Part shown: one piece after another, positions 1 to 38,900 of the stretch | How positions within the stretch are numbered: the stretch's first letter is position 1 | How the letters are laid out: each line of letters begins with the position of its first letter | Translations under genes and position numbers: made by a program | The notes under the pieces: generated by a model | What the model was told of the DNA's origin: nothing | What the model saw: only the letters and a program-made list of their open reading frames with translations | Database searches by the model: none | Origin: a virus | Reading direction: 5' to 3' (one strand) | Length of the DNA: 38,900 nucleotides | Virus record (IMG/VR): IMGVR_UViG_3300030106_003845 | Span: 1 to 38,900 of that record

Positions 1-1
1 T

Positions 2-99
2 AGTGCATTCAAAAGAGTTTTTACAGTACTACAACAAAAAGTTTAAGGACCTTTCTCCTAATAACGCATAATGCAAAATAAAGCCAATAAAGATTTATA
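2..99. repeat. Left copy of the contig-end overlap
   Basis: These 98 bases recur exactly at 38803-38900, a period of 38,801 bp; base 1 differs from base 38802. The overlap covers the end of one small gene and the start of the next, and joining the ends restores both genes. That is what a circular assembly of a complete phage genome produces. It may reflect circular permutation or a k-mer overlap from assembly rather than a true terminal repeat. Confidence 0.95.
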
Positions 100-694
100 T
101 GATTTAATTTCTGCTTTATCTGGCACGTCTGATTTTACTCTTGGGGAAAAATCGCACTTATTAGCCTTGGCCAATAGAAGGATGTACGAAGCATATAATC
201 GTACACCGTATTGGGCAAGATATTTAGTCATAGGGGAATCTCAAACCATTAGCCCATCTGGAAGCTCTACGGTTCCTTTTACTTCTTCTATAGGTGAGTT
301 TATTAGGATACATAGGACGGACCCCTTTGTCCGAAACTCTGCGTCTGAATACGAGTTTTATGTAGATGCAGATGGAGCACATATTTTAAATATAACTTCA
401 ACAAGTGATACTGGAGTGTTTGTGACTTACAAAAAACCCCTCACTTTTCTTACGACCCTAGACACAGATGGAACAGCTAGTTCACAGGAAGTTCCTCAAG
501 AGTTTTTTTATTTTATGGCTCACGCTACATACGCAGACTTTCTTCGATTAGATGGTCAGCATCAAAAAGCTTTATTAGAAGATCAATTAGCTGAAAAATA
601 TTTATCTGAAGAAATGGACAACCCGCAACAAGTCGCCAACAACAACACAATAGGCAAACGATTTAAAACATACGTATCTCAACAAGCACGATAA
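71..694 (+). CDS. Putative head-tail adaptor / tail tubular A-like protein
   Basis: This 207-residue protein follows the capsid protein and one small gene once the contig is circularised, which is where podovirus-type phages keep the connector/adaptor protein. The N-terminal half looks helical, with LGEKSHLLALANRRMYEAYN resembling the start of adaptor proteins. A beta-rich middle (about 65-125) and a helical C-terminal third follow. The start shares one base with the stop of the preceding gene (TAATG at 70-73, equal to 38871-38874), so translation is probably coupled. Function is inferred from position, length and general look; I saw no diagnostic motif. Other head-completion or tail-tube proteins are possible. 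Confidence 0.55.
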   Translation: MQNKANKDLYDLISALSGTSDFTLGEKSHLLALANRRMYEAYNRTPYWARYLVIGESQTISPSGSSTVPFTSSIGEFIRIHRTDPFVRNSASEYEFYVDADGAHILNITSTSDTGVFVTYKKPLTFLTTLDTDGTASSQEVPQEFFYFMAHATYADFLRLDGQHQKALLEDQLAEKYLSEEMDNPQQVANNNTIGKRFKTYVSQQAR

Positions 695-1012
695 ATGAAC
701 TCTCGCACTTCCAACTTATACATCGGGAACATTAACCCGAACGCATCACCTAAATTTGAAAGTTTATCTGCCACAACGGGCAGTGCAGTTTCTCTTTCAA
801 ATATTCACGTTGATACTGATTACGTGATTATTGACGTACAAGACAATAATGTTATAGTTAGTTTTGACGGAACCGATGCAAGTTCCAGCCACGGTCATCT
901 TCTTGTAAAAGAACAGGGCCTTATTGTACTGAGTAAGAACGCAGCCTCTACCGCTTCATTTAGAGGTAGTGGTGGAACATCGGTTATTTTTGCTGAACAG
1001 TTCGTAGATTAG
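695..1012 (+). CDS. Small beta-rich virion protein, decoration/fibre-base-like
   Basis: The ATG directly abuts the preceding TAA. The 105-residue product is rich in Ser, Ala, Val and Ile. The stretch NVIVSFDGTDASSSHGHLL around residues 52-70, followed by a turn and the FRGSGGTSVIFAE end, resembles small beta-sandwich proteins common among phage structural genes. There is no signal peptide, membrane segment or catalytic motif. Its place between the adaptor and the fibre genes suggests a virion component, perhaps a decoration or tail-appendage protein. I cannot name the family. Confidence 0.45.
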   Translation: MNSRTSNLYIGNINPNASPKFESLSATTGSAVSLSNIHVDTDYVIIDVQDNNVIVSFDGTDASSSHGHLLVKEQGLIVLSKNAASTASFRGSGGTSVIFAEQFVD

Positions 1013-1017
1013 CTCTA

Positions 1018-1191
1018 ATGAGAAACGTAGGGCTTAAAAACATTTTTGAGTTTCTGCGGTTAGGTCGCGTAGGAGCTAGAATTGGTGGTGAAAGAATTAT
1101 TGTTCACGAGGATTTTCTCGTGGACGATAATGCTGGTGGTCACCAAGCGTTTATAGATGACGACGGAGAAACATTTAGAGTAATACAATAA
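1018..1191 (+). CDS. Small hypothetical protein in the tail-fibre operon
   Basis: ATG at 1018 opens a 57-residue frame starting MRNVGLKNIFEFLRLGRV and ending in an acidic stretch (FIDDDGETFRVIQ). It lies five bases after the previous stop, and its TAA shares one base with the next ATG (TAATG at 1189-1193). That tight fit, and the 178-bp gap that would otherwise be empty, are the main reasons to call it. A basic N-terminal half and an acidic C-terminal half are visible. No family is recognised. Confidence 0.55.
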   Translation: MRNVGLKNIFEFLRLGRVGARIGGERIIVHEDFLVDDNAGGHQAFIDDDGETFRVIQ

Positions 1192-2426
1192 TGGCATACA
1201 ACAGTACACATACGGGAACGGCGGTAGACAATGCGGTAACTAAAGCCGCTGATATGCCTAATTTTAAGCCTTCGGTAGCAAATTATGCAAGCCTTCCGGG
1301 CAGCCCATCATCGGGTGATGTCGTACTGGTTGAAGCTGCAACTACTGGATTTGATGCAGGTCTTTATCGTTACAGCGGGTCGGCTTGGGTGTACATGGGG
1401 AACACCAGACAAGATGCCGACGATATTGATGACACTTCAACAACTCACAAGTTTGTTACAGCAAGTGATCTAGATACGCTATCAAACACTAGTGGCACCA
1501 ACACTGGAGACCAAGATCTATCCTCTTATCAGTTGCAACCCAGCGAGGGTCCGTTCGTTAATGGGGACAAGAACGCTTTGGACTCTGCATTGCAGAGTGC
1601 AGTAACTAGCATAGCAACTTCCAGCGATATTAGCGGAGGCACAATAACCTCTACGGGAACCATAGGACTAGAAGATACCACTGTTACTGCTGGTAGCTAT
1701 ACACTGTCTAGCATTACTGTAGACGCAAAGGGAAGACTTACTGCTGCTTCTAGTGGTGCTATTGATATAACTCTTGATCCAGCTCCTGTTTTGGGTGCAG
1801 CTCTTGATGTATCTAGCCATGACATAAAAACCACCGCTAGCAATTATCCCATAGAGTTAGCACCACATGGAACTGGCGGAGTTGTGCTTAAGGGAAATGA
1901 TGAATCAGGAAAAATTGTCCTGAACTGCGAAAGCAACTCGCATGGTGTAACAATTCAAGGACCTGCCCACAGCGACATTAACACTGGAGGATCTTATACG
2001 CTCACTCTTCCGGGAGCCACTGGCAGCAACAAGGCGTTAATTGAAACAAACGGAAGCGGTGTTTTATCTTTCACTAATAGTCCTACACTGACCACTCCGA
2101 TAGTCACCACCTTAGACATGAATGGTGCCATACAGGAGTTAGTTTACACCGCTAATGTAACTGGAACTTATACTTTAAGCGCTGGGAATGGCACAATACA
2201 AAACATTACTCTAACAGGAACTGTTTCAACGGTTACTGATAGCCTGAACGACGGTGAGGCAATTACGGCAGTTATAGACGATGGCTCTGGTTACGAAATA
2301 TCATGGGGTACAACAAAGTGGGTAGGAGGATCTGCCCCAACACTAGATACAACTAATAAAAATGTAATAGTTCTTTGGAAGGTCGGGTCTGATCTTTACG
2401 GAATGCTTTCGGGAGTAGCATCATGA
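1191..2426 (+). CDS. Tail fibre / appendage protein
   Basis: The 411-residue product is rich in Thr, Ser, Gly and Asn. It contains phrases typical of phage fibres: YRYSGSAWVYMGNTRQDADD near residue 60, then repeated short beta elements such as GGTITSTGTIGLEDTTVTAG and PHGTGGVVLKGND. The C-terminal third (from about 300) looks like a compact beta domain. It shares one base with the upstream stop and overlaps the next gene by four bases (ATGA). The next gene resembles fibre-assembly proteins, which supports the call. Host-range role is inferred; the trimeric form is expected of the class but cannot be seen here. Confidence 0.7.
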   Translation: MAYNSTHTGTAVDNAVTKAADMPNFKPSVANYASLPGSPSSGDVVLVEAATTGFDAGLYRYSGSAWVYMGNTRQDADDIDDTSTTHKFVTASDLDTLSNTSGTNTGDQDLSSYQLQPSEGPFVNGDKNALDSALQSAVTSIATSSDISGGTITSTGTIGLEDTTVTAGSYTLSSITVDAKGRLTAASSGAIDITLDPAPVLGAALDVSSHDIKTTASNYPIELAPHGTGGVVLKGNDESGKIVLNCESNSHGVTIQGPAHSDINTGGSYTLTLPGATGSNKALIETNGSGVLSFTNSPTLTTPIVTTLDMNGAIQELVYTANVTGTYTLSAGNGTIQNITLTGTVSTVTDSLNDGEAITAVIDDGSGYEISWGTTKWVGGSAPTLDTTNKNVIVLWKVGSDLYGMLSGVAS

Positions 2427-3103
2427 ACATTTTAAAAATACAAGACGGCAATCCAATACCGTATTCCGAGTCTCGCTTAAAGGCAGACAATCCCCAAGTC
2501 TCATTTCCAAATCCTTTGAATGAAAGGGTGCTGGCAGACTTTGATTGCTATATCTACACCATTGATCCTAAGCCAGAGTACAATGTTACGTTACAATATA
2601 TAACAAAAGTTTTTGAGCAAAGGGAAGAACTATGGTACCAAGCTTGGGAAGTCAAAAACTTTAATACAGATACATCGTCGCATAGATTGAAAAACGAGGT
2701 TATGTCTGACCGTTGGGCAAAAGAACAGGGAGGCGTTGAGTGGCTGGATAGCAATTTCGATACATGGCTAATAGCTACTGACGAAAATAGCCAAGTTAAA
2801 ATGACATCTGTTCTGAGTGTTCTAACTGCTAATCCTGCATTTACGGGGTACCAAAATTGGAAGACCAAAAAGCAGGTTGAAGTGGTTTATCCTGATGTTG
2901 ACCAAGATGGCAACGAGATCGAAGTTACTGAACAAGTTTGGCAAACTCAGTTTAGGCAAACTACCCTAGAAGAATACAACGAAATGATAGCCTTGGTCAG
3001 CACGCACATTGAGAAATGTTTTCAAGCCGAGGCTAATTGCTACACTAAAATCGACTCTGGCGATCTAAGTGTCACGTTTCAGAGCGAGTACGACAATCTA
3101 TAA
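2423..3103 (+). CDS. DUF4376-like tail fibre assembly protein
   Basis: This 226-residue protein lies just behind a fibre gene. Its C-terminal part (about 175-215, EEYNEMIALVSTHIEKCFQAEA) matches the helical pattern I associate with DUF4376. That domain is found in tail-fibre assembly/chaperone proteins, where one helix covers a conserved Ala/Cys-rich segment and ends near Ile-Asp-Ser-Gly-Asp. The N-terminal part (VLADFDCYIYTIDPKPEYN) also resembles such proteins. ATG overlaps the upstream stop (ATGA) and the stop overlaps the next ATG (TAATG). It could instead be a minor virion protein. Confidence 0.55.
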   Translation: MNILKIQDGNPIPYSESRLKADNPQVSFPNPLNERVLADFDCYIYTIDPKPEYNVTLQYITKVFEQREELWYQAWEVKNFNTDTSSHRLKNEVMSDRWAKEQGGVEWLDSNFDTWLIATDENSQVKMTSVLSVLTANPAFTGYQNWKTKKQVEVVYPDVDQDGNEIEVTEQVWQTQFRQTTLEEYNEMIALVSTHIEKCFQAEANCYTKIDSGDLSVTFQSEYDNL

Positions 3104-4977
3104 TGCTAAGATGGAAATCCAGTCTGAAGCCCGCTGCTGCTGCACCACCTAGCGGGGGTACCAACCCGGGTACATCTAACCTAGTCGCTTGGCTAGGAAT
3201 GGATGAGGGCAGTGGCAACTCAGTTGATGATAGCACCTCTAATAATAACAATTTTACAAAAACTAACGGCTCTTGGGTTACAGGTAAAGTTGGTAACTAC
3301 GCTGTACGACTGGATGGCTCTGGCGATTATATTAGCTCTGATTCGGCACTAACGATTGGCTCAAAGATATGCACTGTTTCCTTCTGGATGTATTGGACTA
3401 AAGTTGGATCTGGGGAGAAATATTTATACGAATTAGGAAACCGCTGGTGGCAAACCGATGGTTCTATAACGCTGAAGTGGGACCAAGCAAACACAAGGTT
3501 TCTTGTTGCTATGCAGGATAGCACCAGTGGAACAAAGTATTTAGAGGTTGCTTTTCCAGAACCATCAGATGGGCAATGGGTGTACGTTACGGTCGTTTAC
3601 AATAACAGCACAAACGCAGGTGAAATAAAGCTTTACTACGACGGCACTGCACAAAGCTCAAGTTCTACAATTTCAAATAACAAAGATCAGGCAAGCAACT
3701 TCACCTCTTCGACGTTATTCATAGGAGCCAACTCCACTGGTAACGAGGAAATAACAGCAGACTTAGACACCTTTGCCATATTTAGTGATGAGCTAACTCA
3801 AGACGAGATTACGTGGATGTATAATAGCGGCAACGGTAGATCGTATTCTGACGTATCAGGAGCCACTGACTACAGATCTACTATACTAGCAGATAATCCG
3901 TTGTTTTATTACCGTCTCGGCGAGTCTAGTGGTGCAACAACTGCCTACGATGAGGTGGCAACAGCTTCAAATGGCACTTATTATAATACCCCGACACTAG
4001 GTCAGACGGGTGCTGTTTCTGGGGACTCTAACACGTGCGTTTTGTTGGAACAGGCGAACAGTGAATACGTAGAAGGTGTTACGCTAAGCTCGCAAACATC
4101 TCTCCTCCCATGTACAATGGAATGCTTTATAAAACTTTCAGGGGCGAGTGATAGCAATGCAGGGATCTTTTTTTATCGGTCAGGAAGCTATAGCGCTTCG
4201 GGTCTAAATATTAGAGGCGGAAACTTTGGCAGTCTTGGCTATCACTGGAAAGAAGCGACTTTTTCGTGGCAGTTTAACAGCGGCATAACACTGTCAGCCG
4301 ATACTTGGTACTATGTTGCGTTGGTTGTGAAATCGACTCAGGCGAAATTTTACGTTATAGATGAGAGCGGAACGCTTACGACTGCTGAAAAAAATGAAAC
4401 CCATAGTTCTTTAGATTGCAGCAATGATGGATGGCATTTAGGCCGCGACCCAATAACATGGAATGCTAGATATTTTGAAGGATATATCGATGAAGCGGCC
4501 TTATACAACCAAGAACTGTCACAAAGCACAATTGTGGCACACGCTGCTGCTGCGGGATTTAGCTCATCCACACCAGCGGGTGACGCCTTAATACTGAACG
4601 GCATTACTAGCAGCAGCACTGGAGGCGTTGAAACTACGATGGAAACAGATGGCAGCTCCACGGTATATGGTAGTTATGCGATTGGTGACATGCACTTCAG
4701 GGATGCCAGCAAAAACGGATCTTGGACTGACGACGGTTTTGGCTTATTGTGGGATCAGTCCACTGATGGATCAAACTGGCAGACGCTATTGGGATCTACG
4801 TCAGGCACATTCTATATATATGAGCAAGGGACAACGACTTTGATCTTCTCATATGCTTGGAGCGGTGAGGGAAACTTCACCGGTAACACGCATAGATATG
4901 GATCAACGTCAGTGGATTTCACTGGAACAGTCCCCGCAGGCTCAACACGAGTAGACGTTTATCACGTAAAAGACTAA
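3103..4977 (+). CDS. Adhesin with two tandem LamG/concanavalin-like domains
   Basis: The 624-residue product has two laminin-G-like jellyroll domains. The first spans about residues 26-243: LVAWLGMDEGSGNSVDDSTS, AVRLDGSGDYI, VSFWMYW, then LDTFAIFSDELTQDEI. The second spans about 257-485: LFYYRLGESSG, YVALVVKSTQAKFYVID, IDEAALYNQELS. These are the usual start, middle and closing motifs of LamG repeats in bacterial and phage carbohydrate-binding proteins. The last 135 residues form a separate beta-rich region. A short Ala/Pro/Gly-rich linker (11-24) follows the N-terminus. It is likely a tail-tip adhesin binding surface glycans. It is translationally coupled on both sides by TAATG overlaps. Confidence 0.8.
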   Translation: MLRWKSSLKPAAAAPPSGGTNPGTSNLVAWLGMDEGSGNSVDDSTSNNNNFTKTNGSWVTGKVGNYAVRLDGSGDYISSDSALTIGSKICTVSFWMYWTKVGSGEKYLYELGNRWWQTDGSITLKWDQANTRFLVAMQDSTSGTKYLEVAFPEPSDGQWVYVTVVYNNSTNAGEIKLYYDGTAQSSSSTISNNKDQASNFTSSTLFIGANSTGNEEITADLDTFAIFSDELTQDEITWMYNSGNGRSYSDVSGATDYRSTILADNPLFYYRLGESSGATTAYDEVATASNGTYYNTPTLGQTGAVSGDSNTCVLLEQANSEYVEGVTLSSQTSLLPCTMECFIKLSGASDSNAGIFFYRSGSYSASGLNIRGGNFGSLGYHWKEATFSWQFNSGITLSADTWYYVALVVKSTQAKFYVIDESGTLTTAEKNETHSSLDCSNDGWHLGRDPITWNARYFEGYIDEAALYNQELSQSTIVAHAAAAGFSSSTPAGDALILNGITSSSTGGVETTMETDGSSTVYGSYAIGDMHFRDASKNGSWTDDGFGLLWDQSTDGSNWQTLLGSTSGTFYIYEQGTTTLIFSYAWSGEGNFTGNTHRYGSTSVDFTGTVPAGSTRVDVYHVKD

Positions 4978-5444
4978 TGCAGACACTCCTCGCAGCCATA
5001 ACCATGAAAATCTTACCTCTAGGTTCCATTTTTCTAGGTATTGTTTTAAACGCAGCAGACCTGCGTCTTGAGTGGCAGGACAATTCTGACAACGAGGATG
5101 GGTTTGAAATCTGGCGTCGCGTTAATGAGGGCGAGTGGTTGTTAATAGGAGCTACCAACACGGATATTTCAACATTTGTTGATGGAGTAATACCAATAGG
5201 CAGCGTTTTGTCCTATCGTGTCAGAGCATGGAATCAGTTTGGGGAGAGCGGGTACTCTAACATCGTTTCGATAGGAACTTATCCGCCTGCGGCTCCGTCA
5301 GATCTTGGCGGCGTAGTTGTGCCGTCTAGCTCTGTTTCGTGGGAATACGATGACAATGAGGTTGGCCCAAAACCACCGCGTCGAAGCGTGTCAGTAAAAA
5401 CATATAGAGACGATAAAGGGCGTCTTGTCATTGTAAGATCATGA
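4977..5444 (+). CDS. Fibronectin type III-domain protein
   Basis: The 155-residue product contains one FN3 fold at about residues 28-103: LRLEWQDNSDNEDGFEIWRR, then YRVRAWNQFGESGYSNIV. The Trp, the Asp/Gly-Phe-Glu-Ile strand and the Tyr-Arg-Val-Arg-Ala strand are classic FN3 positions. The N-terminus is hydrophobic (MKILPLGSIFLGIVLNAAD from residue 10), resembling a signal or anchor segment. A second ATG at 5004 would begin with that segment. The basic C-terminal tail continues past the domain. Placed directly after the LamG adhesin, it is probably an accessory virion or surface-binding protein. Confidence 0.7.
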   Translation: MQTLLAAITMKILPLGSIFLGIVLNAADLRLEWQDNSDNEDGFEIWRRVNEGEWLLIGATNTDISTFVDGVIPIGSVLSYRVRAWNQFGESGYSNIVSIGTYPPAAPSDLGGVVVPSSSVSWEYDDNEVGPKPPRRSVSVKTYRDDKGRLVIVRS

Positions 5445-5686
5445 GGAGTATAGCCACCATAGGTGCCGTTAAGGGTGATAGGTATCTTGACATTACGGAC
5501 TACAAGCGAGTCCTAGAATCTATGTGTGCAGAGAAGGAATGGGAGTACAACGCATTTAGGGACTATATATTTTTTAACGAACAATGTTTTAACATCAAAG
5601 ATAGGCAGGAGCTTAAGAGTAAGCTAGAGAAAAGAAAGCTTTCAATTAGTAAACTCAAAGAGTACGCCTTAGAATACGAACAGTGA
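5441..5686 (+). CDS. Small helical hypothetical protein
   Basis: This 81-residue, mostly helical, charged protein starts MRSIATIGAVKGDRYLDITD and has a Lys/Glu-rich C-terminal half (KSKLEKRKLSISKLKEYALE). Its ATG overlaps the FN3 gene stop (ATGA). Its own TGA overlaps the GTG start of the next gene (GTGA), so it sits inside a coupled cassette that ends in the holin-like genes. No membrane segment, cysteine pair or catalytic motif is visible. A lysis-related role would be a guess from position only. Confidence 0.5.
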   Translation: MRSIATIGAVKGDRYLDITDYKRVLESMCAEKEWEYNAFRDYIFFNEQCFNIKDRQELKSKLEKRKLSISKLKEYALEYEQ

Positions 5687-5847
5687 GGGAAGTGGTAGAA
5701 AGATCGGCTATAGGAGTTCTAGGATCAGGCACTGGCTTGGCTCTAGCAGGAACGAATCAAATATTATCAGTGATAGCATCCGTGTTCACTATAATATTTA
5801 TGGGTCTTTCTATTGTAAAAATTATAAAGGACATAAAGAAAAAATGA
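5683..5847 (+). CDS. Small holin-like membrane protein
   Basis: GTG at 5683 begins a 54-residue frame that overlaps both neighbours by four bases (GTGA at its start, ATGA at its end). The protein has a charged N-terminus (REVVERS), a Gly/Ala/Leu-rich weakly hydrophobic stretch at about 8-23, a clear membrane segment at about 26-44 (ILSVIASVFTIIFMGLSIV), and a strongly basic tail (KIIKDIKKK). Small size, one or two membrane spans and a basic tail fit a holin or antiholin. The next gene is a second membrane protein of holin type, so the two may act as a pair. Confidence 0.55.
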   Translation: MREVVERSAIGVLGSGTGLALAGTNQILSVIASVFTIIFMGLSIVKIIKDIKKK

Positions 5848-6254
5848 GCGGCGAGTTAGTGGCAATGCTTGGCGGCGGAGTCACGGGATTTGTCATGAAA
5901 CTGATTTCAGCACAAATGCAAATCCAAGCTAATGCCATTCAATCAATGATACAAAAGCAAAAGGTAGCAGATGATTCCGCAGATAAAGCAGCAAAACGAA
6001 CAGGAGAAGGAGGAGCGTGGATCAGACGTTTCATTGCAATTTGCATACTTTTCTCAGTCGTATTTGCCCCCTTCATCATGGCATTTTTTGATATACCAGT
6101 AACGGTTGAAAGTGCTAAAAACGGAATATTAAAATTTTTAGGAATAGGGTCAGACAAATGGCAAAGCTTAGAAGGATTTGTATTGTTGCCAGAGGTTAGG
6201 CAAGGGATGCTAGCACTACTAGGATTTTACTTTGGAAGTTCACAGGTTAAATAA
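5844..6254 (+). CDS. Holin-like membrane protein, GTA/3TM-holin type
   Basis: The 136-residue product has an N-terminal Gly-rich amphipathic segment (LVAMLGGGVTGFVMKLI), a central polar helix, a clear membrane span at about 62-82 (FIAICILFSVVFAPFIMAFF), and a final hydrophobic helix near 117-131 (GMLALLGFYFG). This order resembles the three-span holins of gene transfer agents and related phages. It directly follows a smaller membrane protein with a 4-base overlap. The lysozyme gene is far away at 35612 in the head module, so the lysis genes are split. The assignment is by topology, not by a catalytic motif. Confidence 0.55.
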   Translation: MSGELVAMLGGGVTGFVMKLISAQMQIQANAIQSMIQKQKVADDSADKAAKRTGEGGAWIRRFIAICILFSVVFAPFIMAFFDIPVTVESAKNGILKFLGIGSDKWQSLEGFVLLPEVRQGMLALLGFYFGSSQVK

Positions 6255-6265
6255 GAGATATTAAT

Positions 6266-6325
6266 ATGAAATACAAAACAACTAAAAAGGTCGCCAAAAG
6301 AAAAACTGCTAAAAAAAGATACTAA
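6266..6325 (+). CDS. 19-residue Lys/Arg peptide, first of a basic mini-gene series
   Basis: ATG at 6266 encodes MKYKTTKKVAKRKTAKKRY and stops with a TAA whose last base is the first base of the next ATG. Eleven of 19 residues are Lys or Arg, and none is acidic. Its reality rests on the TAATG linkage to the next gene and on the run of similar basic mini-genes that follows; alone it would not be callable. It may bind DNA or RNA inside the virion, but nothing shows this directly. Confidence 0.4.
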   Translation: MKYKTTKKVAKRKTAKKRY

Positions 6326-6390
6326 TGCGAAAAGGCAAAAAGAAATCTTGTGGTTGCAGGAGTTGCAAGGGAAGGCGAAGGGTGCGATAA
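6325..6390 (+). CDS. 21-residue Cys/Lys/Arg peptide
   Basis: The frame starts with the ATG of a TAATG overlap at 6325 and ends in another TAATG at 6388-6392. The peptide MRKGKKKSCGCRSCKGRRRV (plus one Arg) has a CxC-xx-C arrangement in an extremely basic context, which could bind a metal or form disulfides. Being linked by one-base overlaps on both sides makes it more than a chance frame. No known family is recognised. Confidence 0.45.
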   Translation: MRKGKKKSCGCRSCKGRRRVR

Positions 6391-6572
6391 TGGGTATGGG
6401 CGTAAAGCACTACCGGAAGGATGGTAGGGAACATAAGGGCGAATACCACAAAATGCCCAACGGGCAACTTCATTCTGGAAAGACACATAACAAATCTTCC
6501 GTAAGGCTGTATCACTACGGCGATCTCTCCAAAAAATCACAAAACAAAGCTAGAAAGTCTTGGAACGTATAA
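6390..6572 (+). CDS. 60-residue basic, His-rich small protein
   Basis: The frame begins with ATG at 6390 (TAATG overlap) and ends at 6572, where the next ATG again shares a base. The product starts MGMGVKHYRKDGREHKGEYH and carries HKMPNGQLHSGKTHNKSS in its middle. It has seven His residues, many Lys and a C-terminal KSWNV. The pattern Tyr-x-Lys-Asp-Gly-x-x-x-x-Gly-x-x-His-Lys-Met-Pro-Asn-Gly resembles short phage proteins seen next to structural genes in aquatic phages, from memory. The function is unknown; a virion DNA-condensing or adaptor role is possible. Confidence 0.55.
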   Translation: MGMGVKHYRKDGREHKGEYHKMPNGQLHSGKTHNKSSVRLYHYGDLSKKSQNKARKSWNV

Positions 6573-6703
6573 TGCCTAAAGACGCTTGTTATAGAAAAGT
6601 CAAAGCTCGGTATAAGGTGTTTCCATCTGCTTACGCAAGTGGGGCAATAGCTAAGTGCCGAAAGGTGGGTGCTGCCAACTGGGGTAAGCGCAGGAAGAAA
6701 TAA
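6572..6703 (+). CDS. 43-residue basic protein with a two-Cys motif
   Basis: The product starts MPKDACYRKVKARYKVFPSA and contains YASGAIAKCRKVGAANWGKR before a Lys end. The pattern Ala-Cys-Tyr-x-Lys-Val-Lys-x-Arg-Tyr-x-Val-x-Pro-Ser-Ala-Tyr-Ala-Ser-Gly-x-x-x-x-Cys-Arg is, from memory, shared by many uncharacterised proteins of aquatic phages and some giant viruses. Two cysteines lie about 23 residues apart. Both ends are one-base TAATG overlaps. It is very likely a true gene, but its biochemical role is unknown. Confidence 0.65.
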   Translation: MPKDACYRKVKARYKVFPSAYASGAIAKCRKVGAANWGKRRKK

Positions 6704-6981
6704 TGTCTGTAAGAAAGACAAAGAAAGGTGCCGCTCTCAAGCGGTGGTTTAATGAAAAGTGGGTAGATGTACGCACTGGCAAACCATGTGGTCGACGCAA
6801 AGGGGAAAAGCGAGGCACTCCATATTGTCGTCCCTCAAAGCGTGTAAGCAGTAAGACTCCTGTTACTAAAGGAGAGATGACAGAATCCCAGAAGCGATCA
6901 AGAATAGCTCAGAAGAAAAAACTAGGACAACCACCGGGTAAACCCCGAAGAGTAAAGGCGGTACGACGTGGCAGTAAATAA
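6703..6981 (+). CDS. 92-residue basic protein (DUF5872-like)
   Basis: The product carries WFNEKWVDVRTGKPCGRRKG around residues 14-33, then a Cys-Arg-Pro-Ser-Lys-Arg-Val-Ser segment, then a Lys/Arg/Pro-rich tail. The pattern Lys-Trp-Val-Asp-(Val/Ile)-x-Thr-Gly-Lys-Pro-Cys-Gly-Arg followed by Tyr-x-x-Cys-Arg-Pro matches what I recall of DUF5872, a small family found in viruses and phages. The label is tentative. Two Cys about 15 residues apart could bind metal. It starts at a TAATG overlap and overlaps the next gene by 14 bases. Net charge is extremely positive, so nucleic-acid binding is a fair inference. Confidence 0.65.
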   Translation: MSVRKTKKGAALKRWFNEKWVDVRTGKPCGRRKGEKRGTPYCRPSKRVSSKTPVTKGEMTESQKRSRIAQKKKLGQPPGKPRRVKAVRRGSK

Positions 6982-7216
6982 GAAAAAAATGCCGTGCAAC
7001 AAACCACGGAGGCAGGTCTCCGGTGGTAAGAAATTTGTTGTAAAGGCATGCCAAGGCGGAAAGCAAAAGATTGTTCGTTTTGGCGATGCCAACATGAGCA
7101 TCAAAAAAAACAATCCAGCACGCAAGAGAAGCTATTGTGCGAGGTCTGGAGGAATAAAAGGCAAAAGAAATAAGTTGTCTGCGAATTACTGGAGTCGCAG
7201 AGCTTGGAACTGTTAA
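6968..7216 (+). CDS. 82-residue basic Cys protein ending in a YWSRRAW motif
   Basis: GTG at 6968 (or ATG at 6989) opens this frame, overlapping the previous gene by 14 bases. The central and C-terminal parts read KQKIVRFGDANMSIKKNNPA, then RSYCARSGG and SANYWSRRAWNC. The pattern Lys-Ile-Val-Arg-Phe-Gly-Asp-x-x-Met-x-Ile-Lys-Lys-Asn-x-Pro-x-Arg followed by x-Tyr-Trp-Ser-x-x-x-Trp is one I recall from many small proteins of marine phages. Its function is not established. Four Cys and a very high basic charge are visible. Its TAA overlaps the next ATG by one base. It sits between the lysis genes and the large tail protein. Confidence 0.65.
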   Translation: MAVNKKKMPCNKPRRQVSGGKKFVVKACQGGKQKIVRFGDANMSIKKNNPARKRSYCARSGGIKGKRNKLSANYWSRRAWNC

Positions 7217-9852
7217 TGGCTAGATACGACACATACGGGAAAATAGACGACAGGATTACCGAGGAGCTTGATACAGGCTTTCTTGGTTTTAATAATCGTC
7301 TGCGTCCAGATCAGTTGCAGCCCGGAATCTTGACTGTTTCTGAGAATGGAAGGCTAGATTTAAACGGTGAGTGGCAAACTAGAAAAGCCATTGAGCACTT
7401 AGCTTCTCCGTTTCAATCTTCTGTGCTTTTCTCGGACAACGCTACGGATTCTAAACTAAAGCTTTTTGACAACGCTAGTATTACGCCAACGGGCAGGACA
7501 GATAATCCAACTACCGGAGCATCTGTGGACAGCTCTACAGGTGTAATGACTATAACTTTTGATGCAGGTCATGGAATATCCTCTGATTACGATGGGCATG
7601 TTTTCTTTCTAAACGGATTTGTTGGTAACGTAAAAATAGACGGGAATTATTTAATAACAAGAATTAGTGCTACCCAGATTAGTGTTGTTGTTAGTGGACT
7701 AACAACGATAAACACAAGAGGAGAAGTCTTTGGTCTAAGCCTAGATGACTCAGCGGCTAATGTTATAGAGTTCGCTATCGAATACAGCGACCCGAACAAC
7801 AACAGCGAATCTTACGTTCTCTGTATAGGAACTAATTCTGCTGCGGCAGTTAAATGTTCAGACGGTTCCGTAACCAGTATATCTTATCCAGTAAATCAAT
7901 CCGCTGCTGGTGCTACAGCTGTTCAAGCGTTTGGTAAAGTTTTTATATTCAGAGACGGCAAGGTTGCAATGGAGTGGGACGGCACACTAACTGGAACTCC
8001 CTCTTTTTCACTCGTTCCCAATGGTTCTTTCACGAACCCTGCTGATATTATAGTTCCAGCCGGAAGCTTTCAGGTTCTAAATCAAATAGCAACGGTTGTT
8101 TCTGATACGGGATCTTTAAATAGAAATGCTTCTATATCTATAAAAAACGGTGTTAATCCAGATATTGAAGACACAAGCGACTCAGGGTACGACATTAGTT
8201 CCTCTGGACTGAAACAAGGTTTTGAGTTCTTTATAAAAGAAGTTTTTGCCGATGGTTCTGCGAAAGATATATCTACAACTAGCCTTAGCACAACGGCTGG
8301 ATCTGGATCTTTTACTGGGTACAACAAGGCAACATTTACTACAGCAGTAGCACACGATCTAAAAGTTAGCGATCCTATTTTTATTGATAATTATCACTCA
8401 TCTGTTGATGGGAACAGAATTGTAGCTGAAGTAGGCAGCACTACGACATTCTCAATTTACGTATCCGGTACTTTGAGCAGCCAAGGTCCGGTGCCCGGAG
8501 GAGGAGTAATTCCTACCGTAAAAATAAAAAAAGGATTTACGTTCTCCGTTCCAGCAACTCCAAACGCTGAAGGACTTCAAGCAAGTGATGGTAGCAAAAC
8601 ATCTAAGGACACACTTGCAGCAACGCCAACGTTCTTAGAAAAAGCTTCAGAGGGCGGTTCGTTTATCCATATGCCAGCACCCGCATTCGGAGAGTACCAC
8701 CAAGCTAGACTGGCCGTTCCGTTCAGGTATGATATGGACGAAGATTCTACTGGAACAACAATCACGGACAGAAACATACACGATGAAATCATACTATCTC
8801 GTGCGTTATTTGACAGTGAGTACGATAAGGATAGAGCGTCTTTTAGATTAAATGCTGGTACATCTGACTTTGTTGTTGGACTTCATTCTTTTTCTGACGA
8901 CAAACTAGTTGTATTTAATAGGAGTAGCATACACATAATTAGCGACAGCATAAATGTTGAGAAATCTAAAAACACTTTAATTACAAATGAGGTAGGTTGT
9001 ATTGCTAGAAGAAGCATAATACAAGTAGCTAACAACTTAATATTTCTGTCCGACAATGGAGTATACGGAGTTGACTTCCAAGACCTGTATAACCTTCGGG
9101 GAAGGGACTTACCTATATCGGCTACCATAGAGTCCACCATGAAGGATCTCAACAAGGATCACGCGGATAAAGCAGTTGGCGTTTATTTCAACAACAGGTA
9201 TTATCTGGCCGCTCCATTTGGAAGTTCTGTAGTAAACAATAAGGTTATTATATATAATTTTATTAATAAGAACTGGGAGTCCATAGACTCAGTATCTGCC
9301 CCAGAATGGGCTTTTTCAAATCTTGTTGTTGCTGGCAAAGGAAATAAAAGAGGAGTATATGCGATAAATTCAGATGGAGGTGTTCACAGATTAGAAGCCT
9401 CGGATTCAGCCGTAGATCAATACATTCCAGCTGTTGGTCAGCCAACAACTACAGCACCTATAGCTGGAGTAGCTACTACTAGAATGTACACTGCTAGATC
9501 AATAGACAGAAAAAAATGGAATAACTTTGAGATACACGCACAATCGTCATCCCAAGATTCTGATGCAAACCTTTTTGCTATAACAGAAAACATAGACAGC
9601 ACGGCTGTTGATCCAACCACAGGTTTACCGATTGATTCTTCAATTAGCTTAGGGTCTCTGTCTTCTTTAGCTGGGAAAACAGGAGGCGATATACTTACTG
9701 GAAACGAGGACTATTCTATACGCGGGAGAATAGGAAACCCAAGAGCGTACGGAATTCAACTATCATTAGAAACAACTACAGGAAGACCCAAGCTACGGTC
9801 AGTTAAGGTAGCAGGTGCAAAAACATTTAGGAATTTAGAACCAGCAGAATAA
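7216..9852 (+). CDS. Large tail/stabilisation protein (tail tubular B-like)
   Basis: ATG at 7216 is chosen over a TTG at 7204 because it overlaps the upstream TAA (TAATG), a pattern repeated across this operon. The 878-residue product is beta-rich, with phrases such as TTFSIYVSGTLSSQGPVPGG, FSDDKLVVFNRSSIHIIS and LIFLSDNGVYGVDFQDLYN. Repeated blades of the type Val-Val-Phe-Asn-x-x-Ser-Ile-His-Ile and Tyr-Gly-Val-x-Phe-Gln suggest a propeller-like middle, as expected for the nozzle or stabilisation proteins of podovirus tails. The next gene is the tail spike, which fits. There is no tape-measure-like gene nearby. The exact homologue in T7 or P22 terms is uncertain. Confidence 0.65.
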   Translation: MARYDTYGKIDDRITEELDTGFLGFNNRLRPDQLQPGILTVSENGRLDLNGEWQTRKAIEHLASPFQSSVLFSDNATDSKLKLFDNASITPTGRTDNPTTGASVDSSTGVMTITFDAGHGISSDYDGHVFFLNGFVGNVKIDGNYLITRISATQISVVVSGLTTINTRGEVFGLSLDDSAANVIEFAIEYSDPNNNSESYVLCIGTNSAAAVKCSDGSVTSISYPVNQSAAGATAVQAFGKVFIFRDGKVAMEWDGTLTGTPSFSLVPNGSFTNPADIIVPAGSFQVLNQIATVVSDTGSLNRNASISIKNGVNPDIEDTSDSGYDISSSGLKQGFEFFIKEVFADGSAKDISTTSLSTTAGSGSFTGYNKATFTTAVAHDLKVSDPIFIDNYHSSVDGNRIVAEVGSTTTFSIYVSGTLSSQGPVPGGGVIPTVKIKKGFTFSVPATPNAEGLQASDGSKTSKDTLAATPTFLEKASEGGSFIHMPAPAFGEYHQARLAVPFRYDMDEDSTGTTITDRNIHDEIILSRALFDSEYDKDRASFRLNAGTSDFVVGLHSFSDDKLVVFNRSSIHIISDSINVEKSKNTLITNEVGCIARRSIIQVANNLIFLSDNGVYGVDFQDLYNLRGRDLPISATIESTMKDLNKDHADKAVGVYFNNRYYLAAPFGSSVVNNKVIIYNFINKNWESIDSVSAPEWAFSNLVVAGKGNKRGVYAINSDGGVHRLEASDSAVDQYIPAVGQPTTTAPIAGVATTRMYTARSIDRKKWNNFEIHAQSSSQDSDANLFAITENIDSTAVDPTTGLPIDSSISLGSLSSLAGKTGGDILTGNEDYSIRGRIGNPRAYGIQLSLETTTGRPKLRSVKVAGAKTFRNLEPAE

Positions 9853-12410
9853 TGGCTATATTAACTACAGGAAACTCTTACTCGGACGGCAACCAGATTA
9901 CATCTTCTAATCTGAACGCCATCGTGAACTCCGCTACATTTTCGGACCCCATTGATACATCTAGTGGTCTAAACCTTACTTCGGACAGCCCTCCAAAGAT
10001 AGCAATCAATACTGCCTTGTCTAACAAAACCTTAACGGGCGGATCGTTAAACAACTGTCCTATAGGTGCCGTTACCGCTAGCACTGGTGCTTTTACTTCC
10101 TTGTCTGCATCCGGTGGTTACACTGGTGATGTAACGGGAGGAACTGGTTCTTTTACCACCCTTACAGCATCTGGAGACGTTACGTTCGACACTACTACCC
10201 TGAAGGTTGATTCGACTAACAATCGCGTAGGTATCGGCACTGCTTCACCTACTATGGCACTGGACGTAGTAGGTGCTGGCACTATTACCGCTGGATTAAA
10301 TGTTGGTATTGATGACGACACTGCTGGGTTACTTAACATCTTAGGTGGGGGCGACACAGAAGAAGGCGGCGAGATAAGGCTGTATAACGCCAACGATCAT
10401 GAAAGCCCATACGAATTTTGGCGTGTGGACAGTGGCAGTGGCGGTGCTTTTAGAATTGGTAGAGCAACCCAAACTGATTTTACTATTTTGCAAAGTGCAT
10501 ATGTAGGAATAGGTAATACTAATCCCGACAAGCTGTTAGTTGTGTCTGGAGCTGGTGCCGAGGTTGTCATCGATGACACAGATTCAACAGATACTCCTCG
10601 ATTAAGATTTCGCGAAAGCGGAGCGACATCCGGGGGAATCTCTACTGATGCTAGCGACATAATATTTGATACAGGCACCACGGAACGCATGCGGATTAAG
10701 TCCGATGGCAGGATTGGAATTGGGACTAACTTTTCTACTTCTACTATAGCTGCTGATTTTCATATACGAAATAGTGGAGATGCCTCTATAATCATTGAAG
10801 CTGATACGTCTGACTCCGATGAAGAGTCAAATCCCAATTTAGTCTTTAAACAGGATGGCGGAGCCGTATCCTCATCTATTGGATCGTTGGGAAGCGCAGG
10901 CGAAATTTTTACTGACAGTATAATAAACGCAACGTATTTCGGCAACTCTCAATCAACACCTTTGCAGTTCTTTACCAACAGTGCTGCCAGAATGACCTTG
11001 GACGCCTCTGGCAATGTAGGTGTTGGAACTACTAGCCCTGACGCTTTGTTTCAGGTAAGAAAAGACGGCACTAATGTTGTTTTAGCAAAATTTCAATCTA
11101 ATTTGGGAACTGCAGGTGCCAGAGATTTTCAAGTTAAAACGCCTACTTCCGACAGCGCTTCGGAGCCGTTTAGATTTACGACAAACAATTCGTTTTCTTT
11201 TGAAATAGATGATGCAGAAAAAGTGCGGATTAATTCCTCTGGCAATGTAGGTATTGGGCTTACAAATCCTAGCTATGATCTACATGTTGCTGGTACTACT
11301 CGCTCGTCTGCTGGGTTTAATTTTGGCAATACTATTAGTTATTTGTATGAATCAGCAGATAATGCAGTAGCACTTCGTGTTGGTGGCGATGGACCGTATG
11401 TTGAATTTTTAGATGCTGGTAGCAATGTTCTTGAGATGGGGAATGCTAGTGGGAGTTTAGCTCTAACCGCATCCGGGGCAGAAAAAGTGCGGATTAGTTC
11501 TGCCGGCAACCTAGGTATTAATCAAACCAATCCAGCTCACAAGCTAGACGTAAATTCTGGAACTACCAATCAGGTAGCATTGTTCGAATCTACGGACGAA
11601 ACGGCTTACATAGAGCTGGCAGACAGCACTGGTTCTGCTCAACTTATTACGTTAGGCAGTGGAGACTTGCGGATTGCTACAGGCGGGTCTGGTGCTGGTA
11701 ATGTTGGAACATCTGGCCTGTATATTACGCAAGGTCAAGATGTCGGCATTGGAGATGATTCACCTTCTTACAAGTTAGATGTAAATGGTACTGGTAGATT
11801 TGTTAACGACCTGACACTAGATGAGGATTTGGTACACAATCTAACGGGATCAGGATCACTGCCGGGTTATAGTGCCGGTACGTTTGGAGCTGTACTTGAA
11901 GACGGTGGAGCTAACGGTTCTACGTTGTATATGTCTCGCAAGAATAGTTGGTCGTTATATTTAGCAACAGATACTACGCTAAACGCCCAGAGCGACAAGG
12001 TGGTTCAGTTTGCTGATTTAAACGGACAATCTGGAGACCAAGACAATGTTGTTGGTAATATTACCATTACGGCTACAACAGTAGCTTTAAACAGCGTTTC
12101 TGACTACCGTTTAAAAGAAAACACTGTAGATCTTACAGATGGCATTAGTCGACTAAAGGAACTTAAACCATATCGTTTTAACTTTACTAGAGATCCAAGC
12201 ACTACAGTAGATGGATTTTTTGCACATGAAGTGAGTCCGTTAGTACCAGAGGCCGTATGCGGTGAGAAAGATGCTATAGATGAGAAAGGAAAGCCGGATT
12301 ACCAAGGGCTTGACCAATCCAAACTAGTACCACTCCTGACCGCAGCATTGCAAGAAGCTGTAGCTAAGATCGAGGCTTTAGAAGCTAGGGTGGCAACCTT
12401 AGAGGGATAA
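9852..12410 (+). CDS. Tail spike with C-terminal S74 intramolecular chaperone
   Basis: The 852-residue product has at least six imperfect repeats of the type Lys-(Val/Met)-Arg-Ile-x-Ser-x-Gly-Asn-Val-Gly-Ile-Gly-x-x-x-Pro (for example RVGIGTASP, NVGVGTTSP, NVGIGLTNP, DVGIGDDSP), a common beta-helical or fibrous shaft pattern. The last about 102 residues begin DYRLKENTVDLTDGISRLKE. They continue with FFAHEVSPLVPEAV and end in a heptad coiled coil (VAKIEALEARVATLEG). This is the peptidase S74 / endosialidase chaperone domain, which trimerises the spike and cuts itself off. Cleavage is expected between Ser750 and Asp751. It is coupled to the tail gene by TAATG. Confidence 0.85.
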   Translation: MAILTTGNSYSDGNQITSSNLNAIVNSATFSDPIDTSSGLNLTSDSPPKIAINTALSNKTLTGGSLNNCPIGAVTASTGAFTSLSASGGYTGDVTGGTGSFTTLTASGDVTFDTTTLKVDSTNNRVGIGTASPTMALDVVGAGTITAGLNVGIDDDTAGLLNILGGGDTEEGGEIRLYNANDHESPYEFWRVDSGSGGAFRIGRATQTDFTILQSAYVGIGNTNPDKLLVVSGAGAEVVIDDTDSTDTPRLRFRESGATSGGISTDASDIIFDTGTTERMRIKSDGRIGIGTNFSTSTIAADFHIRNSGDASIIIEADTSDSDEESNPNLVFKQDGGAVSSSIGSLGSAGEIFTDSIINATYFGNSQSTPLQFFTNSAARMTLDASGNVGVGTTSPDALFQVRKDGTNVVLAKFQSNLGTAGARDFQVKTPTSDSASEPFRFTTNNSFSFEIDDAEKVRINSSGNVGIGLTNPSYDLHVAGTTRSSAGFNFGNTISYLYESADNAVALRVGGDGPYVEFLDAGSNVLEMGNASGSLALTASGAEKVRISSAGNLGINQTNPAHKLDVNSGTTNQVALFESTDETAYIELADSTGSAQLITLGSGDLRIATGGSGAGNVGTSGLYITQGQDVGIGDDSPSYKLDVNGTGRFVNDLTLDEDLVHNLTGSGSLPGYSAGTFGAVLEDGGANGSTLYMSRKNSWSLYLATDTTLNAQSDKVVQFADLNGQSGDQDNVVGNITITATTVALNSVSDYRLKENTVDLTDGISRLKELKPYRFNFTRDPSTTVDGFFAHEVSPLVPEAVCGEKDAIDEKGKPDYQGLDQSKLVPLLTAALQEAVAKIEALEARVATLEG

Positions 12411-12412
12411 GT

Positions 12413-13888
12413 ATGAGCGACCTTATAACATTAAATACTCCCAGCATTCCAATGGATGCTGCTGACGAAATTGCCAATGCGTTTGGACTGGGGGGCAATA
12501 TGCAGTCCCAAATAAATACGTTTATTAGAAATAATCCTAGAGCCGCTGAAGAGGCTGCTAAACTAGGAATGGATATCGAAACGTATTACATGAGTCAAAT
12601 TCTTAATTTTGATGTGGGTCAATCTGGTGTAAACCAATATGGGGATTCAAATCAAAATATTGTTCAAGAAGCAGCAGGAGTTATAGACAGTGTTGCAAAA
12701 GGCAATTTTACAGACGCAGCAGCTGATGCAGCTGATTTAGCAAGCAAAAGTAAAATTGATGTTATTAAAGAAAATGTGCCTTTTTTGGGAGAACTTGATG
12801 AGTATGTACCGCTCATACAAGGTTTATCGGACCCGCTTGGAAGTGCTGCGGACATTGCCTTCGACACCCTAAACAATATTCCCTTTGTAGCGGACACTAC
12901 TGAAATGATTCAGGGTGGGATAAGCAATATTCAAGGAAGGGCTCAGGATTTTGTTCAAGATGTGGGCGAATCAATAGCAAATACTGTAGAGGATTCCGAG
13001 GGTGCAACGGTAATGGACAGTAGTTCAGCAGGAGGTTTTTTAAGAGATGATATAACCGGAGAAGGAACTTTTTTGGGAGGTGCAAATACACTAATGGAAG
13101 ACGACGAAAGAATTAATTACGACACGGACACCTCAGGATCTGAGCAAGGGTCCTCGGGGATGGATAGCAGATTCGAAGAATACTACAAGATTCTTAGAGA
13201 ACAAGGACCCCAAGCCGCAGAGATATACGCTGAAAACCTTGGGCTTTTTATCGAGGGCGTTGCTCCCGCATTATTTGGTACAGCACGGCAGTACACGGAC
13301 GAGCAGCTAAGAGCACTTGGTAGATCTGTGGGCATTAGAGATGGCTCTGTTCCAACCATTCAAGAAATTACTCAGGCCGGTGTTGTCCTAGACCCCAATG
13401 AAGAGAAGAGGGTTATGGACGTTCTAATGGGTAGTCAAGTTGCATCAGGCAGACAGTTCGATTCGTCAATAGGACAGAGGGCCATTGACATGAACCAAAT
13501 GATGTACAACCGCAGAGAGCCGTTCATTAAAGCTGGTATTAACGCATCAAGCATTGCTCCGGGCATAGAATTCGGTGGGGGCATAGCTGCAACAATGGAA
13601 GGTGCTTTGCCTACTTTTGCTGATAAATTTAAAATGGATCAGGCGGATATTCAAAACGAATTCAACCAACAGCTTCTAGCGTCTCAAGAAAGTGCATCAG
13701 ATATAAACAAAATACTTGGAACAGTTAATGCCCTTACCGGTGCATATGACGCAAATCTTTTTGGATTTCAGGACTTAATAACCAATACGCTTCAAGGTCT
13801 TGGAATAGGAGGTCGAGAAAATCAATTTGTTATGGAAGATGATACTCTTGAAGATTTGTACAAAAAATACATAACAGGGGGAGGATAA
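12413..13888 (+). CDS. Putative internal virion / ejection protein 1
   Basis: The 491-residue product is helical, Ala/Asp/Gln-rich and acidic, with Ala-rich helices (FTDAAADAADLASKSK) near residues 100-120 and an acidic middle. No enzymatic motif is seen. It is the first of three consecutive large helical genes that close the structural operon, which is where podoviruses keep the proteins ejected into the host cell at infection. It begins two bases after the spike stop. The repeated short Asp/Gly/Met phrases and the DNA-free acidic character fit a virion core protein. The function is inferred from order only. Confidence 0.5.
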   Translation: MSDLITLNTPSIPMDAADEIANAFGLGGNMQSQINTFIRNNPRAAEEAAKLGMDIETYYMSQILNFDVGQSGVNQYGDSNQNIVQEAAGVIDSVAKGNFTDAAADAADLASKSKIDVIKENVPFLGELDEYVPLIQGLSDPLGSAADIAFDTLNNIPFVADTTEMIQGGISNIQGRAQDFVQDVGESIANTVEDSEGATVMDSSSAGGFLRDDITGEGTFLGGANTLMEDDERINYDTDTSGSEQGSSGMDSRFEEYYKILREQGPQAAEIYAENLGLFIEGVAPALFGTARQYTDEQLRALGRSVGIRDGSVPTIQEITQAGVVLDPNEEKRVMDVLMGSQVASGRQFDSSIGQRAIDMNQMMYNRREPFIKAGINASSIAPGIEFGGGIAATMEGALPTFADKFKMDQADIQNEFNQQLLASQESASDINKILGTVNALTGAYDANLFGFQDLITNTLQGLGIGGRENQFVMEDDTLEDLYKKYITGGG

Positions 13889-13893
13889 GTATT

Positions 13894-15363
13894 ATGAGAT
13901 TTGGACAACTACCATCAGTTCGGGAGATGACTCCTGATATCACTCCTTTGCTTCAAGCTCGCCAGATGAAAGATCAGGCGTTCCAAAACATTGCTGGAAC
14001 TATAGCTCAATTTGCTGCACAGAAAAAGCAAAAAACCTTAGAAAAACAACAGAAGGAACAAGCGATTAGTGCCTTAACCCCCATTATTGAGTCGCTCAAA
14101 GCCCAAGACCCATCTCTAGCCGATTTTGAAGCTAAGGACCTAGTGGGATCACTAGGGGCTAAAGAAGCATTAGATCAAGTTCAAACACTTGCAAGAACTA
14201 TTGCTACTCAGAAAAATGCACAGAATCAGCTAGAGGCGCAACAAAGACAGGCACTGGCGGCTGAAGCAAAAAACCAAAGTGATCTTGCAACATCTAAGAT
14301 GCAGGCGGCTCTTTTTACGCGGTTCGGAGATTTAGGTTCTATGGCTGATCAAGGCGAGATGCAAGCTTTTGCCAGCGTCTTAATGCAAGAAAGTCCTGAA
14401 GAGTACAAATTTGCAAGAGTCGGAGAAGCTACAAAAAATGCGTACGATAGAGGCATTGCAGATTTGAAGGCCAAGGGTGAAAGAATAGATGCAAAAGAAG
14501 CTGCTTTGAAGTCCGAGGTTGATACTACTGGCAGACAGATCGAAAGAAGAGGAATGATCTTCGATGCTGCTCAAAGAGCATTCGGAATGCTTAATAACAT
14601 ATCGGAAGAAGAAAAAAAGGAATTCGAAGAGCTCAATTCAGAGTTCAGTTCACTTTTCAGAAGTAGAGATGCACAAGGGAATGTATCTATTAAAGGTGAA
14701 GATTTTCAAAACGTCGTCAAGCAGATTGAACAAAGGGTCAAAGAAAGATTTCCCGGAACAAAAGCAAGCACTTTTGCACAGGCGATTCAGTCCCTCTCTG
14801 GTCAAATAGCGAATGCTACTCTTCAGGGAACTAGAGCAGATTCTCGTGATGGATCTTCTGGATACGGTCAGTTGACTGGCCCAGAGCTTACTTTGCTCAA
14901 GAATTTCTACGGTGCTTTGGTCACTGAAAGCGGGTTTATGGCAGACTTCGCAAATGTAGAAAATACTTTACGGCTGATTATAGAAGATATGCCAAGAAAA
15001 TCTATTGCCGCTAGGGATTCTATGTATGAATCGGTTTTGCGGAACCCAGCTTTAGGCATAACTAGGGAAGATGTAGATAGGAGATTCAAGAGAAGTCTTG
15101 GGGGAAAAGATCCTAATACGTACAAGCTTTTCTTGTTTGATGCAGGTGATTTTTTTGAGGGCACTCCAAGCAGCCAAAACAATAATCTGCCTACTCCCAC
15201 GAGCTTTTCCGTGAATCCTCTTGTTCCTATTTCACCATCGCTTAGAGAATTTGGTTCATTTCCAAGCTCTTCAACGGGAATGGGTACAACCTCAGGTGGG
15301 AACAGGTTTGAAGTCACGGGTACAGATAGTGATGGTTCACCAATAATTAACCTCGGTTTGTAA
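13894..15363 (+). CDS. Putative internal virion / ejection protein 2
   Basis: The 489-residue product has a long helical, Gln/Lys/Ala-rich N-terminal half (AQKKQKTLEKQQKEQ, NQLEAQQRQALAAEAKNQSD). More coiled-coil-like helices continue to about residue 330, and a Ser/Pro/Thr-rich flexible tail follows. It lies between two other large helical genes with gaps of a few bases. This resembles gp15-like and other internal core proteins of podoviruses in length and composition. No membrane span or catalytic motif is apparent. The start at 13894 lies five bases after the upstream stop. Confidence 0.5.
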   Translation: MRFGQLPSVREMTPDITPLLQARQMKDQAFQNIAGTIAQFAAQKKQKTLEKQQKEQAISALTPIIESLKAQDPSLADFEAKDLVGSLGAKEALDQVQTLARTIATQKNAQNQLEAQQRQALAAEAKNQSDLATSKMQAALFTRFGDLGSMADQGEMQAFASVLMQESPEEYKFARVGEATKNAYDRGIADLKAKGERIDAKEAALKSEVDTTGRQIERRGMIFDAAQRAFGMLNNISEEEKKEFEELNSEFSSLFRSRDAQGNVSIKGEDFQNVVKQIEQRVKERFPGTKASTFAQAIQSLSGQIANATLQGTRADSRDGSSGYGQLTGPELTLLKNFYGALVTESGFMADFANVENTLRLIIEDMPRKSIAARDSMYESVLRNPALGITREDVDRRFKRSLGGKDPNTYKLFLFDAGDFFEGTPSSQNNNLPTPTSFSVNPLVPISPSLREFGSFPSSSTGMGTTSGGNRFEVTGTDSDGSPIINLGL

Positions 15364-15365
15364 GC

Positions 15366-18365
15366 ATGAGCAGCATTATCCCGGTAGAAGAGTTTGGAGT
15401 TAAGGTCAGGATTCCTTACACCGCAGAGGAATTAAATTCATTAAATGATCAACAAATTGATTTTTTAAAAAAAGAAATTCGTTCTGCTGCCAGCCAAACT
15501 GTCCTAGGACAGTACAGCGGGAAACCCGGCGAACCTACCGTAATTAGCGGACGTGCGGGAATACCGTCCATCCCCGGCGGATTGTCTGGTGAGCGGCTTG
15601 AGCAAATCAGGATATCCAGAAGGCCAAAACCTGCTCTAGGATCTCCTTCTAAGGGCAAATACGCTGGGAGACAGATACCAAAAAATGTTTTAGTATCTGC
15701 GGCTTTAGACGTACCGGAAGAAAATATAAATACCAACATAGGGCTTCCTGCATCTGTAAGAAATTGGGCATCTCTTTCTGAGGTTCCAGAAGAGCGAGAC
15801 TTATATCTGGAGCTTGTATCTGGAGGCAAAGTCCAAAAACTAAATGTGGATGGAGCCGAAGAGTTGTTGATGAAGTACCCAGATGGTACAGTTACCGCAG
15901 TAGACGAAGAAGGGCTGAGTGTTGCCGACATTACTGAGTTGGTTGGTTTTGCTCCAGAAGCAGTTGGAATTGGCACTGAGCTTGGTTTGGCATCAACTAA
16001 GATAGGGCTAATTGGTGCTGGAACTATTGGCCCAATGGTTGAGGGTGCAGTGCAAGAAAGTTTAAACCTTCTGTTCAGAGAAAACGCTTTAAATCTTGAA
16101 CTTAAGAAGAGCGGAAGGGAGCGTGTTGATTTGCTCGAAGGCTCTTTTACTAGAGGTGCAACTACAGCAGTCTTGGGGATGGCAGCTAATGGAGTTTCTA
16201 CTTTCCCCGGTAGAAGGATAGCTAGACAAGTACCCGGAGTTCTTAAACCGGCCGAAGTAGCTTTAGAAACTAAAAAGGTAATAGATGACTTAGGAAAGGC
16301 AGCCAAGGAACAAGGAATAGACTTAAGGCTACCGGATGTAGCTCTTGGAGAAGCTTCGTTTGGCTTAATTCAACAAACGGATGCTGGACGAATATACCTT
16401 GAAGGATTAACGAATAGGTTAAAAAAATTCCAAGACAATATATACGACAAAGATTTTCTAGTTAAAAACCAAGATATTTTTAGAAAAGAACTAGAGGGAC
16501 TTGCTGAAAAACAAATTGTCGAAGGTAGGCGTTTATTGTCAGAAGTAGCAAAAATAGACGAAGATGTTGCAGTAAACCTTCAGTCTTTGTTGAATAAGGA
16601 ACTTAAGGATATAGAAAATTTAAAGGCTAATCAAGGATTGTACAATTACTCTCCGGAGCTTTTATACAGTGCTCTCGAACCTTTTAACGCATCTATAAGA
16701 ACGTTAAAGAATAAGGTTATGGGAAAGTCTGATGCTAACTACAAGGCTGTAAATGATTGGGCAAACTCTAACAAGAAGTCTATTAGCACTAAAGACTTCT
16801 TTGAAAGAATGGAAAAAGTTCTTTTACCAGATGAGCTTGATGAGTTAGCAGAACTTTACGCAAAAGAAATCAGGAAGAAAAAAGATATACAAGGAAAGGA
16901 CGCTTACGAACTCCTAAAAAAATCCTCGCAATTCAACAGGATGAGGATGAACTTCAAATCCCTCAATGATTTGTATCATGTCAGAAATTTTGTTTCTAAT
17001 AACATCAGAACAAACATTAGGAGAGTAAAATTTAAGGAAGCGTTAAAAAAAGAAAGGCTTAATCTTTTACAGGACAAGGCGGGTATAGATCTTCTTAAGA
17101 ATGCTGACAATTATTATTCTGAGTACGTTGAAGATCTGCGTAAAATTGTTTCACAGGCTGGTGAGAACTTTAATTCTGCTGACTCGGTATCCGTATTTAA
17201 GGGGTACAAAAATCTTACTGGACTCGACAACATTATAAATAATAAATCAGGAGGTGGTTTAACAAATTTTGATACTGTGATGAAGTTGATAGATGATGTC
17301 AATGACCCTCAGCTGAAGCAAGAATATATCAAGTCTTTGAGAACTGGATACTTGCTTGAAAACGGTGCTTTTAGCGGTAAGCCAACTGGTCAAATAATTA
17401 ATCCAAGCAATAATGATACAGGTCTTCAACAAAGATTGTTCGGAAATCAGTTCGATGATTTGTTTAAAACCTTAAGGGACATACACAATTTTAAAGGGGA
17501 AATATCCCCAGAAGAAGGCATGACTTTTTTAAACGAAGTTTCTAGAATGAGTCGCAAAGATGCCATAGAGGCTTACGAAAACCTAAAACTTGTTGCGGCT
17601 GCAAGGGTACAAAAACAAAAAGAAATAAGTTCGCTTTTATTTAATAACCCAAGTCAGCTAAATGCTGTTCAGCAAAAAGGAAAAATGGCTAAATACGTTG
17701 TTAAAGAAAATGTAACGGATGAATCTATTGAGACATTTTTATCTGCTTTCAGTACAGATATTGAAAGAAATGCCTTCAGGGCTCTTGTTCTGGAAGAACT
17801 GTTCGCGAATAATCAAAAATCAGGATACTTATTTAATGGGGGTAAGGTATTGGAAATACTTAAAAATAACGAGGATAAGTACAAGGCTTTGTTCGGAGCA
17901 AAAAAATTATCTGATATAAAGAAGTACGCCGATGCGGTACAAAGAATACCTAAAGCAGATGCTAAGCTTAGCTCAAAAGCTATGGAGACTGGCAACAGCA
18001 GGCTCGCCACGACCGTAGACGGAAACAGGGTAAGATTTTACTGGAGATGGCTTGCTGGACTACAAGATCCACAAAGAAGATCAAAGATACTAGCTACTCA
18101 TCTACAAATGATTGGAGAAGGGGCAAACTCTGAACTGAGGAAGGGAGTTCTGGAAATGAACCCAGACTACTTAGTTGACGAGGTGCTTATGAACAAAGTT
18201 ATGAAACAAATCATGACAACCGATCAGGGGATTCAGTTGTTATTTGCTCAAGACGATCCAATATCTAAAACTTTGATTAATGAAGTAGGAATCTATTTGA
18301 ACTTAATGTCTAAAGAAGAGGAGGCTCCTAAGGTTCAGAGGAGGCTTCCTGACATAAAGAAATAA
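15366..18365 (+). CDS. Large internal virion protein, last gene of the late operon
   Basis: The 999-residue product is the longest in the genome. Its first 60 residues resemble a small domain (IPYTAEELNSLNDQQIDFLK). A Gly/Ala-rich hydrophobic segment lies near residues 195-225 (TELGLASTKIGLIGAGTIGP). After that it is almost wholly helical and Lys/Glu/Asn-rich to the end, with an acidic/basic tail (EEEAPKVQRRLPDIKK). Big internal proteins that form the ejected core of podovirus particles have this look. No lytic transglycosylase motif is visible, unlike some such proteins. Its last 38 bases overlap the end of the convergent endonuclease VII-like gene on the other strand. Confidence 0.55.
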   Translation: MSSIIPVEEFGVKVRIPYTAEELNSLNDQQIDFLKKEIRSAASQTVLGQYSGKPGEPTVISGRAGIPSIPGGLSGERLEQIRISRRPKPALGSPSKGKYAGRQIPKNVLVSAALDVPEENINTNIGLPASVRNWASLSEVPEERDLYLELVSGGKVQKLNVDGAEELLMKYPDGTVTAVDEEGLSVADITELVGFAPEAVGIGTELGLASTKIGLIGAGTIGPMVEGAVQESLNLLFRENALNLELKKSGRERVDLLEGSFTRGATTAVLGMAANGVSTFPGRRIARQVPGVLKPAEVALETKKVIDDLGKAAKEQGIDLRLPDVALGEASFGLIQQTDAGRIYLEGLTNRLKKFQDNIYDKDFLVKNQDIFRKELEGLAEKQIVEGRRLLSEVAKIDEDVAVNLQSLLNKELKDIENLKANQGLYNYSPELLYSALEPFNASIRTLKNKVMGKSDANYKAVNDWANSNKKSISTKDFFERMEKVLLPDELDELAELYAKEIRKKKDIQGKDAYELLKKSSQFNRMRMNFKSLNDLYHVRNFVSNNIRTNIRRVKFKEALKKERLNLLQDKAGIDLLKNADNYYSEYVEDLRKIVSQAGENFNSADSVSVFKGYKNLTGLDNIINNKSGGGLTNFDTVMKLIDDVNDPQLKQEYIKSLRTGYLLENGAFSGKPTGQIINPSNNDTGLQQRLFGNQFDDLFKTLRDIHNFKGEISPEEGMTFLNEVSRMSRKDAIEAYENLKLVAAARVQKQKEISSLLFNNPSQLNAVQQKGKMAKYVVKENVTDESIETFLSAFSTDIERNAFRALVLEELFANNQKSGYLFNGGKVLEILKNNEDKYKALFGAKKLSDIKKYADAVQRIPKADAKLSSKAMETGNSRLATTVDGNRVRFYWRWLAGLQDPQRRSKILATHLQMIGEGANSELRKGVLEMNPDYLVDEVLMNKVMKQIMTTDQGIQLLFAQDDPISKTLINEVGIYLNLMSKEEEAPKVQRRLPDIKK

Positions 18366-18753
18366 GCTTACGGTACTTTTCTTTAGTGGGCTCCCGCTTT
18401 GACTGCTTCAAAAGCCTCTTATATTTCTTAATCAGCTTATCTTTATCAGTCATGTGCCTAGGATGAATAGGGTTGTCAGAATAATCTTGGCCCCAGTATT
18501 CAACCAACTGAATCAGTGCGTCTTCTTTAGAAATGCCCAAGTGCCTGCAATACCTGTTGAACGCGTTGACTACCTTCCCCTCAAATGCGTTCGTTTCCCT
18601 TTGTAGAACTTGCCTAACGTGCCCCGTCCTATGATCGTGGTCTAGAACGGGGTCCGTTATGGGCAGTAGGGAGATAGGATCTATTCCCTTTTGCTTATCA
18701 AGAGCACTGTCTCGATAAGCTTTTAGATCCTTGTGCTTAAGTTTGCTTGCCAT
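18328..18753 (-). CDS. Endonuclease VII-like Holliday-junction resolvase
   Basis: The 141-residue product contains DHDHRTGHVRQVLQRETNAF at about residues 38-57, the core of the T4 endonuclease VII family (His-Me finger): an Asp-His-Asp-His-x-Thr-Gly stretch followed by Val-Arg-x-x-Leu and an Asn about eight residues on. The family normally carries two Cys pairs that bind zinc around this core. Here the positions read DPISLLPI and QRETNAFEG, so the Cys are missing. It probably resolves branched DNA during replication or packaging. It is the last gene of the minus arm, overlapping its upstream neighbour by 17 bases and the convergent plus-strand gene by 38. Confidence 0.85.
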   Translation of the reverse strand: MASKLKHKDLKAYRDSALDKQKGIDPISLLPITDPVLDHDHRTGHVRQVLQRETNAFEGKVVNAFNRYCRHLGISKEDALIQLVEYWGQDYSDNPIHPRHMTDKDKLIKKYKRLLKQSKREPTKEKYRKLISLCQEASSEP

Positions 18754-19504
18754 AGTTCAGGCCAGAGAAGAATTGATAACTGTCATTCAGCTTGTTGAAA
18801 GCAGTTATACCCCACTCTACCTTATTGGCAGGCCATTGTTTTACCCTCATGTCGGCAGACTCGCAGTCGAATACGACACTGAACACATCTGGGATGTAGT
18901 CCAAGTCCCACTGTTTTGAGATGATCTGGGCTTCAATAGCCAACTGACAGCAGTCCGTATCATAGCTTTTGTTCTTATCATTTCTGAATTTGAAGTCGTA
19001 CAATTCGTACTTCCCCTGTTTATTCATACAAATAAGATCAAGCATACCAGCGACGTTCAAATCATCATCTAGCACAGCGTACTCCATGTGCAAAGGAGCA
19101 GTTCCTGCTTCGGCCACATGCTCTATGAACCTGCTAGCATATTGCTTGTACGGCCCGTGATAATCAGCTCCGTCCTGATACTGTTTAAGAGCTTCCTCTA
19201 AGCCTGCGTGAGCTTTTGTACCGAACTCCGATGATGTTACCTTGGTCCCATCTTCATCAATTCTGTAGCCCCACAGACGCTCTTTAAGTTTATCGGGTGA
19301 ATCATCAGGGTAAAACTTAGTGTACTCAATCAACTTGTTCTCCCTCCAGACATTCATGTCAAAGCCAGATAGCCCCTTGGGCATAATTGAGAGAACACCA
19401 GTAACCGAAGGAGATACTCCCCCGTGTTTTTTGGCTTTGGCTATACTGTCTACGGATTTAACCAGAGACACTTTGCCTGTGCTGTTCTTTTCATAGAAGT
19501 GCAT
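18737..19504 (-). CDS. RecB/lambda-exonuclease-like PD-(D/E)XK nuclease
   Basis: The 255-residue product shows the motif order of the RecB/Cas4/lambda-exo nuclease clan. FGTKAH places His99 in the helix before the core, and MEYAVLDDDLNVAGMLDLI gives Glu141 and Asp156. YDFKF supplies Asp170-x-Lys172, and CCQLAIEAQ has Gln187. The fold cuts DNA with divalent metal, and phage members act as 5'-3' recombination exonucleases. The neighbouring SSB-like, primase-helicase and resolvase genes fit a replication/recombination role. Its ATG overlaps the TAA of the gene before it by one base. Confidence 0.8.
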   Translation of the reverse strand: MHFYEKNSTGKVSLVKSVDSIAKAKKHGGVSPSVTGVLSIMPKGLSGFDMNVWRENKLIEYTKFYPDDSPDKLKERLWGYRIDEDGTKVTSSEFGTKAHAGLEEALKQYQDGADYHGPYKQYASRFIEHVAEAGTAPLHMEYAVLDDDLNVAGMLDLICMNKQGKYELYDFKFRNDKNKSYDTDCCQLAIEAQIISKQWDLDYIPDVFSVVFDCESADMRVKQWPANKVEWGITAFNKLNDSYQFFSGLNYGKQT

Positions 19505-19836
19505 TACAGTGCTTTAGGCTCCTCTAACATTTTGAAAATTTCTTCCTTGTATTTGTCGAGGAGAGCTAACATCAACATCTGGATGTAGTCCTTGTCGGAC
19601 AATCCTTCTGCCCTGAACCCATAGATTTCCTCTCCGTCAATGCGAGCCTTCTGTCTATGATACGTGCCCCCGCTCAAGTAAAGTGTATCTTCTTCAATTC
19701 GCCTGTACTCTCGGTGGTGTACCCCGCCGATTAAAGCCCCAACGGACTCTGTTCCATTGTGGTCAGAGGATAAGTAAAACTTGCACCATTGCACAATTTC
19801 TCCCCAATCAATCGCTGGATTTGTCTGGCTTTGCAT
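19504..19836 (-). CDS. Hypothetical protein of the replication operon
   Basis: The 110-residue product starts MQSQTNPAIDWGEIVQWCKF and has a basic middle and an acidic helical end (DYIQMLMLALLDKYKEEIFK). No family or active site is recognised. It overlaps the upstream gene by 29 bases and its stop shares one base with the next ATG, so it is firmly inside the operon. The Trp/Tyr-rich beta-like first half and helical second half could suit a small DNA- or protein-binding accessory factor, but there is no direct sign of function. Confidence 0.5.
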   Translation of the reverse strand: MQSQTNPAIDWGEIVQWCKFYLSSDHNGTESVGALIGGVHHREYRRIEEDTLYLSGGTYHRQKARIDGEEIYGFRAEGLSDKDYIQMLMLALLDKYKEEIFKMLEEPKAL

Positions 19837-20077
19837 TTTTAGCGTTGGCTTTGATTCGGTTCACTATCTGATCTTTGAGATCGTCAATGTCTGAGCCAGT
19901 CATGTTTTCCCAAGAGCGGTGCACGTTTCTGACAACAAAGTCATGACCAAATTTAGTAATCATACCGACAGTCATGCCTTGGAGGATATCTAAGATGCTT
20001 AGATTATCGAATTGGTTTTGGATCATGTATTCCTTAACCTCTTCGTCCGACATTTGTTTTTTTATTTCGTTAGACAT
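19808..20077 (-). CDS. Small helical hypothetical protein
   Basis: The 89-residue product reads as charged helices, with an acidic first third (KKQMSDEEVKEYMIQNQFDN), a hydrophobic middle (LSILDILQGMTVGMITKFG) and a Lys/Asp-rich tail. No motif is recognised. It begins three bases after its upstream neighbour stops and overlaps the next gene by 29 bases. It may be a regulatory or accessory protein of the replication set. Confidence 0.5.
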   Translation of the reverse strand: MSNEIKKQMSDEEVKEYMIQNQFDNLSILDILQGMTVGMITKFGHDFVVRNVHRSWENMTGSDIDDLKDQIVNRIKANAKNAKPDKSSD

Positions 20078-20080
20078 AAT

Positions 20081-20404
20081 TTATAAGTATTGTTCAGATT
20101 TAAGAAATGCAAGCGCTAAAATGCAGTACCCGATAAGATCTATAAATGTATCCCTAACGGTTTCTTCTGCAACTAAAAGCTTACCGTTCTTGCAATAAGA
20201 TTTTAGTCTTTGAACCTTGTCTCCTATACGTATGCAAATGGAGACTAAAGTGCCTACGCCAAATTCTTCGGATTGTTGGAAGTTAGCAAATATAGACTCA
20301 CCATTAACGGTGTAGTCGTTCCGCTTTTTGTTAAGCAATTCTCTGACTTCAGGGAAAAGCCTATCCAAAAAATCGTCAAACTGTGCTGGCGTCATATCGC
20401 TCAT
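20081..20404 (-). CDS. DUF1599 / nucleotide-modification-domain-like protein
   Basis: The 107-residue helical protein follows the pattern I associate with DUF1599 (nucleotide-modification-associated domain 1). That pattern is Lys-x-x-Asp-Tyr near residues 28-31 (KKRNDYTVNGESIFANFQ), then a helix with Arg-x-x-Asp-Lys-x-x-Arg-Leu (IRIGDKVQRLKSYCKNGK), then Asp-Thr-Phe-x-Asp-Leu-Ile-Gly-Tyr at the end (VRDTFIDLIGYCILALAF). The family is linked to all-alpha nucleotide pyrophosphatase-like folds in phage nucleotide metabolism. Its exact activity is not known. The start overlaps the upstream stop (ATGA). Confidence 0.65.
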   Translation of the reverse strand: MSDMTPAQFDDFLDRLFPEVRELLNKKRNDYTVNGESIFANFQQSEEFGVGTLVSICIRIGDKVQRLKSYCKNGKLLVAEETVRDTFIDLIGYCILALAFLKSEQYL

Positions 20405-20721
20405 ATATTTTTAGGCCACATTCCTCTAGACTGCAAATAATTGGTTACTTTATCCATATCTGGAGAACGCCTCTGGGGCCATCGTACCGATCCTGACTTA
20501 GCAATTTTAGCATTATGGGATAGGTGACGAGATGTGTTATACTCGTCCCTCCTATCTTTGATAGTGTTGTTTAATTCTTCGGGCGACATGGGGAGAACGC
20601 AACCGCTGCTGGCCTCTATAGTGCCGCCCGATATGCAAGCGGCTTTATGTATAGCCGTTTTAAAACGGGTCGACTTTACTTCGTGTACTACTTCACCTTT
20701 TTTATTTTTTACTAACCACAT
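20401..20721 (-). CDS. Hypothetical protein, basic, early operon
   Basis: The 106-residue basic protein begins MWLVKNKKGEVVHEVKSTRF, an N-terminal beta-hairpin-like stretch, and continues with a Ser/Cys-rich loop and a Pro/Glu helix (SPEELNNTIKDRRDEYNTSR). No family is recognised. It overlaps the exonuclease gene upstream by 20 bases and the DUF1599-like gene downstream by four. The first 40 residues could be a small DNA-binding module, but this is only an impression. Confidence 0.45.
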   Translation of the reverse strand: MWLVKNKKGEVVHEVKSTRFKTAIHKAACISGGTIEASSGCVLPMSPEELNNTIKDRRDEYNTSRHLSHNAKIAKSGSVRWPQRRSPDMDKVTNYLQSRGMWPKNI

Positions 20722-21517
20722 TTTTTTTACGCTCCTTTTCTATTTGTCTATGTTCTAAGTAATCTTTGAATACTTTCTCAGAAATTTCGTAATGTTTACC
20801 GCAGCTCTGGCATTGCATTTGGTGTCTTCTTATGCCAGCGGCACTAATCTTGTTCTGCTTCTTATGCACGTCCTCAGAGCCGCAATGGGGGCAGCTCCAC
20901 CTGTCTGAACCCTGCGAAACGCCAATGTGTGTTTTAGGCTTTGCGTAGTGAGATAACTCGTTGTACACTTCTTGAAGAAGAAGAACATCTCTTTTGCAGT
21001 ACTGCACCATATAATCCAAAGCTTCTTGGTCTTTATCCAGTACTATGTCAACCCAAAGGTCCCAACTCGTAGAGATTTTTCCTTGCCCGAACAAATACTT
21101 CCCCAAGTAATCCAGTCTACCGGAGTTCAACCCCATCTTCCTCGCCCACTTCAAAGTGTCGACTGTGGACACGTTGACATCTCCGCGAACCTTGTGGTAC
21201 ATCATTCGGCCCTTAAGCCACGGGAAATCAAAACGATCTATGTTATGCCCAACCAATTCGTCAGCGTCTTCTATTATGTCGGCGAACTTTTTAATAATGC
21301 GGTAATCGGCATTGTTGTTCTGCTCTCTCCATCGACCAATTTTGCTGAAGTCCCAATCTATGTTGTGCACCTCCTTCTCGTGCTCGGTCTTCCAGCACAA
21401 GGTAACAACCGCCCTCTCTTTGACAATATTATCATGCGGTATATTAATTTTGTATCCCGCCTTCCAAAGCAGGGCTATATTGGGGCTTGTCTCTATATCT
21501 AAGAAAACTCTCTTCAT
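20702..21517 (-). CDS. DEDDy 3'-5' exonuclease with C-terminal zinc ribbon
   Basis: ATG at 21517 is chosen because it overlaps the upstream TGA (ATGA); a longer frame from 21574 has no such support. The 271-residue product has FLDIET at residues 5-10 (Asp7, Glu9), VGHNIDRFDFPWL at 89-101, and YCKRD at 173-177. Together these form the DEDDy pattern of RNase H-fold exonucleases. Residues 209-239 hold CPHC and CQSC, a four-Cys zinc ribbon, which is unusual beside this domain. With no DNA polymerase gene in the genome, this may act in DNA repair, primer removal or proofreading in trans for the host polymerase. That last point is inference. Confidence 0.8.
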   Translation of the reverse strand: MKRVFLDIETSPNIALLWKAGYKINIPHDNIVKERAVVTLCWKTEHEKEVHNIDWDFSKIGRWREQNNNADYRIIKKFADIIEDADELVGHNIDRFDFPWLKGRMMYHKVRGDVNVSTVDTLKWARKMGLNSGRLDYLGKYLFGQGKISTSWDLWVDIVLDKDQEALDYMVQYCKRDVLLLQEVYNELSHYAKPKTHIGVSQGSDRWSCPHCGSEDVHKKQNKISAAGIRRHQMQCQSCGKHYEISEKVFKDYLEHRQIEKERKKNVVSKK

Positions 21518-21825
21518 AATAATTTTGAAGCTAAGAATTGCGTACACATAGCTCCGAACTCCTCGTCGTAGCAACTAGTGTGCTGTTGTGTTTTTATTAC
21601 AGCGTGATGAATTTCATGAGCAATAATGGAGTTACATTTTTTACTTACATAAATTAAAATGTGTGGACCGCTTTTCCAGCAGGCTCCTAAAAAGCTATCA
21701 TCGAATTCTAGATCTTTGACTACTCCTTGAGAGTACGCCCAGTTGCTGTATGATTCAAACGATCCTCCTATTTGACACAGATATCCCGTTGGCAAGAAAT
21801 CGTTTTTAACAAAAATTCTTTTCAT
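21514..21825 (-). CDS. Small HExxH zincin-like protein
   Basis: The 103-residue product carries IIAHEIHHAVIK, with His70-Glu71-x-x-His74 as the zincin zinc-binding and catalytic core and a nearby acidic helix (YDEEFGA, 86-92) that could supply the third ligand. It lacks a signal peptide. The ATG at 21825 is preferred to a TTG at 21846, which would start inside the terminator stem. Curiously, the AUG follows directly on the U-tract of that terminator, with no Shine-Dalgarno site. Proteins of this size and motif (SprT or minimal zincin types) are sometimes seen in phages. Target unknown. Confidence 0.6.
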   Translation of the reverse strand: MKRIFVKNDFLPTGYLCQIGGSFESYSNWAYSQGVVKDLEFDDSFLGACWKSGPHILIYVSKKCNSIIAHEIHHAVIKTQQHTSCYDEEFGAMCTQFLASKLL

Positions 21826-21872
21826 AAAAAAAGGGGGCCTAGGCAAAATACATGAAAACCCTAGACCCCCTT
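21826..21872 (-). terminator. Intrinsic terminator between SSB-like gene and HExxH gene
   Basis: Bases 21831-21843 pair with 21860-21872: 12 pairs with one C-A mismatch in a 13-position stem, loop of 16. On the minus strand the stem is followed by seven T residues at 21832-21826. The stem is GC-rich at the end next to the T run. The next gene's start codon lies immediately after the T run, so any expression of the downstream genes needs read-through or another promoter. Confidence 0.75.
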
Positions 21873-21894
21873 GATATGCAGAACCAACAGAACA

Positions 21895-22338
21895 CTAAAA
21901 GACCTCTTCTTCCGAAGAGGAAGTTGTTGAGGCTTCAGGGGAATCCTGAAATTCCTGAAACGCTGCCCAGAGTTCTCTGGCCAAATTCAATGATTCAGTC
22001 GCGTTTCCGCCTCGTTCAGCAGCGATCTTAAAGATCATTGCTAAAGAAATAGCTTCGTCTCTGTTTCCAGATGTGCCACGAGTTGCTGGTGAGGCAGATC
22101 GTGGAGGCTGTTGTACGCCTTCAGGCTTTGAGAAAGAAACCTTTCGGTTTCCTTTCTTTGTTTGTCCTTTTTCGACGATTTCAACTATGGAGCCAGCATT
22201 GACCCACCAAGGGCTCTCTGTTGTTCCGTTGGCGAAGACTTGCTCTCCGCCCTCCAATGTTACGGCGAAAGGATATAATGTCCCGTACTGAGACTTCCAA
22301 GGTTCGCCAAACCTTTCTACGTTTTTGATTGTGTCCAT
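21895..22338 (-). CDS. SSB-like single-strand DNA-binding protein
   Basis: The 147-residue product has a beta-rich N-terminal part (about 1-70) with strands such as LYPFAVTLEGGEQVFANG and SIVEIVEKGQTKKGNRKVSF, consistent with an OB fold. A helical segment of about 30 residues follows, then a Ser/Thr/Glu tail ending SSSEEEVF. An acidic tail with a terminal aromatic residue is the hallmark of phage SSB proteins such as T7 gp2.5 and is used to recruit partners. It lies six bases after the primase-helicase gene. Identity rests on architecture; I did not see the core DNA-binding motif clearly. Confidence 0.65.
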   Translation of the reverse strand: MDTIKNVERFGEPWKSQYGTLYPFAVTLEGGEQVFANGTTESPWWVNAGSIVEIVEKGQTKKGNRKVSFSKPEGVQQPPRSASPATRGTSGNRDEAISLAMIFKIAAERGGNATESLNLARELWAAFQEFQDSPEASTTSSSEEEVF

Positions 22339-22343
22339 ACGTA

Positions 22344-24179
22344 CTAAAAGACGCTAAATTCTTGGCTTGTCAAGTCCCATTCTGGGATTTCTTCATTTTT
22401 TTCTAATTTTTCTAAATTTTGTATCTCAGTATGGAACATTCGTCGGCTCTTTTGGAACCACAGATCCCTGTAAACAAGTATTCCGGAGTTCCGCTGCTTG
22501 GACACGTAGAACTTCCCATCGGGTCCTTCTGCCTGCTCTCCCGCTTCTAGCTTCTTCTCCTTCTCCTTATTCCTCCAGATAAGAGCAATACTGTGAGATG
22601 CAGCAACTATGCCCTGCCCACCTAGTATGTGCTCGTTTTCCGGTACACCAGCAGTAGTAGCCTTCTTCGCATCACAATGAGCTATCAGAATTACCGTAAC
22701 CCTGTTGTCCAGTGCGAACTTCGCTGCTTGCTTCGCAATACGCTCCTGCCCGTTCCAGTCGTCTTTCGCCGTTAGGTGCATCAGTGCATCTATCACAAAA
22801 ATGTCGCATCCATATCTGCGATTAGCATATAGGAAGTCATCCTTGAGGCTTTCCCAAGTATTGTCTGTACCCTCCTCGGACTCCACAAACCAAAGTTTAT
22901 CTGCAAGAATCTGCACATCGTCCTCGATCTTGTCAGGATTTGGACATTTACCGTTCTGCATCCACAGCATCTGCATCAGCATCGACGAACTAGGTATCTC
23001 AAATGATGCAACACATCCCCTGCGATCATTAGCCACCATTTCGTGCAACACCATCTGGTACATCAGTTGGCTTTTACCGTGTCCTGCGTACCCTCCTAGG
23101 GTAACTAGCTCGCCCTCACGCAATCTGAACGGGAGCTCAGGCCACATGAACGGATTGTGCGCTTTCTCGCTTTCGTATCTCTGGACCTCATCAGCAACAT
23201 CTGAACCTAGGCTTGCTGCTGTGCGTATCGTCGGAGGGTCATTAGACTCCGCAGACTGCACTAGATCTGGAGCATCTGTAGGAGATTTGCGTAATAAATC
23301 GTTAGCGTCGTTGATCCCTTCTGGGTACTGCACCGTCCTACAACGCTGCAAGCCAAGTCTCTTGGCTATCGCTTTTGCAGCTTTTTGACCCGCTTCATCA
23401 TTGTCCATCGCTATGTAGATGTTCTCGAAACGGGACAACGCCTCGTAGTCGTTATCAATCCAACCCAAGTTGGACACGCCACTGGGCACAGACAGACACG
23501 GCATCCCTATATCCATCTGATCCCATGACATGGCATCTATCTCACCCTCGGTAATTAAAATACTTCTATCGTCGTCAGTTACATTCTTCCAACCCCAAAG
23601 AGTATGCCAAGCGGCGGTAGACCAAATGTCCTTCTTGCCGTCCTGACGGAGTACCCCTGTACTTTTCAGCATCACGTAACTCCCTTCAGGATCGTAAAAA
23701 CGTGCAGCCCAAAAATTATCGTTAACTCCGCTGTACCGTTTGTGGGACCGTATCCCATATTTTTGCAGAACGGCCTCGGATATTCCACGTTCCTGCGACA
23801 GATATTTCATGGCCTCTGTGCCACGCATCGGTCCTAGAGCGGTACTGCTATCTCTAGCTACTGTAGGACGCTGTGCTGATACTACTGGTTTTACGTCATG
23901 CAATCCGCAGATGCGTCGGGCTTCCACAAACGCCTCCTTCCAGTTTTCATGCTTTCTAGCGATAAGGGACAGTATAGGGACGCAATCCCCACCTTGGTGC
24001 TCCTTGGCTAAGTACACGCCACCTCTGGCCCTGAACACGCTAACGGACTTTCCCCGATTTCCGTCAAGATCTCCCATTTCGTATGTTGACCCACGCTTTT
24101 TAGCATCTGGGAAATATTTCTGCATCACGGTGTCAATTTGACCGGATAACGCAAGATTGATTTCTTGTGGTGTACTCAT
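22344..24179 (-). CDS. Toprim primase / DnaB-type helicase
   Basis: The 611-residue protein joins a primase and a replicative helicase, like T7 gp4 and Twinkle. Residues 207-216 read ILITEGEIDA and 256-261 IAMDND, the two acidic Toprim motifs. GYAGHGKS at 363-370 is the Walker A motif and CDIFVID at 458-464 the Walker B. VILIAHCDAKK and the following GGQGI match later helicase motifs. The first 90 residues correspond to the primase zinc domain in position (GGVYLAKEHQGGDCVPIL), but the four zinc cysteines are not present. It starts replication on the lagging strand and unwinds DNA at the fork. Confidence 0.9.
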   Translation of the reverse strand: MSTPQEINLALSGQIDTVMQKYFPDAKKRGSTYEMGDLDGNRGKSVSVFRARGGVYLAKEHQGGDCVPILSLIARKHENWKEAFVEARRICGLHDVKPVVSAQRPTVARDSSTALGPMRGTEAMKYLSQERGISEAVLQKYGIRSHKRYSGVNDNFWAARFYDPEGSYVMLKSTGVLRQDGKKDIWSTAAWHTLWGWKNVTDDDRSILITEGEIDAMSWDQMDIGMPCLSVPSGVSNLGWIDNDYEALSRFENIYIAMDNDEAGQKAAKAIAKRLGLQRCRTVQYPEGINDANDLLRKSPTDAPDLVQSAESNDPPTIRTAASLGSDVADEVQRYESEKAHNPFMWPELPFRLREGELVTLGGYAGHGKSQLMYQMVLHEMVANDRRGCVASFEIPSSSMLMQMLWMQNGKCPNPDKIEDDVQILADKLWFVESEEGTDNTWESLKDDFLYANRRYGCDIFVIDALMHLTAKDDWNGQERIAKQAAKFALDNRVTVILIAHCDAKKATTAGVPENEHILGGQGIVAASHSIALIWRNKEKEKKLEAGEQAEGPDGKFYVSKQRNSGILVYRDLWFQKSRRMFHTEIQNLEKLEKNEEIPEWDLTSQEFSVF

Positions 24180-24645
24180 TGTTCAGGCTTTCTATTTTTA
24201 GGTTATAGCAATCTGCTTTGACAGTGAAGTTATTCGATTTGTCAAGCTCTCCTGCTTTCATTTTTGTGGCTTTCTGGAAGTATTCCGCCTTGGGCAAACT
24301 GCCTAAGTACCACGCTTTTGTGTAATCGTTCAAAACACGCACGAATGCGTACGTGTCGCATCGTTGTTTAGTGTTGTACGCTGCAATGCTGCAATCGTAA
24401 TCCAGCCGAGGCTTCGATGTACAACGCTTTGTTTTTACATCTATACGCTCGCCGTCAGGAGTAATTATGTCGTAATCATACGTATTCTGTATTTTTGCGT
24501 TCAGAACCGTAGCTGCGACAACCTCTCCAATTAGTCCCGCAAGATTTCCTGCACCCCGCTCAATACTGTTCCTCAACGAAGGCAACTCTTCGCTGAGGAT
24601 TTTTGCTTTAGTAATTGTTTGGTGACTAAGGCTAATTTCTAGCAT
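24133..24645 (-). CDS. PD-(D/E)XK nuclease, resolvase-like
   Basis: The 170-residue product carries LAGLIGEVVAATVLN at 35-49 with a conserved Glu41, then YDYDI with Asp59, then IDVKTKR with Asp69-x-Lys71. These are the three catalytic positions of restriction-like endonuclease folds, in the order seen in Holliday-junction resolvases and related phage nucleases. It overlaps the start of the primase-helicase gene by 47 bases. It could act on branched or host DNA. A distinct endonuclease VII-like resolvase is also encoded, so the two may have different substrates. Confidence 0.7.
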   Translation of the reverse strand: MLEISLSHQTITKAKILSEELPSLRNSIERGAGNLAGLIGEVVAATVLNAKIQNTYDYDIITPDGERIDVKTKRCTSKPRLDYDCSIAAYNTKQRCDTYAFVRVLNDYTKAWYLGSLPKAEYFQKATKMKAGELDKSNNFTVKADCYNLKIESLNNEYTTRNQSCVIRSN

Positions 24646-24950
24646 TAGGAGTGCGGACTGGCTTCCGCCAGATCGTACAACGTGTCACTGATTAAGTCGT
24701 CGGCGACCGCATACACGATTTTTTTAGAATCCGTCTCCCACGGGCCGCAGATGTCCTGCTCTACGTCCCACATTTTGACCTGCTGGAGCCACGTCCTTCG
24801 GAAGAATTTCCTAGGCCCTGTGCTGAATAACACGTTCTCCCCGTCCCAAAGCGAGACGAGAACTGGCTCTTCCCAACTCCCGTCCTGACGAGCCTCAATG
24901 TACTCATCCAAAGCTTTTTCAAGAGATTTTTCGGATATGCAAGGGTTCAT
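24645..24950 (-). CDS. Small hypothetical protein
   Basis: ATG at 24950 is preferred because AAGGAGG lies at about 24963-24969 upstream; a longer frame from 25034 has no such support. The 101-residue product starts MNPCISEKSLEKALDEYIEA, then becomes mixed Trp/Lys/Glu-rich (LLWD-like and WETDSKK segments) and ends DLAEASPHS. Its stop shares one base with the next ATG. No family recognised. It overlaps its upstream neighbour by 32 bases. Confidence 0.5.
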   Translation of the reverse strand: MNPCISEKSLEKALDEYIEARQDGSWEEPVLVSLWDGENVLFSTGPRKFFRRTWLQQVKMWDVEQDICGPWETDSKKIVYAVADDLISDTLYDLAEASPHS

Positions 24951-25293
24951 TATACTGCTGGTCCTCCTTAACCATTGATGGTTTACGTTTTTCTCTATCG
25001 GCAGCATCCTCCGCTCTGGCCAAAACTGCGTCAAAATAATACGTGTCTACGAGCTTTTTCTCGCAAAGACCTTTCCAGCCGTCTTCTATGTACGCATCAG
25101 CGTGAGCGTAATCAGGCCAGATCATGCCCCCACTTTCGTGGAAACTGTCTAGGACGAGAGTCCTGCCTGACCGACCCCGAACCTCAATTTTGTAGTCCGA
25201 GTTCGGCAGCTCCCTCATGCGGATCACCTGACCCGCATAAAGAACCTCGGCCGGCGGACGCCGGAACGTGATTACGCTTCCCACATCGAGCAT
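24919..25293 (-). CDS. Small hypothetical protein, beta-barrel-like N-terminus
   Basis: ATG at 25293 is preferred because GGAGGG lies about seven bases upstream. The 124-residue product starts MLDVGSVITFRRPPAEVLYA, then VIRMRELPNSDYKIEVRGRS. This alternation of beta strands suggests an SH3- or OB-like small barrel, followed by a helical Asp/Glu-rich tail. No catalytic motif is seen. It overlaps both neighbours by 20-30 bases. Confidence 0.5.
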   Translation of the reverse strand: MLDVGSVITFRRPPAEVLYAGQVIRMRELPNSDYKIEVRGRSGRTLVLDSFHESGGMIWPDYAHADAYIEDGWKGLCEKKLVDTYYFDAVLARAEDAADREKRKPSMVKEDQQYNEPLHIRKIS

Positions 25294-25496
25294 CCTGCTT
25301 CCCTCCTGCTTTTTTGGCTCTCGTAAAACTCCTCCATCTCGCGAAGGTTTCGTTTTGCCTCCAGCTCTTCGAACCAAAGGCGAGCCTCCTCCTCTAGCTG
25401 AGTCTCTGGCTTCAGGGAAGCTAAAGTCTCCTGTAGGAGATCTGATACTTTTTTGGGCTTTTCGGCGCCCACTGCCTCGTTTGTGTTTCTGTCCAT
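25272..25496 (-). CDS. Small acidic helical protein, first gene of the replication operon
   Basis: ATG at 25496 gives 74 residues (a GTG at 25514 would add six). The product is nearly all helix, Glu-rich (TQLEEEARLWFEELEAKRNL), and ends in a Ser/Arg segment. It may be a coiled-coil adaptor. It is the first gene after the AT-rich control region and overlaps the next gene by about 22 bases. No family recognised. Confidence 0.45.
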   Translation of the reverse strand: MDRNTNEAVGAEKPKKVSDLLQETLASLKPETQLEEEARLWFEELEAKRNLREMEEFYESQKSRREAGCSMWEA

Positions 25497-25620
25497 GAGC
25501 TGCACCCTGACCACTTACGCCACTCTGTCAACAACTTAACCTCAATTTACAATTATTTAACTGGTTAGAGGGAAAATTTAATGGAAATCCGTGAGGATTT
25601 ACCGCCCCCGCAGGGGATCT

Positions 25621-25641
25621 TAACTAATAACTAATAACTAA
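25621..25641. repeat. Three tandem TAACTAA heptamers
   Basis: TAACTAA occurs three times head to tail with no spacer. The reverse form TTAGTTA occurs at about 25684-25690 and 25697-25703, on the other side of the GTACGTA palindrome, so the set is roughly symmetric. Such arrays are typical of AT-rich unwinding or protein-binding segments. Confidence 0.7.
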
Positions 25642-25653
25642 ACTATTAAATTA

Positions 25654-25669
25654 GTACGTACATACGTAC
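25654..25669. repeat. Perfect GTACGTA palindrome
   Basis: GTACGTA and its inverse TACGTAC flank a central CA: a 16-bp perfect inverted repeat inside the AT-rich control region. It could be a protein-binding site. It is too short and lacks a loop long enough to be a convincing terminator. Confidence 0.65.
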
Positions 25670-25717
25670 CTTATAAATACTAATTAGTTATCTACTTAGT
25701 TATTAGATTAGATATAT

Positions 25718-25778
25718 GTAAACCATTTGGTTTAATCAAGTAAACCATTTGATTTACTTGAGTAAATCATTTGATTAA
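25718..25778. repeat. Three palindromic boxes spaced exactly 22 bp
   Basis: Boxes start at 25718, 25740 and 25762, each of the form GTAAACCATTTGGTTTA. The first has perfect 7-bp arms (TAAACCA-TT-TGGTTTA); the second and third have one arm mismatch each. A 22-bp period is about two helical turns, so three dimers would bind on the same face of the DNA. The third box covers the stop codon of the winged-helix gene. Confidence 0.85.
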
Positions 25779-26033
25779 CTTCCCTAGGTAAAGCTTCCTG
25801 AACCAGTGGGAACCTTTCTTTTCCAGATACTCGCTTTTTACTAAGGAAGAGATTCTGTTCTGGATGCTGTTCGGATGCCGTACGCCCAACAGCTCTGCTA
25901 TGGCCTCATTGCTGGCAAAACAGCCTTCTTCTCCGAACCCCTGCACGTACGCAAGGATCATCTTGTCGAGCTGTCTTAGTTTCGGATCGCTCAGTATTTG
26001 GGATGAGATCCAGATCCCTCTGCTTGGTGACAT
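25767..26033 (-). CDS. Small winged-helix DNA-binding protein
   Basis: The 88-residue product follows the pattern of the helix-turn-helix domain of phage replication proteins (lambda O and DnaD-like) and of small regulators. It begins GIWISSQILSDPKLRQLDKM, then GCFASNEAIAELLGVRHPNS for the recognition-helix region at about 37-56, then a wing (SEYLEKKGSHWFRKLYLG). It is far shorter than a full initiator and has no partner-recruitment domain. Immediately downstream lie three palindromic boxes, and the first gene beyond is the start of the replication operon. A repressor of that operon or a minimal origin-binding protein are both plausible. Confidence 0.7.
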   Translation of the reverse strand: MSPSRGIWISSQILSDPKLRQLDKMILAYVQGFGEEGCFASNEAIAELLGVRHPNSIQNRISSLVKSEYLEKKGSHWFRKLYLGKLIK

Positions 26034-26855
26034 TTCTCGGGCAGAGCAGATTCCTCACTAGTTGTCAAACAAAATCTTTCAGGGACAAAAAGTACTTTTC
26101 GTTTCCGCTTGTCAGATGTCCTAGAACGCAATTCAGAGCCTTACCTATGCTTAGGTATCAACCCAACCCCCAAAACCCTTTCAGGGGGCTAAAACTTTAA
26201 AAACCGCCGCCATACGCATGGAAAAAACTGGAATTACGTTCGGCTTTTCGGCTTATTGTTCTATTTAGGCTTTCGGCTTTTTGTCCTATTGGTATATTAG
26301 GGCCGGGTTGCTGCCCTGCACCCGGTAGCCTCACCTGCGGGTAGTCGCACCCGGACGTTCCCGGTTGCCTCGGTGCCGGTTGAGTCCACATTATGGATAC
26401 GTCCTAGAACGGGCCATGTATCCACTGTCCTAGTACGTCCTAGTTCTTGAAGAGCTGTACGAAAAACGATCCGAAAAAACGTGAAATCACCAGATTATGG
26501 ATACACGATGGATCAAAATGACCTTATTTAGAATGATTCTAGGTAAATGTAAAAGATTTGTCTAATTTTGTGTTATTGAGACTCAATCTCAACGCCAGAT
26601 CGCGGAGGATTGGCGATCTCGATTCAAAATGGGATAGCATAGCCATATTCTCAAAGACGCCGTACAGAGCCTCTCAGAGCCTCTCAGGCATATATTTGAG
26701 TTTCCCCCTAGGGCAAAGCGCCGCCCTAGGGCCTATCAGATGGCCTAGGATTGGCGATCCCTGAATTCGAATCCCTAGCCATGCAACGCAAGCAAAGCGA
26801 TTTACAGAGCATCTGACGCCCGTATTCAGGATCACAAGACAAAGCGAGTACGCAC
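26034..26855. other. Repeat-rich gene-poor region between the winged-helix and VWA genes
   Basis: About 820 bp in which I see no supportable gene. It holds an AAAAAGTAC element (26087-26095) and a TTGACA element on the minus strand (26063-26068) before the winged-helix gene. It also has a perfect TACCTA-TGCT-TAGGTA hairpin (26142-26157), repeated CGGCTT units (26240-26280), and a GC-rich patch (26300-26380) with CCGGGT/ACCCGG arms at 26303-26308 and 26320-26325. Other elements are GTCCTAG boxes (26118, 26401-26446), two tandem AGAGCCTCTC units near 26674, and two copies of AGGATTGGCGATC (about 26608 and 26748). It could be a control region, origin or structured-RNA locus. Confidence 0.5.
26401..26446. 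repeat. GTCCTAG palindrome-like boxes, left cluster
   Basis: Three ten-base boxes of the GTCCTAGNNC type are present: GTCCTAGAAC at 26401-26410, GTCCTAGTAC at 26427-26436, and GTCCTAGTTC at 26437-26446. The last two abut. A fourth, GTCCTAGAAC, lies at about 26118. The same box is clustered on the far side of the AAA+/VWA genes at 30081-30169. Confidence 0.7.
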
Positions 26856-26885
26856 AAAAAAGCCCACAAGCCGAAGCCTGTGGGC
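26856..26885 (-). terminator. TTCG-tetraloop terminator after the VWA gene
   Basis: On the minus strand the sequence reads GCCCACAGGC, TTCG, GCTTGTGGGC, then six T. Nine of ten stem positions pair and the loop is the very stable TTCG tetraloop. It begins 23 bp beyond the VWA stop codon, so it ends the AAA+/VWA operon and separates it from the control region downstream. This is the clearest intrinsic terminator in the window. Confidence 0.9.
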
Positions 26886-26907
26886 CTGTATCCAGATTAT
26901 GGATGAT

Positions 26908-28434
26908 CTACGCCATAAGCTTGTCGCAGATCAGTCTTGCCAGTTGTATTGGATTTTCGCTGACAACGATTGTCTTGAACCACCGTTGCATCGATTTCGC
27001 GTAATCGTTTGCCTTGTTTTTATCACGCAAGCAACATCCGATCAAATCGACTTTACCGCGAAACTTTTCGAAGTCCGTTGTCGAATCAGTTATTGCAGCA
27101 TCAGTGAAGACTATAGCTGTATCCGCATTTTCCATACGAGAGCGATAGCGAACTAAACAAGATTGCATCGCTTCTCTGTTGGGCGATGGTCTCGCCCTTA
27201 GTATTTCCTTGCTGGATACATTGCTCATGTCTCCGATCATATCTTCGGAAGTGAAAACGATATCAACATCCGCGATACCCTTTTCATCCAGTAACCGTAA
27301 AGCGGATACGAACTCGATTCCGCCTAGGAATTGCAACGGGATTGACATAGACCCTGACATATCGACAACAACGAACAACTTTCTTTTCGTTTTCCTTTTG
27401 ACAACGCTAAGAAACGGATTGCCAGAGCCTGTCATTGCAGACTGAATACGAATCCTCGATCCGGTAGATGCTGATCTAGCCCTAGCCAGTCGATGATTAG
27501 CAGCAATGCTTGTCATTGAATTGCAAATACGATCCCTCGTTTTCTTTACGTAGTCTGAAGCTGGACCATCTTTGAACGGCCATAGATCCCAGTCCATGTC
27601 ATTAGGTTTTGAATACGTTCCATTTGGATTGTTGTTCAAGTTGTGACGTTGTACCGAATCCGGATCTTGGATACCACCGATTGAGTCATCGTACCAACCA
27701 ACGTCACCCTTGCGAGTATTGACAGGTTGTATTTGATCCTTGAATACTTCATAGAATTCAAGTGTTAGACTTAATCTAGTTTCGAGATCGATTGCTGCCG
27801 TTAAGGTGAGCATGTCGTAAAACCATTTCAGAACGTAAGTTGTATTCTTTTTGTGGTTACGAAAGGTTACCTCCTTGACGCCATTCCATTTCGGCGCTTG
27901 TTGTCGCCAACTTTTCCAAGTCTTTGCCTCGTTGAATTTCAACGTTAGTAGGTACTGGCAAGGATCGGCTGTATCCGTTGGAATACTACGAAGATAATTC
28001 TTCCAACCAAAACGGTCGCCAGTTCTCTGTTGTTCTTTTGCTTCGATGTAGCAATCTTCAGTCACGTTGAACACGTAGAACGGACAACCTTTATCTTGTA
28101 GTTCCTTTGCCAATACAGAGATCGAGAAGCTGTTGTCCAACGTGTGTCGACCATGCGCGCATTCATGCCAGATTAAACTCTTTATGAATTTGTGCAACTT
28201 GAGACCCTTCTTAGCTGTATCCGGATTTATCATACCGTCGATTTGTTGTCCAACGGCGATCTTGTGCTCGCAGTCAAAGGTCCAACTAGCTGTATCCAGA
28301 TCCTCTACAACCTGAGTTCTGACTCCACAATTTGAATACGAACGAAGCTCTCTGAGCTTGCCTATCTTTTGCTTTGCCGTTTTGTTTCGCCATTCAGAGC
28401 GAATGGCCTTTACGATTTTTGTATGTGATATCAT
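26908..28434 (-). CDS. VWA-domain protein with HExxH metallopeptidase-like N-terminal half
   Basis: The 508-residue protein has two recognisable parts. The N-terminal half holds IWHECAHGRHT, with His90-Glu91-x-x-His94, followed about 30 residues later by NVTEDCYIEAK with Glu126. This is the zinc-site layout of the CobT/DUF2201-like group of metallopeptidase-VWA proteins. The C-terminal half is a von Willebrand A domain: LFVVVDMSGSMS at 353-364 gives the metal-binding Asp-x-Ser-x-Ser (Asp358, Ser360, Ser362), with Asp445 in IVFTDAAITD as the later metal residue. The gene lies 19 bp after a MoxR-like AAA+ ATPase, the usual partner of such proteins in chelatase-like or protein-remodelling pairs. 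Its target is unknown. Confidence 0.8.
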   Translation of the reverse strand: MISHTKIVKAIRSEWRNKTAKQKIGKLRELRSYSNCGVRTQVVEDLDTASWTFDCEHKIAVGQQIDGMINPDTAKKGLKLHKFIKSLIWHECAHGRHTLDNSFSISVLAKELQDKGCPFYVFNVTEDCYIEAKEQQRTGDRFGWKNYLRSIPTDTADPCQYLLTLKFNEAKTWKSWRQQAPKWNGVKEVTFRNHKKNTTYVLKWFYDMLTLTAAIDLETRLSLTLEFYEVFKDQIQPVNTRKGDVGWYDDSIGGIQDPDSVQRHNLNNNPNGTYSKPNDMDWDLWPFKDGPASDYVKKTRDRICNSMTSIAANHRLARARSASTGSRIRIQSAMTGSGNPFLSVVKRKTKRKLFVVVDMSGSMSIPLQFLGGIEFVSALRLLDEKGIADVDIVFTSEDMIGDMSNVSSKEILRARPSPNREAMQSCLVRYRSRMENADTAIVFTDAAITDSTTDFEKFRGKVDLIGCCLRDKNKANDYAKSMQRWFKTIVVSENPIQLARLICDKLMA

Positions 28435-28453
28435 ATCTGTATTTACTTTCTAA

Positions 28454-29797
28454 TTACGCTAATGCTAGTTTAATCTCTTCGACTGCTTGCAAGCTATCTT
28501 GTAACGGATCGCCTGTCCTAGCGTCACTTTCAACAAGCTGATCTTCTAATCCGTCTTGTATCCATTTTCTAATGTCAGCCCAATCATCTGATCCTGACCA
28601 TTCCAATGCGTTGACTAAAGTCCGACAATCAATGGGCGCCTTAACTCTCATTTCATTGTATCGATCACGCGACAGCTTAGCCGCTTCAGCGAATTGGACT
28701 TCGTAGATCGTAACCTTGTACGTATCCGCAATTTGCTTACAGATATTAGCGAAATCATCTAGATCGAATTTGATATTCACTTTATGCCAGCGAGACCAGA
28801 ACGCCTCTGTAATGCTATTAGCACTACGATTGCCAGCGGCAATTATATGCAGGTTCTGAACCTTGCAACGGATCACTTCACAAGCTCCGTTCTTCATATG
28901 CCGAGTCCGAAGTACGTATTCAGGATCTCCTGACGCCTTGTTAGGTTCAAGGAAAGACAGCAAAAATTCCTGAGATACGATAGGCCACCTCAGAACTTCA
29001 TCGAGAAAGAGAAGAACCCTTTTCCCTTTACTTGCTGCTCGTACTGCCTGTGTCAATACACCATCGACAACAGCAAACCCACCGTTGCCATCTGGAACGG
29101 TAGACCCGACAAGTGTAGTTTCTTCGTCAATACTGTCCGAACAGCCATGCTCCAAGTATAGATCGTATGCGTTTCCAAGTTGCCTGATTGAATAACTCTT
29201 CCCGTAGCTAGGCGGACTTGTTACCAAAATCTTGAGACAAGGTCCTTGGTCCGGGTAGTACGGTAGAACCTTTTTTAAGATCACGTTATCACTCGAAGCT
29301 GTTGCAACCTTAGCTCTAGCCATTCTACTAGGAGAACCCTTTAAAGAGTCTCTGAAGGCGTTGTAATCCCTTTGAAGATCCTCTACTTGATCACGAACGG
29401 GAGTCAAAGCATCTTGTATTTCATCTTGTATCTGAGCCGTCGATACAGACTGCGAGCTATTGTCCATTGCTCGTCGAACGATGCTCGCAACTTGCGATGC
29501 AACATCGTTGGCAATGGGATTGCTAGAGGATACTTGTCTCCCCGCTCGATGCTCTTTGTATTCATGAAGCAACTTCTCGCAGACTTCCCTATGCTCAGCA
29601 GAGCTGATCCTTTCAATGGTCTCCAAAGCCAAAGGCAGAGCGATACCGCGAATTTGCGACGCCGTATTCGACGGAAGGTCTCCTAGCTGAACCATTGCTG
29701 GGACTATTGCATGGCGCAACTGATCCGTAGTTGAATTGAAGATACGACCGCGTAAAACGGTAACTACGGTTGACTTGATTGTTTCGATATTTGTCAT
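28454..29797 (-). CDS. MoxR-like AAA+ ATPase
   Basis: The 447-residue product starts with a helical region of about 170 residues, including heptad-like stretches (IQDEIQDALTPVRDQVEDLQ). An AAA+ core follows: Walker A at 194-201 (SPPSYGKS, a degenerate version lacking the usual first Gly), Walker B at 262-267 (LLFLDE), sensor-1 Asn323 in AAGNR, and a candidate arginine finger in FWSRW (336). The segment DEETTLVGSTVPDGNGGFAV and the following VDGVLTQAV match the MoxR/CobS style of hexameric ATPases that work with VWA proteins. The ATG lacks a Shine-Dalgarno site; its leader is AT-rich (AAATAAATACA before ATG). Confidence 0.8.
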   Translation of the reverse strand: MTNIETIKSTVVTVLRGRIFNSTTDQLRHAIVPAMVQLGDLPSNTASQIRGIALPLALETIERISSAEHREVCEKLLHEYKEHRAGRQVSSSNPIANDVASQVASIVRRAMDNSSQSVSTAQIQDEIQDALTPVRDQVEDLQRDYNAFRDSLKGSPSRMARAKVATASSDNVILKKVLPYYPDQGPCLKILVTSPPSYGKSYSIRQLGNAYDLYLEHGCSDSIDEETTLVGSTVPDGNGGFAVVDGVLTQAVRAASKGKRVLLFLDEVLRWPIVSQEFLLSFLEPNKASGDPEYVLRTRHMKNGACEVIRCKVQNLHIIAAGNRSANSITEAFWSRWHKVNIKFDLDDFANICKQIADTYKVTIYEVQFAEAAKLSRDRYNEMRVKAPIDCRTLVNALEWSGSDDWADIRKWIQDGLEDQLVESDARTGDPLQDSLQAVEEIKLALA

Positions 29798-29861
29798 TGT
29801 ATTTATTTTTTGGTTACTGTTGCGATTGCCAAGATCAGAGTGATCCCGAAAATCGGCGCAT

Positions 29862-29891
29862 ATAATACCATGTACGGGAGAGGTTTGTCAA
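29862..29891 (-). promoter_or_regulatory. Sigma70-like promoter for the AAA+/VWA operon
   Basis: On the minus strand TTGACA (29891-29886) and TATTAT (29867-29862) are separated by 18 bp. The first is a perfect -35 box and the second is one base from consensus. Transcription would start around 29855, leaving a leader of about 58 bases before the ATPase start codon at 29797. Confidence 0.7.
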
Positions 29892-29953
29892 CGATCTGTA
29901 ACGAATTGAATTTATAGGTCTAGGAAAAGGGAAAAAACGCCTTGATAGGTGGC

Positions 29954-29990
29954 AAAAAGTACCATTTTCTGTCGAAAAAGTACTATTTTT
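29954..29990. repeat. Two AAAAAGTACYATTTT elements
   Basis: AAAAAGTACCATTTTC (29954-29969) and AAAAAGTACTATTTTT (29975-29990) form a near-perfect direct repeat with 21-bp spacing. A related AAAAAGTACTTTTC lies at 26087-26100, just upstream of the winged-helix gene. Each contains AGTACT or AGTACC at its core and may be an operator half-site array. Confidence 0.65.
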
Positions 29991-30080
29991 GTTTTTCTAT
30001 AGCCCAACCTGTATCCAAAAAGCTTGGACAAACTGCACTTTTGGACCTGTCTAAGTTTTTTAACTACAAACAAGATCCGC

Positions 30081-30169
30081 GTCCTAGGACAGCTTTGCCG
30101 GCTGTATCTATATTTTGGGGATTTGTCCTAGTAGTCCTAGGACAACTACGTCCTAGGTCGTTCTAGATC
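30081..30169. repeat. GTCCTAGGAC palindrome cluster, right
   Basis: Five boxes occur in 89 bp: GTCCTAGGAC (30081-30090), GTCCTAGTAG (30125-30134), GTCCTAGGAC (30134-30143), GTCCTAGGTC (30150-30159) and GTTCTAGATC (30160-30169). Two are perfect 10-bp palindromes. They match the left cluster at 26401-26446. The same perfect box also occurs once inside the large internal virion gene (15501-15510), so single copies are not informative. Confidence 0.75.
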
Positions 30170-30286
30170 GTATCCAGATTTAAACTATTTTGGCTTGTAT
30201 CCAGTTTTTTGTGACGCACCGGGGCGGGGGTCGGGTGCCTTTGGATTTTAGAATTGCAATTTATGTACTGCCTTCTAAAAAAATAC

Positions 30287-30317
30287 TTGACTTATAGCTA
30301 TTTTTATGCTTTAGGCT
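30287..30317 (+). promoter_or_regulatory. Possible late promoter
   Basis: TTGACT at 30287-30292 is one base from the -35 consensus. The best -10 is weak (TAGGCT at 30312-30317, spacer 19). A direct repeat (AGCTATTTTT and GGCTATTTTT) overlaps this area. Because this is the head of the late operon, a promoter must lie nearby, but this one is only a candidate. Confidence 0.35.
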
Positions 30318-30326
30318 ATTTTTCTT

Positions 30327-30884
30327 ATGAATACCCCTGATCCTAATCTTGTTAAACAAGAGCTGTTTGAAAATATTAGTACAGCCGTTAGGGAATACGC
30401 TGAGGAGCACGAGGTTAAAAAACTTAAATGCTTGGAGCGGTACAACCCAGAAAAAGTAGCAACTATACTATTTCTTTCTGCTCAAGGTAAAAGCATTAAC
30501 AACATGGTCTCTAAATACGGTTTTAAACACGAAACTGTACAACGTGTGTTAGTGTCATACGCAGATCATATGGGAAAGTGGCGTGAGCTTGGTGGGCAAC
30601 TTGCGGCCTACTCTTACTTAAACATAAACTCACTAGAGGAAGAAATGGTAAATAACGTGCGTACACGTATGCAATCCGGTGAGCTTAAGCCTACTTTTAA
30701 AGATATTAAAGATATTAGTATAGCAAAATCTAACTCGTCCAGAGAGGCTATGTTGGCAAGGGGTGAGGCTACTAGCATATCAAGAGAAGAAAAAGTGTAC
30801 ACTGATGATGACTACAAAAGCCTGATGGAAAAAGCTAGAAGCAAAATAAAACAAGCGGAGGTTATAGATGTTAATAGTACATAG
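30327..30884 (+). CDS. Putative small terminase subunit
   Basis: The 185-residue product is helical. Residues 40-75 (RYNPEKVATILFLSAQGKSI, then MVSKYGFKHETVQRVL) form a helix-turn-helix, the DNA-recognition part of small terminase subunits. Long helices follow, with a polar, acidic C-terminal end. It is the first gene of the late arm, two small genes before the large terminase, which is the normal place. It overlaps the next gene by 17 bases. The call rests on position and fold type rather than a specific motif. Confidence 0.6.
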   Translation: MNTPDPNLVKQELFENISTAVREYAEEHEVKKLKCLERYNPEKVATILFLSAQGKSINNMVSKYGFKHETVQRVLVSYADHMGKWRELGGQLAAYSYLNINSLEEEMVNNVRTRMQSGELKPTFKDIKDISIAKSNSSREAMLARGEATSISREEKVYTDDDYKSLMEKARSKIKQAEVIDVNST

Positions 30885-31068
30885 TTTTGAGGAGTTTGAT
30901 GATGATGAAGAAATAGACAAGGATAGGGTAATTGCTCATTTGTTTAAAATTATAATGGAACTAGACCCAAGCACAACCCGAGAAGACATAGCTTTGCTTG
31001 TTATGGCGAACATGACTATAGAGGATATGGAACAAGAAGAAGATGATTTAAACTTTGAGAGGAACTAA
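30868..31068 (+). CDS. Small acidic hypothetical protein
   Basis: The 66-residue product is highly acidic, with HSFEEFDDDEEIDKDRVIAH near its start and MEQEEDDLNFERN at its end. The middle (LFKIIMELDPSTTREDIALL) looks like an amphipathic helix pair. It lies between the small terminase gene, which it overlaps by 17 bases, and the gene that contains the tRNA-like element. No family recognised; the acidity could mimic DNA or contact the terminase. Confidence 0.5.
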   Translation: MLIVHSFEEFDDDEEIDKDRVIAHLFKIIMELDPSTTREDIALLVMANMTIEDMEQEEDDLNFERN

Positions 31069-31072
31069 AGCA

Positions 31073-31276
31073 GTGAGCGGTAAAGGTGACAGGGACAGAA
31101 CTATTGATAAAGACGCATACAATCAGGGATGGGAGCGCGTTTTTGGGGGAAACATAGATTTGATTCAGGAGGAGACGCCTGAAGACGTGGGTGCGAATCC
31201 CACTTCCTCCACCATTAGAAAAGTGCCGTTTCGTGCTCCGCCAATCAGGCATGGGCTCAGACGAGTAATTGAATGA
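31073..31276 (+). CDS. Small SGKGD-family protein preceding the large terminase
   Basis: GTG at 31073 is preferred to TTG at 31055, with GAGAGGA about ten bases upstream. The first 24 residues, SGKGDRDRTIDKDAYNQGWE and following, resemble a short phage protein family that I recall beginning Ser-Gly-Lys-Gly and ending near Trp-x-x-Ile/Val-Phe-Gly. The remaining 43 residues are unlike that family and are encoded by the tRNA-like element and the DNA after it. The stop overlaps the terminase ATG (ATGA), so the frame as a whole seems used. The unusual overlap of coding sequence and RNA fold is discussed separately. Confidence 0.6.
   Translation: MSGKGDRDRTIDKDAYNQGWERVFGGNIDLIQEETPEDVGANPTSSTIRKVPFRAPPIRHGLRRVIE
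31145..31214 (+). ncRNA. tRNA/tmRNA-TLD-like fold ending in encoded ACCA
   Basis: Bases 31145-31151 (GGGGGAA) pair with 31204-31210 (TTCCTCC) as a seven-pair acceptor stem with one G-T pair. A discriminator A and CCA follow at 31211-31214. Directly inside, GTGGG at 31187-31191 pairs with CCCAC at 31199-31203 around a seven-base loop TGCGAAT, a T-arm of exact tRNA dimensions. TCAGG (31165-31169) pairs with CCTGA (31178-31182) as a third stem. Thirteen unpaired bases replace a D-arm. This matches the tRNA-like domain of tmRNA, not a normal tRNA. All seventeen stem positions pair. Confidence 0.7.
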
Positions 31277-32928
31277 ATTTTACCGAGCATCCTTTCTTAG
31301 AAGCTCCTACGGCTAAAGAAATTGTTTGGCTGTACAACAACGATTTGCCCCTTTTAAAAGAGCTTCATGCCGCTCACGAAAGTCGAATACAATCTTCCTT
31401 AGACGATCCTGTAAGGCATGGCTTTGATCTTCCCGGCTGGGGGCGTATTGAAGAAGGTTTGAAACAGCACAATGAGTGTTTGGCTTTGGGGGGAAACAGA
31501 TCGGGTAAGACTACCGGCTTTGCTAAAATTGTTATGAAAGCTGTAACGGAAAGCAACGATGGTCATGTTGTGTGCTTTAGCCAGAACGAGGACACCTCTA
31601 TCAAGGTGCAGCAGTCCGCTGTCTGGGAGATGATGCCCAAGGAGTTCAAGAAGAAGACTAAAAGCATTGAAGGGTACATCAACTACAGCATGCAAAACGG
31701 GTTTACCGCAAAGAGCTTTATCTTTCCTGATACTCGTACTCGTGTAGATTTTAAGACGTACACCCAGTTTAGCAACAATCAGACAATCTTAGAGGGCTTT
31801 GAATACGGTTTCCCTAATGCTAGTGGGCTAAACATCGGTGCGTGGCTGGACGAGTACCTAGGGGACTCTACGTTAGTAAACACTCTTAGATTTCGTTTAG
31901 CAACACGAGATGCCGTAATGGGCATAGGCTTTACTCCTATTGATGGATACACCCCGTTTATATCCGATTACTTAAAAAACGTAGAAACTTTAGAAACCAA
32001 GAAAGCTCAGTTGCTAAAAAACAAAGAGCTTCCGGTAAGGCAGTACAGCCCGTCAAGGGATGCAGCTGTGGTGTATCTGCACTCTGACGAGAATCCATTT
32101 GGGGGATATGAGCGTATAGCAAAAGACCTTCGCGGAAGACCGGACGAGGAAGTGCTAGTGCGGGCGTACGGAGTACCAGTAAGAAGCATGACTTCTTTGC
32201 TCCCGCTTTTTAACACTGAGGTAAACGTCCTTAAGGATGAGGTCCCAAACAAGTACGGGATGAAGTTCCCTAATGTTTCTGACAAGTCTAGGTACACAGT
32301 ATACCAAGTAGTGGACCCTGCTGGTGCTAGGAACTACGTAGCTATATGGGCTGCTGTAGATGGCAATGACAACGTGTACATCTGCCGGGAGTGGCCTGAC
32401 TGGGACACATACGGCGAGTGGGCTGAGTTCGGGGACCCAAAGTGGAGATACGGTCCTGCTTCTAAAAAGATTGGACTAAACGTACCGGGGTACGTTGAGC
32501 TTTTTGAAGAAATAGAAGACGATCTGGGAGTGCAGGTGTTTGAGCGTATCGGGGATTCTAGATTTTTTGCTAAAGAAAACGAGAATAACGAGGACCTGTT
32601 TATGTCTTTCGAGGAGCACGACATGACATTCGTGCCCTCTGATGGGCGTATAGAGGAAGTTGGGCTTTCTGCTTTAGATGAGTGGTTCAGTTACAACCCA
32701 AACGAGCCCATAGATTCTGCTAATCGACCTAGGTGCTATATTCACGAGAGTTGTCGAAACTTAATCGACAGCCTCATTAACTACAACTCAAAGGGCAAGA
32801 TGGACGAGCCCTTAAAGGACTTCTTTGACGTAATTCGGTACTTGCGAATGGCAAACTCTGGAGAAGGCCCAGTCCATGTAACAGCTCGCGATTTAGCGGT
32901 AACTCGCAGAGCTACGGGAGGATATTGA
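31273..32928 (+). CDS. terL: Terminase large subunit
   Basis: The 551-residue product has an ATPase domain with Walker A at 73-81 (GGNRSGKTT) and Walker B around 188-194 (IGAWLDE, Asp193 and Glu194). A nuclease-like domain begins near 345 with VVDPAGARNYVAIWAAVDGN, where Asp348 would be the first metal ligand. YICREWPDW follows. It packages DNA into the procapsid and cuts the concatemer. Portal and capsid genes follow. It starts at an ATGA overlap and its stop overlaps the next ATG. Confidence 0.9.
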   Translation: MNFTEHPFLEAPTAKEIVWLYNNDLPLLKELHAAHESRIQSSLDDPVRHGFDLPGWGRIEEGLKQHNECLALGGNRSGKTTGFAKIVMKAVTESNDGHVVCFSQNEDTSIKVQQSAVWEMMPKEFKKKTKSIEGYINYSMQNGFTAKSFIFPDTRTRVDFKTYTQFSNNQTILEGFEYGFPNASGLNIGAWLDEYLGDSTLVNTLRFRLATRDAVMGIGFTPIDGYTPFISDYLKNVETLETKKAQLLKNKELPVRQYSPSRDAAVVYLHSDENPFGGYERIAKDLRGRPDEEVLVRAYGVPVRSMTSLLPLFNTEVNVLKDEVPNKYGMKFPNVSDKSRYTVYQVVDPAGARNYVAIWAAVDGNDNVYICREWPDWDTYGEWAEFGDPKWRYGPASKKIGLNVPGYVELFEEIEDDLGVQVFERIGDSRFFAKENENNEDLFMSFEEHDMTFVPSDGRIEEVGLSALDEWFSYNPNEPIDSANRPRCYIHESCRNLIDSLINYNSKGKMDEPLKDFFDVIRYLRMANSGEGPVHVTARDLAVTRRATGGY

Positions 32929-33299
32929 TGAAAAAAAGATTAACTCAAATTGCTAAAGAAAACAATATTAAGTTCGAGGAACTGCAAAAACTTGCAGCCG
33001 ATAAACTAAGTGCTCAAATGATGACTGGAAAAGGTCGAAATACTTGGATTTCAGACAACGGTCAGCAAATATTAGATCAGGCTATGGAGGTTCCCGAGGG
33101 TGTAGCCAAGCATATAACGGCTGTTATTGTACGAAGAGCACCAAATCAACGCTATCTTTATGCTTATAGCAAAGATATTGACAAAGTAATACCCGTCTTA
33201 GTGCCAAGAAGATACGCCAAAAATCTAATGGGGAAATTAGTTTCGGTAGAGGTTATTGAAGATGTGCAAGGATCGTCTTACAGATACAGAAAAAGTTAA
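32928..33299 (+). CDS. Small hypothetical protein downstream of terL
   Basis: ATG at 32928 shares a base with the terminase TGA; a TTG three bases earlier is less likely. The 123-residue product has a helical, basic N-terminal half (MKKRLTQIAKENNIKFEELQ) that resembles the repeating pattern of small DNA-binding proteins. Its second half is beta-rich with YLYAYSKDIDKVIPVLVPRR. No family recognised. It overlaps the next gene by 38 bases. Confidence 0.45.
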   Translation: MKKRLTQIAKENNIKFEELQKLAADKLSAQMMTGKGRNTWISDNGQQILDQAMEVPEGVAKHITAVIVRRAPNQRYLYAYSKDIDKVIPVLVPRRYAKNLMGKLVSVEVIEDVQGSSYRYRKS

Positions 33300-33519
33300 A
33301 CTAGATAAGCTAGTTCGTTCTAAAAAATTTTTAAACGAAAATCTTGATAGATTAATTGCTTGGGAGATGTGGCAAAACTTTTGTTTTGGTAAATGGAACT
33401 CAGAGATGCAAAATAAAGATTTTTGTGATAGAATAGGCGTCCACTCGCTGTACACTTACCGGGTCGTTTATCGCGTTAGGGAAAAAGCTGAACAGTATAT
33501 TAAGAACTTAAGTACATAA
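33262..33519 (+). CDS. Small helix-turn-helix-like hypothetical protein
   Basis: The 85-residue frame from ATG at 33262 (TTG at 33256 also possible) gives a basic helical protein. FCDRIGVHSLYTYRVVYRVR at about 54-73 resembles a recognition-helix region of a small HTH protein. It overlaps its upstream neighbour by 38 bases and its stop shares one base with the portal start. It could be a second small packaging or regulatory factor; there is no direct evidence. Confidence 0.45.
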   Translation: MCKDRLTDTEKVKLDKLVRSKKFLNENLDRLIAWEMWQNFCFGKWNSEMQNKDFCDRIGVHSLYTYRVVYRVREKAEQYIKNLST

Positions 33520-35612
33520 TGCAAAACGAGGACTACTCTAAAGCGATTACTTACGTTGGTAAAAAGCCAGACATAGAGGCTCTTCGTCAAGCGTATCAAA
33601 CCACAGACAACGAACTCCAGTCGTACTACGATTTGTGTAGAACGTCTTACGATGATCGGCGTAACTGGTGGCCCGGTAAAAGCAGGGATTTACGTAAGCA
33701 CGGATCGGATGCTTTTCCGTGGGAAGGAGCATCTGACTTGGAGAGTCACGTTATTGATGAGCGCGTAACTCGTTTGGTATCGTTGTTCATGTCAGCCCTA
33801 AACAGGGCAAACATACAAGCGTTTCCCGTAGAGGCTACAGACATTCCTCGGTCTAAGGTAGTATCAAACTTCTTAAAGTGGATGACTACCTCTGGGTACA
33901 TTCCTCGCTTTAAGCAGGAGATGGAACTAGCTGCAAATTATCTTCTTGAGCGTGGTCTTATGGTGACGTACTGCGGCTGGATCATGGAGGATCGCACTTT
34001 CAAACAAAAAATAGACCTCAGAAGAATTGCTGCTGCGAGCCCTGAACTTGCTGAAATGATTGCTAGCGGCGATAACGACGAGATGGTGATCCAGCAAATG
34101 CAAGCCGCTGTCAAAGTGTCTGAGGCGAATGCCAGAAAAGCCCTAGAAGAGCTGCGAGAAACAGGAATGGCAGAAGTTCCTACTGTTCGCAGGCAGGTAA
34201 ATGCTCCAGAAGTAAAAACCGTGGCTCCTGATGGTGATTTTATTTTTCCCGCTTATGTAACGGACCCACAGCGTGCTCCTTATTGCTTTTGGCGTACGTA
34301 CTACACTGCACAAGAGTTGCAGAACAAGGTCAGCACAGATGGTTGGAATCCAAATTTCGTGGAGCACGTGATCGAAAACTTCTCTGGAGTAAACATACAT
34401 TCCTTGGAAAGGGAACAGGAGGGAAGGCGAAGCATATCTGTTACAGATGATGCTTATCAGGCTGAGGAACTGATTGAAATCATACATGGTTACCAGAGAT
34501 TGATTGACGAAGAAGATAATTCTGAGGGGATCTATGAGACCGTGTTCCACGAATCTTTTTCTGGAGACAAGGGAATTGGCATACCGGGTTATGCAAAATT
34601 CGAGCTTCTTAATGGCTATGAGGACTACCCTGTGGTCGTTACAAGGTTTAGTGAGGATACAAAGCGTTTATACGACGCGATGACGGTTCCTTCGCTCCTG
34701 AGAGGCATACAGAACCAAGTGAAGGTGGAGCGTGATAGTCGGATTGACAGCAATAGCCTGTCTACTTTGCCTGCTGTCACTCACCCGAAGGGCCGCAAAC
34801 CGGAAGAGATTGGACCGGGGCGGTTCATTCCAGAAGTTCGCACAGGAGAAATCCGATTTATGCAGGGACCGGGCTTTAACCCCGGATCTGTAGAGATGGA
34901 AAACAACCTCCAAGCTCAAGCTGATCGCATGGTAGGGTTAGACGAAGAGTCTCCATTGAGCAGTGTTCGAAGGCAGTTCCTTGTTGACAAATACTTGCAG
35001 CATATTGCTCAAGTAGTGGCTACGTGTTACAAGAATTTTCAACGGTTCGGACCTGATGAAATATTTTTTAACGTAACTGGAGTCCCGGACCCCCAAATGT
35101 TCAACAAGGGGAATCCGAATGAAAATTATGATGTTACGGTTAGTTTTGATGTTCTGAACGCTAGCTCTGAAAAACAAGAAGCTAAATTAAATCAGTTAGT
35201 TTCTTTGATTCAGATGGACAGAAATGGATTGATTGACGTAGATAAGCTGCTGACAGCTATTGCTGGAAGCATTGACCCCGTTCTGGCTAGTGGCATTCTG
35301 CGTCCCGCTCAAGAAGCTCAGGACAAAATGTTAAAAGATATTACGGATGACTTGTCAAAAATTTATGCGGGCATTGAAGTTCCAGCACGTCCTAACGGTG
35401 CTCAAGCTGCTTTACAAATTATTCAAAGCTATGTGCAACAGCCAGACGTTGCGAAACGCCTTCAAGAAGATGAGGCGTTTGCCCAGCGTTTGCAAAAGTA
35501 CAATGCACAGTATCAGTTCGTTATACAACAAGCTGAAAACGCACAAATAGGTAGGATTGGTACGCAACCGGCACAAATGGGTCAAGTAAAGACCCAAGGC
35601 ATGCAGCAGTAA
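33519..35612 (+). CDS. Portal protein
   Basis: The 697-residue product lies right behind the terminase genes and before the lysozyme and scaffold, as expected of a portal. Residues near 60-75 read FPWEGASDLESHVIDERVTR, a pattern common in podovirus-type portals (Pro-Trp-x-Gly-Ala-Ser-Asp). The segment from about 380 (DAMTVPSLLRGIQNQVKVER) is the helical stem area. The C-terminal Gln-rich tail (about 650-697, QQAENAQIGRIGTQPAQMGQ) is disordered-looking, as in barrel-bearing portals. It is coupled at both ends by TAATG. Confidence 0.85.
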   Translation: MQNEDYSKAITYVGKKPDIEALRQAYQTTDNELQSYYDLCRTSYDDRRNWWPGKSRDLRKHGSDAFPWEGASDLESHVIDERVTRLVSLFMSALNRANIQAFPVEATDIPRSKVVSNFLKWMTTSGYIPRFKQEMELAANYLLERGLMVTYCGWIMEDRTFKQKIDLRRIAAASPELAEMIASGDNDEMVIQQMQAAVKVSEANARKALEELRETGMAEVPTVRRQVNAPEVKTVAPDGDFIFPAYVTDPQRAPYCFWRTYYTAQELQNKVSTDGWNPNFVEHVIENFSGVNIHSLEREQEGRRSISVTDDAYQAEELIEIIHGYQRLIDEEDNSEGIYETVFHESFSGDKGIGIPGYAKFELLNGYEDYPVVVTRFSEDTKRLYDAMTVPSLLRGIQNQVKVERDSRIDSNSLSTLPAVTHPKGRKPEEIGPGRFIPEVRTGEIRFMQGPGFNPGSVEMENNLQAQADRMVGLDEESPLSSVRRQFLVDKYLQHIAQVVATCYKNFQRFGPDEIFFNVTGVPDPQMFNKGNPNENYDVTVSFDVLNASSEKQEAKLNQLVSLIQMDRNGLIDVDKLLTAIAGSIDPVLASGILRPAQEAQDKMLKDITDDLSKIYAGIEVPARPNGAQAALQIIQSYVQQPDVAKRLQEDEAFAQRLQKYNAQYQFVIQQAENAQIGRIGTQPAQMGQVKTQGMQQ

Positions 35613-36121
35613 TGGCTAACAATATAAGCACAACTGACTACGGTCGATTTCTTGCGAATGAGAGGCTAATTAAAATTTTCAAAAACACCTTACGAAAAGA
35701 AGAGAGTTTTGAACCCAAGCCTTATAAACCTGATCCTACAGAAGAATATTTTACAATAGGGTACGGACACTACGGAGCCGACGTAAAGCCGGGAATGGTT
35801 ATTGACAAGGCTTTTGCTGAACGTCTTTTGGACAGGGATGTAAGAACTAGGCTTAGTTCTATACGAAAAGTGCTTCCTGCTTTTTCAACTTTTCCTGAAT
35901 CTTTGCAAGATGCTATTTTTAGTGAGCATTACAGGGGATCAATTATGCAAAGCCCAAAGACAAGGCGTTTGATAAATGAAGGAAGGTACAGAGAGGCTGC
36001 CAAGGAGTTCTTGGACAACGAAGAGTACAGAACTGCTGAAGCTAAAGGCATCGCCGGGATTAGACCTAGGATGGAAAGAGTTTCCGAGGAGTTAATTAAA
36101 TTTGCGAATGCCCGAAGGTAA
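35612..36121 (+). CDS. GH24-type phage lysozyme
   Basis: The 169-residue product carries a T4-lysozyme-like site: RKEESFEPKPYKPDPTEEYF followed by TIGYGHYG. Glu30/Glu31, Asp41 and Thr48 stand in for the Glu-Asp-Thr triad, with one or two more residues between them than in T4. It degrades peptidoglycan. It has no signal peptide, so holins would be needed for release. Those are encoded elsewhere, at 5683-6254. Its position between portal and scaffold is unusual and could mean a virion-associated role. Confidence 0.75.
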   Translation: MANNISTTDYGRFLANERLIKIFKNTLRKEESFEPKPYKPDPTEEYFTIGYGHYGADVKPGMVIDKAFAERLLDRDVRTRLSSIRKVLPAFSTFPESLQDAIFSEHYRGSIMQSPKTRRLINEGRYREAAKEFLDNEEYRTAEAKGIAGIRPRMERVSEELIKFANARR

Positions 36122-36326
36122 CGATATTGTTTTTCTATCAAAGCATGAGCATTTTGCTCGATTTATTAAGGATATAAAGGATCGCAGGGAATCTAGTATA
36201 TCTAGATTAAGATCCGCTTCACCTGAGGAAGTTATGCAAATTTCTGGAGAAATTTTAGCATACGACGATATACTTCAGGATTCAGATTACGAGAATTTGT
36301 TAAAAAAATGGTCTCAGTACGTATAA
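36108..36326 (+). CDS. Small helical hypothetical protein
   Basis: ATG at 36108 (a TTG at 36102 is also in frame) gives 72 residues, overlapping the lysozyme gene by 14 bases. The product is helical and charged: FIKDIKDRRESSISRLRSAS in its first half and EVMQISGEILAYDDILQDSD in its second half. It has no recognisable family. It may help with lysis or head assembly by position, but nothing shows this directly. Confidence 0.45.
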   Translation: MPEGNDIVFLSKHEHFARFIKDIKDRRESSISRLRSASPEEVMQISGEILAYDDILQDSDYENLLKKWSQYV

Positions 36327-36338
36327 TATAATTTTTTT

Positions 36339-36353
36339 TGTGATATAATCACA
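36339..36353 (+). promoter_or_regulatory. Palindrome TGTGAT-ATA-ATCACA with a TATAAT box, before the scaffold gene
   Basis: TGTGATATAATCACA is a perfect inverted repeat with six-base arms around a central ATA, and it contains TGATATAAT, a good extended -10 box. A clear -35 is not visible. The arms resemble TGTGA/TCACA half-sites of CRP-type operators, but the spacer is five rather than six bases. A small CGCC/GGCG hairpin follows at about 36357-36371. Confidence 0.5.
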
Positions 36354-36395
36354 GCTCGCCATCGCTAGGCGCTAAAAGCGGGAAAAATTAATTAT

Positions 36396-37469
36396 ATGAG
36401 TGAAATCATTGAGGCGGTCGCTGATGCCTCTCAAGATACAGCGGAAAACACAAACATGTCCGCGTCTGAGTTTATTCGCAGGCGTGCAGAACAACTGGAA
36501 GAAGATAATGTTCTTCCGGTTCCTGAACCAGAAGCCGAAGAGCCTTCTATTTCAGAAGATAATGAGATTGAGTCTCATTCTGAAGATGTAGAAGTTTCCG
36601 AGGGGAATACAGATGTTCTTTCAAATATCGACTTAGAAAGTCTTTCTGAGGAGCAAATTAAACAACTTTCTGAGGCTCTTTCTAGCCGAGCTGTTGACCG
36701 CTTTGGTCAGTTGACCGCTAGGGCAAAAGCTGCCGAGGAAAAAGCTCAAACTCTTGAGGAAAGTTTAAAAGCTCAACAGGAAGAAATCTTATCTTCTAAA
36801 TCTGATATCGTTGATAATCCGTACTCTGACCTGAGCTCCATGAAGGACATTCAGGAAAAGGCTAAGGAAATCAATGATGTTATTGATTGGGCAGAAGATA
36901 TCTTGTTCGACTCCGACGATTATGGGCCGCATGACGCGGTCACAGAAAACGACGGGAAATCCATGACTAAGGCTGAGGTGCGTGATGCACTAAAGCAAGC
37001 AAGGAAATCTAGAGACAAGTATCTTCCTGATCAGTTTAAAAAGGTTAAGAAAAATGAGGACTCAATAAGGTTACGCCAAGAGTACGGTAAAAAAGCTCTT
37101 CAAGAGTTTAAGTGGCTAGGGGACAAAAATAGCGAAAAAGCTAAACAGTTTATTCAGCTAGCAGGTCATCCTTCTCTGCAAAAAGCTTATGAGCAAGACC
37201 CCGATCTTAGCTGGAGACTTCCATATTTATTAGCTCACTCAGTGGAAAATATGTTTGGAAGTGAATCCCCGAAGGTGGCACCAGATGCCAAAAATGCGTT
37301 TAAGCCATCTCCACCTTCAAGTCCATCTATAGCAAAATCTAGGTCTGATAAAACTGAAGATAATTCTACAAAAGCCCTAAAGGATCTAAAGCAGAGGTTC
37401 AAAAGTTCTGGAAGCAAAAATGATTTCCAAAAACTTAGAGAGGCCAGTTGGTCTCGTCGATTCAAATAA
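36396..37469 (+). CDS. Capsid scaffolding protein
   Basis: The 357-residue product is highly acidic at first (EDNEIESHSEDVEVSEGNTD), then coiled coil in its middle (LTARAKAAEEKAQTLEESLK at about 105-124), then ends in a basic, helical tail (LKQRFKSSGS, LREASWSRRFK). An acidic helical start with a basic capsid-binding end directly before the major capsid gene is a textbook scaffold layout. It probably guides procapsid assembly and leaves before packaging. No protease gene was seen. Confidence 0.75.
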   Translation: MSEIIEAVADASQDTAENTNMSASEFIRRRAEQLEEDNVLPVPEPEAEEPSISEDNEIESHSEDVEVSEGNTDVLSNIDLESLSEEQIKQLSEALSSRAVDRFGQLTARAKAAEEKAQTLEESLKAQQEEILSSKSDIVDNPYSDLSSMKDIQEKAKEINDVIDWAEDILFDSDDYGPHDAVTENDGKSMTKAEVRDALKQARKSRDKYLPDQFKKVKKNEDSIRLRQEYGKKALQEFKWLGDKNSEKAKQFIQLAGHPSLQKAYEQDPDLSWRLPYLLAHSVENMFGSESPKVAPDAKNAFKPSPPSSPSIAKSRSDKTEDNSTKALKDLKQRFKSSGSKNDFQKLREASWSRRFK

Positions 37470-37487
37470 CCTTAGTATATAGATATA

Positions 37488-38492
37488 ATGGCATTCTCAA
37501 AAACATATGATACAGCAAATCCCGGTGCCGCGATTTCCAACAGGGAAGACCTTAGCGATATTCTCACTATTTTGGCTCCTGAGGAAACTCCGGTTCTGAG
37601 TTCACTTGCAAAAACTCGTGCAAGTGCAGTACAGTACGAATGGTCTTTGGACTCTTTGGCTGACCCCGTAACCACTGGTACGCTTGAAGGAGCAGACGTT
37701 TCTTCTTACGATGATGAGTTCGCAGAACGAGCGCGTGTAGGTAACTACACTCAAAAGTTCCGTCGTGCCTATCAGGTTTCCGATCTTCAGGAAGCAGTAG
37801 ATTCAGTAGGTCCAGCTAAGTTCGCTCAAGCAGAAGCTAAAGCTCTTCGTGAACTAAAGCGTGACATCGAAGCTACTATCCTGTCCGACAATGAGCTGGA
37901 TATAGATGATGGGTCAAATCCTTATAAGATGCGCGGTTTAGGAAAGTGGATTCAAAACGGTGCTCAAGGCACTAATCCAGTTCCTTCCGCTTATCGGACT
38001 CCTGCGGACAACATCTACGACATCAGCACATCTGGTGCGTTTACCGAAACAGCGATGAACAACATCATCACGTCTATATATCGCGTTAGCGGTGCTATGG
38101 ATAGCTTGACGTTGGTTGCTGACACGGCTCTTCGTCGGGTAATCAGCGACTTTGCTCGCGTTGGAGAGCTTGGAACGGCTGGATCTGGCGATGCTTCTAT
38201 TCGGAATGTGAACTACAATGGAGAGTCTGCTAAGATTAAACTCTCCGTTGAGCTCTATCAGTCCGATCACGGCATTGTAAGCATCATAAACATGAACCCA
38301 GATTGTTCACCCGATACTACGAATAAAAATCGTGGTTACTTCCTGAACCCAGAATATGCCAGCATTGCTGAACTTATTCCGGTTGGAAGCTCTGTTCTGC
38401 CCAACTTGGGTGGCGGTGAGCGTGGTTTTGTTGATTGTGCACTGACTCTAGCAGTTCACCATCCCGGAGCACATGGTAAGGTACAACAGTAA
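37488..38492 (+). CDS. Major capsid protein (SU10/DUF5309-like)
   Basis: The 334-residue product follows the scaffold by 18 bp. Phrases such as ILAPEETPVLSSLAKTRASA, VQYEWSLDSLADP and VGNYTQKFRRAYQVSDLQEA match the pattern of the SU10/DUF5309 capsid group: a Pro-rich start, then a Trp-containing strand followed by a Tyr-Thr-Gln-x-Phe-x-x-x-x-x-Val-Ser segment. It would form the HK97-fold shell. No Shine-Dalgarno site is visible at the ATG (leader TATATAGATATA). A strong terminator follows, which would keep downstream gene levels lower. Confidence 0.85.
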   Translation: MAFSKTYDTANPGAAISNREDLSDILTILAPEETPVLSSLAKTRASAVQYEWSLDSLADPVTTGTLEGADVSSYDDEFAERARVGNYTQKFRRAYQVSDLQEAVDSVGPAKFAQAEAKALRELKRDIEATILSDNELDIDDGSNPYKMRGLGKWIQNGAQGTNPVPSAYRTPADNIYDISTSGAFTETAMNNIITSIYRVSGAMDSLTLVADTALRRVISDFARVGELGTAGSGDASIRNVNYNGESAKIKLSVELYQSDHGIVSIINMNPDCSPDTTNKNRGYFLNPEYASIAELIPVGSSVLPNLGGGERGFVDCALTLAVHHPGAHGKVQQ

Positions 38493-38528
38493 GTTTTATT
38501 AACTTGCTTTTATCATTTTAGCATAATT

Positions 38529-38563
38529 GGGGAGGTCAGGCCGAACTCTGGCCTCCCCTTTTT
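38529..38563 (+). terminator. Intrinsic terminator after the capsid gene
   Basis: GGGGAGGTCAG (38529-38539) pairs with CTGGCCTCCCC (38548-38558), eleven positions with one T-G pair and a loop of eight, followed by five T. It lies 36 bp after the capsid stop and ends just before the next gene at 38567. It likely limits read-through to keep capsid protein in excess. Confidence 0.9.
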
Positions 38564-38566
38564 GTT

Positions 38567-38872
38567 ATGAGTATTATAACTGATCTTCCTAGGTACAGTG
38601 ACGGAGAAATAAATCGAGCGCTTATGCGTGAGATTAAAACTGGTTTTGAACGCGAAAAACGACTTGAAGAAGCTAGAACCAACATTGCCAAAAAGGAAGC
38701 TCAAGAGCTAAAAGGATCTACTCACCCAGTATTGGGAAAGCCAGTAGCGGTGATACCTCACCGAGATTTTTTTAGACTTACAAAAAAGTACGGTCACAAA
38801 ACAGTGCATTCAAAAGAGTTTTTACAGTACTACAACAAAAAGTTTAAGGACCTTTCTCCTAATAACGCATAA
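38567..38872 (+). CDS. Small basic protein between capsid and adaptor genes
   Basis: The 101-residue product starts MSIITDLPRYSDGEINRALM and is helical and charged (EIKTGFEREKRLEEARTNIA), ending in a Lys/Tyr/Phe-rich section. Its stop shares one base with the adaptor ATG at 71 after circularisation (TAATG at 38870-38874). Its start lies four bases after the terminator U-tract, so it has no room for an own promoter. It may be a head-completion or minor head protein. Confidence 0.5.
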   Translation: MSIITDLPRYSDGEINRALMREIKTGFEREKRLEEARTNIAKKEAQELKGSTHPVLGKPVAVIPHRDFFRLTKKYGHKTVHSKEFLQYYNKKFKDLSPNNA

Positions 38873-38900
38873 TGCAAAATAAAGCCAATAAAGATTTATA
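38803..38900. repeat. Right copy of the contig-end overlap
   Basis: This matches bases 2-99 exactly. The copy holds the end of the small gene finishing at 38872 and the first 29 bases of the adaptor gene. The overlap length of 98-99 bases is close to a typical assembler k-mer, so it supports a complete circular molecule or a circularly permuted population more than a physical terminal repeat. Confidence 0.95.

Follow-up and report, generated by a model that had tools for sequence, protein, structure and literature searches.

A predicted MoxR-like AAA+ ATPase and zincin-like VWA partner form a putative exchangeable cassette in a 38.9-kb phage genome

Results

A two-gene operon in an apparently complete phage genome

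The window, that is, the whole 38,900-nt stretch of viral DNA analysed here (IMG/VR record IMGVR_UViG_3300030106_003845), carries two adjacent and intact open reading frames on its minus strand. The upstream gene (28454..29797; 447 aa) encodes an AAA+ ATPase of the MoxR/dynein-midasin type, with a helical N-terminal region (residues ~1-165) preceding the AAA+ core (~185-430). The downstream gene (26908..28434; 508 aa) encodes a partner protein with a predicted N-terminal HExxH zincin-like domain, a variable linker (~235-300) and a C-terminal VWA domain with a MIDAS metal site. An initial annotation had described the pair as an operon with 19 bp between the genes, its own promoter and a TTCG terminator. 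The ORF coordinates confirmed the spacing and both signals were located: an intrinsic terminator (26860..26887, minus strand; 12-bp stem, TTCG loop and T-run; AGGCCCACAGGC-TTCG-GCTTGTGGGCTT) lies directly 3' of the partner stop codon, and a sigma-70-type promoter-like site (29862..29891, minus strand; TTGACA-18-TATTAT with an extended -10 TG) lies 65 bp 5' of the ATPase start codon. The latter is a pattern match only; with 11 of 12 consensus matches it is the best of the region, across which such sites occur at chance level.

The record appears to be complete, because its 98 last bases repeat its beginning. Consistent with the claim that the phage lacks a DNA polymerase, none was found among the genes of this apparently complete 38.9-kb genome, in which only a DnaQ-like exonuclease (20702-21574) and a primase-helicase (22344-24179), both on the minus strand, were detected; a short replication-initiator-like protein is also encoded on that strand (25767-26033). 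The hexamer GTATCC/GGATAC was concentrated at the AAA/VWA cassette and its surroundings (17 of its 29 sites within 26034-30326, p 7e-10), topped 2078 hexamers for clustering, and was clustered likewise in two further genomes of the window lineage (G001 and G002). Four copies in the relative L074 (8401, 8428, 8448 and 8475) resemble iterons, and the sites are possibly origin or regulator sites.

The ATPase is assigned through its family

Walker A (S194-PPSYGK-S201), Walker B (L262-LFLDE-267) and the sensor-1 asparagine (N323) are present as initially annotated and conserved in 19 of 19 ATPases, remote relatives included, with G199, K200, D266, E267, N323, R336 and R392 invariant in this alignment. 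Both Walker motifs, the arginine finger and sensors 1 and 2 are retained across the wide ATPase alignment, as is the sequence signature of a putative helix-2 insert (L-x-G...G...D-G-x-L-x-x-A-x-R; E225..G231..G239..D245 G246.L248..A251.R253). Taken alone, the window ATPase falls below the Pfam cut-offs (17.5 versus 21.2 bits for PF00004); its AAA+ assignment is carried by the family, because AAA_5 matches 12 of the 15 members. Compared to solved structures, the family profile matched midasin (1.9e-13) and CbbQ/NorQ (3.8e-6). Together with the motifs and the gene pairing, these profiles support the proposed reading of a MoxR-like ATPase with a zincin-VWA partner. A match of the helical region to the PHROG 'head maturation protease' (1.3e-4) was rejected as chance coiled-coil similarity found in one of 15 members, and PDB matches to Lon and Cdc48 were set aside as spanning only the generic AAA+ core and the helical region. 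AlphaFold models of the ATPase and its partner, built from alignments of 6-7 close orthologs, were poor (pLDDT 38-42, and 41 for the partner; pTM <0.3).

The partner combines a putative gluzincin-type and a VWA domain

The partner carries HECAH at residues 90-94, DMSGS at 358-362 and TD at 444-445, so that the HExxH motif, the downstream glutamate and the VWA metal site (358-362, 445) named in the initial annotation are all present. In an alignment that includes remote relatives, HE..H, N123, E126 and E131 are kept in 20-21 of 21 partners. HExxH and, ~30 residues on, the N-x-x-E-D part of an N-x-x-E-D-x-R-I-E motif are conserved in 20 of 21 partners, the exception being L034, and the MIDAS (DMSGSM plus TD, i.e. 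DxSxS...TD) is found in 21/21. We therefore infer a gluzincin-type domain at the N-terminus, with the downstream glutamate as putative third ligand, although both HExxH and this glutamate can be structural or metal-transferring instead of proteolytic. The C-terminal half is most readily read as a VWA domain on the basis of its motifs and relatives. In three contigs (L031, L032 and L033) the partner is split into a zincin gene followed by a VWA gene, which shows that the two domains are separable.

Searches of Pfam, PHROG and the PDB gave no convincing family match for the partner. Pfam VWA_2, VWA and CoxE matched weakly in one or two family members, some partners matched an 'HNH endonuclease' PHROG, and a weak ClpC match in the PDB was discarded. 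Two of the models that the initial annotation had proposed for profile searches gave no match: PF13203/DUF2201 (bacterial metallopeptidase-VWA) had no match in the partner family, and CobT (PF06213) had none in the window, with CobT/CobT_C in 0 of 14 partners. Neither Pfam nor PHROG has a model for the partner, and routine annotation therefore misses the family.

The pair is conserved, adjacent and under purifying selection

Each protein has five to six close orthologs in viral contigs (68-92% identity), and searches with the alignment as query added 24 more distant viral ones (identity ~25-30%), for a total of about 30 viral contigs. A scan of bacterial genomes found eight further pairs, namely five in Sulfurimonas or Sulfurimonadaceae and one each in Mucispirillum, Novimethylophilus and Variovorax WDL1, the last on an 816-kb plasmid. 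Co-occurrence, which the initial annotation had suggested surveying, was supported: the ATPase gene comes immediately 5' of the partner gene in all viral loci that extend far enough upstream, as well as in 8/8 bacterial loci. The dN/dS of both genes, calculated only from sequence pairs whose synonymous sites were neither saturated nor nearly identical, was 0.08-0.14, synonymous changes exceeding amino-acid changes about ten-fold, which indicates that both are under purifying selection. The initial annotation had named absence from all relatives together with decay as counter-evidence; what we found instead were orthologs with dN/dS ~0.1. Overall, the conserved motifs, the retained adjacency and the low dN/dS argue that the pair is neither a chance arrangement nor a decaying remnant.

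No match was obtained when both window proteins were searched by tblastn against 50,697 annotated phages, and the partners of L016, L050 and L034 likewise found none there. The initial annotation had suggested that the pair may serve host takeover or counter-defence or act on the phage's own replisome; in PADLOC, neither window protein matched a known defence family, and no counter-defence family was matched. In one distant marine clade, and confined to it, the gene following the VWA partner in 11 loci (e.g. L016, 8306-8743) encodes a SleB-like cell wall hydrolase (PF07486, 1.8e-10). The Sulfurimonas chromosomal pairs (L043, L045 and L048), whose ATPases differ in the N-terminal region, lie near a related P-loop gene (cluster c34), and a helix-turn-helix regulator is found near the pair in L043 and L045.

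The pair occupies a slot with exchangeable content

The window lineage (the window, G001 and G002) and a distant marine lineage with a related terminase (G003 and G004) carry the pair at the same position, where it is divergent from a small-terminase-like gene. Close relatives lack it. Among the matches listed, the pair was absent from 31 of 31 further contigs, all of which have a terminase with 73-95% identity and upstream sequence of at least 2.4 kb; the whole slot was covered in 19 of the 31. Resting on a sample, this pair-less fraction is an estimate. Part of the comparison used incomplete contigs, so that in some relatives the pair could sit elsewhere. Compared to the closest pair-less relatives (L074, L078 and L082), the segment 26104..30169 has no DNA match while both flanks align. 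In L074, with a terminase 95% and a next large late protein 93% identical to those of the window, alignment runs to window position 26096 and resumes at 30170, and the slot holds a 515-aa gene without assignment and a 344-aa GGACT-domain gene (4575-8475). In the complete phage C75C1, which also lacks the pair, the slot carries genes annotated as amidoligase and gamma-glutamyl cyclotransferase (L051, 20149-22830). Other genes without assignment also occur as alternative cargo of this slot (26104-30169).

Conversely, four phages (G005-G008) carry the pair but have nothing else detectable in common with the window; the pair thus moves as a unit. What is new here is that the pair is, by these comparisons, an exchangeable cassette, and the life of close relatives without it (31/31 sampled; C75C1) marks it as dispensable cargo. 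The initial claim that the pair must matter holds in part: purifying selection (dN/dS 0.08-0.14) speaks for it, whereas the pair-less relatives (31/31 sampled and C75C1) speak against it. We conclude that the pair is probably an accessory tool and not part of the virus particle.

A mini-tmRNA-like element lies between the pair and the terminase

A 70-nt element resembling the tRNA-like domain of tmRNA, with the mRNA-like part missing, lies on the plus strand between the pair and the terminase (31145-31214) and is conserved in the window lineage. Other copies occur in L016 (10005-10071), L011 (4679-4744), L017 (5026-5090) and ~30 terminase-linked loci; in a distant lineage the equivalent element lies inside the early operon. 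The element has a 7-bp acceptor stem with an invariant G3-U, a T-arm and, in most copies, A73-CCA. In both tRNA-Ala and tmRNA, G3-U is the base pair that confers alanine identity. It also bears the tmRNA-type GAUUCGAC, which reads GAUUUGAU in the window copy, and a short helix stands where tmRNA has its ~310-nt mRNA-like part.

Covariation in the element is strong. In an alignment of 33 distinct sequences, which was fitted to the model, 96.6% of pair cells were standard, both-side changes were seen at 12 of 20 pairs (0 of 500 shuffles), and sliding the partners destroyed the signal. An independent 25-sequence alignment gave 58 both-side changes versus 26.7 when shuffled. The Rfam tmRNA model matched two elements from one end to the other, its interior being largely deleted (44.8 and 41.8 bits versus a cut-off of 47), and Rfam reported only a sub-threshold tRNA match for the window copy. 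Within the window clade, the element lies in frame in a conserved small ORF (67-112 aa; window ~31082-31276, plus strand), so that RNA and protein alike seem to constrain this DNA. A canonical tRNA-Thr (TGT) is found 3' of the element in L074 (9650-9725), L075 (2024-2099), L077 (2346-2421) and L078 (8232-8307); it directly adjoins the element in three relatives, and the same ORF reads through the tRNA in L075 and L077. The element can be read as a tmRNA tRNA-like domain without message part, possibly a novel phage 'mini-tmRNA', and, more speculatively, perhaps a decoy for ribosome rescue. Complete phage tmRNAs have been reported (PMC9004378); a narrower literature search of partial coverage found no truncated tmRNA of the window kind. 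The element may be more novel than the ATPase/partner pair.

Discussion

Possible function of the pair

Phage pairs of a MoxR ATPase and a metallopeptidase-VWA protein have met with two published proposals, virion assembly and cobalamin synthesis. Our own tentative reading, to which we give a little short of an even chance, is that the two proteins form one accessory machine, a hexameric MoxR-class motor with a zincin-VWA adaptor, which acts on a protein of the host or of a rival phage. By analogy with NorQD, CbbQO and midasin, the ATPase would assemble as a hexameric ring, the VWA domain would grip a specific protein through its MIDAS metal, and the ring would pull or twist the gripped protein, with an extension of the VWA partner entering the ATPase pore as in the solved NorQD complex (PMC13036017). 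Judging from its motifs, the zincin domain may then cut an exposed segment; cleavage of the held protein is the economical reading because this domain keeps HExxH and the downstream glutamate. A host-type promoter of its own would drive expression of the pair, an accessory cassette that would be dispensable for building the virion. The sequences themselves show the gene pair, its motifs, their conservation, purifying selection, co-transfer and cassette exchange. In a broader and somewhat unlikely form, the pair may represent an uncharacterised class of ATP-driven metalloprotease with an unfolding ring, a VWA substrate clamp and a gluzincin, which may be fused or reside on different chains. Phages and mobile DNA of bacteria would trade it as a weapon or shield that is interchangeable with the other accessory cassettes of the slot.

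An alternative explanation is a remodelling chaperone without proteolysis, similar to NorQD and CbbQO, in which the motor would restructure or activate an enzyme and the zincin-like domain would do no more than recognise the target or handle metal. Remodelling without cutting is indeed what NorQ, CbbQ and midasin do, the motor's best-studied relatives, and the twisting model of NorQD places a VWA finger into the AAA+ pore (PMC13036017). However, HExxH and the downstream glutamate in 20 of 21 partners go beyond the needs of a mere recognition domain, the N-terminal domain of MoxR-associated VWA proteins has been described as not conserved (PMC9976466), and the separate zincin and VWA genes in three contigs misfit a mechanism that stretches a covalent linker; we consider this explanation unlikely. 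Cobalamin synthesis, in which the pair would act as viral cobaltochelatase subunits (CobST) with the CobN of the host, has been proposed for archaeal tailed viruses (PMC8651126). The profile similarity and equal domain layout shared with ICP2 gp41/gp42, Cantare 56/55 and DSL-LC01 fit this proposal, as do the weak matches of the window ATPase (5.7e-4) and of four members of its family (best 5.7e-14) to the PHROG 'porphyrin biosynthesis'. It nevertheless appears quite improbable here: CobT finds nothing in the window, and neither CobT nor CobT_C matches any of 14 partners while ICP2 gp41 matches CobT_C at 7.6e-29, a B12-dependent ribonucleotide reductase is absent among the identified window genes, and HExxH is not known as a requirement for chelation. 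The CobST reading fails the profile test, though the general analogy stands.

The other published proposal, an assembly chaperone with a maturation protease, was made for jumbo phages (PMC7824862), and the archaeal virus ATV offers an analogy; group 2.2 jumbo phages share the two-gene architecture. For the pair studied here we regard a virion role as highly improbable and downgraded it on the terminase survey. The pair is missing at the locus in phages whose terminase is 90-95% and whose late protein is 93% identical, and the complete phage C75C1, whose capsid is related, does without it; the genes moreover lie on the early/replication side, outside the structural operon, in the window, the marine clades and ICP2. 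Absence from close relatives speaks for an accessory role in ATP-driven remodelling or proteolysis and not for virion assembly, and the cassette behaviour combined with the early-side position favours a host- or competitor-directed role, although accessory status by itself does not make the target a host protein. With near-identical phages that do and do not carry the pair, the window lineage is a natural knockout; the case for assembly is the weaker for it here, and an accessory function can be tested directly.

Comparison with known systems

The pair belongs to a known kind, the phage MoxR/"CobST"-like pairs (ICP2 gp41/42; jumbo phages, PMC7824862). Similar to the MoxR-vWA ternary conflict systems (VMAP, iSTAND, FtsH, beta-propeller; PMC7159879), it joins a MoxR ATPase to a VWA co-chaperone; unlike them, window-type loci have no conserved third component, no third gene being common to unrelated loci in the neighbourhoods compared. 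With NorQ/NorD and CbbQ/CbbO it shares the MoxR-class ATPase profile, a MIDAS VWA domain in the partner and pairing in an operon (PMC9976466), but the N-terminus of the window partner is zincin-like and the CbbQ_C profile is unmatched in the window ATPase family.

Closer counterparts, with an AAA+ ATPase encoded beside an HExxH...MIDAS protein, are found in Vibrio phage ICP2 (gp42/gp41), Brevibacterium phage Cantare (55/56) and Actinomycetia phage DSL-LC01. In single hhalign comparisons with these pairs, E values were 1e-10 to 2e-18 for the ATPase and 1e-5 to 3e-7 for the partner, and hmmsearch gave 24-55 bits for the ATPases and 19-22 bits for the partners, which align with the window family over short stretches only. 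The ICP2 ATPase matches AAA_5, as does most of the window family; ICP2 differs in its reversed gene order and in the CobT_C VWA domain of gp41, which the window partner family lacks. Clusters of cobST have been reported widely in tailed viruses, and in one of them cobT is in two parts (PMC8651126), a split of the kind seen in L031-L033. In group 2.2 jumbo phages, whose pair has been described together with the virion-assembly proposal, a MoxR ATPase likewise adjoins a vWA protein fused to an N-terminal metallopeptidase (ASV44729.1/ASV44728.2; PMC7824862). This likeness is one of architecture as described, and in contrast to the jumbo-phage pair, that of the window belongs to a 38.9-kb phage in which it is optional.

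Follow-up and report, generated by a model that had tools for sequence, protein, structure and literature searches.

What is a small RNA with the shape of a tRNA acceptor domain doing inside a protein gene, directly before the large terminase gene of a phage? The question is raised by a stretch of viral DNA of 38,900 nucleotides (positions 1 to 38,900 of IMG/VR record IMGVR_UViG_3300030106_003845), referred to here as the window, which comes from a marine-type phage. A preliminary description of the window had pointed to a tmRNA-like element at 31145 to 31214. Its fold, an independent covariance model and homologues in other viral contigs identify this element, on the plus strand, as a mini-tmRNA, namely a tRNA-like domain with a P2 hairpin and no tag reading frame.

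Structurally, the element of 70 nucleotides begins with the acceptor strand GGGGGAA (31145 to 31151), which supplies the G of a G3.U70 pair. It continues with a stemless D region of 12 bases, ACATAGATTTGA (31152 to 31163), containing A18 and G19, where relatives have the tmRNA-type ..AGATTCGA. The P2 strands TTCAGG (31164 to 31169) and CCTGAA (31178 to 31183) form six pairs closing on the eight-base loop AGGAGACG, and are defined by the fold and by two-sided changes in relatives. The linker GAC (31184 to 31186) leads to the five-pair T-arm GTGGG-TGCGAAT-CCCAC (31187 to 31203), whose loop bears G55, and the second acceptor strand TTCCTCC is followed by discriminator A73 and an encoded CCA (31204 to 31214); acceptor and T-arm are both recognizable from the sequence and from relatives. 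The minimum-energy fold (-25.1 kcal/mol, z = -2.2, equalled in 6 of 200 shuffles) is this tmRNA-like layout, and it confirms the seven-pair acceptor, missing D-stem, T-arm with TGCGAAT loop and ACCA end within 70 bases that had first been noticed. The eight-base loop of the further stem also held up, while the counts given for it, five pairs and seventeen paired positions in all, are corrected to six and 18; one of the seven acceptor pairs, at position 3.70, is G.U. When acceptor, T-arm, CCA and P2 were sought jointly in register, a single place in the window matched on either strand, and 60 shuffled windows gave zero matches. Together with the model score of 55.7 bits described below, this bears out the original view that chance is unlikely.

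Common annotation tools perform poorly at this locus. ARAGORN makes no tRNA or tmRNA call in the window. Rfam reports a sub-threshold tRNA at 31145 to 31211 (23.1 bits; gathering score 29) as its sole match in the window, and its tmRNA family gives nothing above threshold on the window copy. A covariance model, R1, was read beside them, having been trained solely on elements of other phages, 19 T55 elements (those with the usual T-loop) of equal D length from unrelated phages. R1 matches 31145 to 31214 exactly and nothing else in the window, with 55.7 bits and E 2.5e-11, the E-values of the tool being rough. The best genuine tRNA reaches 36.8 bits with R1, so that the model separates the element from true tRNAs; a plain tRNA is likewise rejected by the missing D-stem, by the eight-base P2 loop in place of an anticodon arm and by the negative ARAGORN result. 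The Rfam tmRNA family RF00023 matches T55 relatives over model positions 1 to 374 with 57 to 67 bits (gathering score 47). Among G55 relatives, a class B member scores 47.9 bits and the class A relative L025 scores 36.1, and the class A score alone is not decisive, because ordinary tRNA-sized loci reach the mid-40s with RF00023. The window copy is diverged, with TTTGA in the D region where nearly all relatives have TTCGA, and with the G55 T-loop.

The element is almost certainly a tmRNA-derived RNA reduced to its tRNA-like domain (TLD), without coding sequence. The core of the preliminary reading, a tmRNA tRNA-like domain without the mRNA part, is thus upheld by covariation, by the independent model and by the end-to-end RF00023 matches of relatives. 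The phage family shares with bacterial tmRNA the acceptor with G3.U70 and A73, the CCA, the stemless D region with TTCGA, P2, GAC, and a T-arm of 5 bp with a 7-base loop. Bacterial tmRNA, however, has an mRNA-like region, a tag frame and pseudoknots, all of which are missing from the window element with its 8-base P2 loop and its 70 nucleotides. In principle, phage tmRNAs of the TLD-only kind were already known: that of mycobacteriophage DS6A is little more than a tRNA-like domain without a tag frame (PMC4131195, PMC11915505). By its published description, the DS6A molecule is similarly phage-encoded and one-piece; unlike it, the present RNA occurs in unrelated phages, has a G55/A18 core and is nested in frame in a gene upstream of terL. 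A tag-less tRNA-like domain is also found in the coding-sequence-less (CDS-less) mitochondrial tmRNA (RF02544) and in the plastid tmRNA of Mallomonadaceae of about 65 bp (PMC11915505), although the mitochondrial form is usually permuted, whereas the phage RNA is one piece closed by its own P2 hairpin. The two-piece tmRNA of the OM43 phage Melnitz is likewise encoded by marine phages (PMC9004378), but is complete, permuted and tagged, while the window element is neither tagged nor permuted. The 2025 tmRNA database holds 9 'standard, no CDS' entries among 97,179 sequences, DS6A being the sole such phage named (PMC11915505). In open-licence papers we found no account of a broad phage family, of the G55/A18 version or of the nesting in a reading frame.

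The relatives show what is under selection. The exact 28-base 3' end of the element occurs in 27 viral contigs, and the remainder of the fold lies upstream in 27 of 27; looser patterns bring the G55 type (T-loop TGCGANT) to about 36 contigs. P2 is swapped wholesale among them with its pairing kept (TTCAGG/CCTGAA, CGAAAGCA/TGCTTTCG, CATTATCC/GGGTAGTG and GTTTGC/GCAAAC), and one version (L016) is longer by 27 nt. Across 20 distinct G55 sequences, pairing holds in 97.2% of cells, whereas it falls to 88.3% after shuffling and to under 67% with partners slid, and two-sided changes are found at all six P2 pairs. These are compensatory changes of the kind that the preliminary description had proposed to look for in related phages, and they agree with the independent model and the RF00023 matches. 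G55 matches without GGGG (L133 and others) were set aside as acceptor pieces of full permuted tmRNAs, wherever the second piece could be found.

The RNA lies within a small gene on the plus strand (31073 to 31276; 67 aa; start GTG by homology), whose product reads VSGKGDRDRT..GWERVF, then the RNA in frame, then ..PFRAPPIRHGLRRVIE. Its stop overlaps the ATG, at 31273, of the large terminase gene terL (31273 to 32928, plus strand; phrog_2, E 8.8e-13), exactly as the embedding just before the terminase had been described. The small protein is unmatched by tblastn in the phage collection, and PHROGs gave no match for it or for its counterparts in L021 and L028. In phages whose terL is at least 78% identical (class A, drawn from 80 terL relatives), the gene follows the pattern M(S/N)GKGDRxR...(W/Y)xxIF-RNA-IxxxPFxAxPIxHxIxRII, with the RNA in a fixed frame and with RNA lengths of 70, 73 and 97 nt, each 1 modulo 3. 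In many of these relatives an extra small gene separates the RNA-holding gene from terL. The flanks diverge as protein-coding sequence does, with a third-position value of 0.545 versus 0.26 in the C-terminal part. Within the RNA segment there is no third-position excess, and differences mostly change the amino acid. Because the excess is confined to the flanks, codon-position divergence indicates that the segment is selected as RNA and the flanks as protein. The outcome that would have spoken against the element, protein kept and pairing lost, is reversed: the protein of relatives varies in the P2 region and the pairing stays.

Within class A, the RNA is present in 39 of the 43 terL relatives with enough upstream sequence. 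The other phages (L252, L253, L257, L258) have the same small gene without it; the loss is in frame in all four and leaves a remnant of the 5' end in two. No RNA was found in the 29 terL relatives at 73 to 75% identity. The mini-tmRNA is therefore dispensable, given these losses and this clade without it. Given conservation in 39 of 43 relatives, the earlier suggestion that the element is a relic of recombination with a host tmRNA gene is not supported. It is indeed very improbable that integration or homologous recombination left a functionless piece of host ssrA here. Integration into tmRNA genes is common, and a scar could explain why relatives show shuffled flanks to the left and right of the element. 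A scar of this kind, however, would carry only a copied 3' end, whereas the element retains its 5' strand and D region as well as a covarying P2; moreover, the window-type 3' end has 0 matches in the bacterial genome collection. No integrase was found among the window proteins scanned, and an attP in ssrA was rejected on this ground and for want of a match to a host tmRNA 3' end.

Some relatives carry a second RNA in the same gene. In L214 and L216 to L218, a mini-tmRNA without encoded CCA is followed directly by tRNA-Thr(UGU), both being read through in one frame; such tandems within one small protein gene lie at L214:1928-2099 and L216:2277-2421. A separate, HK97-like group (class B: L003, L009, L019, L020, L032, L033) carries its G55 RNA ahead of terS and terL (phrog_309, phrog_9), in a place where no reading frame is conserved. 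As a side observation, the 200 bases upstream of the element at L033:2560-2742 fold unusually well (z -2.6), and this region may perhaps hold another structured RNA ahead of the terminase genes.

The recurrence before terminase genes calls for two explanations to be weighed, both starting from position. In the first, an RNase P or 3' cut before terL would set the ratio or stability of the terminase mRNA, and the released RNA would be a by-product. The G55 form does stand upstream of terminase genes in two unrelated phage types, class A and the HK97-like class B, and tRNA-Thr can occupy the same place in tandem. A cut, however, has no need of G3.U70, the A18-G55 swap or the GAC linker, the operon is kept in phages that lost the RNA, and the wider family described below, with 44 neighbourhood groups, is tied to no single downstream gene; processing in cis as the purpose of the element thus seems improbable. 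In the second, the DNA itself would act as a pac- or cos-like packaging signal near the terminase genes, for which the same position in two phage types speaks. G.U pairs, which are no pair in DNA, are nevertheless kept, P2 varies freely in sequence, the element is missing from several terL relatives and most family members lie elsewhere in the genome, so that this is the least credible of the readings weighed here. The early proposal that the element marks the packaging region therefore fits the two G55 phage groups and fails in the wider family, found in diverse places including tRNA arrays. Packaging signal and integration scar both fit poorly.

This wider family was found with the same layout and the usual T-loop (TTCRANT), which matched 97 viral contigs, 92 of them parsing as one-piece tRNA-like domains of 64 to 97 nt. 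Selection used the acceptor (at least 6 of 7 pairs) and T-stem pairing and left P2 out, and P2 is nonetheless paired in 414 of 426 cells, versus 250 after shuffling, across 47 different 5' hexamers. In the alignment of 19 T55 elements of equal D length, pairing reaches 99.4% of cells, versus 71.5% shuffled and at most 55% slid, with a covariation score of 0.722 versus 0.140. Both G3.U70 and the GAC linker are present in 96 of 96 distinct parsed sequences. Grouped by gene neighbourhood, 72 T55 loci form about 44 unrelated sets, and for 20 of 97 distinct elements a tRNA gene lies within 2 kb, several being 2 to 6 bases away inside large arrays. Cultured phages carry the gene unannotated, namely the Streptomyces phages Shaeky, LuckySocke and BRock and the Stenotrophomonas phage Jojan60; the Shaeky copy lies 5 bases after tRNA-Phe.

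In bacterial genomes (84,980 species), a looser pattern gave 45 matches, of which two are true mini-tmRNAs. One is on a Pseudanabaenaceae MAG contig, in a genome that also has a full tmRNA. The other is on a cyanophage contig of a Prochlorococcus single-cell genome; this contig has the length of a viral contig and an identical element. A cyanophage element taken with its flank is unmatched in the phage collection. Nearly all of the 45 matches are ordinary full tmRNAs with a chance TTCGAC. At four minis (L038, L061, L085, L117), overlapping tmRNA calls by ARAGORN were judged spurious, because the minis have their own paired 5' strand, and BLAST matches in S-CAM1, PaMx31, PHB04 and Tunturi_4 are full permuted tmRNAs rather than minis. 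In Tunturiibacter phage Tunturi_4 (L200, record 43279-44510), a release-factor gene with an RF-1 domain lies just upstream of the permuted tmRNA; its protein of 115 aa is of ArfB-like size, and two ribosome-rescue genes thus adjoin in one phage. In T55 elements of about 82 nt (L042, L043, L060, L069, L080, L088, L117, L132 and others) the P2 loop has a recurring AAARCC..GG. The AAARCC motif, absent from some elements, is possibly complementary to GGTTT in the D region, and this complementarity could form a pseudoknot or second stem.

A further sign of selection lies in the tertiary core. In tRNA, T-loop base 55 contacts D-loop base 18. T55 mini-tmRNAs have GG in the D region in 69 of 71, and G55 mini-tmRNAs have AG in 24 of 24. 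From these paired differences we infer that an A18-G55 contact replaces G18-U55, and therefore that the folded three-dimensional elbow, not the hairpins alone, is under selection. The 3' pattern of a full G55 tmRNA is found in 5 of 385 alphaproteobacterial genomes and in several phages, and in 0 of 369 genomes from the class to which the gammaproteobacterial MAG G002 belongs. These full G55 tmRNAs carry AG wherever the D-loop piece is readable (alphaproteobacterial L208 to L212; phages L133, L142 and L144 to L146; permuted), which hints at a common ancestry of the G55 minis and tmRNA of the alphaproteobacterial type.

What, then, would the RNA do? An RNA with G3.U70, the alanine identity pair, and A73 is a substrate of alanyl-tRNA synthetase. 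SmpB replaces the missing anticodon arm of tmRNA and brings it to stalled ribosomes, and release of the ribosome by tmRNA requires the stop codon of the tag frame. Because the identity elements are present, charging and binding by SmpB and EF-Tu are likely, and as the window copy is diverged (TTTGA, G55 loop), its affinity for SmpB or EF-Tu could differ. We favour, somewhat better than evenly, a decoy function: enzymes of tRNA processing would cut the RNA from the late transcript, and it would then damp host trans-translation or divert it. On this view, the late (packaging and head) message would include the RNA, which would be released as tRNAs are, with RNase P cutting at 31145 and the encoded CCA forming the 3' end. 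G3.U70 and A73 would direct its alanylation, and SmpB and EF-Tu would bind it. Since it lacks a tag frame, it could not complete trans-translation and would therefore compete with the tmRNA of the host, both for SmpB and alanyl-tRNA synthetase and for stalled ribosomes, so that host ribosome rescue would be damped or redirected during infection. Published work on a TLD-only molecule of the DS6A kind reports strong inhibition of E. coli tmRNA, whether or not the molecule is charged, with titration of SmpB as a possible cause (PMC4131195; PMC11915505). The decoy is the best-supported reading because of this inhibition and because release needs the tag stop codon. Against it count the divergence of the window copy, the dispensability of the RNA among terL relatives and its place in a late operon, which is unusual for a factor of host takeover.

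The opposite role is doubtful: alanyl-mini-tmRNA with SmpB would enter stalled ribosomes and clear them through another release step, as a positive rescue factor. The architecture is as in the CDS-less organellar tmRNA of some mitochondria, which is conserved alongside SmpB and believed to assist where mRNAs are incomplete (PMC11915505); full tmRNAs are also kept by phages, and mini-tmRNAs lie within tRNA arrays that support phage translation. The known pathway, however, gives no ribosome release without a stop codon, and the sole tested TLD-only molecule inhibits tmRNA (PMC4131195).

Elsewhere in the window, on the minus strand at 26908 to 29797, a gene for a predicted AAA ATPase of 447 aa, with weak matches to ATPases, adjoins one for an unmatched protein of 508 aa, a gene pair reminiscent of MoxR/VWA pairs.

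A simple pattern has thus yielded over 70 distinct sequences in about 44 unrelated phage neighbourhoods, cultured phages included, of an RNA that common annotation tools miss, and this makes phage interference with ribosome rescue directly testable. The nesting of a tmRNA-type RNA, and of an adjacent tRNA-Thr, in frame is unusual, as one DNA stretch serves as both RNA gene and reading frame. Tentatively, and at a probability well below that of the decoy itself, dedicated tag-less mini-tmRNAs might be anti-rescue RNAs in many kinds of phages. In the window lineage, where the gene around the RNA would be translated, excision by RNase P would cut that message into non-stop mRNA, and one transcript would provide both the stalled ribosomes and the decoy that blocks their rescue. 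If true, this nested scheme would link late gene expression to the control of ribosome rescue.
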